The notes under the pieces are model-generated. The model searched no databases, had not been told where the DNA came from, and saw nothing but the letters and a program-made list of their open reading frames with translations. DNA of 64,000 bases from NCBI RefSeq assembly GCF_004006665.1, contig NZ_QOCL01000009.1, positions 186,001 to 250,000 on the forward strand, in the 5' to 3' direction. The stretch's first letter is position 1. Every line of letters begins with the position of its first letter. The position numbers and the translations under genes are program-made. The stretch comes from Halobacteriovorax sp. HLS. Lineage in GTDB: Bacteria; Bdellovibrionota; Bacteriovoracia; Bacteriovoracales; Bacteriovoracaceae. Below are positions 1-64,000 of this stretch, piece after piece.

Positions 1-915
1 ACTTACTGCATTCTCTGCGAGAGCCAGATATATATCTACGTTCACTTTTACTGAGCTATTCTCTAGCCAGCGAGTAAATCCAACAAGTGTAGCTGAACCA
101 CCCATATCTTTTTTCATAAATCTCATGCCTGCCGCAGACTTCATATCTAGTCCACCTGAATCGAATGTAATTCCTTTTCCAATTAGAGCAATTGATTTTT
201 TAGACTTTGCTTTCACGGGTCTATATTTAATGTGTACTATTCGTGGCTTGTTATTTGAAGACATCCCCACACTTAATAGAAGATTACAGTTCTCTTTTTG
301 TAACTTCTTTTCATCGAGAATAGATACTTTAAGAGTTTTACTTTTTGAATAGAGTGCTTTTACTGCGTTTGCATAACTGACAGGATGTAGCTCGTTAGGA
401 GGAAGATTTACAAGATGTCTGGCCTGATTAACTGCTACTGAGATTTCTTTTGCTTTTGAAACTAGTGATTTTGTAAGTACTTTTCCATCTTTGAGAAATT
501 TTACCTTTCCAATACTTTGATCTGAAGTAAAAGAGTAGAGTGATAAATCAATACCAACTAATGCTCCCTTAATCGAGTCGTCCTCTAGATTTAAGAAGTG
601 AATATGAACTTCTTTAGAATTATTACTTAAAAGAATATCTATTAAAGGACCCATTTCTTCTCTTGCTATAGCGTAGTCGCTTGGAGAAAGTTCCTTTTTA
701 TTAGATTTAGATAATGGGACAGAGATTATTGGGCCAGTTGAACCCGAAAGTTGTGTTAGATTATTTTTAAGAGCGAGTTCAGCTTCCCATTTAGACAGGC
801 TGACTGTATTGATAAATAACTTTGAGTCAGATTTTTTATAAATATAAACTTCTGTAGTGTTTTTATTTGTTTTAGAATTAGTTTTACTTAAATTATACTT
901 CGCTTCAAAATTCAT
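1..915 (-). CDS. pepA: leucyl aminopeptidase (peptidase family M17), C-terminus beyond the window
   Basis: Reading the minus strand from an ATG at 915 gives an open frame of 305 codons that runs off the left edge, so the C-terminal part, including most of the catalytic domain, is missing. The last visible part contains the M17 metal-binding segment GKGITFDSGGLDMK followed by MKKDMGG, where the Lys and Asp bind the two metal ions. The preceding part (RHLVNLPPNELHP) matches the start of the M17 catalytic domain. The enzyme should be a cytosolic, dimetal, hexameric aminopeptidase removing N-terminal residues from peptides. An AGGAG ribosome site sits 6-7 bases before the ATG. It is the last gene of a minus-strand run with rlmG and the DCC protein, 55 bases downstream of the latter. 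The N-terminal domain is divergent, as usual in the family. Confidence 0.9.
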   Translation of the reverse strand, partial: MNFEAKYNLSKTNSKTNKNTTEVYIYKKSDSKLFINTVSLSKWEAELALKNNLTQLSGSTGPIISVPLSKSNKKELSPSDYAIAREEMGPLIDILLSNNSKEVHIHFLNLEDDSIKGALVGIDLSLYSFTSDQSIGKVKFLKDGKVLTKSLVSKAKEISVAVNQARHLVNLPPNELHPVSYANAVKALYSKSKTLKVSILDEKKLQKENCNLLLSVGMSSNNKPRIVHIKYRPVKAKSKKSIALIGKGITFDSGGLDMKSAAGMRFMKKDMGGSATLVGFTRWLENSSVKVNVDIYLALAENAVS

Positions 916-970
916 AATATCTCCTATTTGTACTCTTATACCTAATTAAGTGAAAGGTGTTAAGGAATTG

Positions 971-1348
971 TTAAAGAAATCTAGATCTTTGTTCTTTTGT
1001 TGGTACTTTACAGACGCTAGACCTCTTAAAAAGTTTATTTCTATTCTTCGATATAAGACGATATGAATAATCTCTTAGAGTTTTCGGAATAACGAGCAGT
1101 AATAGAGAAATTTTCCAAGGTCCAGGTAATAGAGAGATTGCTCTGATCGCGGCCTCTGACTCTGTATAGGTTCTACCATTAAATTTTAAAATAACAGTTT
1201 CAAAGTCTAACTGGTGCGGATCTAGTTTTTGTAAAGGTGAGAAGAATAGGACTCTTTTAGAATCAAATTTTAATAAGAAATCTACAAAGAAATTACATAG
1301 GCCGCAGTGTCCATCAAAGTAAATAATAGCTCTACTATCTGAGTGCAT
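971..1348 (-). CDS. DCC-family (DUF393) thiol-disulfide oxidoreductase-like protein
   Basis: This is a 125-residue protein whose N-terminus carries DGHCGLC, the family signature in which Asp and two cysteines form a CxxC-like pair, followed by a stretch (FFSPLQ) typical of DUF393/YuxK. The family is predicted to have a thioredoxin-like fold, but its substrates are not established. A TTG codon at 1351 could extend it by one residue; the ATG at 1348 is preferred. Its start lies inside the last codons of rlmG (overlap about 14 bases), so the two are probably translationally coupled. There is no signal peptide or clear membrane segment, so it is probably cytoplasmic. Confidence 0.8.
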   Translation of the reverse strand: MHSDSRAIIYFDGHCGLCNFFVDFLLKFDSKRVLFFSPLQKLDPHQLDFETVILKFNGRTYTESEAAIRAISLLPGPWKISLLLLVIPKTLRDYSYRLISKNRNKLFKRSSVCKVPTKEQRSRFL

Positions 1349-2417
1349 CAATGATCACAAATTTCTTGTTTTGATTAACTATCGTGTAATTACCAAATAT
1401 TTTATTTAATTTGACATGGTAGCCTAAGTGTCTATTTCCTATTATCCTTAATTTTCCTCCGGGCTTAAGTGCTTGGTGAGACTCTTTAAACATTTGAATA
1501 GCTATAAAATCTCCAACAGTCGTTCCTTGATGAAAAGGAGGGTTGCAAAGAATAAGGTCAAATTTTTTATGTTCATTTCCTTCTAGACAATTCGTCCAAA
1601 CAAAGTCTGCACTATCGTCAAATTGATTAGAGTAGTTCTCTTTAGCACTCTTTATGGCCATTGCAGATTCGTCGATAAAGGTAATGGAGCTTGATGGGTT
1701 TAACTGTTTGGCCTTGAGTCCAATAATGCCATTAGCACATCCAAGATCAAGAATATTTTCAAAGTCACCTTTTGGAATATTTTCTAAGAAAAAGCGTGTC
1801 CCTATATCTAATTTCTCTCTGGAGAAAAGATTACTATGATTGGTTAGAGGAACTTTCCATTGTTCAATACTTACTTTTAGTGGATACTTATTTTTGTGAA
1901 TGACACCATTAAAGTCTGCATAGATGAGTCTCGCTTTCTTTTGAGCTAACGAAGTTGTCGTTTCTCCTATGTATTTATTTAGTAAGTCAAAGTGCCCTTT
2001 AGAGATGTGCTTAACCATTGAAGCGCAAACGACTTTGGTGTTAACTTTCATTTTTTGAGACAATCGAATTAATATATCTTCAAAAAAAGATAGGTTCTTA
2101 GGTAGTCTTAAGATAACTGTTTGGAAATCACAAGGGAGCTGATCTAATTCTGATATCACCTTAGCAGAATTATTACTATTTTTTTGTATCGAAGAGTAAG
2201 ACACATAGGAGTCGGTGTAACATAGAGGACTGAACTCTTGGAGCCCTACACAGAGCGCTCCAAAATTATCATTAATTATGAGTGGATGATTCAAAATAAG
2301 TTCTTCTTTCTTTGAAAGAATTAACTCATCTGCAGCATCCCACGCCCTTAGCTCTTTTGGTCCATTAAGAGGATAACGCTTTAAGTTTTTTAAAAATTCC
2401 ATTCTTATAAATACCAT
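1335..2417 (-). CDS. rlmG: 23S rRNA (guanine-N2) methyltransferase RlmG-like
   Basis: The 360-residue protein has the two-domain RsmC/RlmG plan: a degenerate N-terminal methyltransferase-like half, then a catalytic class I SAM domain. The SAM-binding motif LDLGCANG lies at residues 223-230 and the N2-guanine methylation motif NPPF at 292-295. Resemblance to E. coli RlmG, which methylates G1835 of 23S rRNA, extends through the N-terminal half (RAWDAADE, IINDNFGAL, TDSYVS) and to the C-terminus (FGNYT...NKKFVI), so RlmG is favoured over RsmC. Two ATGs are possible, 2417 and 2402; neither has a good ribosome site, and the second fits the family start better. It is the first gene of the rlmG-DCC-pepA run. 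Confidence 0.88.
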   Translation of the reverse strand: MVFIRMEFLKNLKRYPLNGPKELRAWDAADELILSKKEELILNHPLIINDNFGALCVGLQEFSPLCYTDSYVSYSSIQKNSNNSAKVISELDQLPCDFQTVILRLPKNLSFFEDILIRLSQKMKVNTKVVCASMVKHISKGHFDLLNKYIGETTTSLAQKKARLIYADFNGVIHKNKYPLKVSIEQWKVPLTNHSNLFSREKLDIGTRFFLENIPKGDFENILDLGCANGIIGLKAKQLNPSSSITFIDESAMAIKSAKENYSNQFDDSADFVWTNCLEGNEHKKFDLILCNPPFHQGTTVGDFIAIQMFKESHQALKPGGKLRIIGNRHLGYHVKLNKIFGNYTIVNQNKKFVIIDALR

Positions 2418-2541
2418 GTGTGATTAGTTTTAGCTATTTAGCTCCATTTGTTTGTATTTATTTCGCAATTTTTACCCTTTGTGTTGAATTCTTGGCCTTT
2501 GGCCGTTAACTATTTGAAATTGAATTAATATTGAGGACCTA

Positions 2542-3456
2542 ATGGCCAAGAAAGTACGTAGAAGTTATAGCGAAGATGTCACTCTTACTGAGTATAGAGA
2601 TCATAAGAAAGCATTTAATTGGTTTCCAGGACATATGGCAAAAGCAACCAAACAGGTGAGTAATAAACTTAAAATGGTTGATATTGTTTTAGAAATTCGT
2701 GATGCTCGTATTCCATTACTTTCGGGAAATGAAGATTTAAAAAAGTTAATTGGAACTAAGAGTAGGCTTATTGTTCTCAATAAAATGAACCTCTCTGATC
2801 CAATCGAACTTGAAAAGTGGAAAGCTTGGTTCAAGGAAAATGAAGAGAATTATATCTTTGTTAATGCATTAGATAGAAAATCGATTCGTGAAATAATAAA
2901 TAAATCCAAAGAAATTGTATCAAAGAATAGAGCTGCATCTGGAGCAACTTCTGAAAGTGTTCGAAAGTTCAGAATGATGATGGTTGGACTTCCAAACACT
3001 GGTAAGTCAACTTTGATTAATGCTCTTGGAGGTCGAAAGGCCACCAAGTGCGGTGATAAACCTGGACTTACTCAATCGCAGCAGTGGATTAAACTAGACG
3101 GAGATATTGAGCTCTTAGATACTCCTGGGATTATGCCTCGTCGTATTGACTCTAAAGAAAATGGTCTTTGGTTATGTGCAACACATGCTATTAGAGATGA
3201 GATTTTGGGACAAGAAGAGGTAGCGTGTTTTATAGTAGAGTACCTTTTAAAATATAGACCTTCTTCTCTTGTAGATAGATATCAAGTAGAGAATTTATCA
3301 GTTAGTGTTGGAGAAGTTTTAGAGGAGATAGCACTTAACCGTCACTTTATTCGAAAAAAAGGAGAGGCTGATTTTGATAGAGCATTCAAAGCAGTTTTGT
3401 CAGATTTTAGAAGTGGTGAGTTGGGATTAATAACCTTCGAAAAAGCTCCAGAATAA
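2542..3456 (+). CDS. rbgA: ribosome biogenesis GTPase RbgA/YlqF
   Basis: This 304-residue protein is a circularly permuted GTPase. The N-terminal segment WFPGHMAKA is typical of YlqF. The motifs appear in the permuted order: G4-like NKMN at residues 80-83, then the P-loop GLPNTGKS at 149-156, then DTPG (G3) at 193-196. A C-terminal RNA-binding helical domain of about 90 residues follows. RbgA assists late assembly of the large ribosomal subunit. The start is supported by a GAGG ribosome site 6 bases upstream. The usual G4 motif NKxD here ends in Asn, which is noted under findings. It is transcribed divergently from rlmG and is apparently monocistronic. Confidence 0.93.
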   Translation: MAKKVRRSYSEDVTLTEYRDHKKAFNWFPGHMAKATKQVSNKLKMVDIVLEIRDARIPLLSGNEDLKKLIGTKSRLIVLNKMNLSDPIELEKWKAWFKENEENYIFVNALDRKSIREIINKSKEIVSKNRAASGATSESVRKFRMMMVGLPNTGKSTLINALGGRKATKCGDKPGLTQSQQWIKLDGDIELLDTPGIMPRRIDSKENGLWLCATHAIRDEILGQEEVACFIVEYLLKYRPSSLVDRYQVENLSVSVGEVLEEIALNRHFIRKKGEADFDRAFKAVLSDFRSGELGLITFEKAPE

Positions 3457-3628
3457 ATAAAGACTTCCTGGTTTCTTATCTTAAGGTGACAAGAATATGT
3501 GCCTAAATACACATTGGATATGCCCATAATTTGCATCACTTTATAGATTTACTCAAGAATGAAAGTATTTTTCATTATTAAAGAGATGGAAAAATAATCC
3601 CCTTAATTCAGCTACTTAAGGAAAAGTT

Positions 3629-3655
3629 TAGATTAATTTTATTTTCTTCCGATAG
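3629..3655 (+). promoter_or_regulatory. candidate sigma-28 (FliA-type) promoter for the giant surface protein
   Basis: TAGA at 3629-3632, a 15-base spacer, then TCCGATAG at 3648-3655. The E. coli FliA consensus is TAAA-N15-GCCGATAA, so this fits at 3 of 4 and 6 of 8 positions with exact spacing. Transcription would start near 3663 and leave a leader of about 50 bases. This is inference from one site in AT-rich DNA. Confidence 0.3.
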
Positions 3656-3667
3656 GAGAGTCTGTAG

Positions 3668-3686
3668 TCCTTTAAAATTTAAAGGA
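3668..3686. repeat. 19-bp palindrome in the leader of the giant gene
   Basis: TCCTTTAAA at 3668-3676 and TTTAAAGGA at 3678-3686 are perfect inverted arms around a single central base. In RNA this could form a hairpin only with a larger loop. As DNA it has the look of a dimeric-regulator operator. It lies 25 bases before the preferred ATG. Confidence 0.4.
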
Positions 3687-3711
3687 TCTGCAAACTTAAA
3701 TATTGGAATTT

Positions 3712-6700
3712 ATGACAAGTAAACTATTACTCATTTTATTGGCCATTGCGCTTTTTGGAACTTCTTGTTCTAAGGAATCTCTGTCTGGAAAGATTGAAGT
3801 GAAAGGACTTGTTAATCCAGACGAAAAGTCCCCATTAGTTTCATTTGTAACTACTGCTCCAACAACGATGAATGGTTGGCAAGACTTTGAGCTTGAATAT
3901 ACAGTTGTAGATGACCCTGAAGATTTTAGTGGTATTTCGAAGACTCAATTATATTATACTCCTGATTATGACACCGTCGGATTTTCTCTGGTTGGAGATA
4001 TTCCTAATGGCGTAAATCAGAAAGTACAATTCTGTGTTCCAAACTTAAATCATCCTAAGCCTGCTTTTAAAATTATTGCTTTTGATAACAATAATAATAA
4101 TGCTGAACAAACGCTTGGGCATGAGCTTGGACAAAATTTTTCAATTAATATCGAAACTGATCCTACTGTCCCAACGATGAGTTCTAGTCTTGGAGTATTG
4201 ACTAAGAATAATCCAACTACGATGAATATCTCTTCATGTGGTTATAATTCATGTTCGGCAGGAGCACTACACTTTAACAAAAATTCTAATACAACTTACT
4301 TACTTGTAAATACAACAGGTGTTCAGCCATCGGCCGGTGATGCTGGATGGATTAGCTGTGAAAGTGTTGCTTCTTCTGGAATGGTTCAGTCACTTTTTGG
4401 AGCAGATGGAACTTACAACTATCATCTATGGTCTAAATCTGTAGAACTCGATTTTGATGGAATTACTTCTTTAGAATATATTTCAAGTACGAGCTCTGAT
4501 GTAACTATAACCTACGATTCAACTGCACCTATTGATATTCCAGCGAATCTTCAATTTACAAATGGATTTAGTTTTACTGGAGATAATGTTGCTGTGACTT
4601 GGAATGGTTTTACAGACATGAATGTTGTAGACCATAGAATTAAGACATACAAAGACTCATCTTGTATTACTGGCGAAGCAGTTCACGGAACTACTTCTTC
4701 GGGCCTTGCTGCTGACTCTATTATAGTTGATGGTCTTACGGAGGGGCAGTACTGGGCCACTGTTACAGCTATTGACCATGTTGGACTTGAGACAACATCA
4801 GCTTGTTCAACTGATTCTATTATCGTTGATTCAACTGCTCCTGTTGATAATGGAGCAAATTTACAATTTGCAGATACTTTAGATATTGATGGTGATAATT
4901 TAGATATTTCGTGGACGGCTTTTACAGACTTCACTCTAGCTAATCACAGAATTAGAACTTATACCAATTCTACTTGTACACTGGGAGAGGTGATTCATGC
5001 TTACACTGGAAATGCTTCAAGTGCTGACAATGCTTCTGTTGATGGACTTCCTACTGGAGATTATTGGGCGAGAGTTGAAGCGTTTGATGGTTTTGGAACA
5101 TCAACACTTTCAGCATGTTCGACAGACACAATTAGAGTAGATAAAGATTCACCGATTGATAATGGAGCTAATTTACAATTTGCAGATACTCACGATATTG
5201 ATGGAAATAACTTATCTGTTTCTTGGACAGCTTTTACAGACGGTAATGGAATTCCTAATCACAAGCTTTATACTTATACGAACTCTGCTTGTACTCTTGG
5301 TGAAACTGACCATGGTGGGACAGGAAGTGGTACTAACTCTGATGCGGCAATAATCGATGGTCTAGCAGATGGACAGTACTGGGGGATTGTAGAATCTTTC
5401 GATACTATTGGTAATAGTACAAAGTCTGCCTGTTCAACAGATTCCATTATTGTAGATGCTACTAACCCTGTAGATAATACAGCAGATATTCAGTTCGCTC
5501 TGGTGAATACGAATTTAAATAATGATGTAGCAATTTCGTGGACGGCATTTACAGATGCTACTTTAACAAATCACAGAATTCACCTCTATAGAGATTCAGC
5601 TACGTGTGTCGCTAATGAGACAGACTTTGGATTAACAGGCTCTACGACTAATTCCAATAACACTCTTATTGATGGTCTCGCTGATGGTGTTTATAAAGCA
5701 AAAGTTACAGCTATAGATTTTCTTGGTAGATCTACTCAATCGGCATGTTCGACTGATACTATTATCATTGATAAGACTAACCCTACAGATAATACTGCTA
5801 GTTTAACGTTTACTAATGCATATAATAATACCGGTGATAACCTTGCAATTACTTGGACCGCCTTTAGTGACTCTTACTTAAAAGAGCATAAAATAATTAC
5901 TTATACTAATTCTGGTTGTACTCTTGGAGCTGTTGATCATGGTTATAATGCTTCGACTTCAAATAGTGATAACACCTCTGTAGATGGATTAACCACAGGG
6001 ACTTACTGGGCAACCGTGACAGCTATTGATGAAGCTGGTAATACTACAACTTCATCATGTTCAACTGATTCGATAATAATTGATACAACGAAACCAACAG
6101 ATAATACTGCTAATGTTCAATTTACTGATGCATTCGATGTTGACGGTGATAACTTAGCTATTACTTGGACGGCCTTTAGTGATACGAATAGTATTGCTGA
6201 TCATGAAATTCTAACTTATACAGATTCAGGCTGTACTACGGGGGAGATTGTTCACCCTAAGACTGCATCTGGGACAAACTCAAATTCAACAACAGTAGAT
6301 TCTTTGGCAGATGATCAATACTGGGCTAAAGTAAGGGCCTTTGACTCCGCTGGTAATTTCGAGACCTCTGCATGTTCGAGTGATTCCATTATTGTAGACT
6401 CACAAGCACCGACAGATAATACTGCAAATATTCAGTTTACTCTAACTCATACAAACTTAAATGATAATCAAGCTGTAACTTGGACAGCGTTTACTGATGT
6501 AACTCTTGCTAATCACCAACTTTATACTTACACAGACTCTCTTTGTTCTGCTGGTGAAGTTGATCATGGGCTAACTGGGTCTTCTAGCGCTTCAGATAGT
6601 GCTGTTATAGATGGACTTGGAGAAGGTCAGTACTGGGCAAAGGTTAAGGCAATAGATCAACTTTCGCAAAGCACTACCTCTGCTTGTTCAACAGATTCAA

Positions 6701-9700
6701 TCATTGTTGATCAAACTCTACCAGTTGATAATGGAGCAAATTTAACATTTACAAATGATTATAATAACACTGGTGATAATGTTGCTGTAACATGGACTGC
6801 TTTTACTGATACTTACTTAGATCACCATATTCTTCTTACTTATACAGACTCTGGTTGTACTCTTGGAGAGGTAGCACACCCATCAACTGGAAGTGCGACA
6901 AACTCCAATAATACAGTAATTGATGGTCTTACAGATGGTGTTTATTATGGAAAGGTTAAGGCCGTTGATGCTGCTGGAAATGAGAGACTTTCTGCCTGTT
7001 CTACAGATTCAATAACTATCGATACTATTGCTCCAACTGATAACACTGCTACTCTTACTTTTACAAATGATTATGATAACGACAGAAATGATATCGCTGT
7101 AACATGGAGTGCTTTTTCAGATTTAAATGGAATTGTTGATCATAGAATTATTACTTATACCAATAGTGGATGTACAGTAATTGATACAACTCATGCTTTA
7201 ACTAGTTCTGGCACGAATTCAGATTCTGTAACGGTAGATGTTAGCTCTGATGGAATTAAGTATGCAAAAGTTAGAGCTTATGACCCAGCTGGAAACTACA
7301 CAGAGTCTGCTTGTTCAACCGATTCAATTACAGTTGACTCTACTGCTCCTGTCGATGCTCCAGCAAACTTACAATTTACTCTCTCTCATTACAACTCTAG
7401 TGATAATGTTGCGGTCACTTGGACGGCATTTACAGATTTAACTTTAGAAAATCACAGATTGATTACTTATACAGATTCAAACTGTACTTTAGGTGAAGAT
7501 ATCCATGGACTTACTGGCGCTTCAACTAATTCAAACAATACAATAATTGATGGGCTTGCAGAAGGTCAGTACTGGGGGAAAGTTGTTGCAATTGACCATA
7601 TGGGATTTGAAACAACTTCGGCCTGTTCTACTGATTCGATTATAATTGATTTAACGAACCCAACTGATAATACAGCAACTCTTACTTTTACTAATGATTA
7701 TAGTAGCACTGGGGATAATGTTGCTGTCACATGGACTGCTTTTTCAGATACATATTTAAGTGATCATAGACTTTATACTTATACTGATTCTGGTTGTTCT
7801 TTAGGTGAGATTGATCATGGTCTGATTGGTAATGCAACAAACTCTGACAGTGTAGAGATAGATGGTCTTGATGATGCTGGAGCCAACAAAGGTGTATACT
7901 ACGCGATAGTTGAGGCCATTGACCTTGCTGGGAATAAAACAAAATCTGCTTGTTCATCAGATTATATCACCGTAGATGAAACTGATCCTACAGATAATAC
8001 AGCTAATCTTCAGTTTACAAATGATTATAATAATACGGGAAGCAACCTTGCTGTGACTTGGACGGCATTTACAGATACAGCTCCAGGTGTGATAGCTAAT
8101 CATCAGATTGCTACTTATTCTAACTCTGCATGTAGTACTGACGAAACGATTCACCCACTTACAGGTTCTTCTACAAATTCAGATAGCACAACTGTTGATG
8201 GACTTGTAGATGGTCAATATTGGGCAAAGGTAACTTCATTTGATGGAGCTGGAAACTCTGTTACATCAGCATGTTCAACTGATTCTATAGTTGTGGATAC
8301 TGTTGCTCCTGATCAAAGTCCTCTTACTGTTGTTGGTACTGTTGTTACAGGACAAGCATTAGGTCTATATAAGCTAAGTGCTTGTACTGATGTAGATAAA
8401 GTTAAAATAACTCAAGGTGCTGGAGCACCTCCTCTTGATGGAGATTCAGGTTGGCAAAATTGTGATGCTGTAAATTACACGATCACGACAACTGCACTGA
8501 ATCAAGGATTAAACAATCTTCAATTCTGGATTAAGGATTTAGCAGGCAATGTTCAATCAACATATCTTGCCCATCAAACTTTCTATATTCCACCGACAAT
8601 TACGGTTGAAAATGGACCGACTATAAATACAGATGTTGCGTCCATGACAATTAATTACTGTGCTGAATCGGATATTTCATATGTTCTTTTCAATGAAACG
8701 GGCACAGCGCCTACTGTTGGTGATGGAGCTTGGCAGCCTTGTTCAAAGGCCATTGGTGCGCTTTCCTCGGCATCTTTAAGTCCAGGAGACCATACTTTAA
8801 AAGCTTTTTTCAAGTATTCTGATGATAGTATCTCAGTTGTACCTATGGATGTGCCAGTTCGCTATGAACCAACTATTGCTTGGGTTGAAACTCCATCAAT
8901 CAATAGACCACACGTAAGCTTTACACTTGGTAGCTGTACTGGGGTTTCTGAAATTCTGTTTAACCAAGGAACTCAACCTGCAGTAGGAGATGTCGCTTGG
9001 CAACCTTGCTCTACTGCCAATGGTGGACTTACTCACACTCTAACTACAACTGGCAGCCAGAGTTTAAATGTTTGGTATAAAGATTTAAGCTCTACTGTTC
9101 TGAGCGACTACTCGCAGGTTACTGTTAATTTTCAACCACCGACTGCTTCGATCTTTGGTGGAGCGGCCATTAGTACTAATTCTCCAAAATTATCAATCAA
9201 TGACTGTACAAATATTTCAAAGGTTTTTGTTAAGTTAAATGATTCAACTCCTACGACTCCTGTAGCTGTTGATTTCACAGGAAGTGGTCAAAACTGTACG
9301 ACAGCATTAAATGGAATTGATGTTCCTGTTTTACCTGAAGAGGGAGTACACACACTAGATGTTTGGTTCTACTTTAGCGATGCTTATATTTTAGATCCTT
9401 GGTATTCAAGAGTAAGTGTTACTTATACTGCTGTTGACACTACTGCTCCTCCTATCACAGGAGGCCAAGGAGCAGCTGTACCTCTTTCTATGAACTTGGA
9501 AAATGGTGATGCGTCTTCGCCTCCAATTCTCCAAGCTTTCTCTTCAAGAGCTGAATTTACACTAAATACTTGTTCTCCAAACCCGGATGTTGCTCTTACT
9601 GGTACTGTTACCGTTTCAGCAGCTTCAAGCTCTGTGACTGGATCTGGAACTACGTTTACAACAGAACTGAGTGCCGGTGATTTTATCGATATATCTGGAG

Positions 9701-12700
9701 AGCTTTTAAAGATTAAGTCAGTTGATTCTAATACTGCTCTTACTTTGGTACTTACACATACTGCTGGCGCAACTTCTGTAGCAGCAACAAAGAAGTATCC
9801 ACTAGATACTATTACTGGAATGATTATAACTGAATCATCTACGGCGCCTAGTGCTGCTGATCCTGATTGGTTAATCTGTTCAAACGCTACTGGTGCACTT
9901 AAATCAAAGTCATTAGAGCCGGACGGAGTAAAGAACTTGTATGGTTGGTTTAAAGATGCTGCCGGAAATCTTTCTGTAACATCGTTATCTCAACAAGTTG
10001 AAGTTCAAACTTCGGCAGATACAACACCTCCTCCAAGACCAGAGGTTATTGTAGAGGGGGCCCCTAACTTGTCGACATCTCCAGCTGAGTTAACGATTAC
10101 TAGTTGTACAGACGTTGATCAAGTTTATCTTGAGCCTTCTGTTTATCCATCTGCTTATGTTGCTCCTAGTGCTGCTGCAAGTGGATGGCAGAACTGTTCT
10201 GAAGCTATAGGGGATATTAAATACTATCTAACACTATCTGGTAGTTATACTTTATCTGTTTGGTTTAAAGACGCTGCTGGAAATATTAATCCAACTCCAA
10301 GAGATGTTTCTTTTATTTTCGATCCTTCAATTGGAAGTTTCTCAACACCTCTTGCTTATTGGACTATGGATAAAGTTCATAAGAAGACTTCTCAGATTTT
10401 AGATATGAAAGGTGATAATCATCTTTATATGTGGGATAAAGCAAATTTGACGGAAGTTACAGGTAGAAGTAATGAAGCTATAAATTTTTCTGGGACAAAT
10501 AGTTATTTATTTGCAGTCAATGATGCTGATCTTCAACCAACAATCTCTGTTACTATGTCAATGTGGGCATATCTAACCAATAGCGATGTTTCTACTAAGG
10601 CCCTTGCGGGAAATATTCAAGCAGGTGTTGGTGGTTACGGCTTCAAATTAAATGGTGGTAATTTACATTTCTATGCAAGTGGGCAATCTACGAGTGTTGC
10701 GACTTCAACTTACTCAACAGGATGGCAACATATTGTTGGTACTTCTGATGGTCGTTATATCAATATTTATATTAATGGTGTTCTAAAGAATACTTTTGAT
10801 ATGGGAGCTGCTGCAAATCTTACTTATGGTTGCTCTCAAGTATTTGCGATAGGTTCTGATACTGATTGTTCTCCTAATCCTACTGCAACCAATTCTTTCA
10901 ATGAAAGAATTGATGAAGTTGTTATTTGGGGGCAGTACTTCACTGAAGAAGAAGTCATGAGCCATTTTATTGATAGCTTTAATGATAATAAAGTAGGTGT
11001 AACAACAACTAAACCTGCTGATATTGCTTCGGCGACTTTCTATGGAGAGCACTTACAAAATGCTCTTTTAACAGTTAATGATTGTGGTACAAATAAATTC
11101 ATCTATGTTAACGAAACGACTCACCCTCCAACAGTAGACTCTGATGATTGGCAACTTTGTACTACTGTAAAAGGTGCAACAATTCATAAGAATTTATCTC
11201 AAGGGCCTCATGAATTAAAGATTTGGGGTAAAGATGAGTACAATAATATAACTAATAGTTATATCAAAGTAGATACAACTATCACTGGACTTGAATACCA
11301 AAAGCCAGGACTTTTATATTACTCTCTAGATAATAATCACCTAAATCTTAATACGGCATATGATATTTTCTCTGGTCATCATGCAACAAATGTTGGAGCT
11401 TCTGCAAATCAAACAGGTATTCAGAATGAAGGTTTCTTGTTTGAAAGAGCAAATAATGACTATCTAGAAAGAAAGTATTCTTCTAATTCTCAACCAACTG
11501 ATAAAGTAACAATATCTGTATGGGCCAACCTTACACAAGGTGACAATAGAGCTCAAGTGATAGCTGGTAATAGAATGACTAACCATGGTTATTCTATTGA
11601 AATAGATAATACTAACTCTGAGTTGAGATTCTTCGTTGAGTCAGCTGCAGGAACAAGGTTTGCTGGTGTATCAACTGCGAGTTTCACAAGCGGACTACAT
11701 CAAATTATTGGTGTATATGATGGACAAGTAACGAAGTTATATATAGATGCTCTTGAAGTTGCTAGTAATGACGTAGGATCTGTTTCACCAATTAATTATA
11801 CTTGTTTAAGTGCATTTACAATTGGAGCTGGAACTACTTGTAACTCTGGACCTGTTGCAAGCACGAATTTTGATAATATAATTGATGAAGTTTTCGTTTG
11901 GAATGATGCTTTAACTCAGACAGTGATTGATTTCTTCTTCAATGGTCAGGATACTGTTCCACCACTACCTTCAACTATTACTCCTAAGGATAATGCTTAT
12001 ACTGTGGGCATTCCTATCGCAAGGTTTAATGTAGGTAGTTGTTCAGATATCGCAAGTGTATATATTGCTCTCGATGATACTAAGCCTTTGGCAAATATTG
12101 ATAATTGGCAATCATGTGCCACCAGTGGAGATACGATTAAATCACCTTTACTTGAAACTGGAGCGAATACTGTTAAAGCTTGGTTTAAAGATGCTGCTGG
12201 TAATGTTTCAGACACATCAACTGATCTGGTTATTACTTATTCCCATGACTTCACTATTCCTAATCCAAACTCTTATTGGACACTTGATAATGTAAATATT
12301 GATGGTACTAAAGTATTTGATGTTGTTAGCGCAAAAGATGGTGAAAGTGATGGAACGACAAGTATCGTCGGTAAAGCAGATGAAGGACTAAAGTTTAATG
12401 GAACAAGCGACTTTGTTGAAGTTCCATTTGATGCATCTTTTCAGCCAGTAAATAGAGTAACTCTATCTGCGTGGTTTAGAACTTCTTCTTATGATGCAAA
12501 TGATCACATAATCGTAGGTAATTTAAATGCAGGTGGATATGAGCTCGCTCTAGGAAATAACACTGTGGAGTTTAGAGTTCAAGCAATTGGTTCCACTCAG
12601 GTTGCATCATTTTCAACTGGAACACTGGCCGTTGATACTTGGCACCATGTTGCTGGAGTTTGGGATGATGGAACAATAAGACTTTTTGTAAATGGTAGTG

Positions 12701-15700
12701 AAGAAGTTAATACTGTTATTGCGGCCAATGCAAATATTGAATATACCAATTCGAATTCATTAAATATTGGTGCGGCCGCTACTACTACAACTGGTCAAAA
12801 TGGAGATTTCTTCAGTGGTGACCTCGATGAAATAGCATTTTGGAATAGTGCGCTTACTGGTCCAGTTATAACTGAGATCTTTAACAGAGGAACAGATGAA
12901 GACAAAGTTTTCTATGATGTAACTCCACCAACTATTCCGGTTAGTTTAAATATTATTTACTATAATTCTCTAGTTTCTAGAGCGAATCTTACAGTTACAG
13001 ATTGTACAGGTCTTGATTATATAATCGTTACAAATGATGAATTTCCACCAGATGTTAATGATGAAGACTGGCAACTTTGTAACACTCTTACTGGTGGGCT
13101 TCTTTCTAAAGAATTATCTAGTAGTGAAAACTATGGTAAGTTTTGGACAAAAGATCTTTTTGGAAATATTTCTAAAACTTTTGAGTACGTACCTTTAGTT
13201 ACAAATTATGACAAACCAATAGCGCGTCCAGTTGTTCATTGGACTTTTGATGACTCTCATTACTCTAGTAGAGAAGCTCTCGATCGTATTTCTCAGATTA
13301 AATTAAAGAGTGATAGAATTGTTAATTTACAAACTGCCATGCCTGGGAATTCATGTCCAACATCTGACTTTTATGATGGAACTGCTGGTGCAATTACCCC
13401 TGGTGGAGCTGGTGTTCTAAATGAAGGACTTAGCTTTTCAGATGGAAAGTGGCTTCGTTCAGATCATCCACTTAATTCAAAAACTAAACCTACTAGTACT
13501 ATCTCTGTGGCGACTTGGGTTTACTTAACTGGTTCTGCTTCTCATACGAATGAGCATATTGTTAGTACTGAATATAATGGAAAGGGGTGGTCTCTTCGTT
13601 TAGATGCTGCAAACCAAGATGATAAAGGACTTCGTTTTACAGTTCATACAACGGGTGGCGTACTTGAGCCGTACCTCGAAACGAAGAACTATGTTACTGG
13701 CTGGCACCTTGTAATGGGTGTCTATGATGGGCAAACAGCTTCACTATACTTTGATGGTATTTTCGTTAAGTCATTTTCAAATGCTTCTCCTGAGGCAATC
13801 GTCTATGAACCTGGAGTAAATACAATTGTTGGAGCACAAGCTTCAACAACTGTAACACCAACTAGATGGACTATTAAGTCTTCTACTGGTGGACCTTTAA
13901 GTTGTCCAGTTACAAATCATGCAAATAGTTATTTTGAAGGAAATATTGATGAAGTTCTTGTTTGGGATAAGGGATTAACAGCTCTTGAAGCATCTTCACT
14001 TTATCATAATGGAGCAGATATTCTCTATCCAACTGATACAACAGCTCCTGCTCTTCCTTCATTGACTCTTGAAAATACAAGACCGGATATGTTCTCGGAT
14101 AAGGCATTTTTTACTCTTAGTACTTGTTCAGATATTTCAGGAGTACTTGTTAATGAAGGTACTCGTCCTGATAAGCAAGATGATAGATGGGAAATTTGTA
14201 GAACAAGAAAGGGGTCGTTTGGTATAGAAAACCTCACTGATGGTGGTCACACAATTACTAGTTGGTATAAAGACTTAGCAGGAAATGTGACACCATTATC
14301 TGCAGACCTTGTTGTTAATTATAATGCTGTTTCTGTTCCGTATGCGAATGCTTCTTGGCCTCTTGATAAAGCAGCTTCTGTTGGTAATTTTGCAAGAGAT
14401 GTCGTTGAGTTGGGTGTTCATGACTTAATTCAAACAAATATCGACACACCTGCTTATCCTCTAGCTACTCATCAGGCCGGTAAAGTAAATGAAGGCCTTG
14501 ATTTACAAGGAGGAGGTTCTTACTTAAGTACTCCTTCTACTACTTTATTAAGTCCAGTTAACTTTATGACTGTCGGTGGATGGTTTTACTTAACACAATC
14601 AGATACTTCTTCAAAAGTTTTGATTGATCACCATGAGTATACTAGTGATACAAACCGTGGTGGTTATAAAATTTTCCTTGAAGGTGGACAACTTAAATTC
14701 AAAGTAGAGCTTGATATTGTAAAAACTGTCAACTTACAATACTCAACAAGTTCTTATACTACTGGTTGGCATCATGTTTTAGGTGTATGGACTGGATTTG
14801 AAGTAAAGTTTTACATTGATGGAACTCAGGTTGCTACAACGGGAACTTTAGCTGAAAGAGATTATATGAGATATGATGACTCCACTGACTTTAGAATTGG
14901 TGCAGAGTCTGATGATTTAGCTAACCCAGTAAACTTCTTCAATGCAAAGGTTGATGAAGTCGCTCTTTGGGGATTCGATTTAAGTGCTTCTCAGGTAACT
15001 AGTGCTAAGACTAAAGGGGATACGGCCACACATATTGCTGATCCTCTTCCAACACCTTCAAATGTTGATAATGCTTATATCTATCACTATGATAATTTTG
15101 GCTCTAGAGCAAGAATGACAATGTTAAATTGTACTAATACACCTTGGATTTATGTAACAATTCAAGGTGGACCTGCTCCAAGTGCTGTTGGTGAAGATTG
15201 GAATGAATGTAGAACAGAAAAAGGGGCGATTCTTTCTGAGAAGCTGCCGCTGACGACAACTTATGTTGATGTTTATTCAAAGAATGCTGATGGAGTTGTT
15301 TCTTTAGCAGCAGGAACCAAAGAGATTACACCTATTGAACAAGACTATGATCTAGTCTTACCAATTCTTTATCACTCGTTCAATAATGATCATGTTAGTG
15401 GTAGCTCAGTATTAGATTTTATGAGTCATGTGACTTCTACCAGTTATGGGACTCCAACTCTTACATCTAATCTTGATGGTCATGAAATGATTCTTGATGG
15501 AACAGATGATTATATAGATATACCTTCTACGAAGAATTTCGATCTAAGAAAAGTTATTACAATTGCTATTTGGGCAGATCTCACGACTGGAGATAGCAGT
15601 AATAGAAGACTTGTTTCTAGAATGAGTGATGTAGACGATACGGCAATTATTTTAGAAGATGGTTTCCTAAAATTTAAGGTTAATGTTACTCATGGACAAT

Positions 15701-18700
15701 CATATCTAAGGACTTCTGATTATACTGAAGCAGTATTTCCAACAGCAAATATTCCAACGGGTAAGTATTTTATTATAGGGGAATATGACGGAACAAAGGT
15801 TAATCTTTATTTAAATTCGAATTTAGTCGACTCGGCCGATCCTGGATATAATAATTTTACAGCAACAAATGTCAGATCTATCGCAATGGATAGGGTTGAT
15901 GGATTTAGAGTATCAGATAGCGCAAGTTCATTTTGGCAAGGTAATATTGATGAATTTATGGTTTTTGATCAGCTACTAAGTGATGAAGAAAAGAACGCTC
16001 ACTATCGTAGATATATTGATGTAATGATCCCAAATGATTCAACTGCTCCTGCAACTGTTCCTGCTATCTCTGTAGTATCATCTACCTTTGGAACAAATTG
16101 GCCAACAGATAATGCTAATCCAAAGTATACACTAGATAACTGTACAGATATCGATGGTGTTTATATTACGGTTGATAATGCAACTCCTCCAAGTTCCAAT
16201 TCAAGTGCATGGCAAATCTGTTCGACAGGTGAGGGACATTTTGAAGGACCTACTTTAGGACCTGGAGCACACACAGTATATTTCTGGTTTAGAGATGCAA
16301 GTGGAAATGTTTCACCGGCCCAAACAATTGATGTTAATTATACAATTCCTCCAACATACGTACCTGTTGCTTACTGGTCAATGGATGATGACACAGTTGT
16401 TGGAAAGAAAATTTACGAGCCTGTTAATCAGTTGCATGCTGAGATTTATGAAGCGGATCTTGTCGCTGGTCAGGTTGGAACAGCTGCGCAGTTTGATGGT
16501 TCTAGAAAGTATATAGAAGTTGAAGACAACTCTATTATTAAACCAGTTGAACAAATGTCTATTTCATTTTGGGCAAATATTAATGCTGATGAAGATATAC
16601 GTGCATATAGAACTCTTTTAGGTAATCGTGGTGACTCGGCAGAAGGTTTTAGTTTTAAATGGAATTGTGGAGAATCTCCGTGTCCAGCTTCCGGTTTAAT
16701 TACAGATCTTGAGTTTTTTGATTTTACTCTAAACTTAGAAGGAACTGACTATCTTCTAACTCTGCCACAAGCGCAAATTGGTTCGGGATGGAAACACTTT
16801 GTTGCAACTTTTGATGGAAGATATATAAAACTTTATATTAATGCGATTTTAAGAAGAGAGTTAGATGTTGGTGTTGAAAAGAATATTTATTATAATCCTG
16901 CTTCAAAAACTTCTCTTATTATTGGTGCAGATGCTTCTGATGTTGAAAAGCCTTCAGGGTCTTATTTTGAAGGGCAGATTGATGAGGTTACTTTCTGGGA
17001 TAAGGCCTTACATGCTACCCATGTTACCGACTTGTACAATAATTATGCTAATAATAATGCACATATTTACGATCCGGCCCTAGCTGTTATAACACCACCT
17101 AATACACGGACTCAGATTCATAATAGTGGTGAAAAATCGTTTGGTTCTAGATTAAGACTAACTATCAGTGATTGTAGTGATATGAATATGGTCCTCGTTA
17201 ATGATTCAACAATTGCTCCTGCTGCAAATGACGAGAACTGGCAACCATGTAATACCTATGCTGGTGGTATCCTTTCCGCTCCTCTGTCACCTGGGGTAGT
17301 TACCCCAAGAGTTTGGGCCAGATCATTTACTGGTACAGTTAGTGCTTCTTCAGGAACTGCTAATAATGCTACTTATAATATGCCAACATATGTTTCAGAT
17401 ATACCAAGACCATTTGTCCATTGGTCTCTTGATTCTGCTGGAACTGGTTATTTTAGTTCTCCTAATATTTTTGATTCACTATCTTGGGCGCATGGAAAGT
17501 TAGACCTTATTACACCACCTGAAACGACTGTCACTTCTGGTGGTGAATCTGTTATTGAGGAAGGTTTTGATTTTAATGGTATTGATGAGTTGATAAGTAT
17601 TCATCCAACAGCTGCCACAAATCCAATGTATGATCTATCTATATCTGCATGGGTGGAACTTAAAAAAGGCGAGACTCAACATAGACATATTGTCGGTAAT
17701 ATTCAAAACAACCTTACTGCTTCAGGCGCTGGTTCTGGACTAAGATTACTTGGTGGTGAATTACAATTCTATGTTACTGCATGGACAGGATCAGCAAGAA
17801 GAACTTACACCGTTGGAGTTGATACAAATATCTTCAATACGGGGCTCCATCATGTAACGGGCGTCTATAATGGTAGAGATTTAAAACTCTATTTAGATGG
17901 AGTTTTTGTTAAGAAGTACTTAATTCAATTTTATAATGCTGATAGATATTGGTTATACCATGACGATTACAGTCACTGGACTATTGGTGCTGAGACTGAT
18001 GCTGCAAATGCAGGAGCTAGTGGTACGTTCTTTAGTGGTGTTGTTGATGATATTAGAATTTGGCACACTCCACTTACCGAGCAACAAGTTTTCTACGCCT
18101 ATGAATATGGATCAGACTTTCTTCCTACGAGTACTTCAGATGGTATTGCTCCTACTGATCCGGGAATCTTTATTGCAAATAATCAAACAACAACTTCGAT
18201 GCCTTGGATGTATTTTACAATGCCTACATGTACAGGAGCGAACGGAGTTGAAATTAATGCAATTTACATTAATACTGACTCAGATGCAGCACCTTCTAAA
18301 GATGATGTAGGATGGCAGTATTGTTCATTAGATAATGCTTACTTAATTTCTAAGCTTATAGATAGAGGTTCAAGTAATATCACAGTTTACTTTAGAGATG
18401 AGGAAGGGGATATTTCAGGATCTACTACTTTTCCTGTTGCTTATAGCCCTCCAGAGCTTATTCATCCAAACGCATACTACTCATTTAACGCTGTGGACAG
18501 ATCGAGTGATTCAACTTTTTATGATCTCGCTGGTGGAAAAACAGCAACGATGGAAACAAGAACTTTTTCTCCAACTAAACCAGGGATTTTTGGAGATGGC
18601 TATCAGGTAGATGCTGCGAACTGGGGAGCTGATGATACCAATCAGTATCCAATTACAAAGACCTCTACCTTTGATTATAATATTAATAGAAACTTTACCG

Positions 18701-21700
18701 TTGCTTTCTGGTTCAATCCTGCACCTGTTTATTCTAGTCAAGTGACACTTCTAAATACTGGTAAGCTTGCAATTGAGAGATCGTCTTCAGATGGAATCAA
18801 AGTTATTGCTAAACATGTGGGAACTGTTTTCTCACTTGAAAGACTTGTTCCGAGTGTTTGGAACCATATCACTGTAAGTAGACAAGATAGAAACTTAAAA
18901 ATCTATTTAAATGGAAAGCTAGATAGTTCACACCTAGTGAGTAATCTTGATTTAAAAAATGAAGCTTCTCGTTTAGTCTTTGCTGACTCTGATGGAATCT
19001 ATGATGAACTCGTAACTTATGAATCAGCACTTACTGATGAACAAGTTGCTTATATTTATTTTAAAGGTGAGAAGCAAGAGTATATTGATGTCATGCCAGA
19101 TAACGTGGTTCAGCCGAAGACGCCTGTTAACTACTGGAGCTTCGATGATTCAGCTTATTCGAATCCTATCTTGAGTGATATTGTAGGTGATATAGATCTT
19201 ACAAGAGTGAGTGCTGTTACAACTGGTGCTGCTGGAAAAGTAGGGGAGGCCCTTAGCTTCACTCGTAAAGAAGATGTTATTTTTCCAGGTGGAACTCCAG
19301 CAGAAGTTGAGAATATCGTAGGTTCTCCTGAATACTTAACAGCAGCTAGAGATCAGTTAATGAGTTTACCACAACAGTTTACTCTTAGCCTTTGGGTTAA
19401 GCAGCCAACATCGACCGGACATGAGGGAGATTCAACTGTAGTTCTAGATCAATGGGGTATTGATAAGAGTGATCAGTTATTTAGACTTCTCTATACAAGA
19501 GGCTCTACGTCTCCTAAATACACTTTTTCAATGAGATTTGGAAATAATGACGGTACTGATGTTATAGATTTAGAAACAGAGCTTACCTCTTTTGCTACTA
19601 CTACTGATTGGGTAAACCTTATCATTAGAAGAAATTACGGTGAATTTACAATGTATGTAAATGGTAGAGAGTCTGGTTCAGCAAATACTAATAAAGTCGC
19701 TGCCATGTCTTTAACTTCTGGTTCTGAAGCAAGACTTCTCTTTGGAGAAAGTAATTTAAGTGGTTATGAAGAAATATCTGGATACGTAACCATTACATCT
19801 GGAACTGCTGTGGCCACAGGTGTTGGAACTCAATTTACTAAAGAATTTTTCAAGCACGCAAGTGGTTCTGTTTCTATTGGTAGTGGTACAACACTTGTAA
19901 CAGGTCTAAATACATTATTTACAACTGAATTCTCTGTAGGAGATCGTATTGTTATAGCTGATGAGGAACATATTGTTGCTGCGATAGCTACGAATACATC
20001 GTTGACTTTACAGAGTAACCATACATCTGGAGCAACTAGAGAAAGAATTAGAAAGTATCTATCAGGTACTGTCGATATCGCGAGTGGAACTAGTACAGTA
20101 ACTGGGACTTCAACGTTATTTACGACGGAGCTTCTCGTTGGTCAAAGAATTAGAATTGGTAATGAGTTCTTTACAGTTGCAAGTATAGCGAATGATACGA
20201 GCTTAAATGTTACAGAAGTTGCTATTGATAACTCTTCGACAGCAAATCTTTCATTAGTTGAAGGTCTAACTTACAAAATTGCTTCTGAAGACTTTGTACC
20301 AAGACGAATTGTAGATGATTCTAATTTAGCTCTTTCTGTTTCTCATATGCTAGGAGCAACTGGAGAATCTATAATTTATTCATCTGGATTAACTAATGAT
20401 GAATATAGATTCAACGGTAGCTTAGATGAAATTGCTTTTTGGGATACGGCCTTCAGTTACGCTCAAGTAAAAAGTATATATAATAAAGGGCAAGCTGGTC
20501 AGGCAATTAGTGTTGAACCAGTTCTTGCTTTAGATGGAAATAAGACAATTATTAGCACACCTACAACTGGTCTTACTCTAAATAGTTGTAACGGTTATAC
20601 TCACGTTTGGGTTGGCACAACTGCTGATGCTGATCCACTTGATGGAACTGCTGGCTGGGTCGCTTGTAGCACAGTTGCAGGAGCAATTTCTTCTGGAGCT
20701 CTTGTTAGTGATTCTGTAAATAATATTAAGATATGGTTTAAAACAGGCAGTATAGTTTCAACTTATACGAATCAAATAAATATAACTCATGTTTCTGGTG
20801 ATACTACTCCTCCTTTAGTTCCAAGTATAACTATGGAAAGCCCAGCTGTTACGGATCTTTCATTTGCGAGATTCACCATTGGTAACTGTTCAGATATTGC
20901 TGGTGTCTATGTTGGTGTTACTGGTCCTTCTCCAATTGCTACACAATCTGGATGGGTGAATTGTACAACTATCAATTCTGCTATTTTATCTTCTGTGTTA
21001 AATGACGGAGCAAATAGTATCTCTATTTGGTTTAAAGACTCATCGGGTAACGTTACAGCAAGTTCGGATTTCGCTATTACTCATAATAAGCCGTCCATTG
21101 CTAACCCTAATATGTACTTAACTTTTGATGATGAGCAGACTGAGACAATCTTCACAAGAGATATCTCCAATGGAATTATTGCTCAGGCTTCAAATATTGC
21201 AGACCTTACTAAAGGTCTTACTGGACAAGTTGATGAATCAATTCAGTTCTTACTAACGAGTTATTATGAATTACTTGATAATCCAATTAACTTAACTCGT
21301 GACTTTACTTTTGCAAGTTGGATTTATCTTAATATTTCAACTTCTGACTCTACTCTAATAAATAGATGGGATGAATCACAAACAGATGATCAATTCTCAG
21401 TAAGAATTGATAATACAGGTAGAATATGTCTTGATCTACAAACCAACTCAAGTGCTGGAACTTGGAATACGGCCTCTTATAAGAGAGTTTGTAGTACAGG
21501 TAAAATTACTTATAATGAATGGGGACATGTTGGTGTTACTAGAAGCGCTGGAACTATTAAATTCTATTACAATAATGTGCTAGTGGGAACTGAGGTTGTC
21601 GACTCTTCCAACTTTATGGCCTCTTCGTTGCCTATTAGGATTGCAAACCAAGAAAGAGGTGGAGTATCAAGTTCTGCTAATGGTGAATTAGATGACATGG

Positions 21701-22782
21701 TTCTCTGGGATACTGTCCTTACAACTACTGAGTTCGAGTCCGTTTATGCTCAAGGGTTTAAGGCAAAGCAATTTGTAGATAGTATTCAACCTCAACATCC
21801 AGCCGTTGCTGAAAACTTATGGAATTTTGATACAGCTAGTTTTGCTACTTCTACCTTAAGTGATGTTATGGGTAATAATAATCTTGTCGATACCTTCCCA
21901 CTTACTGCAGGAGCCGTGTCTACAGGTGAAACTGGTCAAATTGTGGATTCAATTGGGTTTGCAAATGGGCAAATAATGGAAGCAGCATCGAACACAGTAA
22001 ATCTTGGTGATCAATTTACGATCTCTACTTGGGTTAACTTAACTGATGATAGTGATGACTTAGGAATGATCATAAATAAATGGAATACTGCAGACGTTGA
22101 TCTTCAAGAGTTTAGACTTTATACAAGTGCTCAGACAGTTGTTTTTGATTATCATGCAACGACAACGAGTACAGATACATTCCCAATGCTAGGCTTTGAC
22201 AGTATTACAAGTATTGATAAGTTGAGTTTTGGTCAATGGGCCCATATTGCTGTTACCAGAAAAGTTGATAAGTTATATATGTATATTAATGGAAACTTAC
22301 AGGCCATAAAAGAAATCGGAACTGATCCAATGAAGAATATTGGTGCCGTTCCACTTCGCTTCGGTGGTGAAGACAATACGGGATCTAACTTCCTCACCGG
22401 TAAGATTGACGATACTTATATTTCTAAATCTTTTAGTGATGAGAGACAGATTCAGTACCTTTATAATCTTGGGGCCTCAAACTCTTCTGCACCAAGTACT
22501 GTAAATCCAGTTATTAGTGTTGCAGCTGCTTCTAATACAGTTAGTACTACGACAGCTAAGCTTACAATTTCAGACTGTAAAGGTAATGCGAAGGTTCTTA
22601 TTCAGGACTCTGGTCTAGCGGCACCGGCAGCAGGCGCTTTAACTCTTGATTGTTCTTCAAGTGTTGGAGCTCATGTGTCTTCTACTCTTCCTGCAACTGG
22701 AAATACTGTTGATGTCTATCTAGGTGATGGATCATCAACAGTAATTGGACCTTTCCAAGTCATTATTAACTATGCTCCATAA
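3712..22782 (+). CDS. giant (about 6,356 aa) multi-domain predicted surface lipoprotein with Ig-like and LamG repeats
   Basis: A single uninterrupted frame of 19 kb. The N-terminus has a lysine, a hydrophobic stretch and LFGTSC followed by SKES, which reads as a lipoprotein signal with a slightly atypical lipobox. After a short N-terminal region come 12 tandem Ig-like units of about 105 residues (4516-8298), each with a WTAFTD-type strand and two cysteines. Then follows a series of cysteine-pair modules (C...W..C, ending W.KDAAGN), about 18 in all, which alternate with 12 LamG/concanavalin-like jellyroll domains (from about 10350 to 22460), recognised by openings such as YWTMD and cores such as GWHHV.GVYDG and LYIDG. 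A TTG at 3703 in frame would add MEF; the ATG at 3712 fits the signal peptide better, with only a weak GGA ribosome site. Such architectures are known from adhesins and glycan-binding surface proteins; prey or surface attachment is my inference. Its 3' end overlaps the next gene by 13 bases. Confidence 0.9.
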   Translation: MTSKLLLILLAIALFGTSCSKESLSGKIEVKGLVNPDEKSPLVSFVTTAPTTMNGWQDFELEYTVVDDPEDFSGISKTQLYYTPDYDTVGFSLVGDIPNGVNQKVQFCVPNLNHPKPAFKIIAFDNNNNNAEQTLGHELGQNFSINIETDPTVPTMSSSLGVLTKNNPTTMNISSCGYNSCSAGALHFNKNSNTTYLLVNTTGVQPSAGDAGWISCESVASSGMVQSLFGADGTYNYHLWSKSVELDFDGITSLEYISSTSSDVTITYDSTAPIDIPANLQFTNGFSFTGDNVAVTWNGFTDMNVVDHRIKTYKDSSCITGEAVHGTTSSGLAADSIIVDGLTEGQYWATVTAIDHVGLETTSACSTDSIIVDSTAPVDNGANLQFADTLDIDGDNLDISWTAFTDFTLANHRIRTYTNSTCTLGEVIHAYTGNASSADNASVDGLPTGDYWARVEAFDGFGTSTLSACSTDTIRVDKDSPIDNGANLQFADTHDIDGNNLSVSWTAFTDGNGIPNHKLYTYTNSACTLGETDHGGTGSGTNSDAAIIDGLADGQYWGIVESFDTIGNSTKSACSTDSIIVDATNPVDNTADIQFALVNTNLNNDVAISWTAFTDATLTNHRIHLYRDSATCVANETDFGLTGSTTNSNNTLIDGLADGVYKAKVTAIDFLGRSTQSACSTDTIIIDKTNPTDNTASLTFTNAYNNTGDNLAITWTAFSDSYLKEHKIITYTNSGCTLGAVDHGYNASTSNSDNTSVDGLTTGTYWATVTAIDEAGNTTTSSCSTDSIIIDTTKPTDNTANVQFTDAFDVDGDNLAITWTAFSDTNSIADHEILTYTDSGCTTGEIVHPKTASGTNSNSTTVDSLADDQYWAKVRAFDSAGNFETSACSSDSIIVDSQAPTDNTANIQFTLTHTNLNDNQAVTWTAFTDVTLANHQLYTYTDSLCSAGEVDHGLTGSSSASDSAVIDGLGEGQYWAKVKAIDQLSQSTTSACSTDSIIVDQTLPVDNGANLTFTNDYNNTGDNVAVTWTAFTDTYLDHHILLTYTDSGCTLGEVAHPSTGSATNSNNTVIDGLTDGVYYGKVKAVDAAGNERLSACSTDSITIDTIAPTDNTATLTFTNDYDNDRNDIAVTWSAFSDLNGIVDHRIITYTNSGCTVIDTTHALTSSGTNSDSVTVDVSSDGIKYAKVRAYDPAGNYTESACSTDSITVDSTAPVDAPANLQFTLSHYNSSDNVAVTWTAFTDLTLENHRLITYTDSNCTLGEDIHGLTGASTNSNNTIIDGLAEGQYWGKVVAIDHMGFETTSACSTDSIIIDLTNPTDNTATLTFTNDYSSTGDNVAVTWTAFSDTYLSDHRLYTYTDSGCSLGEIDHGLIGNATNSDSVEIDGLDDAGANKGVYYAIVEAIDLAGNKTKSACSSDYITVDETDPTDNTANLQFTNDYNNTGSNLAVTWTAFTDTAPGVIANHQIATYSNSACSTDETIHPLTGSSTNSDSTTVDGLVDGQYWAKVTSFDGAGNSVTSACSTDSIVVDTVAPDQSPLTVVGTVVTGQALGLYKLSACTDVDKVKITQGAGAPPLDGDSGWQNCDAVNYTITTTALNQGLNNLQFWIKDLAGNVQSTYLAHQTFYIPPTITVENGPTINTDVASMTINYCAESDISYVLFNETGTAPTVGDGAWQPCSKAIGALSSASLSPGDHTLKAFFKYSDDSISVVPMDVPVRYEPTIAWVETPSINRPHVSFTLGSCTGVSEILFNQGTQPAVGDVAWQPCSTANGGLTHTLTTTGSQSLNVWYKDLSSTVLSDYSQVTVNFQPPTASIFGGAAISTNSPKLSINDCTNISKVFVKLNDSTPTTPVAVDFTGSGQNCTTALNGIDVPVLPEEGVHTLDVWFYFSDAYILDPWYSRVSVTYTAVDTTAPPITGGQGAAVPLSMNLENGDASSPPILQAFSSRAEFTLNTCSPNPDVALTGTVTVSAASSSVTGSGTTFTTELSAGDFIDISGELLKIKSVDSNTALTLVLTHTAGATSVAATKKYPLDTITGMIITESSTAPSAADPDWLICSNATGALKSKSLEPDGVKNLYGWFKDAAGNLSVTSLSQQVEVQTSADTTPPPRPEVIVEGAPNLSTSPAELTITSCTDVDQVYLEPSVYPSAYVAPSAAASGWQNCSEAIGDIKYYLTLSGSYTLSVWFKDAAGNINPTPRDVSFIFDPSIGSFSTPLAYWTMDKVHKKTSQILDMKGDNHLYMWDKANLTEVTGRSNEAINFSGTNSYLFAVNDADLQPTISVTMSMWAYLTNSDVSTKALAGNIQAGVGGYGFKLNGGNLHFYASGQSTSVATSTYSTGWQHIVGTSDGRYINIYINGVLKNTFDMGAAANLTYGCSQVFAIGSDTDCSPNPTATNSFNERIDEVVIWGQYFTEEEVMSHFIDSFNDNKVGVTTTKPADIASATFYGEHLQNALLTVNDCGTNKFIYVNETTHPPTVDSDDWQLCTTVKGATIHKNLSQGPHELKIWGKDEYNNITNSYIKVDTTITGLEYQKPGLLYYSLDNNHLNLNTAYDIFSGHHATNVGASANQTGIQNEGFLFERANNDYLERKYSSNSQPTDKVTISVWANLTQGDNRAQVIAGNRMTNHGYSIEIDNTNSELRFFVESAAGTRFAGVSTASFTSGLHQIIGVYDGQVTKLYIDALEVASNDVGSVSPINYTCLSAFTIGAGTTCNSGPVASTNFDNIIDEVFVWNDALTQTVIDFFFNGQDTVPPLPSTITPKDNAYTVGIPIARFNVGSCSDIASVYIALDDTKPLANIDNWQSCATSGDTIKSPLLETGANTVKAWFKDAAGNVSDTSTDLVITYSHDFTIPNPNSYWTLDNVNIDGTKVFDVVSAKDGESDGTTSIVGKADEGLKFNGTSDFVEVPFDASFQPVNRVTLSAWFRTSSYDANDHIIVGNLNAGGYELALGNNTVEFRVQAIGSTQVASFSTGTLAVDTWHHVAGVWDDGTIRLFVNGSEEVNTVIAANANIEYTNSNSLNIGAAATTTTGQNGDFFSGDLDEIAFWNSALTGPVITEIFNRGTDEDKVFYDVTPPTIPVSLNIIYYNSLVSRANLTVTDCTGLDYIIVTNDEFPPDVNDEDWQLCNTLTGGLLSKELSSSENYGKFWTKDLFGNISKTFEYVPLVTNYDKPIARPVVHWTFDDSHYSSREALDRISQIKLKSDRIVNLQTAMPGNSCPTSDFYDGTAGAITPGGAGVLNEGLSFSDGKWLRSDHPLNSKTKPTSTISVATWVYLTGSASHTNEHIVSTEYNGKGWSLRLDAANQDDKGLRFTVHTTGGVLEPYLETKNYVTGWHLVMGVYDGQTASLYFDGIFVKSFSNASPEAIVYEPGVNTIVGAQASTTVTPTRWTIKSSTGGPLSCPVTNHANSYFEGNIDEVLVWDKGLTALEASSLYHNGADILYPTDTTAPALPSLTLENTRPDMFSDKAFFTLSTCSDISGVLVNEGTRPDKQDDRWEICRTRKGSFGIENLTDGGHTITSWYKDLAGNVTPLSADLVVNYNAVSVPYANASWPLDKAASVGNFARDVVELGVHDLIQTNIDTPAYPLATHQAGKVNEGLDLQGGGSYLSTPSTTLLSPVNFMTVGGWFYLTQSDTSSKVLIDHHEYTSDTNRGGYKIFLEGGQLKFKVELDIVKTVNLQYSTSSYTTGWHHVLGVWTGFEVKFYIDGTQVATTGTLAERDYMRYDDSTDFRIGAESDDLANPVNFFNAKVDEVALWGFDLSASQVTSAKTKGDTATHIADPLPTPSNVDNAYIYHYDNFGSRARMTMLNCTNTPWIYVTIQGGPAPSAVGEDWNECRTEKGAILSEKLPLTTTYVDVYSKNADGVVSLAAGTKEITPIEQDYDLVLPILYHSFNNDHVSGSSVLDFMSHVTSTSYGTPTLTSNLDGHEMILDGTDDYIDIPSTKNFDLRKVITIAIWADLTTGDSSNRRLVSRMSDVDDTAIILEDGFLKFKVNVTHGQSYLRTSDYTEAVFPTANIPTGKYFIIGEYDGTKVNLYLNSNLVDSADPGYNNFTATNVRSIAMDRVDGFRVSDSASSFWQGNIDEFMVFDQLLSDEEKNAHYRRYIDVMIPNDSTAPATVPAISVVSSTFGTNWPTDNANPKYTLDNCTDIDGVYITVDNATPPSSNSSAWQICSTGEGHFEGPTLGPGAHTVYFWFRDASGNVSPAQTIDVNYTIPPTYVPVAYWSMDDDTVVGKKIYEPVNQLHAEIYEADLVAGQVGTAAQFDGSRKYIEVEDNSIIKPVEQMSISFWANINADEDIRAYRTLLGNRGDSAEGFSFKWNCGESPCPASGLITDLEFFDFTLNLEGTDYLLTLPQAQIGSGWKHFVATFDGRYIKLYINAILRRELDVGVEKNIYYNPASKTSLIIGADASDVEKPSGSYFEGQIDEVTFWDKALHATHVTDLYNNYANNNAHIYDPALAVITPPNTRTQIHNSGEKSFGSRLRLTISDCSDMNMVLVNDSTIAPAANDENWQPCNTYAGGILSAPLSPGVVTPRVWARSFTGTVSASSGTANNATYNMPTYVSDIPRPFVHWSLDSAGTGYFSSPNIFDSLSWAHGKLDLITPPETTVTSGGESVIEEGFDFNGIDELISIHPTAATNPMYDLSISAWVELKKGETQHRHIVGNIQNNLTASGAGSGLRLLGGELQFYVTAWTGSARRTYTVGVDTNIFNTGLHHVTGVYNGRDLKLYLDGVFVKKYLIQFYNADRYWLYHDDYSHWTIGAETDAANAGASGTFFSGVVDDIRIWHTPLTEQQVFYAYEYGSDFLPTSTSDGIAPTDPGIFIANNQTTTSMPWMYFTMPTCTGANGVEINAIYINTDSDAAPSKDDVGWQYCSLDNAYLISKLIDRGSSNITVYFRDEEGDISGSTTFPVAYSPPELIHPNAYYSFNAVDRSSDSTFYDLAGGKTATMETRTFSPTKPGIFGDGYQVDAANWGADDTNQYPITKTSTFDYNINRNFTVAFWFNPAPVYSSQVTLLNTGKLAIERSSSDGIKVIAKHVGTVFSLERLVPSVWNHITVSRQDRNLKIYLNGKLDSSHLVSNLDLKNEASRLVFADSDGIYDELVTYESALTDEQVAYIYFKGEKQEYIDVMPDNVVQPKTPVNYWSFDDSAYSNPILSDIVGDIDLTRVSAVTTGAAGKVGEALSFTRKEDVIFPGGTPAEVENIVGSPEYLTAARDQLMSLPQQFTLSLWVKQPTSTGHEGDSTVVLDQWGIDKSDQLFRLLYTRGSTSPKYTFSMRFGNNDGTDVIDLETELTSFATTTDWVNLIIRRNYGEFTMYVNGRESGSANTNKVAAMSLTSGSEARLLFGESNLSGYEEISGYVTITSGTAVATGVGTQFTKEFFKHASGSVSIGSGTTLVTGLNTLFTTEFSVGDRIVIADEEHIVAAIATNTSLTLQSNHTSGATRERIRKYLSGTVDIASGTSTVTGTSTLFTTELLVGQRIRIGNEFFTVASIANDTSLNVTEVAIDNSSTANLSLVEGLTYKIASEDFVPRRIVDDSNLALSVSHMLGATGESIIYSSGLTNDEYRFNGSLDEIAFWDTAFSYAQVKSIYNKGQAGQAISVEPVLALDGNKTIISTPTTGLTLNSCNGYTHVWVGTTADADPLDGTAGWVACSTVAGAISSGALVSDSVNNIKIWFKTGSIVSTYTNQINITHVSGDTTPPLVPSITMESPAVTDLSFARFTIGNCSDIAGVYVGVTGPSPIATQSGWVNCTTINSAILSSVLNDGANSISIWFKDSSGNVTASSDFAITHNKPSIANPNMYLTFDDEQTETIFTRDISNGIIAQASNIADLTKGLTGQVDESIQFLLTSYYELLDNPINLTRDFTFASWIYLNISTSDSTLINRWDESQTDDQFSVRIDNTGRICLDLQTNSSAGTWNTASYKRVCSTGKITYNEWGHVGVTRSAGTIKFYYNNVLVGTEVVDSSNFMASSLPIRIANQERGGVSSSANGELDDMVLWDTVLTTTEFESVYAQGFKAKQFVDSIQPQHPAVAENLWNFDTASFATSTLSDVMGNNNLVDTFPLTAGAVSTGETGQIVDSIGFANGQIMEAASNTVNLGDQFTISTWVNLTDDSDDLGMIINKWNTADVDLQEFRLYTSAQTVVFDYHATTTSTDTFPMLGFDSITSIDKLSFGQWAHIAVTRKVDKLYMYINGNLQAIKEIGTDPMKNIGAVPLRFGGEDNTGSNFLTGKIDDTYISKSFSDERQIQYLYNLGASNSSAPSTVNPVISVAAASNTVSTTTAKLTISDCKGNAKVLIQDSGLAAPAAGALTLDCSSSVGAHVSSTLPATGNTVDVYLGDGSSTVIGPFQVIINYAP
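4516..8298 (+). repeat. 12 tandem Ig-like coding repeats, about 315 bases each
   Basis: Twelve consecutive units of 104-109 residues. Each runs from an APTDN/APVDN-type opening through W[TS]AF[TS]D, YT.S.CTLGE, VDGL..G.YWAKV.A.D, to SACSTDSI.VD. The copies have diverged at both DNA and protein level, so these are old duplications rather than recent slippage. Unit 11 has a small insertion (DDAGANKG in place of DG). The spacing and the two conserved cysteines suggest one disulphide per unit. Confidence 0.9.
10350..22460 (+). other. region encoding 12 LamG-type jellyroll domains alternating with cysteine-pair modules
   Basis: LamG-like domains start near 10350, 11308, 12268, 13231, 14350, 15367, 16368, 17410, 18472, 19120, 21112 and 21815. 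Each opens with an aromatic-rich strand (YWSMDD, HWTFDD and similar), then a segment of the form GK..EGL.F.G, a strand like VTLSAWV.L, an H-[IL]-[VI]-G-type strand, GWHH..GVYDG...LYI.G and ends with F.G.IDEV..W. This is the LamG_3 pattern. Nine of the first ten are preceded by one cysteine-pair module. Domain 10 follows domain 9 directly and contains an insertion; domain 12 follows domain 11 directly. Boundaries are approximate. Confidence 0.8.
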
Positions 22783-23276
22783 TTAAATGCTGGACTTAAA
22801 TTAGTATTCGCTCTTTCTGTTGCACTAAGAAGGGCTCCAGAGAAATTTCTTAGAATATCTCTTTTAGTTATTATCCCAACGAGCTTTCCATTATTAATAA
22901 TAGGTAGTCTAGAAACTTTATTTCTTACCATTGACTCATTAGCGTCACTTAGTGAAGCAGTAGGAGGTAGTGAGAAAATTTTCTTATTCATCACATTTTC
23001 TACTTTAAAGTTCTTGGCCTTATTAAATATGGATTCAATATCGGCCTTGTAGTGTGTTTGCCCAAGAAGCTTAGTCAAAGAAACCATGGCGTGAGGGACA
23101 TTTACTTTTCTACCGATAAAGTCTGATTCTGTTAGAATCCCTACAATATTCTGCTCTTCATCTATAATTGGAAGTCCTCCAATATTATTATCTAGCATTA
23201 TTTTTGCTGCTTCTTTTACTGTTGACCATGGATAAGCTGCAATTACATTCTTTGTCATAATTTCTTTTACTTGCAT
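22770..23276 (-). CDS. tandem CBS-domain protein
   Basis: The 168-residue protein consists of two CBS domains and little else: the first opens with VKEIMTKNVIAAYP and ends IVGILTESDF, the second opens with VENVMNKKIFSLPP and ends LVGIITKRDIL. Stand-alone CBS pairs bind adenine nucleotides and act as energy or ligand sensors for partner proteins; the partner is not evident here. An upstream-extended frame begins at 23381, but the ATG at 23276 has a strong CAGGAG ribosome site 6 bases before it and starts directly with the CBS domain, so that start is chosen. The 3' end overlaps the giant gene on the opposite strand. Confidence 0.88.
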   Translation of the reverse strand: MQVKEIMTKNVIAAYPWSTVKEAAKIMLDNNIGGLPIIDEEQNIVGILTESDFIGRKVNVPHAMVSLTKLLGQTHYKADIESIFNKAKNFKVENVMNKKIFSLPPTASLSDANESMVRNKVSRLPIINNGKLVGIITKRDILRNFSGALLSATERANTNLSPAFNYGA

Positions 23277-23467
23277 GTGAACTCCTGGGTTTGTTGAACA
23301 AGTTATCTGTTCAAATTTCTTAAATCTAGAATACAGTTTATGGGGAATGTGGTTGTCATCTGTTGGCCAAAAAATTGTCAAATCGGTGTTAAGTATTTGG
23401 TCATTTTCTAAAAAGAGCTTTTATTATGTCTAAAAATTAGTTAGATTGTGCATTTAGGGGAAATAGA

Positions 23468-24139
23468 ATGAATTATATACTAGCACTACTTTTACTCGTA
23501 ATTTCAACATCTTCTGCTGCTAAGCTAAGAGCTTTTAATGATAAAAGTCCTAGAGAGAAGTCAGCAGAGTTAGCACTTGGCTTTAGAAAGTTAGGTGAAT
23601 ACAAATTCTCGGGAAAGCAATCCGGAACTTTAAATGCACAATCGAGTTATGGCTTTGTATTTGAGGGTGGATATAACTATACACAAAATTGGTACTTTGG
23701 AGGTTTTTTCGCTCTAACGAGCTCTGATTATCAGGCCGACGTTGTGCGTGAGGACGGTTCTCCAGACACTGTATATTCTTCTCTAAGCTACTTCGATCTC
23801 CAACTTGTGACTAGATTCAATATGCTTCGTACTTCGCTTACTCCTTATATTGAAGCAGGCTTGGGTATGACGAGTATCGATAGTGGAGTTGCCAGTGGAA
23901 AGATTGTTGAGACCTGCTGGTATGACCCTCTTTTTGATAGATATATCTGTGGTTATAGACAACCAAATAAGTCTGTAACAGATCTATCGGCCACTGTTGG
24001 TATTGGGGTGAGATACGAGACGACTAATAAAAGTTTTATAAAGCTCTCTACAAATTACAGATTAATTAATTATACTAAGACAAAGGAGAGACCTCTACTT
24101 GGAGATATCTCCTTCTCTATAGGAATGTTAGTCGATTAG
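23468..24139 (+). CDS. outer-membrane beta-barrel protein, function unknown
   Basis: This 223-residue protein has a classical signal peptide (MNYILALLLLVISTSSAA) followed by alternating amphipathic strands with many aromatic residues (GYNYTQNWYFGGFFALTSS) and ends in a strand with hydrophobic alternation, as in small 8-stranded barrels of the OmpW/OmpA-like class. Two cysteines near residues 156 and 163 (ETCWYDPLF...YICGY) could form a disulphide in an extracellular loop. An AGGGGA ribosome site precedes the ATG. It is divergent from the CBS gene and overlaps the following minus-strand gene by 4 bases. No specific function can be assigned. Confidence 0.72.
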   Translation: MNYILALLLLVISTSSAAKLRAFNDKSPREKSAELALGFRKLGEYKFSGKQSGTLNAQSSYGFVFEGGYNYTQNWYFGGFFALTSSDYQADVVREDGSPDTVYSSLSYFDLQLVTRFNMLRTSLTPYIEAGLGMTSIDSGVASGKIVETCWYDPLFDRYICGYRQPNKSVTDLSATVGIGVRYETTNKSFIKLSTNYRLINYTKTKERPLLGDISFSIGMLVD

Positions 24140-24711
24140 AGTTCGCTCATTATATTATATAGTCGATAACCGGCCCATGCATCACATGCGGCATAGTGAA
24201 TCTGTGCCTTTGTGAGCTTTTCCTGTTCCCAATTTGTTATCTTGGCCCGCTTAGATAGTCGTTGTTCTAAGAAAATTGCACATAGTGCTCGCAATCCAAA
24301 GTTCTTAAATTGTTTTTCTTTGGCAATTGTTGCGAGATCAATGAATGAATTATCATCGAACGGATATAGCTTCTGAATTCCTTTAATATCATCTCTAACT
24401 GCGACACCTGCCTTAATAACGGTAGGATCTGCTAAGAGATCAATAATTTCCTGAGGAAGTGTGTGAAGATTCATTCTAAAAAGATAAGCATCTGATTGCG
24501 TGGCCAATTGAAGTAGAGAAATATCGTAGTATTCTCCCTTTTTAAAGCTTGGACGTGTTTCAGTGTCAAAGCCTAAGACTTTATGCTTGGCAAGTGCTTT
24601 TGCCGCTTCAAGAGCATCTTGCTTTGTTGTGATTAAATGAATCTTTCCCGGAAAAGTCATTGTCGGTAATTCATTGATTTCATCTTTAGATATTTTCATT
24701 TTATATTTCAT
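24136..24711 (-). CDS. 3'-5' exonuclease, RNase D-like (DEDDy type)
   Basis: The 191-residue protein shows the DEDDy exonuclease motifs: FDTET (motif I, Asp and Glu), GVAVRDDIKGI with the second-motif Asp, and YAACDAWAGYRLY (motif III, Tyr and Asp). It lacks the HRDC domain of true RNase D and is closer in size and plan to the stand-alone 3'-5' exonuclease domain family (also found in WRN). It could act on RNA or DNA 3' ends; the substrate cannot be read from sequence. The start could be ATG 24711 or 24699, with no clear ribosome site for either. It converges on, and overlaps by 4 bases, the upstream barrel gene. Confidence 0.87.
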   Translation of the reverse strand: MKYKMKISKDEINELPTMTFPGKIHLITTKQDALEAAKALAKHKVLGFDTETRPSFKKGEYYDISLLQLATQSDAYLFRMNLHTLPQEIIDLLADPTVIKAGVAVRDDIKGIQKLYPFDDNSFIDLATIAKEKQFKNFGLRALCAIFLEQRLSKRAKITNWEQEKLTKAQIHYAACDAWAGYRLYNIMSEL

Positions 24712-24765
24712 TGCGGAAGTCTAGCATGATATATTTAGTGGCGCTACAATACTTTAGGTTTCAAT

Positions 24766-25329
24766 ATGATTTTAGTTACAGGTTTCGAACCATTTCAGGG
24801 AAAGACGGTGAATGCTTCTATGAAGCTTGCAGAACTATTATCCTCAACAGATGTTAAAGTTCAGATACTACCAGTTGTTCATAAGAAGAGCTTCGAAAAA
24901 TTATTAGAAGTTGTAGACAGTTCTATTTCCCACATTATTATGCTTGGAGAGGTGTCAGATAGAAGCTTTCTGAGCTTTGAAAAAAATGCATTTAATAAGT
25001 GTGATTATAGAATTGCTGACAATGAAGATAATATCATTAAGGGCATAGAAGTTGTAAAAAAGGGACCCTCAGTATTGCACAGTACAATTGATCTTAATCA
25101 TCTCATGAATATACCTCTTGAGATTCCGCGTGAAATTTCTGATTGTGCAGGTCGATTTGTTTGTAATGAGATCTTCTATAGAGCGCTTCATTATTTCAAT
25201 GACTCTGATATTAAAATTGGTTTCTTTCATGTTCCAAGTTCAATTGCTCTCAATGAACCTCAGCTCACGTTATATAAAGAGTCATTTTTGAAAATATTAA
25301 AAACATTAGGTTGTGATAAGAATGTTTAA
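24766..25329 (+). CDS. pyroglutamyl-peptidase I-like cysteine peptidase (family C15)
   Basis: The protein begins MILVTGFEPFQGKTVNAS, the N-terminal signature of pyrrolidone carboxyl peptidase. The Cys region is recognisable as GRFVCNEIFYRALHY and the His region as GFFHVPSS, which gives the Cys and His of the triad; the Glu probably lies in LSFEKNAFN. At 187 residues it is shorter than the usual 200-215. The family removes N-terminal pyroglutamate from peptides in the cytosol. The start has a TAGG-type site upstream. Its end overlaps the start of the next gene, which suggests co-transcription. Confidence 0.85.
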   Translation: MILVTGFEPFQGKTVNASMKLAELLSSTDVKVQILPVVHKKSFEKLLEVVDSSISHIIMLGEVSDRSFLSFEKNAFNKCDYRIADNEDNIIKGIEVVKKGPSVLHSTIDLNHLMNIPLEIPREISDCAGRFVCNEIFYRALHYFNDSDIKIGFFHVPSSIALNEPQLTLYKESFLKILKTLGCDKNV

Positions 25330-26506
25330 ATTCCTACGAAGAATTTTTCTATGTATTATTTTAATTTTGGCAATAATCTCTACTTCAATACAATTTGGTG
25401 CGGTAAACTTATTTCTAACTCCTTATTTGAAGGAAATATTCTCAAAGTATGTTCCGGAGTTACACATTTCTTCTATTTCTTATAATCTTTTTGATTTCTC
25501 TAGTTTTACAGTTAGAAATGTTCAGTACAAGAGAGAGAGTTTATTTTTAGAAGCAAGCGAAGTTTACGTTACAGTTGATTCATTAACTGAGTTGATTAAA
25601 TCTTTAAGCTCTAATACCGAAATTATCTATAAAGAGCTCTTTCTAAATCTTGATGTTGAAATCTCTAATTTTGAATTTAATAAAAAGGGGTTGGGAAATA
25701 TTCGTTTTCAGCTTCTTAAAGAAAGGGGAGAGAAGTTATATTTTAATAATTTTGTAATTGAAAAAATGAATCATAGCTTAGACCTCAACTTCTATGTTGA
25801 TACTCTAAACGATAGATTACTCTTAGATTCTAATAAAGTAGATTTACTTTCAATTTTAAAATTGATCGATGAGAAATATTCTATCTCGGCGTTAGTTGAT
25901 GTACATGTAGATTTGGATTGGACCAATGAATTCAGAGGAAAAGTAAGACTCTTTTCAGATGATTTCTATTTAAAAGGAATACAAGTCGATAAAATTATGG
26001 ATACTTTCTCTAGGCCTGCTAAGACAGAGTTTTTAGATGTTGCAACTATCGTTGCTTTAGGCCCTATGGGGCTACTTACCACTAGTGCTACAAAAATGGG
26101 AGGAGATTTAATTCTTTACTCTGGGGGGGAGACGTATCTTTCTCAATTAGCAATTGATTTAGTTATTAATCAAAGTGTTCTAACTTTTGAAGATGTGGCC
26201 TTCGCCACTAAGAAGAACAGGGCGGCTTTAATAGGGAAGATTAATCTAGATACTCTTTCATTAGTAGAGACAACATTTTATATTCTTGATACTAATGATT
26301 GTGCTCTTATTTCTCAGGATATTAAGGGAACTATCCTCGCACCAAAGGTTCAACCTACAGTTACACTGATAAACTCTCTTATTTCTCCACTGGTTAGTTT
26401 TGCAAAGAAAGCATCACCTCTTTCTTGTAAGAAAGTTTATTCAGGTAAGGTGAAGCCTCCCCAGAAAAATAGTAGAGGGAAATTTCTCTTCTTAAAGACA
26501 GAATGA
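25322..26506 (+). CDS. AsmA-like membrane-anchored protein, function unknown
   Basis: The 394-residue protein starts MFKFLRRIFLCIILILAI, one membrane anchor, and continues with long beta-rich sequence (ISSISYNLFDFSSFTVRNVQY) reminiscent of the N-terminal region of AsmA/DUF748-type envelope proteins. These are periplasmic or inter-membrane beta-structured proteins, some involved in lipid transport; membership here is an inference from style, not a clear motif. A GTG at 25313 is an alternative start; the ATG at 25322 is preferred because it begins directly at the signal anchor. It overlaps the pyroglutamyl peptidase gene by 8 bases, suggesting an operon. Its last 15 bases overlap the convergent gene. 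Confidence 0.65.
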   Translation: MFKFLRRIFLCIILILAIISTSIQFGAVNLFLTPYLKEIFSKYVPELHISSISYNLFDFSSFTVRNVQYKRESLFLEASEVYVTVDSLTELIKSLSSNTEIIYKELFLNLDVEISNFEFNKKGLGNIRFQLLKERGEKLYFNNFVIEKMNHSLDLNFYVDTLNDRLLLDSNKVDLLSILKLIDEKYSISALVDVHVDLDWTNEFRGKVRLFSDDFYLKGIQVDKIMDTFSRPAKTEFLDVATIVALGPMGLLTTSATKMGGDLILYSGGETYLSQLAIDLVINQSVLTFEDVAFATKKNRAALIGKINLDTLSLVETTFYILDTNDCALISQDIKGTILAPKVQPTVTLINSLISPLVSFAKKASPLSCKKVYSGKVKPPQKNSRGKFLFLKTE

Positions 26507-27559
26507 TTCAAGAGAGAAGTCTTCAGGCTGAATATCCTCGAATTTCTTTTTTAACCACTCTTTTTCATAAATTTTATTTTTAGAAATACTTTTAAATGAG
26601 TGGTAGAATTCCCTTTGTCTAACCACAAAAGGTGAATCTAGTTTTTTACACTCGTTGCGTCTTTCAAAAGTTTTAACGACAGACTCATTCCATTTCTTTT
26701 GTGTGAAAAGAGAATTATTCCAAGACTCATCCCAATTTGGATTTACGTAATCTTTGACTGTAAAATCTTTCAACTTTATGAATTCCCACTTTTCACCATC
26801 AAAGAAGAGTTTAACTTTAGAATCTTCACTACATAATGAGCGAGTAAAAACTAGACCTTGATAGTTGGCCTCTAGGTCTGCTCGACTAAATACTTTTGTA
26901 AGTAGCATCCCAACATAACTTTTTTCAGATCTATGGCCATAATGAAGTACTTTATTTAAGGCCTCATCATAACTTCTTCCCTTATTCATTAAGTTATAAA
27001 TTTTTTTTAAGTAGCGAGCCCCAAAGGATGTGAAGTGTCCAAACTTATCGGCCCCTACATAGACACCATAGATATTCACAATTCTTGAAAGTGGGCTGTT
27101 GAGTGGACTTTTTTGAACAATACTTTCTTTTAGATATTCATCATCAGTCATATATCCATTTTCAACTGTTTGGTTTAATTCTTGTCTTGCTTCTTCCGAT
27201 TTTAAAGGTCTTCTTGGATAAGTATCTAGTTCCTTACTATTATCAATAAAGCCTTCTATTTTTTGATAAGTAGGAGAATAGAAGGCCTCTTTCATAATTT
27301 TATGGGCCACTAATTCACAGCTATCATACCACTTGGCAATTACTTTTTTTCTTCTAGCAGATCGAGGATGAACTCTTACAAATTGATATTTATTTTCATT
27401 TATGACTTGGATAGACTTTTGTAAGTTTTCATAAATATACTTATCCACCAACTTTCCTGAATCTCTAAGCTCAACACCCCAGGCGAGATAGTTATCAACC
27501 TCTCTGGAGTTAACGTGAGTTGAGGCCAATATAAAGAATATAAGTATCAGATTTTTCAT
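26492..27559 (-). CDS. secreted protein of unknown function
   Basis: I do not recognise the family. The protein of about 355 residues has a signal peptide (MKNLILIFFILASTHVNS). The mature part is rich in Lys, Glu and aromatic residues. A central motif, GVYVGADKFGHFTSFGARYL, followed by YGHRSEKSYVGML, looks conserved in character (His, Asp and Gly clusters) and could be a catalytic or membrane-associated segment. Cysteines are few (CELVAHK, SLCSED, ECKKL, SFCL). An ATG 9 bases further upstream (27568) is also possible; neither start has a visible ribosome site. It is convergent with the AsmA-like gene and is probably expressed on its own. Confidence 0.6.
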   Translation of the reverse strand: MKNLILIFFILASTHVNSREVDNYLAWGVELRDSGKLVDKYIYENLQKSIQVINENKYQFVRVHPRSARRKKVIAKWYDSCELVAHKIMKEAFYSPTYQKIEGFIDNSKELDTYPRRPLKSEEARQELNQTVENGYMTDDEYLKESIVQKSPLNSPLSRIVNIYGVYVGADKFGHFTSFGARYLKKIYNLMNKGRSYDEALNKVLHYGHRSEKSYVGMLLTKVFSRADLEANYQGLVFTRSLCSEDSKVKLFFDGEKWEFIKLKDFTVKDYVNPNWDESWNNSLFTQKKWNESVVKTFERRNECKKLDSPFVVRQREFYHSFKSISKNKIYEKEWLKKKFEDIQPEDFSLESFCL

Positions 27560-27642
27560 ATATATCATTAGAAATTACTAACATTTGAAAGAGCGGAGTT
27601 AAAGGAATTTTGGTTATGAATTATAGGAATTGTAAAATTTTC

Positions 27643-28614
27643 TTAGAGAATATGAACTAACTTTAGTCCATCTGTACACCTTTCAACCATTTCAGGGTTA
27701 AAGTTCTTTCCTCTATCGTATTCAATGACTTTAATTGCCATTTTAAACATTTCTTTTTCTGACTTTTGTGAATTTTCAGTGCATGAATTATCAAATATAT
27801 TTGCAAGGGAAATAAGTTGAGAAAACACTGATATTTCTTCACCTTTTAATCCATGAGGATATCCTTTTCCATTAAATTGCTCGTGATGTTGCTCTACTAT
27901 TGAGGCAACTTCTGAATTTATGAAACTCATCTCTCGAATTGCTGATGCACCTTTTATAGGGTGAAATTCCATGGCCTGTTTGTAAAGATTGCTCTGAGGA
28001 TTTTCAAGGACATTGTCTGGGATTTTAACCTTTCCATAATCATGCAATAGTGCGCTCATATATATAGTTCTTAATTTTTCTGGCTCGCCGTGACCTAAGA
28101 CCATTGCTAGGTAGATAGATAAATTCGCAGTATTAACGCTGTGATCTGCTATGGTCTGACTTCTCTTTGTAAGTTTTGCAAGGACAACTTTTGATTCATC
28201 TAGATTCTTGGCCTTATTGATGAAGCTTTCAACGTTATTTTGTAAATGTTCAACAAGTGCAGCATCCATTTTCTTACCAGCAAAGACTTGATAGACGGTC
28301 TCTTTCATTTCTTCCCTTGCTAAGGCCAATTCAGTATTTTCTACACCAACTTTTTGAATTGTTTCTTGGACAGACTCTTCTTTCTTGGTCTTTAGCCACT
28401 CCATAAAAATTTCAATATCTTTGATTAGGATATAGATTTCTTGAATATCGCTACTTAGAAATTGATCATACTTTGCTGCACTTATTACTTCGCCTGTATT
28501 TTTATACTTTATAAACTTCTGATTAATAAGCAAGTAAATGTCACAGCATAATACAACATCTGGATAGAATTTAGACAATGGGACGGCTACATGACTCTGT
28601 TCAGCTTTACTCAT
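27643..28614 (-). CDS. HD-GYP domain protein (probable c-di-GMP phosphodiesterase or related signalling protein)
   Basis: The 323-residue protein has an N-terminal region of about 130 residues without a recognised domain, followed by an HD-GYP domain. HD is in ALLHDYGKVKIPD and the GYP motif in QHHEQFNGKGYPHG, with the conserved HPIKGA segment between them. HD-GYP proteins hydrolyse cyclic di-GMP; in Bdellovibrio-like bacteria some are also linked to gliding motility. With the main residues present, activity is plausible. The longest frame uses a GTG at 28623; the ATG at 28614 lies behind a GTGGGA site and is preferred. It begins just 10 bases after the stop of the transporter gene, so the two probably form an operon. 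Confidence 0.87.
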   Translation of the reverse strand: MSKAEQSHVAVPLSKFYPDVVLCCDIYLLINQKFIKYKNTGEVISAAKYDQFLSSDIQEIYILIKDIEIFMEWLKTKKEESVQETIQKVGVENTELALAREEMKETVYQVFAGKKMDAALVEHLQNNVESFINKAKNLDESKVVLAKLTKRSQTIADHSVNTANLSIYLAMVLGHGEPEKLRTIYMSALLHDYGKVKIPDNVLENPQSNLYKQAMEFHPIKGASAIREMSFINSEVASIVEQHHEQFNGKGYPHGLKGEEISVFSQLISLANIFDNSCTENSQKSEKEMFKMAIKVIEYDRGKNFNPEMVERCTDGLKLVHIL

Positions 28615-28624
28615 TTTTCCCACT

Positions 28625-29962
28625 TTATACTAATACTTCATTATTCTTAGTTTCTACTTGCGGATCTTCATCATTATCTTTTCTTCTAGATACTTTATAT
28701 TCAAAATATATATAAGAAAGAGCAAAGCAGAATGTACAGATAATCGACGTTGCGTAGCTTAATTTTATGAAAAAATTCAACCAAGAAATATCAGGATTAC
28801 CAAAATTCTTAAATAACATTAAAGCGACGCTTCCTAAGTAACCAAAAGCATCTGTCATGTAAATCATAAAACCTGCTGTTCCAACAAAACCAACCGCTGC
28901 TATAAGCCTATCAAATAGAACGCAACCATACGGAACATATCCAAGATATAAACCGAGTCCTACTAGAATCATCCATGCTACTGGAGAAATTAATTCAAGT
29001 TGAAATGCAAAAGTACTGGCACCTATAATTACTGTTCCCGTGATCATTATATAATGTATAAAACGCATCGCTTTCTTATTGTCTTTGATGAGAAATAGAA
29101 GACCTAGACTAATAAGGACTATAATAATAATTGGAAGCTCACTTAAAGAGTAAATTGAGGCCTTACCTTGAAAACCAAGAGCATCCCATATCTCTCTTGC
29201 AAAATTATCTCTAAAGTCTCTATAGGCAGTTAGAAGCATATAAAGAACTGTTAGAGGAACCAGACCTTTGGCATAAGTCTTAAAAAATCTCCACCTCTCT
29301 GATCCATCCATCGGTGCTCTTTTTACTTTTAGTGCGATATCTTCCTTTGTCGGTTTAGGAAGTTTTGTTAATAGATATACTGCAAATAGAAACAGTGGCA
29401 TGAACATTAGACCTGTTACAAAAGGCATCCACTGTTCACTAACACCATTGTCTAGATTTACTTTTCCAACTGTTTTAACAACTCCACTCGCAAGGATATA
29501 AGAAGCAGACATTCCTGCACCGAGAAGTTCGGAAGTTTTCCTACCTTCTAAAAATCCAAAGACCATTCCCCAAACCATACCTAGTGGTAATCCATTAAGA
29601 AAGAGACAGATTATTCCCCAAGGTTTAGGAAGAACACCAAAACCTAATAAAGTTAATTCCGCAAATGCTATAAGTAAAATGAGTGTGAGACCTCTTTTAG
29701 AACCACTTGTTTCAGATACGACCTTGATTCCTATAAATTTTGATAGTGTATAACCTAATACCTGAGAGATAATAAGGATAACTTTATAATCTACAATTAA
29801 GTCTAGTATCTCTACAGTTCCGTCAAATCTCCCTACTGAGAATGGTTTTCTAAACGCATACATTGAGAAGTAGGCGCAAAAGGCCGCAACAATTGCGTAA
29901 CTATTAAAAACAAACGGATGTGCACTTTCTAACCATGAGGTTAATTTAGACTTCTTGCTCAC
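28625..29962 (-). CDS. MFS-like multi-pass membrane protein resembling DUF5690
   Basis: The 445-residue protein has about 12 hydrophobic segments. The opening FNSYAIVAAFCAYFSMYAFRKPF resembles the DUF5690 family, a branch of the major facilitator superfamily of unknown substrate. A cytoplasmic loop rich in basic residues (KLPKPTKEDIALKVKR) divides the two halves as in MFS transporters. It starts with GTG, supported by AAAGGA 7 bases upstream. The C-terminal tail is charged and cytoplasmic. It is followed after about 10 bases by the HD-GYP gene, so transport and signalling may be linked, though this is only positional. Confidence 0.78.
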   Translation of the reverse strand: MSKKSKLTSWLESAHPFVFNSYAIVAAFCAYFSMYAFRKPFSVGRFDGTVEILDLIVDYKVILIISQVLGYTLSKFIGIKVVSETSGSKRGLTLILLIAFAELTLLGFGVLPKPWGIICLFLNGLPLGMVWGMVFGFLEGRKTSELLGAGMSASYILASGVVKTVGKVNLDNGVSEQWMPFVTGLMFMPLFLFAVYLLTKLPKPTKEDIALKVKRAPMDGSERWRFFKTYAKGLVPLTVLYMLLTAYRDFRDNFAREIWDALGFQGKASIYSLSELPIIIIVLISLGLLFLIKDNKKAMRFIHYIMITGTVIIGASTFAFQLELISPVAWMILVGLGLYLGYVPYGCVLFDRLIAAVGFVGTAGFMIYMTDAFGYLGSVALMLFKNFGNPDISWLNFFIKLSYATSIICTFCFALSYIYFEYKVSRRKDNDEDPQVETKNNEVLV

Positions 29963-30088
29963 TTTATATCCTTTATCAATTTATAGTTATATTCTGCCTT
30001 AAGAGTGTGTTTAGATCAAATGAATAGCTTTCTTGATATGAAATGAAAGATTGAGTACAATTATTGAAATATTAGGATGGGAATTATT

Positions 30089-30913
30089 ATGAGTTATGAA
30101 AACTACTTTGGCATTGGTGTTGCGGGAAATTTTACGGGTCATCTTGAACAGGCCAATGAGGCAAAAGACTTTGAAGAAATTAAGGTTTCTGATGCAAACC
30201 AGCCAAAGGCCATCTTTCCATTTTATATGCCAAAGTTAGAGGGAAGCTTCTTAAGTATATATCCTCTCAGCTCTAATTCAATTGCTCTTCCTACAGAAGC
30301 TTTTGATGTTCAAATTGAGCCAGAAGTTGCTCTTATATGCGATGTTAAATATGTAGATGGTAAAGTAAGTGTGCTAAAGCCTACACATTTTAGTGCTTAT
30401 AATGACTGCTCAATTCGAAGAGCTGATGCAAAGAAAATTAGCCATAAGAAAAATTGGGGAAGTAATACGAAAGGAATTAGTTCTGATCTGATTGCTATTG
30501 ATAGTTATGACTCTAAAGGAATTTTGGAGAATTTTTCAATAGCCAGCTTCCACGAGAGCGACAACAAAATACATCAATATGGTGAAACTAGTGAAGTTGC
30601 AAGTTATAGTTATAAGAATGAGCAACTGCTTGATTGGATTATTGATAGATTAAATCATCAAGAAGATATTGGACCTGCTGAAAATCTCTCTAAGTATTTA
30701 AGTGAAAGTGACTTTCCACAGAAATGTATTATTAGTATTGGTGCGACAAGGTATACAAGCTATGGAGAGTCAAACTTTCTTAAAAAGGGTGATAAGAGTA
30801 TTGTCGCGGTTTTTGATCATAGAGTTCTAACTATTGATGATGTTCTGCAATCTATTCAAAGTAGAGATTATGATAAGACTCAATTATCTCTTCTAATTCA
30901 GAACATTATTTGA
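30089..30913 (+). CDS. conserved protein resembling DUF5718
   Basis: The 274-residue protein begins MSYENYFGIGVAGNFTGHLEQANEA and continues DFEEI, which I associate with DUF5718, a family without known activity that may share the fumarylacetoacetase-like fold (QIEPEVALICDVKY is the kind of strand with Glu residues seen in that fold). No signal peptide is visible, so it is probably cytoplasmic. An ATG at 30077 would give four more residues; the ATG at 30089 has a better placed GGATGGGA ribosome site. The 3' end overlaps the convergent membrane-protein gene by 21 bases, the longest such overlap in the window. Confidence 0.7.
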   Translation: MSYENYFGIGVAGNFTGHLEQANEAKDFEEIKVSDANQPKAIFPFYMPKLEGSFLSIYPLSSNSIALPTEAFDVQIEPEVALICDVKYVDGKVSVLKPTHFSAYNDCSIRRADAKKISHKKNWGSNTKGISSDLIAIDSYDSKGILENFSIASFHESDNKIHQYGETSEVASYSYKNEQLLDWIIDRLNHQEDIGPAENLSKYLSESDFPQKCIISIGATRYTSYGESNFLKKGDKSIVAVFDHRVLTIDDVLQSIQSRDYDKTQLSLLIQNII

Positions 30914-31255
30914 ATAGTAAGCAATAGTACTAATGCCTACTATTACGAGAGTTAGTCCAACTAATTGACCAATATTCCATGCTTCTTTATCTATAAGAAT
31001 GCCTAGAATACATCCCCAAATAAATGTTGTGGCATACATTGGATAGGTCACAGAAATTTTTCCACCTAATTTGAATGCCCAAATAAATAATCCCATTACG
31101 AGTGTGAATAATGCGGCCCCAGTAATAATTTGCCAATTAAGATAGAGGGGAACTTCTTTTAATCTTTGAGAGCCGGCTTTGTACAAATACTGTCCAGCTG
31201 CCCCAACTAGAGCAGCAAGAAGGTTAATTAATATAGGGTATGTTTGATTTTCCAT
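30893..31255 (-). CDS. small four-helix DMT/EamA-type membrane protein
   Basis: This 120-residue protein has four hydrophobic helices, with the sequence style of half an EamA transporter or a small multidrug-resistance (SMR) protein (LLAALVGAAGQYLYKAG at the start; TYPMYATTFIWGCILG in the middle). Such proteins usually act as dimers. Its ATG shares one base with the stop of the acyltransferase gene (TAATG), so it is the last cistron of the phospholipid operon. A role in moving a lipid or lipid precursor is possible but is only inferred from context. Confidence 0.75.
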   Translation of the reverse strand: MENQTYPILINLLAALVGAAGQYLYKAGSQRLKEVPLYLNWQIITGAALFTLVMGLFIWAFKLGGKISVTYPMYATTFIWGCILGILIDKEAWNIGQLVGLTLVIVGISTIAYYSNNVLN

Positions 31256-31941
31256 TACTTTAAATTCACAATATTGTTTTTCATATCTAATAGAATTTTC
31301 TCTATACTGTCATTTGCATTAACTCTAGTTGCTTTTCCTATTTGAACATTTGAATTATAAGGGATTGGCATCCCATCGCCCTTAGGCATAACTTTATCAA
31401 GACCATCTAGATAAATTGGTATGTATGGTATTTGAGGATTATTCTTTAGTAGAATGGCCACTCCTTTTTTAAAGTCTTGTAGGACTCCTGCTTCACCTCT
31501 AGAGCCTTCGGGAAATATGATTATAGAGCGACCACGTTTTAACATTCTATCGATGCTATTAATGGTTTCTCTACCTCCATTTTCTCTATTTATAAGCTTT
31601 GTATTAACCATAACTTTAAAAAATAAAGATGTTACACTGGTTTTTCCAAAGTAGTCTCCTGCTGCAACCGGGTGTACATATGGCAGAGACTTTGTTGGTA
31701 AAGAGGATAAGATGGCCATTGTATCAACATGAGAATTATGATTTGCGACAATTATGTACTGCTTTTCATTTCTTATGGCTTCATTACTAGAGAAAGTAGT
31801 ACCAATAAACATTTTTAAAAAGGTTCTCATTCCTAATCTATAAATTAAAAATAGTAGAAATCTTCTATAATGAATAAATAGTGCTGAGGTTATATTAGAG
31901 ATATAATCCTTCAATTCAAATTGATTAGTATTTTCAATCAC
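31255..31941 (-). CDS. plsC: 1-acyl-sn-glycerol-3-phosphate acyltransferase family protein (PlsC-like)
   Basis: The 228-residue protein has the acyltransferase motif NHNSHVD (HxxxxD, catalytic His and Asp) and the glycerophosphate-binding motif FPEGSRG. A hydrophobic segment (FIHYRRFLLFLIYRL) precedes the catalytic domain. PlsC acylates lysophosphatidate to phosphatidate at the inner membrane, the substrate of the adjacent CdsA. It starts with GTG, with GGGAG just upstream; that start lies 3 bases after the cdsA stop. Whether it is the housekeeping enzyme or a paralogue with another acyl acceptor is not visible. Confidence 0.85.
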   Translation of the reverse strand: MIENTNQFELKDYISNITSALFIHYRRFLLFLIYRLGMRTFLKMFIGTTFSSNEAIRNEKQYIIVANHNSHVDTMAILSSLPTKSLPYVHPVAAGDYFGKTSVTSLFFKVMVNTKLINRENGGRETINSIDRMLKRGRSIIIFPEGSRGEAGVLQDFKKGVAILLKNNPQIPYIPIYLDGLDKVMPKGDGMPIPYNSNVQIGKATRVNANDSIEKILLDMKNNIVNLK

Positions 31942-31944
31942 ACA

Positions 31945-32901
31945 TTACTCCCAGCAAAAAAAGTGTATCAAATGCATAAATACAAGTGATGTATAAGTTA
32001 AAGAATCTATTCTATCCATAATTCCACCATGTCCTGGAATTGTATTTCCCATGTCTTTTATTCCGTAATCTCGTTTTATTGAAGAAACAACGACATCTCC
32101 ACAAAAGCCAGTCACTGCTATCATAAAGCCCATGATTAGTGCTTGTTGTGAGTTTAGAGGCGTTAGAAATTTCAATAGATAGGCCAAAATTGTTGTTGAG
32201 AATACACCACCTAGAAATCCTTCCCAAGTTTTGTTTGGGCTAACTTTTGGAAGTATTTTTTTCTTGCCCAGAGTCTTTCCCCAGATAAATTGAAGAACAT
32301 CATTAAATTGAGTTAAGAATATGAGATAAAGTAGTAGACCTCCATTTCCTGCACTAAAGCCAGGAAGTGGAGATTTATTCAATAGGAATGCAATATGGCT
32401 AATGCTAAACACAGTCAGCATTAGCGACCATTGAATAATTGAAAATGAGCGAGTTACGTTAACAGTATCTCCAGTAATAACTGCACGAAATGGAAGAATA
32501 AGAAAAATTATTACAGGAATGAAGATAATAAAAAGTCCGTAGTTGTTTTGATAGGCAAGGTAGAATTGTATCGGAATTGCTATATAGCACCAAAGCAGCA
32601 TCCTTCTATCACTTAAGCGAAGATCCAGCGAAGATGTTAATTCCCTTAGTGCCAGAAAGCTTAAGTATGCAAGTCCACAAACAGCGACAGCTTTATTAAT
32701 GAACATAGTGACCGTGAATATTGTGAATATTATCCACCATGAATTCGTTCTTTTTTTCAATTCTTCTAGTTTTGCTTTTGGGTTTACTTTTTCCCATACA
32801 AAGAAGAGTACCGTGAAAAATGTTAATAGACTTAGTATAACGCCGAGTACAGTCGTTACTTCATTTGTGAGTAGTCCATTTGGAAATAGTTTTTCTAACA
32901 T
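31945..32901 (-). CDS. cdsA: phosphatidate cytidylyltransferase
   Basis: The 318-residue protein has about eight membrane helices and the CdsA signature near the C-terminus: SPNKTWEGFLGG, then GDVVVSSIKRDYGIKDMG, then PGHGGIMDRIDS. The enzyme makes CDP-diacylglycerol from phosphatidate and CTP at the inner membrane. A ribosome site (AAAGG) precedes the ATG, which overlaps the end of the upstream CDP-alcohol phosphatidyltransferase gene by 7 bases. The product feeds directly into that neighbour. Confidence 0.93.
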   Translation of the reverse strand: MLEKLFPNGLLTNEVTTVLGVILSLLTFFTVLFFVWEKVNPKAKLEELKKRTNSWWIIFTIFTVTMFINKAVAVCGLAYLSFLALRELTSSLDLRLSDRRMLLWCYIAIPIQFYLAYQNNYGLFIIFIPVIIFLILPFRAVITGDTVNVTRSFSIIQWSLMLTVFSISHIAFLLNKSPLPGFSAGNGGLLLYLIFLTQFNDVLQFIWGKTLGKKKILPKVSPNKTWEGFLGGVFSTTILAYLLKFLTPLNSQQALIMGFMIAVTGFCGDVVVSSIKRDYGIKDMGNTIPGHGGIMDRIDSLTYTSLVFMHLIHFFCWE

Positions 32902-33536
32902 TGCTGAGTACCTTTTAAGTCTTTGACTATTTTAGCTAGTCTCGTAAAACAGGTAACTAGCCCTCCAACAACTATAATCCATAATGAGATGTACAAAAGA
33001 TTAAAGGTGATATCAAACTTAACTAATACTATATTTACAAGTGCACTGACTGTTAATATTGCCATTCTTTGAGGCTTTGCCATTATTCCACTAAAGTAGT
33101 TAGGGGACTTTAATGATGCTCCAAGAACTCTAATATAAGCAGTAAGTATCGCTACTGCTCCTCCTGTATAGGCCAGTGGTAGTGCCAAGAAGTGATCACT
33201 AACTGCATATCCTGCACCAACGATTATAAAAAAATCTGCAAATCTATCAGGTACGTCGTTAAAGATATCTCCTAAGACAGTTTTCTTATTATGTTCAACT
33301 GCAACCATTCCATCCATTAGGTTGCAAATAAGTCTAAGCTGAATAAAAAGGGCGGCTAAAAAAAGAGCTACAATAGAGTTAGAGTCTTTAGAATAGTAGA
33401 AAGATATCGCAGCTAATGCTGCAAAGAAAACACTTAGAAGTGATATTTGATTTGGTGTAATACCAAGCCCCGCCAATTTCTTTGCCATTGATTGGGCCCA
33501 TTTAGCACTTCTTGTTTTGAGTGGTCGTCTTTGCAT
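32895..33536 (-). CDS. CDP-alcohol phosphatidyltransferase family protein
   Basis: The 213-residue protein has about six membrane helices. The family motif D-x2-D-G-x2-A-R-x8-G-x3-D-x3-D is recognisable as NLMDGMVAV...GDIFNDVPDRFAD, with Asn at the first Asp and Val at the Arg. The other three aspartates are present. The family transfers a phosphatidyl group from CDP-diacylglycerol to an alcohol such as glycerol phosphate, serine or inositol phosphate; the acceptor is unknown. AAGGAG lies 6 bases before the ATG. It is the first gene of the lipid operon. Confidence 0.85.
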   Translation of the reverse strand: MQRRPLKTRSAKWAQSMAKKLAGLGITPNQISLLSVFFAALAAISFYYSKDSNSIVALFLAALFIQLRLICNLMDGMVAVEHNKKTVLGDIFNDVPDRFADFFIIVGAGYAVSDHFLALPLAYTGGAVAILTAYIRVLGASLKSPNYFSGIMAKPQRMAILTVSALVNIVLVKFDITFNLLYISLWIIVVGGLVTCFTRLAKIVKDLKGTQQC

Positions 33537-33643
33537 TATTTCTCCTTAGATATAAATAATATCCTATGAGAGGAGAAACCTTTATGAGATTGAACTTATT
33601 TCAATAAGTGAGTATTCTTTAGACAGTTTTTAACTGGTTGATT

Positions 33644-34066
33644 TTAAAGGGATAGTGCAACTTTGAAGGCCATTATGATCAATAAGACCCAACTTAGAGC
33701 ATAGGCCACAAGCCTAGGTGTGACTTTGTTCACTGTAATGTGATTGGCAGTATGTAGTATTCTTGTAGCAACATAGGTCCACGCAATAAAGAGAAGAGTT
33801 TGATCTACAACTTTTGCACTTAGTGCAAAGGCACATAGAAAGTAAAAAAGAGTAGGACTCTCTTGTAAGTTAGAAAAATTTCTAGAAGCTTGAACGATGA
33901 GATTTGGCTCTCTAGCTTCTGTATTATAGGTTTTATAGTATCTGACATCTACTTCTTTAGCTTTGATAGACTTTACTCTTCTAATAAACATTGTAAGTAG
34001 TACAAGCCCAGTTAAAAGAATTAGAACAAGACATGGAAAGAAAATAAGTGTTTGATTGAAGTTCAT
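33644..34066 (-). CDS. MAPEG-family membrane protein
   Basis: The 140-residue protein has four predicted membrane helices and the MAPEG pattern: an N-terminal helix, a basic loop (RRVKSIKAKEVDVRYY), then R.F.NLQESPTLFYFLC and a segment with RILHTANHI. MAPEG proteins are glutathione transferase-like or related integral membrane enzymes. Bacterial members are mostly uncharacterised. It stands alone, about 100 bases from the lipid operon. Confidence 0.82.
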   Translation of the reverse strand: MNFNQTLIFFPCLVLILLTGLVLLTMFIRRVKSIKAKEVDVRYYKTYNTEAREPNLIVQASRNFSNLQESPTLFYFLCAFALSAKVVDQTLLFIAWTYVATRILHTANHITVNKVTPRLVAYALSWVLLIIMAFKVALSL

Positions 34067-34112
34067 ATATTAAGACTAACAAATGTTCTTTTATTGTCTA
34101 GTTTATTAATTG

Positions 34113-34841
34113 TTAAATTGTTACGACAAATAAAAAAACTGATGAGAATTGATCATTGCCGTTTACTATTGGAGAATTTGTGACTTCTGGGGGCAAGTTT
34201 CTATAAGTAAGCATGAATCTTATTGCCAGCCAATCAGTAGGTAAGAACATATTCCCCAGAGTTATTGCAGGCACCATACTTGTTGACTCACTAAAGCTAT
34301 AGGGAGAAAATTCCACTGCCTCATGTGGAGCAATTCCGTAATAGTGATTCATAAAGTTCTCACTAAATTTCTCAACGCCAATTCTTGGCATGAAGATCCA
34401 CCAATTTGTAAGTTTGAAAGGGAATATTAAATATGCATCAAAGATAGAGCCATTACTTTTTGAACTAATATCAGTATTGTAGCGTAAGTTTAGAATAAGT
34501 AGTCTTATACTGGCTCCGCCAAAGAAGCTGGGACCTCTTTTACTTACATACTGATTAACATACTCTGGACCAAAGTAACGTAGGTTTAATTTGAAATCGA
34601 ATAGAGACTTATTTCCAAAGAAGCTATAACGTGCCCCTAAACCTCGAATTGCAAACTTTCCATATTCGAAGGATATAGCTGGGAAGGCAGTTCCTCCGTA
34701 TTTTCCATTTTTAATCTTTTTTGAAGAGTCATTCTTTACAAAATTATTTGCATAGCTTATGCCAGCGCCAACTCCAAAGTTAAATTTATTCTTTGCAAGA
34801 GCTGGAGTTATAAATAGAAGAAGTAATAGAAGAATTTTCAT
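34113..34841 (-). CDS. MipA/OmpV-family outer-membrane protein
   Basis: The 242-residue protein has a signal peptide (MKILLLLLLFITPALA) and the beta-barrel style of MipA/OmpV: FGVGAGISYANN near the start, PAISFEYGKFAIRGLGARYSFF, and the family segment NHYYGIAPHEA in the second half. Family members are outer-membrane scaffolding proteins, in E. coli bridging MltA and PBP1B. It is divergent from the HIT gene with a gap of about 45 bases. Confidence 0.85.
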   Translation of the reverse strand: MKILLLLLLFITPALAKNKFNFGVGAGISYANNFVKNDSSKKIKNGKYGGTAFPAISFEYGKFAIRGLGARYSFFGNKSLFDFKLNLRYFGPEYVNQYVSKRGPSFFGGASIRLLILNLRYNTDISSKSNGSIFDAYLIFPFKLTNWWIFMPRIGVEKFSENFMNHYYGIAPHEAVEFSPYSFSESTSMVPAITLGNMFLPTDWLAIRFMLTYRNLPPEVTNSPIVNGNDQFSSVFLFVVTI

Positions 34842-34887
34842 TCATAGATTATAGTATAGAAAATAGATAAAAACGATGGAGTAATAA

Positions 34888-35280
34888 ATGAAGATCAATG
34901 AAAGATTGGTTAATGATTCTGAGCATATAGCAAACCTGTGTCTGAGTGAACTTAGGCTCATTCGTGACGGTGAGCTCGATTGGTTTATGTTGATTCCTTT
35001 AAAAGATGGACTTACTGAATGGTTTGAACTTTCTCACGAGGATCAATGCAAGTTGAGCGAGGAAATTACTCTAGTATCTAAGCTTTTAAAAAGTGAAGAT
35101 ATAACGAAGGTAAATGTAGGTAGCTTGGGAAATGTCGTATCACAACTACACATTCATATTATTGGGAGAAAGAGTTCTGACCGAGCGTGGCCGAATGCTG
35201 TATGGGGAACTCAATCTCCGAACCCTTTCAATATGGAAAGGGTAGAGTATTGGAGAGAAAAATTTAGTAAAGAGCTTTAA
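34888..35280 (+). CDS. HIT-family nucleotide-binding protein
   Basis: The 130-residue protein has the HIT-type core SQLHIHIIGR, followed by SSDRAWPNAVWG. In the canonical motif HxHxHxx the first position is Gln here, while the second (catalytic) His is present. Versions with QLHVH and the downstream AWP.PVWG segment form a known bacterial subgroup. Members hydrolyse or transfer nucleotide phosphates; the substrate is unknown. GGAG precedes the ATG. Its last 17 bases overlap the convergent carboxypeptidase gene. Confidence 0.87.
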   Translation: MKINERLVNDSEHIANLCLSELRLIRDGELDWFMLIPLKDGLTEWFELSHEDQCKLSEEITLVSKLLKSEDITKVNVGSLGNVVSQLHIHIIGRKSSDRAWPNAVWGTQSPNPFNMERVEYWREKFSKEL

Positions 35281-36268
35281 TGCTCTCTAAAACATCAAGG
35301 CCTTGCTGTTTAAGGTCTTGAATTGATCTATTTGCACTTAGTGAAATATCTCTTTGAGTTTCATGTGTAAGAGCATTAATACCAAATTCTCTTACAAGCA
35401 TAATTCTTGCCATTTTGTGATGACCATTGGAGAGTTGAAAATTACCATCCTGGAATCGATCAAATCTTCCTAATGTGTCTATGAAGGACTGCTGAGTATT
35501 AAAAAACTCTTCTCCTTTAAAACTTTTCTTTACTCTATAAATAAAGTCTTCGGTAAATGAGCCATGCATATCTAGAGCTATAATAGGTTTATGATCATTT
35601 AGAAAAATTCTGTTAAGGTGTGTATGAATCTGTCCTACTTCATCTTTAGATCTTGACGAAGATACGTCCCAGACTCTGTTGAGATCTCTTCCTCTTTTAT
35701 TATAGCGAACTCTATTTTCAGCTCCATCTGGATTGACCATTGGATAGAGAATTAACTGGAAAGAGTTATTTGCAGAAGAGTCACTAAGGAAGTTATTTAG
35801 AAAACCTTCAATGATCCAATTTGCAGTTCCTTCATCTCCATGATGACGACCAAACATAAGGATTGTTTTTTTCTTTTCTTCAATTTCTTTTGGGTAGATT
35901 GAGTAGAGACTTCTTCCTTGAATACTTTTTCCTACAATTTCGACAACGTAACCTAGTTGTTCTAAAATTTCTTTTTTCTCTTCGATATAAGTCTGTATTC
36001 TTTCATATCTATAATATTGAACATACCTATCGTCGTAGTCTTTCTTTATTTGCGGTTGATTTTTTTGAAGATGATAAATAGTGCTTGGACTTATAACTTT
36101 TATGTCCTTTAATTGTTGATAGGAACCATCACTTTGTTGATAATAAGTATTATCTAAGTCCATTGTTTGAAATGTTGAAAGTAGGTTCACTCCCGAAATT
36201 TTTGTTTCATGAACACAGACGGCATAGAGTGATTGAGTAATAAATAGGCATAGAAGAATTTTTTTCAT
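35264..36268 (-). CDS. secreted M14-family zinc carboxypeptidase
   Basis: The 334-residue protein has a signal peptide (MKKILLCLFITQSLYA). The M14 motifs are visible: RHHGDEGTANW (His and Glu zinc ligands), MVNPDGAENRVRYNKRGRDLNR (substrate-binding Asn and Arg), LDMHG (third zinc ligand) and a late LTHETQ whose Glu is the likely general base. The enzyme would trim peptides or peptidoglycan stems in the periplasm or outside; a role in digesting prey protein is plausible but inferred. A longer frame from 36304 exists, but the ATG at 36268 begins the signal peptide. Confidence 0.87.
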   Translation of the reverse strand: MKKILLCLFITQSLYAVCVHETKISGVNLLSTFQTMDLDNTYYQQSDGSYQQLKDIKVISPSTIYHLQKNQPQIKKDYDDRYVQYYRYERIQTYIEEKKEILEQLGYVVEIVGKSIQGRSLYSIYPKEIEEKKKTILMFGRHHGDEGTANWIIEGFLNNFLSDSSANNSFQLILYPMVNPDGAENRVRYNKRGRDLNRVWDVSSSRSKDEVGQIHTHLNRIFLNDHKPIIALDMHGSFTEDFIYRVKKSFKGEEFFNTQQSFIDTLGRFDRFQDGNFQLSNGHHKMARIMLVREFGINALTHETQRDISLSANRSIQDLKQQGLDVLESIKALY

Positions 36269-36336
36269 AGCTTCATTATCTATGAAGCTTTGAAAACTTA
36301 CCATTCATGTAAGGGTTTATAAGAAAAGAGGAAGGG

Positions 36337-36972
36337 ATGAAAGATTTAGTTTACTGGGAAAATGAAATAGTCAACTACCTCAGAGGTTTAGAGTTTAGTG
36401 ACTCTTCCCACGATTTAGCTCACTTTAAAAGAGTTTGGCATATGGCCAAGAGCTTTAGCGATGATGGTGCCGATCTTCTAGTTATTCTCGCTGCAAGTTA
36501 TTTTCACGACCTTGTAAGTTACCCTAAGAATCATCCTGACCGTGCCCTCAGCTCTAGACATGCTGCAGACAAAGCAGTTGAAATCTTAGAACAGATGAGT
36601 TTTCCAAAAGATAAACTTGGGGACGTCGCTCACGCAATTGAGGCCCATTCCTATAGTGCAAATATTCGACCTTTAACTCATGAGGCGATGGTCGTGCAAG
36701 ATGCTGATAGAATGGAGTCTCTTGGATGCATTGGTATCGCTAGGACATTCTATGTCTCGGGACTTATGAAGGGGAGTTTATTCAATTCGCAAGACCCTTT
36801 TGCGCAGAATAGAAGTCTTGATGATAAGAATTTTGCAGTTGATCACTTCTATACTAAACTACTAAAACTAGAAGAAACTATTTTAACATCAAAAGCAAGA
36901 GCGCTTGCAAAGAAGCGCTCAGATACTTTAAGACTATTTTTAAATCAACTGAAAGAAGAGCTTCTAGTCTAG
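36337..36972 (+). CDS. HD-domain metal-dependent phosphohydrolase (YedJ-like)
   Basis: The 211-residue protein has the HD motif sequence typical of YedJ: HDLAHFKRVW, then ASYFHDLVSYPKNHPDRA, then IEAHSYS, and the late VVQDADRMESLG. The His and Asp residues provide the metal-binding site. These are soluble phosphohydrolases, probably nucleotide-directed, with undefined physiological role. A GAGGAAGGG ribosome site precedes the ATG. The last 9 bases overlap the ABC-F gene on the other strand. Confidence 0.87.
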   Translation: MKDLVYWENEIVNYLRGLEFSDSSHDLAHFKRVWHMAKSFSDDGADLLVILAASYFHDLVSYPKNHPDRALSSRHAADKAVEILEQMSFPKDKLGDVAHAIEAHSYSANIRPLTHEAMVVQDADRMESLGCIGIARTFYVSGLMKGSLFNSQDPFAQNRSLDDKNFAVDHFYTKLLKLEETILTSKARALAKKRSDTLRLFLNQLKEELLV

Positions 36973-38547
36973 CCCTAGGTACTCGTCATATGAAATATAC
37001 TTATCATTTACAAGCTTCACGTCGATATCAATAATTCTATTGGCAACTGTTTGAATAAATTCGTGATCATGAGAAGTAAATAGTGCTGTTCCTGTGAACT
37101 TAACAAGTCCCTCATTTACAGCGGTAATACTTTCAAGATCGAGGTGATTAGTAGGTCCATCAAGAATCAGAACATTTGCTCCAGATAGCATCATCTTGGA
37201 GAGCATACATCTCACTTTCTCTCCACCTGAGAGAACATTTGTTTTCTTTAGGGCCTCTTCACCTGAAAAGAGCATTTTTCCTAAGAAACCGCGAACAAAA
37301 GACTCATCCTTGTTTTCAGAATATTGTCTTAACCAGTCTGTAATTGAGTATTTACCATCCATAAAGTATGAAGAGTTATCACTTGGAAAGTAGGCCTGAG
37401 TTGTAGTTACTCCCCATTCAAATGAACCTTGGTCGGCTTCAACTTCACCCATTAGAATTTGGAAAAGTGTCGTTTTTGCCACATCATTATCACCAAGGAA
37501 AATAACTTTATCACCTTTATTTAACGTGAACGAAATATTATCAAGAATTTTTTCTCCATCAATAGTCTTGCTAATACCGTCAACTCTAAGAAGTTCTTTA
37601 CCTGCTTCTCTCGTTGGTTGAAAGTGAATATATGGATACTTTCTTGATGAAATTGGAAGATCTCCAATTTTAATTTTATCAAGTTGTTTTTGTCTCGATG
37701 TTGCTTGTTTCGATTTAGAGGCGTTGGCAGAAAATCTTTGGATAAAGCCTTTTAACTCTGCAACTTTATCTTCGGCCTTTCTTCTTTGGTCACTTCTTAG
37801 CTGAATTGCAAGTTCAGAAGCTTGTCTCCAGAAGTCATAGTTTCCAGCGTAAACACTAATTTTTCCAAAATCAATATCAGCAATGTGAGTACACACTTTA
37901 TTTAAAAAGTGTCTATCGTGTGAAACAACAATAACTGTATTGCTAAAGTCTAGAAGAAAGTTCTCTAGCCATTGAATAGCTTTGATATCTAAGTGGTTGG
38001 TAGGCTCATCTAGTAATAAGACGTCAGGTTGTCCAAATAGAGATTGTGCTAAAAGTACCTTTACTTTTTCTGAACCAGTTAGGTCTTTCATGAACTTATC
38101 ATGCATGTCCGTTCCAATACCTAAACCTGCAAGTAGTTGTGCGGCCTCAGATTCGGCTTCCCAACCATTTAGTTCTGCAAACTCTGCTTCAAGCTCAGCT
38201 GCTTTTACACCATCTTCATCACTGAAGTCTTCCTTCATATAGATCGCGTCTTTCTCAGTCATTATCCCATAAAGCTTTTGATTACCCATCAGAACAGTTT
38301 TTAAAACTTGATGTTCATCAAACGCAAAGTGATCCTGCTTTAGTACAGAAAGTCTCTCTCCAGGGCCCATATCAATAGTCCCCGTTTGGGCCTCAATATC
38401 TCCTGAAAGAATTTTGATAAAAGTTGATTTACCCGCCCCATTTGCTCCGATTAAACCATAGCAATTTCCTGGGACAAATTTAATATTTACTTCATCAAAA
38501 AGTTTTCTGCCACCAAAGGCCAAACTTATATTGTTAGCACTGATCAT
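36964..38547 (-). CDS. ABC-F family ribosome-associated ATPase, YbiT-like, with degenerate second domain
   Basis: The 527-residue protein has two ABC ATPase domains joined by a charged linker, with no membrane segments, and its size matches YbiT. Domain 1 has Walker A GANGAGKS (34-41), signature LTGSEK and Walker B LLLDEPTNHLD. In domain 2 the Walker A is GDNDVAKTT, with Ala at the last Gly, and the Walker B reads LILDGPTNHLD, with Gly at the catalytic Glu; the signature LSGGEK is intact. ABC-F proteins act on ribosomes. AAGGA lies 8 bases before the ATG. The 3' end overlaps the convergent HD gene. The domain-2 changes may leave this domain unable to hydrolyse ATP. Confidence 0.9.
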   Translation of the reverse strand: MISANNISLAFGGRKLFDEVNIKFVPGNCYGLIGANGAGKSTFIKILSGDIEAQTGTIDMGPGERLSVLKQDHFAFDEHQVLKTVLMGNQKLYGIMTEKDAIYMKEDFSDEDGVKAAELEAEFAELNGWEAESEAAQLLAGLGIGTDMHDKFMKDLTGSEKVKVLLAQSLFGQPDVLLLDEPTNHLDIKAIQWLENFLLDFSNTVIVVSHDRHFLNKVCTHIADIDFGKISVYAGNYDFWRQASELAIQLRSDQRRKAEDKVAELKGFIQRFSANASKSKQATSRQKQLDKIKIGDLPISSRKYPYIHFQPTREAGKELLRVDGISKTIDGEKILDNISFTLNKGDKVIFLGDNDVAKTTLFQILMGEVEADQGSFEWGVTTTQAYFPSDNSSYFMDGKYSITDWLRQYSENKDESFVRGFLGKMLFSGEEALKKTNVLSGGEKVRCMLSKMMLSGANVLILDGPTNHLDLESITAVNEGLVKFTGTALFTSHDHEFIQTVANRIIDIDVKLVNDKYISYDEYLGLD

Positions 38548-38662
38548 TGAGTAATCCTTGTATCTTAATTTTTGATTGTTTTATCAAAAAATAAGCGTTT
38601 AGTCACACTTTCGGCACGACAAAATCCTCACAAAATAGATTTAATTTGATAGAATAATCTCT

Positions 38663-39346
38663 ATGTTATTTAAGTTAGTTATCTTATTGTCTTTGAGTTA
38701 TCAGTGTCTAGGTGCTGATAAAGTGCGTATCGCCTATGCTCAAGTTATAGCTACTCTAGCACCGCAATATATAACTACTGTAGATAATATCTATCGAAAT
38801 ATAGGTCTAGAAGTAGAGAAGACTATTCTTCCATCGGCCAGAGGAATTAAGTATTTTGAGGATCGCTCTGTGGATGCACTCGGTGTGAGAATAAGAGGAT
38901 ATGAATTACTTAATCCTGATGCCGTTAGAATCGATGTAAATGTCCTAAATACACTAGAAACAAGAATATGGATTTTAAAGAAGAATCAGGAATCTTTCTC
39001 AAAACTTAAAAGTATAGATATTGTCGCAGTGAGAGGAGATATAGCACCAATCGTATTTGAAAAAAAACATAATATAAAAATAGATAACTTTGCTTCAACC
39101 ATTGGTAACGCTTTAGAAATGCTCAAAAGGGAAAGAGTCAAAGGCATCCTCGTCTCAAAAGAAGTTTTGGCGTATTATCCTATTAAGAATGAACTAGTTC
39201 CTTATGGTGAACTTGTTGACATTCACTCCCTTCATCACTTTATTCATAAATCTAAAATTCACTTAAAAGAAAAACTTGAAGCTGAATTCCTAAGAGCGAA
39301 GGAGAAAGGGTTATTCGACTTTACTCCTAGAGCTTTAAAGAAATAG
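38663..39346 (+). CDS. periplasmic substrate-binding protein, amino-acid ABC-transporter type
   Basis: The 227-residue protein has a short signal peptide (MLFKLVILLSLSYQCLGA) and a two-lobed solute-binding fold of the SBP_bac_3 type: an early IAYAQV strand, LEVEKTILPSARGIKYFEDRSVDALG and a second lobe with VAVRGDIA and ILVSKEVLAYYP. There is no permease or ATPase gene next to it, so it is an orphan binding protein or a sensor input. Ligand unknown. It is convergent with xth and overlaps it by 20 bases. Confidence 0.75.
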   Translation: MLFKLVILLSLSYQCLGADKVRIAYAQVIATLAPQYITTVDNIYRNIGLEVEKTILPSARGIKYFEDRSVDALGVRIRGYELLNPDAVRIDVNVLNTLETRIWILKKNQESFSKLKSIDIVAVRGDIAPIVFEKKHNIKIDNFASTIGNALEMLKRERVKGILVSKEVLAYYPIKNELVPYGELVDIHSLHHFIHKSKIHLKEKLEAEFLRAKEKGLFDFTPRALKK

Positions 39347-40094
39347 GGCAGTGATCACTTCCTAGCACATCAGTATGATGTTTGCAGGACTTAATCTTTT
39401 TAACAAGATCATCTGTTGTCCAAAAGTAGTCTATTCTCCATCCAATATTTCTTTCTCTACAGTCTCCTCGATAGGTCCACCATGTATAGTGACCGTTTTC
39501 TTGTGGAGTAAAGTGTCGGAAAATATCAGTGAAGCCTTGTTCTTGAAACTCATCCATCCACTCTCTTTCAATTTCTAAGAAGCCTGTTGATTTCTTATTC
39601 GTTTTAGGATTGGCCAGGTCTATTGGATGGTGAGCAGTATTATAGTCTCCTGTGATAATCACAGGCTTCTTCTTTTTCTTTTTTAATTCTAAGGCCCTCT
39701 TTGCAATGGCCCTAGAGTAGTTGAGCTTATAAGGAACTCTTGCATGATCTCTTTGTCCATTTGGAAAGTAGCAATTAAAGAGAATAAAATCATCAAACTC
39801 AGTAATGAGAGTTCTAGCTTCATCATCAAACTCTTCAATTCCTAGACCAATAGTATGCTTATGGTTAATTCCTTTTTTTACCCAAGTTGCTACACCTGAG
39901 TAACCTTTTTTCTTTGCAGAAACATATTGAGCATCATGATTTTTAGGATTAACGAGCTGATCACTTAACTGCTCAACCATTGCCTTTGTTTCTTGAAAAC
40001 AGAGAATATCACCACGTGCTTTAAGGTACCAATCATATAGGCCTTTTTTCTCGCAGGCCCTGATTCCAGCAACGTTCCATGAATAAATCTGCAT
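39327..40094 (-). CDS. xth: exodeoxyribonuclease III / AP endonuclease
   Basis: The 255-residue protein starts MQIYSWNVAGIRACEKKG and shows the exonuclease III motifs: CFQETKA (metal-binding Glu), GDYNTAHHPIDLANP (catalytic Asp and Asn) and GSDHCPISL (Asp-His). Length and spacing match ExoIII, which cleaves at abasic sites and removes 3' blocks in base excision repair. AAAAGGA lies before the ATG. It is transcribed alone and converges with the solute-binding protein gene. Confidence 0.93.
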   Translation of the reverse strand: MQIYSWNVAGIRACEKKGLYDWYLKARGDILCFQETKAMVEQLSDQLVNPKNHDAQYVSAKKKGYSGVATWVKKGINHKHTIGLGIEEFDDEARTLITEFDDFILFNCYFPNGQRDHARVPYKLNYSRAIAKRALELKKKKKKPVIITGDYNTAHHPIDLANPKTNKKSTGFLEIEREWMDEFQEQGFTDIFRHFTPQENGHYTWWTYRGDCRERNIGWRIDYFWTTDDLVKKIKSCKHHTDVLGSDHCPISLKL

Positions 40095-40320
40095 ATATAA
40101 ATCCTTTTATCTAAAAAATAGTGGTTGATAATATGTCACTTTTTTTATCTTCTGGCATTAGAAAATATATATGACTGCTACGATAGTCACTATAGGTTAT
40201 AGAGGTGGCAATAATTTGGGTCTAGTTTTAGCCATTTCGCATATTACAACGATATCCTAAGTTGTTCAAATTACTTACTTTTAGGGGACGGGTAGCTAAA
40301 GAAACATATCTTGGAGCATA

Positions 40321-41334
40321 ATGCAATCTATGGAAAATCAACAAAATAAGATACTTGTTATCGGTAAGAACTACGAAAGCTACAGCTATAAGCTAACTAG
40401 TGCCATTGTCTCTAAACTACTTAATGGATTCTTTCTCTTTAAAAAGAGAAAGGGTGAGATCCTAGCTGGAGCTACCACATTCTTTGCTGTGTTAAGTTTA
40501 ATCCCATCACTATTATTATTTATATCAATTCTTGGATTTGTAACTGGTGATGTTGCTCAATCAAAGGCCATCGTTCTTGAAACGTTAAATTCTAATATTC
40601 CTCACCTTGCACCTTGGATTTTAAAGAGCATCTCCTCAATTGTAGAAGGTCAACTAAACTCTTCAACTTCTGCTAATCTGATGAATATAGCTTTTCTGGG
40701 CTATTCTCTTATTGGACTGGTTTCGGCCTTCATGTATGGCGTTCGAACTATTGGTAAAAAAGAAGCGAAGGGAGGGTTTATCATAGAGGATATAAAGTCT
40801 TTTTCGATTGGCTCAATTATGACGTTCTTTATGGGAGTTCTACTTATAATCTCTAATAAGACATTATTTAAAATGGTTTTTTTCTCAAAGGCGCAGAGTC
40901 TTCCGGAAGTGACTTCATTTCTATTTGATTATCAAGTTGTGCCTGTACTTCTTTCTCTTGGGTTCTTTACACTCTTTTATAGATTTTCAAACGGTAAGAA
41001 GATCTCGTACTCTAATTCTTTTTTAGGAGCAGTAGCATTTGTAGGGTGTTTCTTGGCCGGCAAATCTGGTTATTGGATTTATCTAAATTCTTCAAAGAGT
41101 GAATTGGCCCAGAACTATGGAAACTTCTATACTATTGTTATGGCGGCCGTTTGGATTTATTACTTAGTTTGTTCTTTCTTTTATGGAGCAAGTATTTCTA
41201 ATCTTGATGAGAAAGAACTCTATACAATTAAACCTGTCGTTGGAAAGCAATCAAAGAGCGATCTTCCTCCTGAACTTCCAAGTGTGGCCGTTAAAGAGAA
41301 CACGGCCACGGAATATTTTAAAAAGGTTTCTTAG
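40321..41334 (+). CDS. YihY/BrkB-family inner-membrane protein
   Basis: The 337-residue protein has six hydrophobic segments and the family N-terminal signature ILAGATTFFAVLSLIPSL followed by LLFISILG. A second characteristic patch is FYTIVMAAVWIYYL near the C-terminus. The family was wrongly called ribonuclease BN in the past; its actual function, possibly transport, is unknown. TTGGAGC lies 7-8 bases before the ATG, supporting this start. The 226-base gap upstream holds no recognised element. The stop overlaps the convergent phospholipase D gene by 4 bases. Confidence 0.88.
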   Translation: MQSMENQQNKILVIGKNYESYSYKLTSAIVSKLLNGFFLFKKRKGEILAGATTFFAVLSLIPSLLLFISILGFVTGDVAQSKAIVLETLNSNIPHLAPWILKSISSIVEGQLNSSTSANLMNIAFLGYSLIGLVSAFMYGVRTIGKKEAKGGFIIEDIKSFSIGSIMTFFMGVLLIISNKTLFKMVFFSKAQSLPEVTSFLFDYQVVPVLLSLGFFTLFYRFSNGKKISYSNSFLGAVAFVGCFLAGKSGYWIYLNSSKSELAQNYGNFYTIVMAAVWIYYLVCSFFYGASISNLDEKELYTIKPVVGKQSKSDLPPELPSVAVKENTATEYFKKVS

Positions 41335-42863
41335 AGTAAATCTTTTAAAAGAATTGAAGGAATGGCAATTGCATTCATAATGAACTTACTCATTCCTGTT
41401 GGATTTCCATAGACATCTGTTCTAATATCTTTAGAGTCAACGGACTCATGGTCACCAATAATTTTATATCCGGCTCGAGACCTTTCGTGAATACTTTCTC
41501 GTACTTCTGCAGTTAATTCTGGATTACCTTTACAAAAAAGGGCCATCTCAGAGTTATAAAAATTAGATCTATTATCTACATTATAAGTACCAATCATAAC
41601 TTCGTTATTATCATAGATTTGTGTCTTAGAATGAGTTCCCCATTTTGCTTTCTTTACACCTTCTGAAATTGTTGGGTGTTTCGGAAACCATGTTCCGTTA
41701 TGAATATATGGTACGACACCTTTTTCTTGCCACTTAAAAACATCTTTGTAAAAGTTTGCCGCCACATAGATCGCGTCTGTAGAGCCAAGACTATTAGTGT
41801 AGATTTCAATATCTACATTCTTATCGATAAGAGTATTCATAAGACTCTTTGTGTGACCATTATGAATAAAGTAAGGTGAAGAAACGATTATTTCAGAGGT
41901 TACATTTTCAATTTTTTGAGCGAAAACTTTTCTTAGTACTCTGAATTTATCAGTAAAATCACTTTCAATTCGTTTAGAGAATCTGGCCCCTGGAACATCT
42001 GCAGCATAAGTTGTTTGAGGGCAATTATACATTTTCTTTGAGTCAAGAATTGGTCTAGCTATTTCTTCGACCTTTTCTAGTAGATCTCTGTCTGCTTGGG
42101 TTTGAGTCAAAAATGCCTTTGCATTCTTCTGAGCACTTATAAAGTTTTTCATTCTTTGTTCGAATTGTCTCTTAAGTGCTCTTCTTCTTTCTGGTCTAAA
42201 TCCTGCTGACATTTTTCTAGGAATTTCTGGCGTTTTAGGATTTTCAGTTACTTTATGTTTAAAGTATTCGTCAAATGATTCTCTCATTGCTTTTACAATA
42301 GTCCCTTTTACATATAGGTCTCTATCGAGAAAGTTGAAGTGTTCTGAAAGATCAAAGTAATCATCTCCAATATTTCTTCCTCCTGTTATCGCTTCAATAT
42401 CATCAATAACAAATAGTTTTCTATGTGATCTAAATTGAGCTGTTGATAACTGTAGGGCAGAAGCATCGTTATAAAATCTTAGATCGACACCGACTTCTCT
42501 AAGTTCTTTTGCAATATGTGCATCAAGAGCGAAAACAGGAAGAGATTTATCAACCAACATTCTGACTTTTACACCTCTTTTTGCGGCCTCTACAAGTGCT
42601 TGTGTTAAAACTCTTCCGGCCCTATCTTGATTATAAATAAAATATTCAACTTCTATACTTTTCTTCGCTCTTTTGATCATATCTAAACGAAGTAGAAGAG
42701 AGGCGATCCCACTATTTGAAACCATCATTTCATTGCTCACACTATTTTGCATAGATGCCACTTGCTCTTGGTAGAAAGGGTATTTGAGAGCAGAGTTTTC
42801 GTCTGCTGAACTCAATGGTCCTGTGAGCATTAATAGAGAGAGTGCGATGGTCTGCAATTTCAT
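41331..42863 (-). CDS. secreted phospholipase D-like protein
   Basis: The 510-residue protein has a signal peptide (MKLQTIALSLLMLTGPLSSA) and two HKD motifs, HRKLFVID and HSKTQIYD, each followed by the usual Gly-Asn segments (GGRNIGDDYF and GTYNVDNRS). Between them lies an insertion rich in Arg and Lys. The plan is that of cardiolipin synthases and secreted phospholipase D. With no transmembrane helices after the signal, a periplasmic or secreted enzyme is likely. In a predator it could attack prey phospholipid, which is inference. AAAAGGA lies 7 bases before the ATG. Confidence 0.88.
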   Translation of the reverse strand: MKLQTIALSLLMLTGPLSSADENSALKYPFYQEQVASMQNSVSNEMMVSNSGIASLLLRLDMIKRAKKSIEVEYFIYNQDRAGRVLTQALVEAAKRGVKVRMLVDKSLPVFALDAHIAKELREVGVDLRFYNDASALQLSTAQFRSHRKLFVIDDIEAITGGRNIGDDYFDLSEHFNFLDRDLYVKGTIVKAMRESFDEYFKHKVTENPKTPEIPRKMSAGFRPERRRALKRQFEQRMKNFISAQKNAKAFLTQTQADRDLLEKVEEIARPILDSKKMYNCPQTTYAADVPGARFSKRIESDFTDKFRVLRKVFAQKIENVTSEIIVSSPYFIHNGHTKSLMNTLIDKNVDIEIYTNSLGSTDAIYVAANFYKDVFKWQEKGVVPYIHNGTWFPKHPTISEGVKKAKWGTHSKTQIYDNNEVMIGTYNVDNRSNFYNSEMALFCKGNPELTAEVRESIHERSRAGYKIIGDHESVDSKDIRTDVYGNPTGMSKFIMNAIAIPSILLKDLL

Positions 42864-42942
42864 AAGAGTTCCTTTTAAATAAATTTCTCTTATTTTATGT
42901 TGGTTTCGTCCCTAGATGGGCTGAGTGAGTAGGATTTTCAGG

Positions 42943-42965
42943 GGGTGTTATAAACCTAGACACCC
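42943..42965 (-). other. hairpin downstream of the threonine ammonia-lyase gene
   Basis: Arms GGGTGT (42943-42948) and ACACCC (42960-42965) flank an 11-base loop, 30 bases after the stop at 42995. No T-run follows, so a simple intrinsic terminator is doubtful. Confidence 0.3.
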
Positions 42966-42994
42966 TCGGGGAGATGCCTAAGTGCTTAACTTTA

Positions 42995-44203
42995 TTAGGT
43001 TTTTTTGACTGTTAGACCATGCTCTTTAATAGCTTTGGTAATTTCTTTAATATGATTATGTCCCTTTGTCTCTAAAGTGAAATGAACTGCTGTCTCTCCC
43101 AAGTGAGTATTGGAGAAGGTTCTATTATGATAAATATCGACAATATTTGCACCAAACTTTGCAACAATTGAAGATATATCAGAAATAATACCAGGAGAGT
43201 CTGGAACTATTATTTTTAGAGTGACTAGTCTTCCATCTTCGGAAAGACCTCTTTCTAGAACTTTTGATAGAAAGTTAATATCGATATTTCCACCAGAGAC
43301 GACAACGCCAACTTTCTTACCTGTAATATCACTAATCTTTCCATGGGCCACTGCTGAAAATGCAGCGGCTCCTGCACCTTCAACAAGAACTTTTTCAATT
43401 TCTAAGAGTTTCATTATTGAGTGTGCCATCTCTACCTCAGAGACAGTCACAATTTCATCTACAAGTTGTGAAACAATATTGAATGTATTTTCTTGTACTG
43501 TCGTTACTGCAATACCATCAGCGATTGTTTTACACTTTTCGATCTGAACTATCTTCTTTTGCTCTACGCTGGTTTTCATTGCCGCCATTTGTTCGGCCTC
43601 TACACCAATGATTCTAATCTTTGGATTTAACTTCTTTAATGCAATGGCAATACCCGAGATGAGACCACCTCCGCCGATTGGTACGACAAGAACATCTAGG
43701 TTAGGATGATCTTCATGAATCTCTAGGCCAATAGTTCCCTGACCCGCGATTATGTGATCGTCATTAAAAGGGTGAATAAATGTAAGCTTCTTCTTCTTTT
43801 GTATTTCGAGGGCCTTCTCGTAAGCATCATCATAGAAGAGACCGTGAAGAATGACATTTGCTCCGAATTTCTTGGTTCCTTGTATTTTAGATAGTGGAGT
43901 TGTTTCGGGCATAACTATAGTTGCTTTTATGCCTAACTTCTTGGCCGCGAGTGCCACTCCTTGAGCGTGGTTTCCTGCCGAAGATGCAATTACCCCTCGT
44001 AACTTTTCTTCATCACTAAGTTGAGAAAGTCTATTAAGTGCGCCTCTCACTTTATAAGCGCCAGTTAGTTGTAGATTCTCTAGCTTTAAGAAAACTTTGC
44101 AATCTACTATAGTACTAAGAGTACTAGAATAGGTGCATGGCGTTCTTATTATCTCGTCTTTGATTCTATCGTGGGCTGATTGTATATCTTCAAATTGAAC
44201 CAT
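42995..44203 (-). CDS. ilvA: threonine ammonia-lyase with C-terminal ACT domain
   Basis: The 402-residue protein has the PLP-dependent fold type II signature: the PLP-binding Lys in TGAYKVRGA, SSAGNHAQG binding the cofactor phosphate area, and the glycine-rich loop PIGGGGLISG. Residues about 325-402 form an ACT domain (LVTLKIIVPDSPGIISDISS). The enzyme deaminates threonine to 2-oxobutanoate. One ACT-like domain of about 75 residues and a total of about 400 residues match the shorter bacterial group, between biosynthetic IlvA and catabolic TdcB, so feedback by an amino acid is likely but its identity is uncertain. GAGGA precedes the ATG. Confidence 0.9.
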   Translation of the reverse strand: MVQFEDIQSAHDRIKDEIIRTPCTYSSTLSTIVDCKVFLKLENLQLTGAYKVRGALNRLSQLSDEEKLRGVIASSAGNHAQGVALAAKKLGIKATIVMPETTPLSKIQGTKKFGANVILHGLFYDDAYEKALEIQKKKKLTFIHPFNDDHIIAGQGTIGLEIHEDHPNLDVLVVPIGGGGLISGIAIALKKLNPKIRIIGVEAEQMAAMKTSVEQKKIVQIEKCKTIADGIAVTTVQENTFNIVSQLVDEIVTVSEVEMAHSIMKLLEIEKVLVEGAGAAAFSAVAHGKISDITGKKVGVVVSGGNIDINFLSKVLERGLSEDGRLVTLKIIVPDSPGIISDISSIVAKFGANIVDIYHNRTFSNTHLGETAVHFTLETKGHNHIKEITKAIKEHGLTVKKT

Positions 44204-44297
44204 AATTTCCTCTTCGTTTTACAATATTCTAGTCCAGATTTCTTTACCGGCAAAGTGTTACGCGTTATTCTAGTGCATATTTAAAAAAGGATAAATA

Positions 44298-45146
44298 ATG
44301 GCAAAGATTAAGCATAAATTTGGAACAACTTACTATGAAAAAAAAGGCAGAAAGAATAAGACTCCTATCGTGTGTCTGCATGGAGGGCCAGGGGGAACAT
44401 CTAAAAACTTGAGGCCTATGCTTGAACTCTCTGATGAGCGTCAGGTTTATATCTATGACCAAATCGGCGGTGGAAAGAGTAGTGAAATTGAGCAAAAACT
44501 TTGGAAGATTGAAACATTTGTCGAAGAACTAGATATACTAATTAAAGAGTGGGGCTTAGATGAGTTCTATTTAATGGGTGGATCATGGGGAACGACACTC
44601 GCTCTTGAGTATTACCTTAGAAAGAAGAATAATAAAATTAAAGGGCTTATTTTTCAATCACCAATGTTTAGTGCAAAAGATTGGCAAAGGGACGCCAATG
44701 ATCTAATTGCTAAACTTCCAAAGAAAACGAAGAAAGTTATAAGTTTTTGTCATCAAATAGGGGCGACTGATTCTAAGGTTTATAAAGAAGCGATGATGGA
44801 GTACTACTCTCGTCATGTATTTAGAAATAAAAAGAAGTTATTAGAAAGGTCTGCTAAGAATACTAATGAACATGGTGAAAAAGTTTATATGCACATGTGG
44901 GGACCAAGTGAATTTATGGCAACTGGAACTCTTAAAAAATATACAAGAGTTAAAGATTTAGGAAAAATTTCTATTCCAACTTTATTTATTTGTGGATTTT
45001 ATGACGAGGCCAGACCAAGTACGGCGAAGAAGTATGTTGCAAAAATTAAAGATGCTAGATTGTCGGTAATTAAAGGAGCTTCACATGCGATACTTTCCGA
45101 AAGGCCAAAAGAGATGCTAAAAGTCGTAAAGAAATTCTTAGATTAG
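44298..45146 (+). CDS. pip: proline iminopeptidase-like alpha/beta hydrolase (S33)
   Basis: The 282-residue protein has HGGPGG forming the oxyanion region, DQIGGGKSS, and the nucleophile elbow GGSWG. The late CGFYDEARPS and GASHAI supply the Asp and His of the triad. The combination of HGGPG with D-Q-x-G-x-G-x-S is characteristic of proline iminopeptidases, cytosolic enzymes that remove N-terminal proline. AAGGA precedes the ATG. A perfect 26-bp palindrome lies 6 bases after the stop. Confidence 0.85.
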   Translation: MAKIKHKFGTTYYEKKGRKNKTPIVCLHGGPGGTSKNLRPMLELSDERQVYIYDQIGGGKSSEIEQKLWKIETFVEELDILIKEWGLDEFYLMGGSWGTTLALEYYLRKKNNKIKGLIFQSPMFSAKDWQRDANDLIAKLPKKTKKVISFCHQIGATDSKVYKEAMMEYYSRHVFRNKKKLLERSAKNTNEHGEKVYMHMWGPSEFMATGTLKKYTRVKDLGKISIPTLFICGFYDEARPSTAKKYVAKIKDARLSVIKGASHAILSERPKEMLKVVKKFLD

Positions 45147-45152
45147 TGTAAA

Positions 45153-45178
45153 GATCAGCTGCACATGTGCAGCTGATC
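45153..45178. terminator. perfect 26-bp palindrome between convergent genes, possible bidirectional terminator
   Basis: GATCAGCTGCACA followed at once by its exact reverse complement. In RNA it can form a stem of about 11 base pairs with a CATG loop in either direction. No T-run of note follows on the plus strand; a TTTACAC follows on the minus strand. It lies between the stops at 45146 and 45202, which suits termination in both directions. Confidence 0.5.
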
Positions 45179-45201
45179 CTAGTGTTGTGTAGATGCCTGA
45201 T

Positions 45202-46041
45202 TTAATTTCTTCTATCACGTCTTGGGCGTTGTCCTCGATCTGGTCTTTGATCTCTATCTTGTCCATTCTTCTTTGCAGTGAAAATTTGAATTTCTCCTCT
45301 GCTGCCAAAAATATTATTTGAAACAGCTGAAACTTTTATAAAGTCAATTGGCTTTGCCAGTTGTTGTTTGAATTTGAATGACTTTAATCCTTTTACTTTC
45401 CCCTCTAGCTCGTCAAGGAGAACTACTTGTCCATCAGAAAACTTAACCTTTACCTCCGTAATACTGACACTCTTGCCAGAAGCGGAGATCTGAATGGCCT
45501 TAAAATTTGGACCTACTTGAATTTTCTTAGATGATCCTACGACCTTATTTACTTTCATTTTTGTCTTAGGTGCGAATTGTAAATTGGACACATTTTCTGG
45601 ATTATAATCGAGCTGCATTTTTGTGGTAAGCTCAATTGAATCTAATTTTACATTTCCTTTAGTGTGTAGCTTCCATGGTCCTTGTTGGTCTCTATGAGAT
45701 TGGGGAGCATGTAATGAAATACTATGAAAACCTGAGTAGTCAGAGTCAAATGTTTCTGGAGTTCCATCAATTGTTTGCGGATAGGTTTCTTGAAATCCAA
45801 CTTGAAGGTTAACATCTGCGTGACCTTTTTTAGATTTTGCAGAAATTTCAACTTTCTTTAACTTAATTCCTACTAAACTATCTTGACCAAACTTTCTCTT
45901 TACCATTCTTTTTAAGTGTAAAGTCTCTTGGCCTTTTAAATGCTGAGCATGTAAATCAATCTTTAACTTTTGTGAAACAGCTAATGCTGATGGCGATAGT
46001 AACATTGTAGATAATAGAATTGTCCCGAATACGTGCTTCAT
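45202..46041 (-). CDS. secreted protein with basic C-terminal tail, function unknown
   Basis: I do not recognise the family. The 279-residue protein has a signal peptide ending PSALA, then a lysine-rich beta-type sequence with many alternating Val/Lys strands (VEISAKSKKGHADVNLQVGF). It ends in a tail dominated by Arg, Asp, Gln and Pro (DRDQRPDRGQRPRRDRRN). The tail suggests binding to nucleic acid, peptidoglycan or a surface polymer, without proof. A GAGGGAGA ribosome site lies before the ATG. It converges with pip and stands alone. Confidence 0.62.
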   Translation of the reverse strand: MKHVFGTILLSTMLLSPSALAVSQKLKIDLHAQHLKGQETLHLKRMVKRKFGQDSLVGIKLKKVEISAKSKKGHADVNLQVGFQETYPQTIDGTPETFDSDYSGFHSISLHAPQSHRDQQGPWKLHTKGNVKLDSIELTTKMQLDYNPENVSNLQFAPKTKMKVNKVVGSSKKIQVGPNFKAIQISASGKSVSITEVKVKFSDGQVVLLDELEGKVKGLKSFKFKQQLAKPIDFIKVSAVSNNIFGSRGEIQIFTAKKNGQDRDQRPDRGQRPRRDRRN

Positions 46042-46216
46042 TTTCTCTCCCTCAATCGAAAATAGGATATAGAGTACCTGTGGTGGAAACTCATACTAAT
46101 CCTTAGTATTTGCTTAGTAATTTTTATTAAAGCAATTACTATGCCAATAATTTGAAAGATATTGCTATGTAACTGGGGTCAGCTTGGAATTGATGTGGGA
46201 TAATTGTAGAGACATT

Positions 46217-46244
46217 TTGAGACCACTACTAATAATGGTCTCAA
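46217..46244. repeat. inverted repeat downstream of fxsA
   Basis: TTGAGACCA (46217-46225) and TGGTCTCAA (46236-46244) are perfect 9-base arms around a 10-base loop, 16 bases beyond the fxsA stop at 46260. It may be a terminator hairpin of fxsA, but no T-run follows. Confidence 0.4.
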
Positions 46245-46259
46245 GTTGACACTCAGTTT

Positions 46260-46772
46260 TTATTTTTCTTTAAACTCTGCTTCAAAAACTCCAGGCTCAA
46301 CTTCTTTAGGTCCAGAGCGGAGGTTTTCAAAACCTTTATGAGAGCTTGAATGGTGTGAATAGCTAAAGCCTCCACCTGATCCAAAGCTTGAAAATTGAAC
46401 ATTACCATTTCGAATAGCTTTTTCGAAGTAAGTCTTTAGGTAGAGCACTAGAATGTGACGAGTTCCCGGAAAGACCATGCTAAGACCCATGATGTCAGTC
46501 ATAAATCCTGGTGTAAGTAATAATAGACCACCACCGAAAACGAGAAGGCCGTGGATAAGTTGATTTGCAGGAAGCGCGCCTTTATTCAAATCATTTTGAA
46601 TATTTGCTAGAATGGCCATTCCTTGTGATTTGGCCAAGCTTGCTCCGACAACACCTGTGATTATGACTACCATTAATGTATTAATTCCACCTATCTGAGC
46701 ACCTATTGAAAATAGTAGGTATATCTCTATGGCCGGAACAACGGTAAAAAGTAAAAGTAATATTGAAAACAT
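46260..46772 (-). CDS. fxsA: FxsA-family inner-membrane protein
   Basis: The 170-residue protein has three to four hydrophobic segments with the family hallmarks PAIEIYLLF, GVVGASLAKSQG and LLLTPGFMTDIMGL. The C-terminal tail carries an SFGSGGGF segment and acidic end, as is common in FxsA. E. coli FxsA is known for suppressing F-mediated exclusion of phage T7; the general function is unknown. TAGGAG precedes the ATG. Confidence 0.9.
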   Translation of the reverse strand: MFSILLLLFTVVPAIEIYLLFSIGAQIGGINTLMVVIITGVVGASLAKSQGMAILANIQNDLNKGALPANQLIHGLLVFGGGLLLLTPGFMTDIMGLSMVFPGTRHILVLYLKTYFEKAIRNGNVQFSSFGSGGGFSYSHHSSSHKGFENLRSGPKEVEPGVFEAEFKEK

Positions 46773-46869
46773 AGTTTCTCCTATAGTTACCTTTATAACA
46801 GATAATTTTAAAAGGCCCTAGGCATGTATTGTAAAATTACTGTCAACTCTTGCTATAGTATTAATATTA

Positions 46870-49164
46870 TTAAAGATCATACGCTGGGTCATAACTCCCA
46901 AGCATGAAGTAGAATGGTCTTAAAATATCTTCATCTCGGGATTTCGCGTTAACTGGAAGAGCGAAACCTGCCTCAATATTATTTCTTAAGAAGGTATTTC
47001 TCAAGTTGGCCCTAACTCCAAGACCAGCTACAACTCTTACGTCATCTAGTTCGCTTAGTTCATTTGAGACACTGGCAGCTTCAACAAAAGCGACTCCCTT
47101 TAAAAAGTCCTTCCAGATCGGAAAAGAGTAATTTACATTTGCACTGAGGCTGTAGTTTCCGCCTGCAGCACTTCCATCAGATGAAATTGAATTGTTCTTA
47201 TAACCTCTAAGAGATCCGGTTCCCCCGGCATAGAATTTTTCATAGTAAGGTGTATTCTCGCTGGAGTAACCAAGTGTTACTCTTGAACTAATAATATGAT
47301 GTGATCCATTAGAGTTACTAGCAAAACTTTTTTGAGTAATAAACTCTGATACAACCTTATTGTAAACACCCTCTTCAGAGTAGCTTGGTAATAGGGCAAG
47401 TTTCATTCGCTTTCCTGAAATTGCTTCCCCTGTGGAATCATATTGTTCTTCTTTGTAAACAAAAGTGCTCATCATTCCTATTGTTCTTCTATTTCCAGTC
47501 GCATCGTATACTTCATTGGCAAGCTGATCGGAAACTTCTGCAATATTTAAAAACTCTACTCTTGTTCCAATGCCAAGCTTAATATTTTTTGTAATCTGTT
47601 TAGAAACCATTGCGCTTAAGGAGAGACTATCTTTTTCGTAATTAGATCGCTTTCCTGTTTCAACATTTGCACTAATATCCATTTCATAATCTGTTCCTAA
47701 GAGATGGGGGTCTGAATAAACCATACCTAGCTTAAGTAGTTCTTGGGCCTTTGAGGCCTTGAAAGAAATTGCTTTTCCAGCATTAAATAGATTTGAATTT
47801 CGATAGCCAATGTCACCACCAAGACCTAAAGAAGAGTAACCAACTCCAAATTCGATCATTTGTGTTGAAGCTTCTTGAACTTGAATGATAATATTTCCGC
47901 TATTGGAGTGAGTTGGAGAAAAGTCTATTTTTACATCATCGTAGTATCCAGTTTGACGCATTTTACTTAAGGATTCATTTATATCTTGAATATTTACAAG
48001 TTCATTCTGCACCAGTGTAACATCAAGCAGAATCGTCTCTTCTTTCATTTTGTTCATACCTGTTACTAAAATATCATCTATAGAGTAGGCTTCACCTTCA
48101 GATAATAAAATAGTTAAGGTTTCAGATTCAGGATTATAGTCAGAAATTATATCAACCATTATGTGGCCTGACTTGCCATAGAACTCTCTTACTTTTTGGA
48201 GTCCTATTCTAAGATTCTTTTCACTATAGGGCGATCCTTCTTTGATACTTAAGACTTTCTCGATTTCGTTTTCTTTAAATATTTCTGTGCCGACAAATTC
48301 TACTTTTTTTATTATTGATTGAGTGTTTTCGATAATAGAAAAGTTGATAGATTTGTAGCTATCTTCATCATTCTTAATCTCATAAGAGATTTCTGCTTCC
48401 AGAAATCCGTTATTTCTATAATAGGTTAGTAGCTCCCTAACATCTTGAATCACTTTTTTTTCTTCGAGAATATACTTTGAAAAGAAGCCGCTTTCTTTAG
48501 ATTTTATTTTCTTTTTAAGTTTTGAATCTTTAATAGAGTGGTTACCACTGAAAGTAATATCTGAGATCAGTGTTCTTCCTTCGTGAGACTTAACATAATA
48601 GTGAACAATCACATCATGGTTGTAAATATTAGCTTCAATGTCATGGGTAATTTCTAAGTCAAGATAGCCTCTTTGAGTGTATCTCTTTCTTATAAGGTCC
48701 TTATCATAATCTATGGAGGTTCCTTTTAAGATTGTTCCTCTTTGGGTTTGAAGCTCAGAGCGAAGGTCTAGGTCTATATCGTCTTCTACACCATCTAATT
48801 TTACTCTTACCCTTTGGACTTTCCTTTTAAGTTGAAACTCAAAGTTTAAGGCTATGCTATACTCATTTTGACCAGGGTTAACTGTTGCAATAATATCTGA
48901 ATACTTTGGAAAACTTTTCTTTAGAGCATTAATATCTTCTAGTAGAATTGTTGTGTCTAAAATATGTCCAGCGCGAAGCTTAGTTAGCTTTTCAAAGTCC
49001 TTATGTTCCACAATTTGGTTTTGATCATTTAAAAAGAGAATAGATTCTATTTCATAAGCACTCAGCGAGTAGTTACAAATTAGGATTACTTTAAAAAGTA
49101 TAAGCACTTTTAGATATATTCTCAGTTTTATGATCATGCCTTTTATTAGCAATTGAGAGGCCAT
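46870..49164 (-). CDS. BamA/Omp85-family outer-membrane assembly protein with about five POTRA domains
   Basis: The 764-residue protein has a signal-like hydrophobic segment (YLKVLILFKVILICNYSLSA), then about five POTRA repeats (residues about 40-400, recognisable by KVEFVG-like strands and RIGLQKVREFYGKSGHI) and a C-terminal 16-strand barrel with the Omp85 motif GGTGSLRGYKNN. This is the BamA plan, at 764 residues a little short of E. coli BamA (810). The usual bamA neighbours (rseP, skp, lpxD) are absent, so it could be BamA or a specialised paralogue. The start at 49164 has no good ribosome site; an ATG at 49137 is an alternative, giving a more typical signal peptide. Confidence 0.88.
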   Translation of the reverse strand: MASQLLIKGMIIKLRIYLKVLILFKVILICNYSLSAYEIESILFLNDQNQIVEHKDFEKLTKLRAGHILDTTILLEDINALKKSFPKYSDIIATVNPGQNEYSIALNFEFQLKRKVQRVRVKLDGVEDDIDLDLRSELQTQRGTILKGTSIDYDKDLIRKRYTQRGYLDLEITHDIEANIYNHDVIVHYYVKSHEGRTLISDITFSGNHSIKDSKLKKKIKSKESGFFSKYILEEKKVIQDVRELLTYYRNNGFLEAEISYEIKNDEDSYKSINFSIIENTQSIIKKVEFVGTEIFKENEIEKVLSIKEGSPYSEKNLRIGLQKVREFYGKSGHIMVDIISDYNPESETLTILLSEGEAYSIDDILVTGMNKMKEETILLDVTLVQNELVNIQDINESLSKMRQTGYYDDVKIDFSPTHSNSGNIIIQVQEASTQMIEFGVGYSSLGLGGDIGYRNSNLFNAGKAISFKASKAQELLKLGMVYSDPHLLGTDYEMDISANVETGKRSNYEKDSLSLSAMVSKQITKNIKLGIGTRVEFLNIAEVSDQLANEVYDATGNRRTIGMMSTFVYKEEQYDSTGEAISGKRMKLALLPSYSEEGVYNKVVSEFITQKSFASNSNGSHHIISSRVTLGYSSENTPYYEKFYAGGTGSLRGYKNNSISSDGSAAGGNYSLSANVNYSFPIWKDFLKGVAFVEAASVSNELSELDDVRVVAGLGVRANLRNTFLRNNIEAGFALPVNAKSRDEDILRPFYFMLGSYDPAYDL

Positions 49165-49279
49165 GTGGGGCGGGCTAAACTCTTGATATCATATAGAAAA
49201 TTGACAAAAAAGTAATCAATGACAAATATTTATACACTTTTTACCCTTGACGTAGTCTAGTTCAGCCCCAACTTTAAGT

Positions 49280-49603
49280 ATGGTTGAAAATAGATGTCTC
49301 ACATTTAAAAAGAAGTTTGCTTACTGTGTAGGGGCGAGCTGTATAGCGGTATTTATTTTCTCTATCTTTGGGGCTTCTCGTCCAAAAGTATTGAGCGAAA
49401 GTTGTCTTGAGAGCTGTGAAGTTAGTGTATATAAGAAGCTGGCCGTTGAGCATCACTCAAGTCTGACTCCGGAGTCTTCTACGTCTGAGCTAGAGTTCTG
49501 GAACAGCTCTGTTTTAAGAGAGGATTTTTCTTTTCTCAAAAATTTTACTTGGTCTAAAAAGGCCAAGCTTTTCTTCATAAGAGGACCTCCTCAATTTAGT
49601 TAA
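49280..49603 (+). CDS. small single-pass membrane protein, function unknown
   Basis: I do not recognise this 107-residue protein. It has one hydrophobic helix (YCVGASCIAVFIFSIFG) after a basic N-terminus, so the N-terminus should be inside and the rest outside. Then follows a Cys pair in SESCLESCE and a Ser/Glu-rich stretch. No clear ribosome site is seen. It lies 38 bases before the next gene, which suggests an operon. Being short and unmatched, its reality is less certain than its neighbours'. Confidence 0.45.
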   Translation: MVENRCLTFKKKFAYCVGASCIAVFIFSIFGASRPKVLSESCLESCEVSVYKKLAVEHHSSLTPESSTSELEFWNSSVLREDFSFLKNFTWSKKAKLFFIRGPPQFS

Positions 49604-49640
49604 TATTATCTTTATTATTAATTTTATTAGGAGACTCAAA

Positions 49641-50099
49641 ATGAGCAAAAAAGTTATATTGGTTTCACTTGTTACTTCAGCATTCATGAATATGTCCCAT
49701 GGTTTTGTTGAAAAATTTAAAAGTACAACGGCTTTAAATGACAGTTCTCAAAAGCTAGAGATTATACCGGTTAAGTACACAGATAAAGACTCTAAACATT
49801 GTCTAAACTTCAAGAATACAAAACTTCTTCCATTAAGCAGAAGACCTATTGTTTCGGTGGAGGGATTTCAGTACCAGGGAGTTGTAGATGAAAAGTTGGG
49901 GCTTAAGTTATTGGTAGATGATCATATCTCTAAAGATATTTCTAAGAAGTATATGAATCAGCAACTGGCGATTGTTTTAAATGGGAAAGTTATTTCAACG
50001 TCAAGACTTACTTCTGAGAGTAATGATCAGCAAGTAGGACTTAAGCTTAACGCCCAAAGTAGTCTTGAAAAAGTCATTGATGAGCTAAAGTTGTCTTAA
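49641..50099 (+). CDS. small secreted protein resembling the SecD P1-head subdomain
   Basis: The 152-residue protein has a signal peptide (KVILVSLVTSAFMNMSHG) and a C-terminal half with LGLKLLVDDHISKDISKKY and QLAIVLNGKVIST, the pattern of the SecDF P1-head subdomain, where LAIVLDGKVISAP is typical. There are no membrane helices apart from the signal, so it is a stand-alone version. In SecD the P1 head captures substrate emerging from SecY; here the role is unknown. AGGAG lies 8 bases before the ATG. Confidence 0.65.
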   Translation: MSKKVILVSLVTSAFMNMSHGFVEKFKSTTALNDSSQKLEIIPVKYTDKDSKHCLNFKNTKLLPLSRRPIVSVEGFQYQGVVDEKLGLKLLVDDHISKDISKKYMNQQLAIVLNGKVISTSRLTSESNDQQVGLKLNAQSSLEKVIDELKLS

Positions 50100-50173
50100 T
50101 TTCACATGTAGCTAGGTCAGAATTGGCCTAGCTACCTTTGATCATATATTATATGCGCAAGGAGCTAATTCAA

Positions 50174-50515
50174 ATGAAAGAAGATGAATATGAACTTGTC
50201 TATATAAGTGATGGTTCGGGCAAGAATAAGTTGGATAAAACTAAAAAAAGTAAAGAAAAGAAGAACGTAGAGATTATTCCTTCTGAGACGACCTTGAAAA
50301 TGAGAATAGAAAAGAAGGGACGTGGCGGAAAAGCTGTCACCGTTTTTTACGAATTTCCAGACAATCCTCCATACTTTAAAAGATTGATGAAAGAGCTCAA
50401 AAATCTCTGTGCAACAGGTGGCTCATATAAGGACACAACTTTTGAGATTCAAGGAGATCAAAGAGAGAAACTCAGATCTTATCTTGAGCAGAAAGGTTTC
50501 CAAGTAAAGGGCTAA
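50174..50515 (+). CDS. Sui1/YciH-family translation factor-like protein
   Basis: The 113-residue protein has a charged Lys-rich N-terminus and a C-terminal SUI1 domain: KMRIEKKGRGGKAVTV, LKNLCATGGSYKDTTFEIQGDQREKL and a closing GFQVKG. This is the eIF1-like fold; bacterial YciH has a debated role in start-codon fidelity. The start at 50174 has AAGGAGC 8 bases upstream, unlike an upstream in-frame ATG at 50138. It is cytoplasmic, with no signal peptide. Confidence 0.9.
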   Translation: MKEDEYELVYISDGSGKNKLDKTKKSKEKKNVEIIPSETTLKMRIEKKGRGGKAVTVFYEFPDNPPYFKRLMKELKNLCATGGSYKDTTFEIQGDQREKLRSYLEQKGFQVKG

Positions 50516-50598
50516 TCTCTCACTTAAAACCATTTTTATCTTTGATGTCATGACTTCTTTAGATTAAAGTATTCTCATTAATTTAATTAGGAAGATTT

Positions 50599-50937
50599 AT
50601 GAATGTATTTTGTCTTAGTAAGAATGAAGGCTCTGAGATTTTATCATTTCTGGCCACTAGGGAAGGTGTAGATACTTATCTCATTGATCATGATGAAGAA
50701 GTAGAGGAACATGATGTTGAGAAGTGTATTATCTTAATAGATATTGATACTTTCAAGGATCATGGTTTCACCTTAGCATCTCGTATTTCTGCTAAAGATA
50801 ATAAAGTCGCTCTAGTTGTTGGTGTAACGACTATGGAAGTTGATTCAACAAGCAGTAAGTTTGATTTCTTTTTTAATAGTATCGAATCTTTCGTTGAGAA
50901 ATTTGATAGTATTTTGGAGAAATATGAACAAGCTTAA
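50599..50937 (+). CDS. small receiver-like protein, function unknown
   Basis: The 112-residue protein has alternating strands and helices with acidic residues ahead of ILIDIDTF, a layout that recalls a response-regulator receiver domain, but the phospho-acceptor and Lys signatures are not clear. It could be a degenerate receiver or an unrelated alpha/beta protein. A TTAGGAAG ribosome site supports its start. Its end overlaps the ClC transporter start by 14 bases, so the two are translationally coupled. Confidence 0.6.
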   Translation: MNVFCLSKNEGSEILSFLATREGVDTYLIDHDEEVEEHDVEKCIILIDIDTFKDHGFTLASRISAKDNKVALVVGVTTMEVDSTSSKFDFFFNSIESFVEKFDSILEKYEQA

Positions 50938-52633
50938 ATCTCTACTAATGTTTGATATGTATAAAATTGGTCTTGCTGTTCTGTGTGTAGGGGTTGGTGC
51001 CGGTGGCTTTTCCTATATGCTGCATGAGTCAGTACATATCGTTACAAATTATTTAGGAACCTTCGAAACTTTTGATCTCAAGTCATATTTCTTTGCAGTA
51101 ATTGTTGCAACTATATCTTATCTCTTAACGAGGTTTTTCTTTAAGGAAACTCATGGTTCGGGGATTCCTTTTGTTAAGTTAAGCTTAGTTGCTTATAAAG
51201 GAAAAATGCCAAAGAGGATGCCTTTTGGTAAATTTCTAACTTCGTTCTTTACTTTGTGTTCTGGCCTTTCTTTTGGAAAAGAAGGTCCTCTTGTTACTAT
51301 CTCCGCAGCTTGGGCCCATCTGGTCGCTCATATTTTTAAAATGAATAGGCAGATTACCAAGGTTCTAGTTGTCTCAGGGGCAACAGCTGGTCTATCGGCC
51401 GCTTTTAATACACCTATTGCGGCAGTGGTTTTTACTATTGAAGAAATTATGGGTGAGCTTAATACAAAGTATCTAGGACCAATAATAGTTGCCTCTGTTA
51501 TCGCCTCTGTTACTTCGTATAAACTATTTGGAAATAAGGCTACATTTGTTTCTCTAAATTATGGCTTTCATACTGAATGGCACTTTTTCTCATATTTACT
51601 ATTAGGTTTAGTGATGTCACTAGTAGGGTTTCTCTTCGTTAAAATTATTTTATTTTCTAAAGATATAAGAAAGAAATACTTTGAAAAGTTGGATTTACTC
51701 TTCGTTATCTTTGCAGTTTCTTTGGCAGGTTTATTTTCTCAGTACTCAAGTGAAGTCCTTGGGGATGGGACAGCTACTATTAATAAGTTATTAATGGGAA
51801 ATCATAATGAGACTCTCTCTTATATTGCGATACTCTTTGTCATGAAGCTTGTCTTGAGTACGAGTGCCTACAGTACCGGATTAAGTGGAGGCCTTTTCAT
51901 GCCTGTTCTTTTCTTAGGAGCTGTTGGAGGAAGTGCTTTTGGAATCATCCTAACTAAATTAGGTCTGAGTGGAATTGAAATAGGTGCATTTGCATTGTTA
52001 GGAATGACTTCTTTACTTGTTTCTGTTATTCGAGCTCCATTTACAGCTTTTGTTATGTTATTTGAGATGACAAGAGATTATGAGCTAATTTTACCCCTGA
52101 TGATCTCAAGTATTGCGGCCTATTGGATAAGTACGGTGATAGATCCAGAGTCAGTGTATGAGTCTGTAGCTGAGTATGAAGGAGTGCATCTACCCACCCA
52201 TAGCGATAATGAATGCTTAAATGAGATGGCCGTCGAAGACTGCATGATTAAGGAAGTAATTTCTATTGCCTCAAATAAAACAGTTTTTGAAGTGAAAGAT
52301 ACTTTTTTAAATTATGATATTGGTGGTTTCCCAGTTCTTAAAAATGGAAGACTCATTGGTGTTGTTAACAAGTGTGACTTAAAGGCCAAGCTAGATGAAG
52401 CTCCTGACACTGCGGTAAGTGCTCTGCTAAAGCACTCTATCATTTCGATTTACCCTGATCAAAGCTTATTAGTGGCTCTAGATAGAATGAAGAGGTTTGA
52501 AATTGGTCGTCTTCCAGTGGTGAGTAGATTTAATGATAAGGAACTCTTAGGTATCATTACACCACAAGAGATCGTAAGGTTTTTAGGCCTTTCGAAAGAA
52601 GAAGATGAGGAAATAGAAGTGACTAAAGAGTAG
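50924..52633 (+). CDS. ClC-type chloride channel/transporter with C-terminal CBS pair
   Basis: The 569-residue protein has about 10-12 membrane helices with the ClC signatures GSGIP, GKEGP (with the gating Glu) and GGLFMP; FTIEE contains the probable proton-path Glu. Two CBS domains follow at the C-terminus (VEDCMIKEVISI and ...LLGIITPQEI). With both glutamates a Cl-/H+ antiporter is more likely than a channel. A longer frame begins at 50840; the ATG at 50924 has TTGGAGAA just before it and is preferred. It starts inside the end of the receiver-like gene. Confidence 0.92.
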   Translation: MNKLKSLLMFDMYKIGLAVLCVGVGAGGFSYMLHESVHIVTNYLGTFETFDLKSYFFAVIVATISYLLTRFFFKETHGSGIPFVKLSLVAYKGKMPKRMPFGKFLTSFFTLCSGLSFGKEGPLVTISAAWAHLVAHIFKMNRQITKVLVVSGATAGLSAAFNTPIAAVVFTIEEIMGELNTKYLGPIIVASVIASVTSYKLFGNKATFVSLNYGFHTEWHFFSYLLLGLVMSLVGFLFVKIILFSKDIRKKYFEKLDLLFVIFAVSLAGLFSQYSSEVLGDGTATINKLLMGNHNETLSYIAILFVMKLVLSTSAYSTGLSGGLFMPVLFLGAVGGSAFGIILTKLGLSGIEIGAFALLGMTSLLVSVIRAPFTAFVMLFEMTRDYELILPLMISSIAAYWISTVIDPESVYESVAEYEGVHLPTHSDNECLNEMAVEDCMIKEVISIASNKTVFEVKDTFLNYDIGGFPVLKNGRLIGVVNKCDLKAKLDEAPDTAVSALLKHSIISIYPDQSLLVALDRMKRFEIGRLPVVSRFNDKELLGIITPQEIVRFLGLSKEEDEEIEVTKE

Positions 52634-52637
52634 TACT

Positions 52638-54827
52638 TTATTGTCTAAACTTATTAATTTCCTTTATATATTTTTGAGTTCTCACTTGGTCTTGTTCTCC
52701 TACACTTAGGCTAAATGCTAGTTGGTGAAATAGAAAAGAGCCTTTATACTTATCTAAGTTTGATTCCACAAAGTCTATGGCCTTTTTAAAGCCATAGACA
52801 CTATTTAATGTAACTCCATAAATATAAGCATAGTAATCATTCTCTATCTCGTTAAGATGTGCCTTTTTTAGAAAATCAATTGCCTTAGGATAATCTTTCT
52901 TTCTTATGTAGAACATACCCAACGCCGCATTTGTAGCACCAAAGCTAGGATTAATTTTCAGTGCTTGCTCAAGTAGCATTAAATTATTCTGAGTATCGCC
53001 TTGATTTCGATAGATATCAGCCAAATTAATATACGCAGGGACAAAGTCGGGAAATCTATTAATCGAGAGATTTAACAACTCAGCTCTATTTTCATTGAAA
53101 AAGCCTCTTGCAGATAAAGCGGCCAATTTTAAAATATTATTAGGAGAGTCCGAGTGTAGTGTTAAGTTTGATATAAAGCTATCTAACTCCTTTTTAAGGA
53201 CATCGTTCGTATTAATATCGTGAGAGTGCATGGCCAAGGTGTAATTAGCAGCATATGAGAGCATTTTTACTTTTGAACTAACTTCTTTAATAACTAAGTG
53301 CTTTAGTTGATCAATATTAGGATAACTCTGAAGTAACTCAAGAGTTGCCTTTCTTATTAGAATACTTTTTTCATTAAATAACTTTTCAAAAAAGTCTGCT
53401 TTTAAGGAAGGAAAGTTTCTAATAAAGCTAATAGCGTAGGCACGTTTCATTTCAGGGTTATTTGGATCTAATATATAACTAACAAGTAAGTCTTTATTCT
53501 TAAAATTACCTAGTTTCATATGCGCTAGGATTTCAAGTAAATCGTCCTTTGTTTTTAAGGGAGAATAGAGCTTAGTAAACTTCTTACTTAGCTCATTAGA
53601 TGACATTGATTGATGACAACTGACACATGTGTTTGGAACACCATATTTTTTAGAATAGTCAGGTCTTGGGATTGTAAAAGCGTGATCTCTTCTTGAGTCA
53701 ATACCCATGAAAGTCTTCTCGGGCATATGGCATGAAATACAATTTAAAGAACTCTTATGTTTTGTGTGAGTAACTTTTTCGTAGTTTGCATCATGACACT
53801 GAAGGCATGTCTTATTTCCTTGTGCCTTTAGTTTTCCACTATGTGGATTATGGCAGTTAAGACAAGTGACTCCTTTATGAAACATTTTAGATTGGGTAAA
53901 AGAACCCAGAACAAAGACTTCCTCGTTAGCTTGACCATCAAGTTGGTACTGTTGTTGATTAACAATTCTCATTGAAAATTGATTAAAATAATCTTCATTA
54001 AAGTCTTCGTTATAGGAATGATCCTCTCTTAGAGAATGACAAGAGAAGCACTTTGAATCAGCTCGTGAGCTATTTAGGTGTTCTCCTTGGGAGTGTTTTT
54101 TAACTTGATTAGCAAGTATCACTTTTGGATACCCACCCGTTTGGTTTTTATCAAAACCTTTGGATTTACTATCCATTTGACCATTTGCCCACAGAATATG
54201 TCCGTTGGTATTTCCGTGACAGGAATAACAAGAAATATTCTCACTAATAAAGCTCGTTTTATACTCATTATCTATTTTGGAAAAATTCTTCACTAGCCCA
54301 GAAGAATGACAGTTCGCACATCTGTTATTCCAGTTGTTAATATGCTTATTCCATTTCATTGATTGATCAGGCACACCGTCAATATCTTTGTAAACGTCAA
54401 ACCATTTATTCTCTTTTACATCCCATGCAACTGGCAGGACTTGTTTTTGACCATTACTTAACTCAATGATGTATTGCTGAAGAGGCTGATGTCCAAAAGT
54501 ATAGGCAATAGGATACTCTTTTTCATTAATGCGTACATAGAAGGATTCTTTCTTTTTAAAAAACTTAAATTGGTTCTCTTTTCTTTTGAAGGATTCACCA
54601 TCAAATGAGGCCTTTACAAAATTCTCTTTTGCACGATTCATAGAGTGAAAATGATCTGATTCTTTCCACTGCTGGACTTCCTCTTTGTGACAAGTTGCGC
54701 AATCTTTTTTTAAGCTCACTTTCTGAGTGGTTTCATACTCTGATGAGTTAAGATTTCTTACCTCTTTAAAGCTTTTTGAGCATGAAATTAAAGATAGGCC
54801 TAGACAGAGAATGGATAAGTATTTCAT
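52638..54827 (-). CDS. octahaem c-type cytochrome lipoprotein with HEAT/TPR-like C-terminus
   Basis: The 729-residue protein has a lipobox signal (LGLSLISC) and eight CxxCH motifs: CATCH, CANCH, CYSCH, CFSCH, CLNCH, CLQCH, CISCH and CVSCH, all in the N-terminal 420 residues. Residues about 430-560 look like HEAT-type helical pairs, and the last 170 contain TPR repeats (PAYINLADIYRNQGDTQNN; FGATNAALGMFYIRKKDYP). It should be an extracytoplasmic electron carrier or reductase of the multihaem cytochrome group. There are no enzyme-specific signatures, so the substrate is unknown. It ends 4 bases from the convergent ClC gene. Confidence 0.9.
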   Translation of the reverse strand: MKYLSILCLGLSLISCSKSFKEVRNLNSSEYETTQKVSLKKDCATCHKEEVQQWKESDHFHSMNRAKENFVKASFDGESFKRKENQFKFFKKKESFYVRINEKEYPIAYTFGHQPLQQYIIELSNGQKQVLPVAWDVKENKWFDVYKDIDGVPDQSMKWNKHINNWNNRCANCHSSGLVKNFSKIDNEYKTSFISENISCYSCHGNTNGHILWANGQMDSKSKGFDKNQTGGYPKVILANQVKKHSQGEHLNSSRADSKCFSCHSLREDHSYNEDFNEDYFNQFSMRIVNQQQYQLDGQANEEVFVLGSFTQSKMFHKGVTCLNCHNPHSGKLKAQGNKTCLQCHDANYEKVTHTKHKSSLNCISCHMPEKTFMGIDSRRDHAFTIPRPDYSKKYGVPNTCVSCHQSMSSNELSKKFTKLYSPLKTKDDLLEILAHMKLGNFKNKDLLVSYILDPNNPEMKRAYAISFIRNFPSLKADFFEKLFNEKSILIRKATLELLQSYPNIDQLKHLVIKEVSSKVKMLSYAANYTLAMHSHDINTNDVLKKELDSFISNLTLHSDSPNNILKLAALSARGFFNENRAELLNLSINRFPDFVPAYINLADIYRNQGDTQNNLMLLEQALKINPSFGATNAALGMFYIRKKDYPKAIDFLKKAHLNEIENDYYAYIYGVTLNSVYGFKKAIDFVESNLDKYKGSFLFHQLAFSLSVGEQDQVRTQKYIKEINKFRQ

Positions 54828-54889
54828 GTATTAATCTTTTTAAATTATATAGGTTTTATGTTCAAAAAATGGATGCATAAGCATGTCTT

Positions 54890-54917
54890 TTCACATAGAA
54901 TTTTCGCACTATATAAG
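54890..54917 (+). promoter_or_regulatory. candidate sigma-70 promoter for the sulfatase-moxR-bat operon
   Basis: TTCACA at 54890-54895, a 16-base spacer, and TATAAG at 54912-54917, each matching 5 of 6 consensus positions. Transcription would start near 54924, about 35 bases before the sulfatase ATG. Confidence 0.45.
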
Positions 54918-54958
54918 AAATTTTTATAAAAATCAAAATGAACTATGGAGGTTCTAAA

Positions 54959-56491
54959 ATGAATAAGTTACTGCTAGTACCAGTTACTTTCTTGGCCATT
55001 GCTTTAAGCTTTACGGCAAATGCGGCAAAGAAGCCAAACTTCTTAATCATCTGGGGAGATGATATCGGTATCAGTAATATCTCTGCTTATAGCCAAGGTA
55101 TTATGGGTTATAAAACTCCAAATATTGATAGCATTGCAAAAGACGGTATTCTATTTACAGATTACTATGGTGATCAATCTTGTACTGCAGGTAGATCTAC
55201 TTTTATCACTGGTCAGTCAGGAATTAGAACAGGTCTAACTAAAGTTGGTCTTCCAGGTTCTCCTGTAGGTCTACAGGCAAGAGACCTAACAATTGCTGAA
55301 GTTATGAAATCGCAAGGTTATGTAACTGGTCAATTTGGTAAGAACCACTTTGGAGACAAAGATGAGTATCTTCCAACAAAGCACGGGTTTGATGAATTCT
55401 ATGGAAATCTCTATCACCTAAATGCTGAAGAAGAGCCAGAAGATGAAGATTATCCAAAAGATCCAAAATTCAAGAAGATGTTTGGACCAAGAGGAGTAAT
55501 TCATGCGTTCGCTGATGGTAAAATCAAAGATACAGGACCACTTACGAAGAAAAGAATGGAAACTGTAGACGAAGATATCGTTAATCGTTCAATTAAATTC
55601 ATGCAAGATGCTGTTAAGAAAAAGAAGAAGCCTTTCTTCGTTTGGGTTAATACTACAGGTATGCACTTTAGAACTCATCCAAGAAAAGAATCGAAAGGAC
55701 TATCTGGTCAAGGACCATATAACGATGTAATGGTTCAACACGATCAATATGTAGGTAAATTACTAGATACTGTTGATTCTTTAGGAATTGAAAAAGATAC
55801 TTTCGTAATGTATTCAACAGATAATGGTGTTCACTTTAATACTTGGCCAGATGCAGGTATCACTCCTTTTAGATCTGAGAAAAATACAAACTGGGAAGGA
55901 GCTTATAGAGTTCCGGCCGTTGTTAAGTATCCTGCAATGTATAAAGGTGGTCAGGTGTTAAACGGTATTGTTTCTCACTTAGACTGGATGCCAACATTGG
56001 CAACTCTTGCTGGAGCAAAAGATTTAAAGAAGAAACTACTTAAGGGAACTAAGGTTGGAAAATCTAAGGCCAAGCTTCACCTTGATGGTTATGACATGAA
56101 TAGCTACCTTGCTGGTAAGTCTAAAGAATCTCCAAGAAAAGAATATCACTATATTTCTGATGAAGGGATTCCAGTTGCACTTAGAACTGGAGATTGGAAA
56201 TGTGTTTATGCGGAAAATAATGCTAAGACAATGTTCATTTGGTTAAAGAAGTCTGATGAGTTAAGAATGCCTAAGATTTTTAACCTAAGAAGAGACCCTT
56301 ACGAAAAAGCGGATACAGGTTCTAATTCATACTATGATTGGATGATTTCTAAAGCTCCTTATGTTTATAAGTGTTCGGCAGAAACATTAGCTTTTCTAAA
56401 TACGTTTAAGAAGTATCCACCTAGTCAAAAACCTGATTCATGGGATGTTGGTGAAATGGCTTCGGATATGATGAAGTTTCAAAAGAATTAG
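54959..56491 (+). CDS. secreted sulfatase (alkaline-phosphatase superfamily)
   Basis: The 510-residue protein has a signal peptide (PVTFLAIALSFTANA). It opens with NFLIIWGDDIGIS (metal-binding Asp pair), then SCTAGRSTFITGQ, the sulfatase motif CxAxR whose Cys must be converted to formylglycine, and later YSTDNG. It lacks a membrane anchor, so the periplasm or outside is the likely site. Substrate unknown. GGAGG lies 7 bases before the ATG (54959); an upstream in-frame ATG (54938) is less well placed. It is followed by moxR after 8 bases. Confidence 0.9.
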   Translation: MNKLLLVPVTFLAIALSFTANAAKKPNFLIIWGDDIGISNISAYSQGIMGYKTPNIDSIAKDGILFTDYYGDQSCTAGRSTFITGQSGIRTGLTKVGLPGSPVGLQARDLTIAEVMKSQGYVTGQFGKNHFGDKDEYLPTKHGFDEFYGNLYHLNAEEEPEDEDYPKDPKFKKMFGPRGVIHAFADGKIKDTGPLTKKRMETVDEDIVNRSIKFMQDAVKKKKKPFFVWVNTTGMHFRTHPRKESKGLSGQGPYNDVMVQHDQYVGKLLDTVDSLGIEKDTFVMYSTDNGVHFNTWPDAGITPFRSEKNTNWEGAYRVPAVVKYPAMYKGGQVLNGIVSHLDWMPTLATLAGAKDLKKKLLKGTKVGKSKAKLHLDGYDMNSYLAGKSKESPRKEYHYISDEGIPVALRTGDWKCVYAENNAKTMFIWLKKSDELRMPKIFNLRRDPYEKADTGSNSYYDWMISKAPYVYKCSAETLAFLNTFKKYPPSQKPDSWDVGEMASDMMKFQKN

Positions 56492-56499
56492 AGGGGATT

Positions 56500-57465
56500 A
56501 TGTCAGTTAGAGAGAGTTTTTTAGAAATTCAAACAAAACTAAATGAAGTTATAATTGATCAAGAAGCTATTGTTGAGAAATTACTACTAAGTTTAATTTG
56601 TAATGGAAATGTTTTACTTGAGGGTGCCCCTGGTACTGGAAAGACTACTACTATTAAATATCTCTCTAAATTGATTGAATCAACTCTTGGGAGAGTTCAG
56701 TTTACTCCTGATCTTCTCCCTTCTGATGTCACTGGTAGCGAGAGCTATATCACTGACGAAAAAGGAAATGGGAGAATTGAATTTTCTCCCGGTCCTATTT
56801 TTAATAATTTAATTCTTGCTGATGAGATTAACCGATCTCCGGCAAAAGTGCAGTCAGCTCTTTTAGAGGCCATGGAAGAGAGACAGGTCACGGTAATGGG
56901 GAAAACCTATAAAATGGCAGATCTCTTTATGGTAATGGCCACACAGAACCCTATAGAACAAGAGGGGACTTACCCTCTACCAGAGGCCCAATTGGATAGG
57001 TTTCTATTTAAGTTAATCTTAGATTATCCAAGTAAAGAAAGTGAAAAAGAAATCTTAAAGCTAGTAAGAAATGATAGCTTTAATAAATTAAATAATGAAA
57101 AAGCTTACGATCAATCTATTGTTTTTAAAGCAAGAGAAGAAGCTTCGAAGGTTCAAAGCTCTGAAGCAATCGTTCAATATATAATAGACTTAGTCGATGC
57201 AACTAGGTTCCCGTCTAAGTATTCTGATACTCTCGCTAAGTGGCTTACTATGGGAGTTAGTCCAAGAGCGACTATTGCTATCGATACTGCTTCAAGAGCG
57301 CTAGCATGGCTTAGCGGTCGTGATTTTGTTGAGCCTGATGATGTTCGATCTGTGGTATTCCCTGTATTGAGACATAGACTCTATCTCTCATATGAAGCCT
57401 ACTCTGAGAGTGTATCTAGTGACGATGTCATTAAAGAGATAATTAAGTCTGTAGAGGTTTTATGA
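56500..57465 (+). CDS. moxR: MoxR-family AAA+ ATPase
   Basis: The 321-residue protein has Walker A GAPGTGKTT, Walker B LILADEINR, and the family segments AKVQSALLEAMEERQVTV and ATQNPIEQEGTYPLPEAQLDRF. MoxR ATPases act as chaperones that load metals or ligands onto VWA proteins, consistent with the following genes. It starts 8 bases after the sulfatase stop, with AGAGGGG in between, and its stop overlaps the next ATG (ATGA). Confidence 0.95.
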   Translation: MSVRESFLEIQTKLNEVIIDQEAIVEKLLLSLICNGNVLLEGAPGTGKTTTIKYLSKLIESTLGRVQFTPDLLPSDVTGSESYITDEKGNGRIEFSPGPIFNNLILADEINRSPAKVQSALLEAMEERQVTVMGKTYKMADLFMVMATQNPIEQEGTYPLPEAQLDRFLFKLILDYPSKESEKEILKLVRNDSFNKLNNEKAYDQSIVFKAREEASKVQSSEAIVQYIIDLVDATRFPSKYSDTLAKWLTMGVSPRATIAIDTASRALAWLSGRDFVEPDDVRSVVFPVLRHRLYLSYEAYSESVSSDDVIKEIIKSVEVL

Positions 57466-58388
57466 CCTCAAAAGACTCTCGCGTCTATATTCAAATAAAT
57501 GATCTTGTAGAGTTAAAAGGTAAGCTTAAAAAGTTTAAGCTTCTTAATAAAGTCCCCTTAAGAAACTTATTAACAGGAAAATTTCAATCTAAAGTTAAAG
57601 GTAGAGGCCTAACTTTTGAAGAGATTCGAGACTATCGAATAGGGGACGATATTAGGTACATGGATTGGAAGACTACCCTAAGATACGGCAAACCTCACAC
57701 CAGATCATTTACGGAAGAAAAGGAAAGACCAGTTCTTCTATTTGTAGATCAAGGTCGTACTATGTTCTTTGGATCTCATAATAAGATGAAGTCTGTTGTT
57801 GCTTGTGAGCTTGCTGCGATTGTTACGTGGCTCTCTTTAGAACAGAAAGAAAGAGTGGGAGGTCTGACCTTTCATGAGAAGCACTACCAGTCCTTTACTC
57901 CTGGTCATAGTACTAATAAGACTATGGAGTTTTTTAAAGTTCTAGAAAAATTTAATGGAGAACTTGGTATAAGTTCTCAGGAAAGATTAGAAAATAGATT
58001 CTCTTACTATTTACCTAAATTAGAAAACCTGACGACTCAAAATAGTCTCCTTGTGTTAATTTCAGACTTTTATAGAATTGATGATCAATCGTTGAGTATT
58101 CTAAGAAGATTATCGAGTAAGAACCAGGTGGTTGCTCTTCATGTGTATGACCCCCTAGAGCATAAATTAGAAGATGAGGTCGACTTTGTCATAAGTGATG
58201 GGCAAGAAGTTGCACACCTCTCAAAAAGAACGGACTCGGAAATTCATAGAAAGTTTAACTCTTTTAAAGAGTCTCGATTAGCACAAGTAAAAAAGAAAGT
58301 AGCTAGTTTTGGGATTAAGTTTTATGAATTCAATACGAATGACGATATTTTAGAACAATTTGAGATGCAGGTTTTAAGAAGTAAATGA
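57462..58388 (+). CDS. DUF58-domain protein of the Bat operon
   Basis: The 308-residue protein has the DUF58 motif region GRGLTFEEIRDYRIGDDIRYMDWKT, then RSFTEEKERPVLLFVDQ. DUF58 proteins are VWA-like partners of MoxR, found in operons with BatA and BatB. The VWA-like part here has DQGRT where a MIDAS would begin, so metal binding may be lost. No membrane segment is visible. ATGA overlaps join it to both neighbours. Confidence 0.92.
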   Translation: MTSKDSRVYIQINDLVELKGKLKKFKLLNKVPLRNLLTGKFQSKVKGRGLTFEEIRDYRIGDDIRYMDWKTTLRYGKPHTRSFTEEKERPVLLFVDQGRTMFFGSHNKMKSVVACELAAIVTWLSLEQKERVGGLTFHEKHYQSFTPGHSTNKTMEFFKVLEKFNGELGISSQERLENRFSYYLPKLENLTTQNSLLVLISDFYRIDDQSLSILRRLSSKNQVVALHVYDPLEHKLEDEVDFVISDGQEVAHLSKRTDSEIHRKFNSFKESRLAQVKKKVASFGIKFYEFNTNDDILEQFEMQVLRSK

Positions 58389-58810
58389 AGGTCTTAGAAG
58401 GAAAATACTTTGGTAATCTTACAGTCAAGGGAATAAAAGAAGTTTCCCTTGATTATGATTTCAGTTTCTTTCCCATCGCTTGGGGATGGTATATTCTCTT
58501 CCTAATAGGACTATTCTTTCTCCTAGCAAAATACTTTAAAAGAAAGAGGTTTGAAAAAGAGAATAGGTATATTTTAGATTATATAGAATATATCAATACT
58601 AATGAAGTGAACCTCTATGAACTATCAAAAATTCTTCATATAACTCATAAGAAAAAAAGAATTACTAAAGAGGATCGTGATAGCTTTTATCAAACAGAAT
58701 TTGGAAAGAGTATTTCAAGATACTTATATCAGAATACTATTATGCCGTGTGAAGAATTTACTGACTTTAAGAACGCTGTTGTTGTGTGGCTTAGAAAGAG
58801 GTATCTGTGA
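58385..58810 (+). CDS. small membrane protein of the Bat operon (DUF4381-like)
   Basis: The 141-residue protein has one membrane helix (GWYILFLIGLFFLLAKYF) after a short N-terminal extracytoplasmic part, and a basic cytoplasmic domain. Position and plan match the DUF4381-type protein found between DUF58 and batA in Bat operons. It overlaps both neighbours (ATGA and GTGA). Confidence 0.7.
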   Translation: MKVLEGKYFGNLTVKGIKEVSLDYDFSFFPIAWGWYILFLIGLFFLLAKYFKRKRFEKENRYILDYIEYINTNEVNLYELSKILHITHKKKRITKEDRDSFYQTEFGKSISRYLYQNTIMPCEEFTDFKNAVVVWLRKRYL

Positions 58811-59772
58811 TATTTGAAAACCTCTGGGCATTTCTACTGTTACCACTACCACTTCTTATATACTACTTCGTTCCGCCCCTGGACCAAAAGAGGCGCTCTG
58901 TTTATGCACCATTTCTTTCTATTATAAAGAACTTGTCGAGCTCTACTATAAAAAAAGAAATATATATTCAAAAGTCTGTGCTTCAAAAAACTGTGTTGGT
59001 TATTTCTTATCTACTTTTAGTCGTAGCACTAGCGAAGCCTGTTCTTACTGGAAAAGAAGTTAGCGAAACCATAAGTGTTAGAGAGTTTTTTCTTGCCTTA
59101 GATCTTTCTGGTTCTATGAATGAGAAAGACACTAGTAGTGGCAGAACTAGACTAGAAGTTGCAAAAGAAGTCATGAGAAATTTTGTGCATAAGCGACAAA
59201 AAGACAGAATTGGTCTCGTAGTCTTTGGTGACTCTGCTTATATCCAGAGTGGGTTAACAGATGACTATAACTCTCTTTCTAGATCAATTGATGAACTTGA
59301 GGTTGGTATGGCAGGAATGAGTACTCATATTGGAGATGCTCTTGGCCTTAGTGTCAAAAGTTTATCATCAAGTGTTGCTAAAGATAAAGTTATTATTCTT
59401 TTTACTGATGGTAATGATACTGGAAGTGAGATCTCTCCACTGATTGCTTCTGAGCTGGCCAGTAAAGAAGCTATTAAAATATACCCTATAGGTTTTGGAA
59501 ATCCTGGCTCAGTTGGAGAGAATCCAATTGATTTTTCAATACTAGAGGGGATTGCGATTAAGACTGGTGGAAAACTTTTTAGGGCTGCTAATGAAGCAGA
59601 ACTTTCACTAAGCTATGAAAAGATCAATGAAATTGAACCATCTAAAGTAGAGATAACTAAGTTTGTACCTTTTATCGATATCTATTACTATTTTCTAATC
59701 CCAATATTTATTTTTATGCTTATTAAGCTCTTCACACTTTGCTCTATGGGAGTAAGAGGAACTTCTGTATGA
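58807..59772 (+). CDS. batA: BatA-like VWA-domain membrane protein
   Basis: The 321-residue protein has two N-terminal helices, a VWA domain with the MIDAS residues DLSGSMN and LFTDGND, and a C-terminal helix (YYYFLIPIFIFMLIKLF). BatA belongs to the Bacteroides aerotolerance family, present in many spirochaetes, Bacteroidetes and proteobacteria; it acts in the inner membrane with the VWA domain in the periplasm. It starts with GTG, overlapping the previous TGA (GTGA). Confidence 0.9.
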   Translation: MIFENLWAFLLLPLPLLIYYFVPPLDQKRRSVYAPFLSIIKNLSSSTIKKEIYIQKSVLQKTVLVISYLLLVVALAKPVLTGKEVSETISVREFFLALDLSGSMNEKDTSSGRTRLEVAKEVMRNFVHKRQKDRIGLVVFGDSAYIQSGLTDDYNSLSRSIDELEVGMAGMSTHIGDALGLSVKSLSSSVAKDKVIILFTDGNDTGSEISPLIASELASKEAIKIYPIGFGNPGSVGENPIDFSILEGIAIKTGGKLFRAANEAELSLSYEKINEIEPSKVEITKFVPFIDIYYYFLIPIFIFMLIKLFTLCSMGVRGTSV

Positions 59773-61301
59773 GTATATTGTCTGACTTTCATTTCTTAAG
59801 GCCTTGGTGGTTAATTTGTATTCCGTTGATAGTTCTTTGTTGCTATCTTTACGAAAAGAATGCAGGGCTTGGAAATATGAAAAAATATTTTAGTCCTCAT
59901 ATCCTTAAACACTTACTCTTTGATTCAGGAATAAAGAAGTACTTTAATATATTCTACCTATTCGTTTACACCCTCGCTGGACTATGCGTAGTTATTGCGG
60001 GACCAACGTATCAGAAAGTGCAAACGCCTTTTAATGTAGACCAGTCAAAAATTGTTTTTGCATTCGGACTTTCTGATTCAATGAAGCAGAAAGATATACT
60101 TCCAAGCCGAATTGAAAGAACAAAGATAAAGCTGATAGACTTTCTTGAAGAAAACTTAACGGCCAGTGTTGCTCTTGCAGCTTTTGGTCAGCGTTCTTAT
60201 AATCTTCTTGCCCTTAGTGCTGACAGAAGTATTGTCAGACCATATCTTGAAGCAATTGCTGTAGATATAGTAAGTAAACAGGGAAGAAGTGCATCCTCTA
60301 TTGAAAAAATTCTACCTAATTACTTTACAACTAAAGGACAGGGGCAATACCTTGTCATAATATCTGATGGAGTAGAGTTAGACGACATTGCAAAATTTGA
60401 GATATTGACTAAGAGGTATAACTTATCAGTTATCGTCTATGGCGTTGGGCTTAATACGAGTGAGGGGAGCTTTATAAAAAAGAATAAGGAATCTCTTGTG
60501 AATTTAGCAAAGGCCAGCGGGGGTCGGTATATTGAAAATACTGCGAACTCTGACGACGTAGAAGAGATGATTAGTAGTATTTCTCCTTATTACCCTGCGG
60601 CGGCCAACGAAAGCATCCCTTGGGAGGAATTTGGATATTACTTATGCTTTTTATTGGTTATTCCATTTCTCCTCTTTTTTAGAAAGGGCGCTAGTATTGC
60701 AGTTCTTCTAACTATTTTCTTACTAGCTCCTAGAAATTCCCATGCAATTAAACTTTTAAGGCCTTTTATTACGGATAATCAACAAGCAATGATTCTCTTT
60801 AAAATTGGATACTTTGATAAGGCTGCTCCTTTATTTGAAGATAAGAAATTAAAGGCCCTGTCTTTTTACTTAAGTGAAGACTTTAAAAATGCTGAGATGA
60901 TTTTTTCAACTTTAAAAGATAAAGAGTCTAGGTTTGCTTATGCCAATAGTCTTGCTCATCAAGGGTTTTATTTAAGTGCGCTTGAAGTCTATGAAAAATT
61001 AATGAATGAGTATCCAGGTGAGGAACGTTTTAAAATAAATTTTTCAATGATGGATAAGATAGTAAAAGAAATTGATCAGCTAGGGGGGTCTCAGGTTTCA
61101 GAGGGGCATGATAAGCTCTCTAAAAAGAAAGAAGATTCTCATAAAGTAAGTAGAGGAGCTTTAAAAGAGCAGTTCTCTGAAAAACAAAAAGATAGTATAA
61201 ACTCAGAAGATAATTTAGATAAGTGGTATAGTAAGTTAGACTCAAACCTCGAGGACTTCTTATATCAAAAAATTAGGATTCTCGATGAAAAGAATAATTA
61301 G
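59769..61301 (+). CDS. BatB-BatC fusion: VWA domain plus TPR-like C-terminus
   Basis: The 510-residue protein begins with FHFLRPWW and two helices as in BatB, followed by a VWA domain whose MIDAS segment reads FGLSDSM, with Gly where the first Asp should be. After a further helix (YYLCFLLVIPFLLFF) come about 170 residues of TPR-like helices (ILFKIGYFDKAAPLFEDKKL, LSALEVYEKLMNEYP) matching BatC. So batB and batC appear fused. The ATG at 59769 overlaps the batA stop (ATGA); a longer frame from 59739 is not preferred. Confidence 0.85.
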   Translation: MSILSDFHFLRPWWLICIPLIVLCCYLYEKNAGLGNMKKYFSPHILKHLLFDSGIKKYFNIFYLFVYTLAGLCVVIAGPTYQKVQTPFNVDQSKIVFAFGLSDSMKQKDILPSRIERTKIKLIDFLEENLTASVALAAFGQRSYNLLALSADRSIVRPYLEAIAVDIVSKQGRSASSIEKILPNYFTTKGQGQYLVIISDGVELDDIAKFEILTKRYNLSVIVYGVGLNTSEGSFIKKNKESLVNLAKASGGRYIENTANSDDVEEMISSISPYYPAAANESIPWEEFGYYLCFLLVIPFLLFFRKGASIAVLLTIFLLAPRNSHAIKLLRPFITDNQQAMILFKIGYFDKAAPLFEDKKLKALSFYLSEDFKNAEMIFSTLKDKESRFAYANSLAHQGFYLSALEVYEKLMNEYPGEERFKINFSMMDKIVKEIDQLGGSQVSEGHDKLSKKKEDSHKVSRGALKEQFSEKQKDSINSEDNLDKWYSKLDSNLEDFLYQKIRILDEKNN

Positions 61302-62520
61302 TATTCTATTTTACTTATTATGTACGTTGAGTTTTGCTCAAGATAATCTGGCCTTGAATTTTGCTAGAGGAGACCTCTTTAGCGAAATTAGAGTAAATAC
61401 CGAAGAAACTTATCCTAAGTCTGCGGTAAATGTGAGTGTCTCACTTGCTTATATTAAGAATGCAAATCTTACGTTCAAGTTTCTAGATCTTCCTGTGCAG
61501 GGAGGGTTTGCAATACAACAAGACCAAAGAACTATCTTTGGAACGAAGGACCATGGTGGAGTTCAGTATACACTTAAAACCCAGGAGTTAATTTACTACT
61601 TTGATCGCGCAGGTGTAAATCAGATACCTCCAATAACTCTATATATCTCAGGAACAATAAGAGGGAAGAAAATAAGTGGAACTCTTAGAACTAAACCTGT
61701 CGAGCTAAAGGTCAATAGTATTGACTCTACTTTTAGCTATGCTGCTCTTGAAAGTAGTGCTGAGGTTGAAGTTGATATACCAAGTGATCGAGAGCTTAAA
61801 AAAGGAGATTCTCTTACTTATCTATTAACTTTAAAAAGCAGTGGTAGCTCATCTCTCTATTTGCCACAAATCCGTTTTAATGAGGCACAAGATGTTGTCT
61901 ATTATTATAAGAAGTTAAAATCTTCGGATACTTCTAATCGTGGAGATTTAGAGTCTATTGTTCAGTATGAGGTTACTGCTGTTTACAATAGGGCCGGTGA
62001 GTTTACTCCAACTATTTCACCTATTTATTACTATAATATTTCAAGCGGTGAAATTGAGTCTGTAGACTTTGATCTCGAAACAATCCAGTTATCAGGATTT
62101 TATATTACTAAGCAGATGCGAAAGATAATTACTATAGTTCTTACTTTTATTGCTCTATTCGTACTAGTTTATATTTTAAAACGAGAACAGATAAGAGGTT
62201 ATGTCGCGCAGAAATTAAGAAAGAGACAGTTAATATCACAGTTTAAACAGGCGCTAACATCGAAGGAGTACTCGAAAGTAATCTCTCTCTTTTATAAGGC
62301 CCTTGATGAGTTTTCTCCAGACAATTACTTTTTGAAGAAGTTCTTGTTACAAGTTTCAAGTTCAGAATTAGAACCCCTAGATCATCTCCTTGAGAATCAC
62401 TATAGTAGTCGGAGTAAAAATATTCATACTGATAAATTAAAAGTATTATTTAATGAGGTTGCCTCTAGTAGAAAATGTGACTTTGAAGATGCTAGGATAA
62501 ACTTAGAAATAAACACGTAA
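61285..62520 (+). CDS. batD: BatD-like protein of the aerotolerance operon
   Basis: The 411-residue protein has a signal peptide (MKRIISILFYLLCTLSFAQ), beta-sandwich-type extracytoplasmic sequence (ETYPKSAVNVSVSLAYIKN, RAGVNQIPPITLYISG) and a late helix (IITIVLTFIALFVLVYIL) followed by a charged cytoplasmic tail. This is the BatD plan. The start overlaps the end of the batB-batC gene by 17 bases. It is the last gene of the operon and is followed by a strong terminator. Confidence 0.85.
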   Translation: MKRIISILFYLLCTLSFAQDNLALNFARGDLFSEIRVNTEETYPKSAVNVSVSLAYIKNANLTFKFLDLPVQGGFAIQQDQRTIFGTKDHGGVQYTLKTQELIYYFDRAGVNQIPPITLYISGTIRGKKISGTLRTKPVELKVNSIDSTFSYAALESSAEVEVDIPSDRELKKGDSLTYLLTLKSSGSSSLYLPQIRFNEAQDVVYYYKKLKSSDTSNRGDLESIVQYEVTAVYNRAGEFTPTISPIYYYNISSGEIESVDFDLETIQLSGFYITKQMRKIITIVLTFIALFVLVYILKREQIRGYVAQKLRKRQLISQFKQALTSKEYSKVISLFYKALDEFSPDNYFLKKFLLQVSSSELEPLDHLLENHYSSRSKNIHTDKLKVLFNEVASSRKCDFEDARINLEINT

Positions 62521-62542
62521 AAAAGCTAATATTTAAAATATA

Positions 62543-62571
62543 AAAAAAGGCCTCTAATAGAGGCCTTTTTT
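62543..62571. terminator. bidirectional intrinsic terminator between batD and the helicase gene
   Basis: AAAAAAGGCCTCT, a three-base loop AAT, then AGAGGCCTTTTTT: a 13-bp stem with a GC-rich core of 7 pairs. The A-run and T-run make it work in both directions, serving the convergent genes on each side. Confidence 0.93.
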
Positions 62572-62572
62572 A

Positions 62573-64000
62573 TTAGCTTAAACTAAGTTCAATTTGTTTG
62601 AATCGTCCCTCGCCAACAGAGCTTGTTTTGAATTTCTTATCTTCACTTATGTATTGGTGAACAATTCTTCTCTCTGCTGGATTCATGCTCTTTAAAAGAA
62701 CTGCTTCTTTAGAGCTGATTACTTTCTTTTTCATTTTGTCTACAAGAGCACAAATATCTTTTTCAGACTTCTTTTTATCTCTTGTATTTCTATCGTTGTA
62801 TTCTTTTTGTTGTTCTTCACTAAAGCACTTAATTGAAAGTTTAACTTCATCTTTTACATAAACTTTACGTAATAAGAATTGCTTAATTAATGTTTCAAAA
62901 GCTGTAAGTAGTTCTGCCTTCTTACGTAGTACAAGACCGAGGTCTTTTCCTGAAAGAGAAACTTTAAGAAGACCATCTTTAAAAGATACTTTAACAAATA
63001 GTTCTAGTTGAGCTTTCTTAATTATACTAATTAAAAAAGGAGTTAGAATCTTCTTATAGATTGGCTTTAAAGAGTGCTTGTAAGTTGTAACTCTTGGTCC
63101 AAAGAAGAAGAATTTCTTTCCACCAACAGACTCTACAGTTGTATTTAGTAGGTGGTCGTCATTAATATCAAAGTAAGTAAGGGCCGCTTTTATAGAGTCT
63201 TGCTCACTAGTGGCCTTGTTAAAGAAGAATCTTCTATCATCTTTAAAAACTTTTGAACTAAATGGGACAGTACTTGTCTTTGGTTTGATATCATTTCTAG
63301 ATTCAGACTTAGAGTCTTTATCTTTAAAGTCTTTTTTCTTAAAATCTTTTTTATCTTTAGAAAATCTCTCACTTCTTTCAGTCACCATAAGTGTCTTCGC
63401 ATCAAGGTATGGTTTTTGAGCGATATCTGTAGCAAAGTCATCATTTTCTAAATCCATCTTAGGTATTTTACTACCAATGAATTCATAAATCGGGTCTAGG
63501 TTTTCACAGTCTTCAAAAGCACAGAAACTAATTGCATGACCATCTTTTCCGGCCCTTCCTGTTCTACCAATTCTATGAACATAACTAGCGGCTTCATTTG
63601 GAAGGTCATAGTTTATAACAAGATTGACATCCTTAACATCAAGTCCACGGGCAGCAACATCAGTACAAACTAAGATAGTCACTTCTTTTGCTCTGAATTC
63701 TTCCATTAATTTTGTTCTTTTATTTTGTGCCATTCTTCCTGAAATTGGCTTGGCCTTAAAGTTCATCTTCTTTAACCACTCAGCTACTAAGTGAGTTTGA
63801 AATTGAGTGTTACAAAATACAATTGCATATGCATCTTCGTGATCTCTAAGTTGCTTAACAAGTAGTGGCATCTTTTCATTCTTATCAATCATCGCAATTT
63901 TGTGATCGATATTATCTACTAACATTGAGTCTGCATTTAATTTGATTTCTACTGGGTGAGAACCATATTTGAATGCTGTGTTTAGAACATCCATATTCGT
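62573..64000 (-). CDS. DEAD-box RNA helicase fused to a KhpB/Jag-like module; N-terminal part beyond the window
   Basis: The frame continues past the right edge; 476 codons are visible (the first in-window ATG at 63994 is internal). The first about 190 residues are the second RecA lobe of a DEAD-box helicase ([30 protein letters not shown]). A lysine/aspartate-rich linker follows (about 200-245). Then comes a full KhpB/Jag-like set: a Jag-N-type segment ([13 protein letters not shown]...[10 protein letters not shown]), a KH-like domain whose GxxG loop has become VLRKK, and an R3H domain ([13 protein letters not shown]...[12 protein letters not shown]). KhpB proteins bind RNA. The fusion suggests a helicase guided by its own RNA-binding tail. 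The ATP-binding N-terminal lobe cannot be seen here. Confidence 0.9.

Follow-up and report, generated by a model that had tools for sequence, protein, structure and literature searches.

The giant gene and its domain architecture

The window, a 64,000-nucleotide stretch of DNA from Halobacteriovorax sp. HLS, contains a single uninterrupted frame of 6,356 codons at 3712-22782 (+), in a genome of 3.84 Mb; an alternative TTG start, listed by the ORF tool, lies three codons 5′ of 3712 at 3703. The features of this gene and of the two genes that follow it are listed below with the evidence for each, own-sequence profiles being those built from the giant protein.

3712..22782, +, gene for the giant predicted lipoprotein (6,356 aa, calculated 684 kDa, pI 4.4)
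3712..3768, +, signal peptide with lipobox ALFGTSC ending at Cys19, lipidation predicted (pattern test)
3769..4152, +, conserved N-terminal module, GKIEVKxxVNPD... (43-59% identity with orthologues)
4153..4497, +, Cys-pair module 1 (own-sequence profiles)
4522..8301, +, array of 12 Ig-like (Big_13-type) units of ~104 aa each (profiles and Pfam)
8302..9426, +, Cys-pair modules 2-5 (own-sequence profiles and orthologue conservation)
9529..10014, +, Cys-pair module 6, interrupted by a phage-fibre-like module (profiles and orthologue comparison)
9595..9798, +, VTG module inside Cys-pair module 6 (PHROG 1980; absent in G073)
10021..10323, +, Cys-pair module 7 (own-sequence profiles)
10324..10986, +, LamG 1 (own-sequence profile and Pfam)
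11287..11946, +, LamG 2, preceded by Cys-pair module 8 (own-sequence profile and Pfam)
12244..12906, +, LamG 3, preceded by Cys-pair module 9 (profile, Pfam and structure model)
13207..14031, +, LamG 4 (own-sequence profile and Pfam)
14326..15036, +, LamG 5 (own-sequence profile and Pfam)
15337..16047, +, LamG 6 (own-sequence profile and Pfam)
16345..17076, +, LamG 7 (own-sequence profile and Pfam)
17377..18135, +, LamG 8 (own-sequence profile)
18448..19095, +, LamG 9 (own-sequence profile and Pfam)
19099..20493, +, LamG 10, interrupted by nested VTG modules (own-sequence profiles)
19774..20397, +, nested VTG insertion in LamG 10 (half module, two complete modules, second half)
21088..21753, +, LamG 11 (own-sequence profile and Pfam)
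21754..22479, +, LamG 12 (own-sequence profile and Pfam)
22489..22779, +, C-terminal Cys-pair module 18, without RTX repeats or a C-terminal barrel (profiles and Pfam)
22770..23381, -, CBS-pair protein gene, convergent, overlapping the end of the giant gene by 13 bases
23468..24139, +, gene for a small outer-membrane beta-barrel protein (OMP_b-brl)

The original prediction, made from the window sequence, was of a single 19-kb frame for a lipoprotein of more than 6,300 residues with an N-terminal lipoprotein signal, and both parts of it are borne out by the open frame, the lipobox and the orthologues described below, in which the lipoprotein N-terminus is conserved. The N-terminus, MTSKLLLILLAIALFGTSC, fits the lipoprotein pattern (PROSITE PS51257-style), as do those of the orthologues in genomes G062, G073 and G135; the N-terminus of the fourth orthologue, in G117, reads ..LVVAC, and its start codon is ambiguous. 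We take the protein to be a bacterial lipoprotein, with lipidation predicted at Cys19. The conserved module that follows the signal peptide had no match in Pfam or PHROG.

Own-sequence profiles placed the 12 Ig-like units at residues 271-1530 (mean pairwise identity 54%) and the 12 LamG domains at residues 2205-6257 (each E <= 1e-49, mean pairwise identity 22%), and Pfam agreed with this order of 12 Ig-like units and then 12 LamG domains, which had been read from the sequence beforehand. Big_13 (PF19077) matched with an E of 7e-14 (52.7 bits against a gathering cut-off of 27). Domain search with Laminin_G_3 (PF13385) and structure prediction had been proposed as checks, and both upheld the LamG assignment: the matches to PF13385 had E values of 1e-106 and 4e-88 (353 and 294 bits against a gathering cut-off of 27.6), and the model of Cys-pair module 9 with LamG3, predicted from window-only sequences (pLDDT 86.7), showed the LamG jelly-roll, its LamG part aligning at Z 22 with the carbohydrate-binding (arabinan-binding) domain 4 of the arabinanase AbnA. 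By sequence, the LamG profile also matched the solved LamG domains of S-layer, pentraxin, sialidase-lectin and neurexin proteins. Clostridial neurotoxins also came up in the structure comparison, through a jelly-roll subdomain of their binding regions; this reflects the common ConA-like fold, and nothing points to a toxin. A model of LamG10 with its insertions (pLDDT 54) was set aside, and no convincing solved relative of the Ig or Cys modules emerged when their profiles were searched against the PDB.

The cysteine-pair modules, 18 in all, have the pattern C...W..C. One precedes the Ig array, six lie between the array and LamG1, and the others are found between LamG domains and at the C-terminus. 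The LamG domains had been described as interleaved with these modules, which holds for most of them but not for LamG9/10 and LamG11/12, which abut without an intervening Cys module. Overall, 12 Ig-like units, 18 cysteine-pair modules and 12 LamG domains are confirmed on one lipobox-bearing frame. Several frames of 2,000-3,700 aa in G073 (G073:C15:245847-250160) and other genomes of the family also contain these Cys modules, singly or in small numbers, and suggest that large modular proteins form a wider family in the class.

A rare family with a conserved scaffold

To find orthologues, a 415-residue Cys-LamG-Cys profile was run against 129 class-level and 369 phylum-level genomes. Full-scale matches (680-830 bits) were found in five of the 129 class genomes, and the same five were recovered among the 369; the next-best match, at 158 bits, came from other parts of the five giant proteins themselves. 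The four orthologues, of about 4,800-5,500 aa (5,505 aa in G062, 4,795 aa in G073, ~5,356 aa in G135, and at least 5,319 aa read from a frame of 5,357 in G117), belong to three other genera of the Bacteriovoracaceae. Homologues of the same size had been anticipated in Halobacteriovorax; they exist, though in these other genera, and are absent from the four other Halobacteriovorax genomes compared. The gene is missing from these congeners, H. marinus SJ included, and from most genomes of the class, which argues for an accessory gene that lies outside the core predation machinery. So rare a distribution (5/129 genomes) offers no link to a known phenotype.

The five proteins are collinear across the Cys modules and all 12 LamG domains, and the orthologues are 43-54% identical to the giant protein over 4,508 shared columns. 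The family is under strong purifying selection, with codon-position identities of 0.77/0.84/0.42 between the closest pair, G117 and G135. End-to-end conservation in four other genomes, together with these codon-position identities, indicates that the giant frame is not a chance one, and the collinearity over 12 LamG domains under such selection points to a real, rare gene family. Orthologous LamG domains are 26-69% identical by position, well above the mean among the 12 paralogues within the giant protein, so the 12 domains diverged before the genera split and have not been homogenised since. The Cys modules of the stalk are mostly more conserved than the neighbouring LamG domains, a pattern consistent with binding heads that drift on a fixed stalk.

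Lineage-specific insertion of beta-rich modules

The Ig array was seen only in the window genome and is absent from all four orthologues. In G073, Cys module 2 directly follows Cys module 1, and it is exactly between these two that the 12 Ig units sit here; in G062, G117 and G135 a different, shorter segment occupies this position. On these grounds we regard the 12-unit array as a lineage-specific insertion, and the LamG/Cys scaffold with its lipoprotein N-terminus as ancient. The idea of a single "12 + 12" plan does not survive this comparison: since the array is a separate insertion and its units did not form one clade in the unit tree, most branches of which were weakly supported, the equal counts are best taken as coincidence. 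Related Ig units are found elsewhere. A separate lipoprotein of the same genome, of 1,147 aa (L075:2191-5634, G000 contig C14), has four units of this type and, by eye, kelch-type repeats in its C-terminal part. Arrays of 13 units occur in a different lipoprotein in other Bacteriovoracia (L069/L074, MAG M0603; L070, GY13CL_bin.21), and their units are far more alike within the array than are those of the window gene.

A second class of insertion, in Cys module 6 and LamG10, had been overlooked in the original prediction. These are VTG modules of ~68 aa, with the rough consensus GTV.I..GT..VTG.GT.FTTEF..GD.I.I.GE...I.SI.NDT.LTL..NHT.GAT, which matched phage tail-fibre N-terminal domains (PHROG 1980, tail fiber protein, E 2.3e-13; phrog_28473, E 5e-10) and are, by these profile matches, evidently homologous to them. 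With the module-free G073 as the reference for defining insertion sites, VTG insertions were found in Cys module 6 and in LamG10 here and in G062, G117 and G135, in LamG8 in the latter three and not here, and at the Cys12-LamG6 junction in G062 only; the N-terminal variable segment of G062, G117 and G135 holds one or two further modules. The insertion in LamG10 is nested, a VTG module being split at position 25-29 by a complete module, and in the window genome two complete modules lie within the split one, whose closing half was identified by alignment to the orthologues.

Because these copies are nested and lineage-specific, we favour gains in the other genomes over loss in G073 as the likelier direction. 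Nucleotide identity between modules at different sites is at most about 55%; no recent mobility at the DNA level is visible, and we rejected a selfish-DNA reading for this reason, so that shuffling of protein modules, and not recently moving DNA, is the process. A second VTG-bearing lipoprotein is present in the same genome (L076:593-5242, G000 contig C16, minus strand; 1,549 aa, with a lipobox); it has one VTG module and, after it, what resembles a second, diverged copy; the insertion appears to lie within an Ig-type domain, and other parts of the protein contain He_PIG Ig domains. That relatives keep the lectin scaffold and swap the Ig array and phage-fibre pieces suggests an evolving sticky fibre.

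The genomic site

In the four congeners, only a stretch of ~500 bp separates the upstream GTPase gene from the orthologue of the exonuclease gene at 24136-24711, whereas in the window 20.7 kb containing the giant, CBS-pair and small beta-barrel genes lies between them; the latter two are thus also extra at this site. A small cysteine-rich, zinc-finger-like gene lies between the GTPase and exonuclease genes in all four congeners (L080-L083) and is missing at the site here. The giant gene of G062, G073, G117 and G135 is oriented divergently from a CheY-like gene, which in turn adjoins a HAMP histidine kinase gene. In the window genome this pair is on another contig with no giant gene beside it; given the different site of the giant gene and the solitary kinase pair, the giant gene has either been relocated or arrived by transfer.

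Identity between the window genome and G062 is 54% for the giant protein and 36% for the kinase (43% and 37%, respectively, for G073), and we did not accept this as evidence of horizontal acquisition, since with five taxa it is a contrast of branch lengths and not a conflict of topology. By codon third positions and GC content the giant gene is not clearly foreign. The two flank stretches compared share no direct repeat of 10 or more bases, no tRNA was found at the site, and no integrase was found among the scanned neighbours.

Further downstream, the window encodes a BamA-like Omp85 protein with POTRA domains (46870-49164, -), adjoining an FxsA gene and 24 kb from the giant gene, and a multihaem cytochrome with c554/c7-type motifs and TPR repeats (52638-54827, -). 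A same-strand run at 54938-62520 (+), comprising a sulfatase, a MoxR-type AAA ATPase and further genes including a weak VWA match, resembles a MoxR-VWA (BatA/B-like) operon.

A putative lipid-anchored lectin fibre

Our preferred reading, to which we give a probability of roughly 0.55, is that the protein forms an accessory surface fibre, anchored by a lipid at its N-terminus and binding glycans multivalently, for which we infer the display, the ligand and the adhesion. Carrying a type II signal peptide, such a protein would leave the cytoplasm through Sec, be lipidated at Cys19 and be displayed outside the cell as an outer-membrane lipoprotein in the form of a very long, flexible, multivalent lectin fibre. 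Its stalk would be made of disulphide-closed Ig-like modules, and its 12 ConA-like (LamG) domains, along the distal two thirds, would bind prey, particle or biofilm-matrix glycans by avidity. The extended shape would measure about 170 nm if each domain contributed ~4 nm. The scaffold of N-terminus, Cys modules and 12 LamG domains would be inherited, while length and reach would be tuned by the insertion of beta-rich modules, namely the 12-unit Ig array near the anchor and the phage-tail-fibre-type modules in loops. LamG folds also serve in non-glycan protein binding, so the proposed ligand is a guess.

How the fibre would reach the surface is a further matter. The absence of an adjacent type I or two-partner system, already remarked on in the original prediction, held up among the window genes scanned with Pfam, which likewise showed no type IX system adjoining the giant gene; a genome-wide search for Slam (PF04575) gave no match and was equally silent in control genomes. 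A lectin fibre of more than 600 kDa might use a lipoprotein export route that has yet to be described, its gene acting as a landing platform where phage-fibre modules enter loops of conserved domains cleanly, nest there and retune the binding of prey or surfaces between lineages, but we hold this bolder version as tentative and rather doubtful.

Among the alternatives, the one that survives best, although we consider it unlikely, is that the surface protein captures or scavenges polysaccharide, in nutrient or matrix binding, and does not attach to prey. The best structural match of the LamG domain, to a carbohydrate-binding domain of an extracellular arabinanase, would suit this role, as would the absence of the gene from most of the class, including the predator H. 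marinus SJ; however, no glycosidase or SusCD-like transporter adjoins the gene here or at the two Pfam-scanned orthologue loci. It is less probable again that the protein is a periplasm-facing outer-membrane lipoprotein or a structural scaffold that never reaches the outside. A lipobox by itself does not confer surface exposure, no known exporter is at hand, and two orthologues have Asp at position +2, which is an inner-membrane retention residue in enterobacteria, a rule that may not hold here. On the other hand, an extended 6,300-residue protein of beta domains would be many times longer than the periplasm is wide, and its lectin-like domains would have no obvious periplasmic role. Release from the cell, in vesicles or by proteolysis, as a matrix or prey-coating protein is about as improbable: Bdellovibrio does deposit fibre proteins in vesicles on prey (PMC10769870), but the lipidated N-terminus is conserved here and no protease site was identified. 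Finally, a decaying or misassembled repeat gene has next to no chance of being the explanation, for although repeats are easily misassembled and the Ig array is found in the window genome only, the Ig units differ at 33-57% of residues, leaving no near-identical copies to collapse, and four independent genomes carry intact collinear orthologues with strongly constrained codon positions.

If the surface-fibre reading is confirmed, few lipid-anchored surface proteins known from Gram-negative bacteria would match this one in size, and the open question of how very large lipoproteins are exported to the surface could be tested directly. The orthologues form a natural series, with no Ig array, a 12-unit array and differing phage-fibre insertions, in which to follow how giant adhesins become longer and acquire specificity when modules are inserted cleanly and in frame.

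Comparison with known systems

LapA and SiiE are giant RTX/BIg adhesins exported by type I secretion with C-terminal signals. The protein described here resembles them in being a huge Ig-repeat rod with lectin-like domains, but its anchor would be an N-terminal lipid, and we rejected a type I secreted RTX adhesin of this kind since there is no GGxGxD (RTX) motif in its 6,356 aa and a lipobox is present. A two-partner-secreted protein of the FhaB type was likewise rejected, as the Pfam scan of the giant protein revealed neither an N-terminal TPS domain nor a haemagglutinin-repeat match. A LamG-containing stretch matches profile positions 147-362 of the TafC family fimbrial protein in NCBIfam (NF052521) with an E of 1e-29, but membership was rejected because the score of 103.8 bits compares with a cut-off of 410 and the first 146 profile positions are unmatched. 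Literature searches yielded nothing relevant on LamG proteins in Bdellovibrio or Bacteriovoracaceae, on giant LamG lipoproteins or on TafC.

Two systems of predatory bacteria come closer. The Bdellovibrio MIDAS adhesin Bd0875 bears a lipobox (PMC11003981) and, like the giant protein, is a lipobox-anchored, beta-rich, proposed predator surface adhesin whose export is unsolved. Bd0875 is nevertheless defined by a VWA/MIDAS domain, for which the giant protein, with its thousands of residues, has no match in Pfam, and we rejected a MIDAS adhesin of this type. The MAT fibres of Bdellovibrio, which are trimeric and have a conserved ~130-aa beta domain after the signal peptide (PMC10769870), are similar in that they are predator fibres recombining known adhesive folds with phage-fibre parts. 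By their description, they are set apart as ~1,000-aa trimers that contain beta-helices and vary at their C-terminal tips, whereas the giant protein would be a single chain of tandem globular domains in which the phage-type pieces lie in loops and not at the tip. With the phage tail-fibre N-terminal domains themselves (PHROG 1980 and 28473) the likeness is one of homology, the modules occurring here as loop insertions, partly nested, in cellular proteins.
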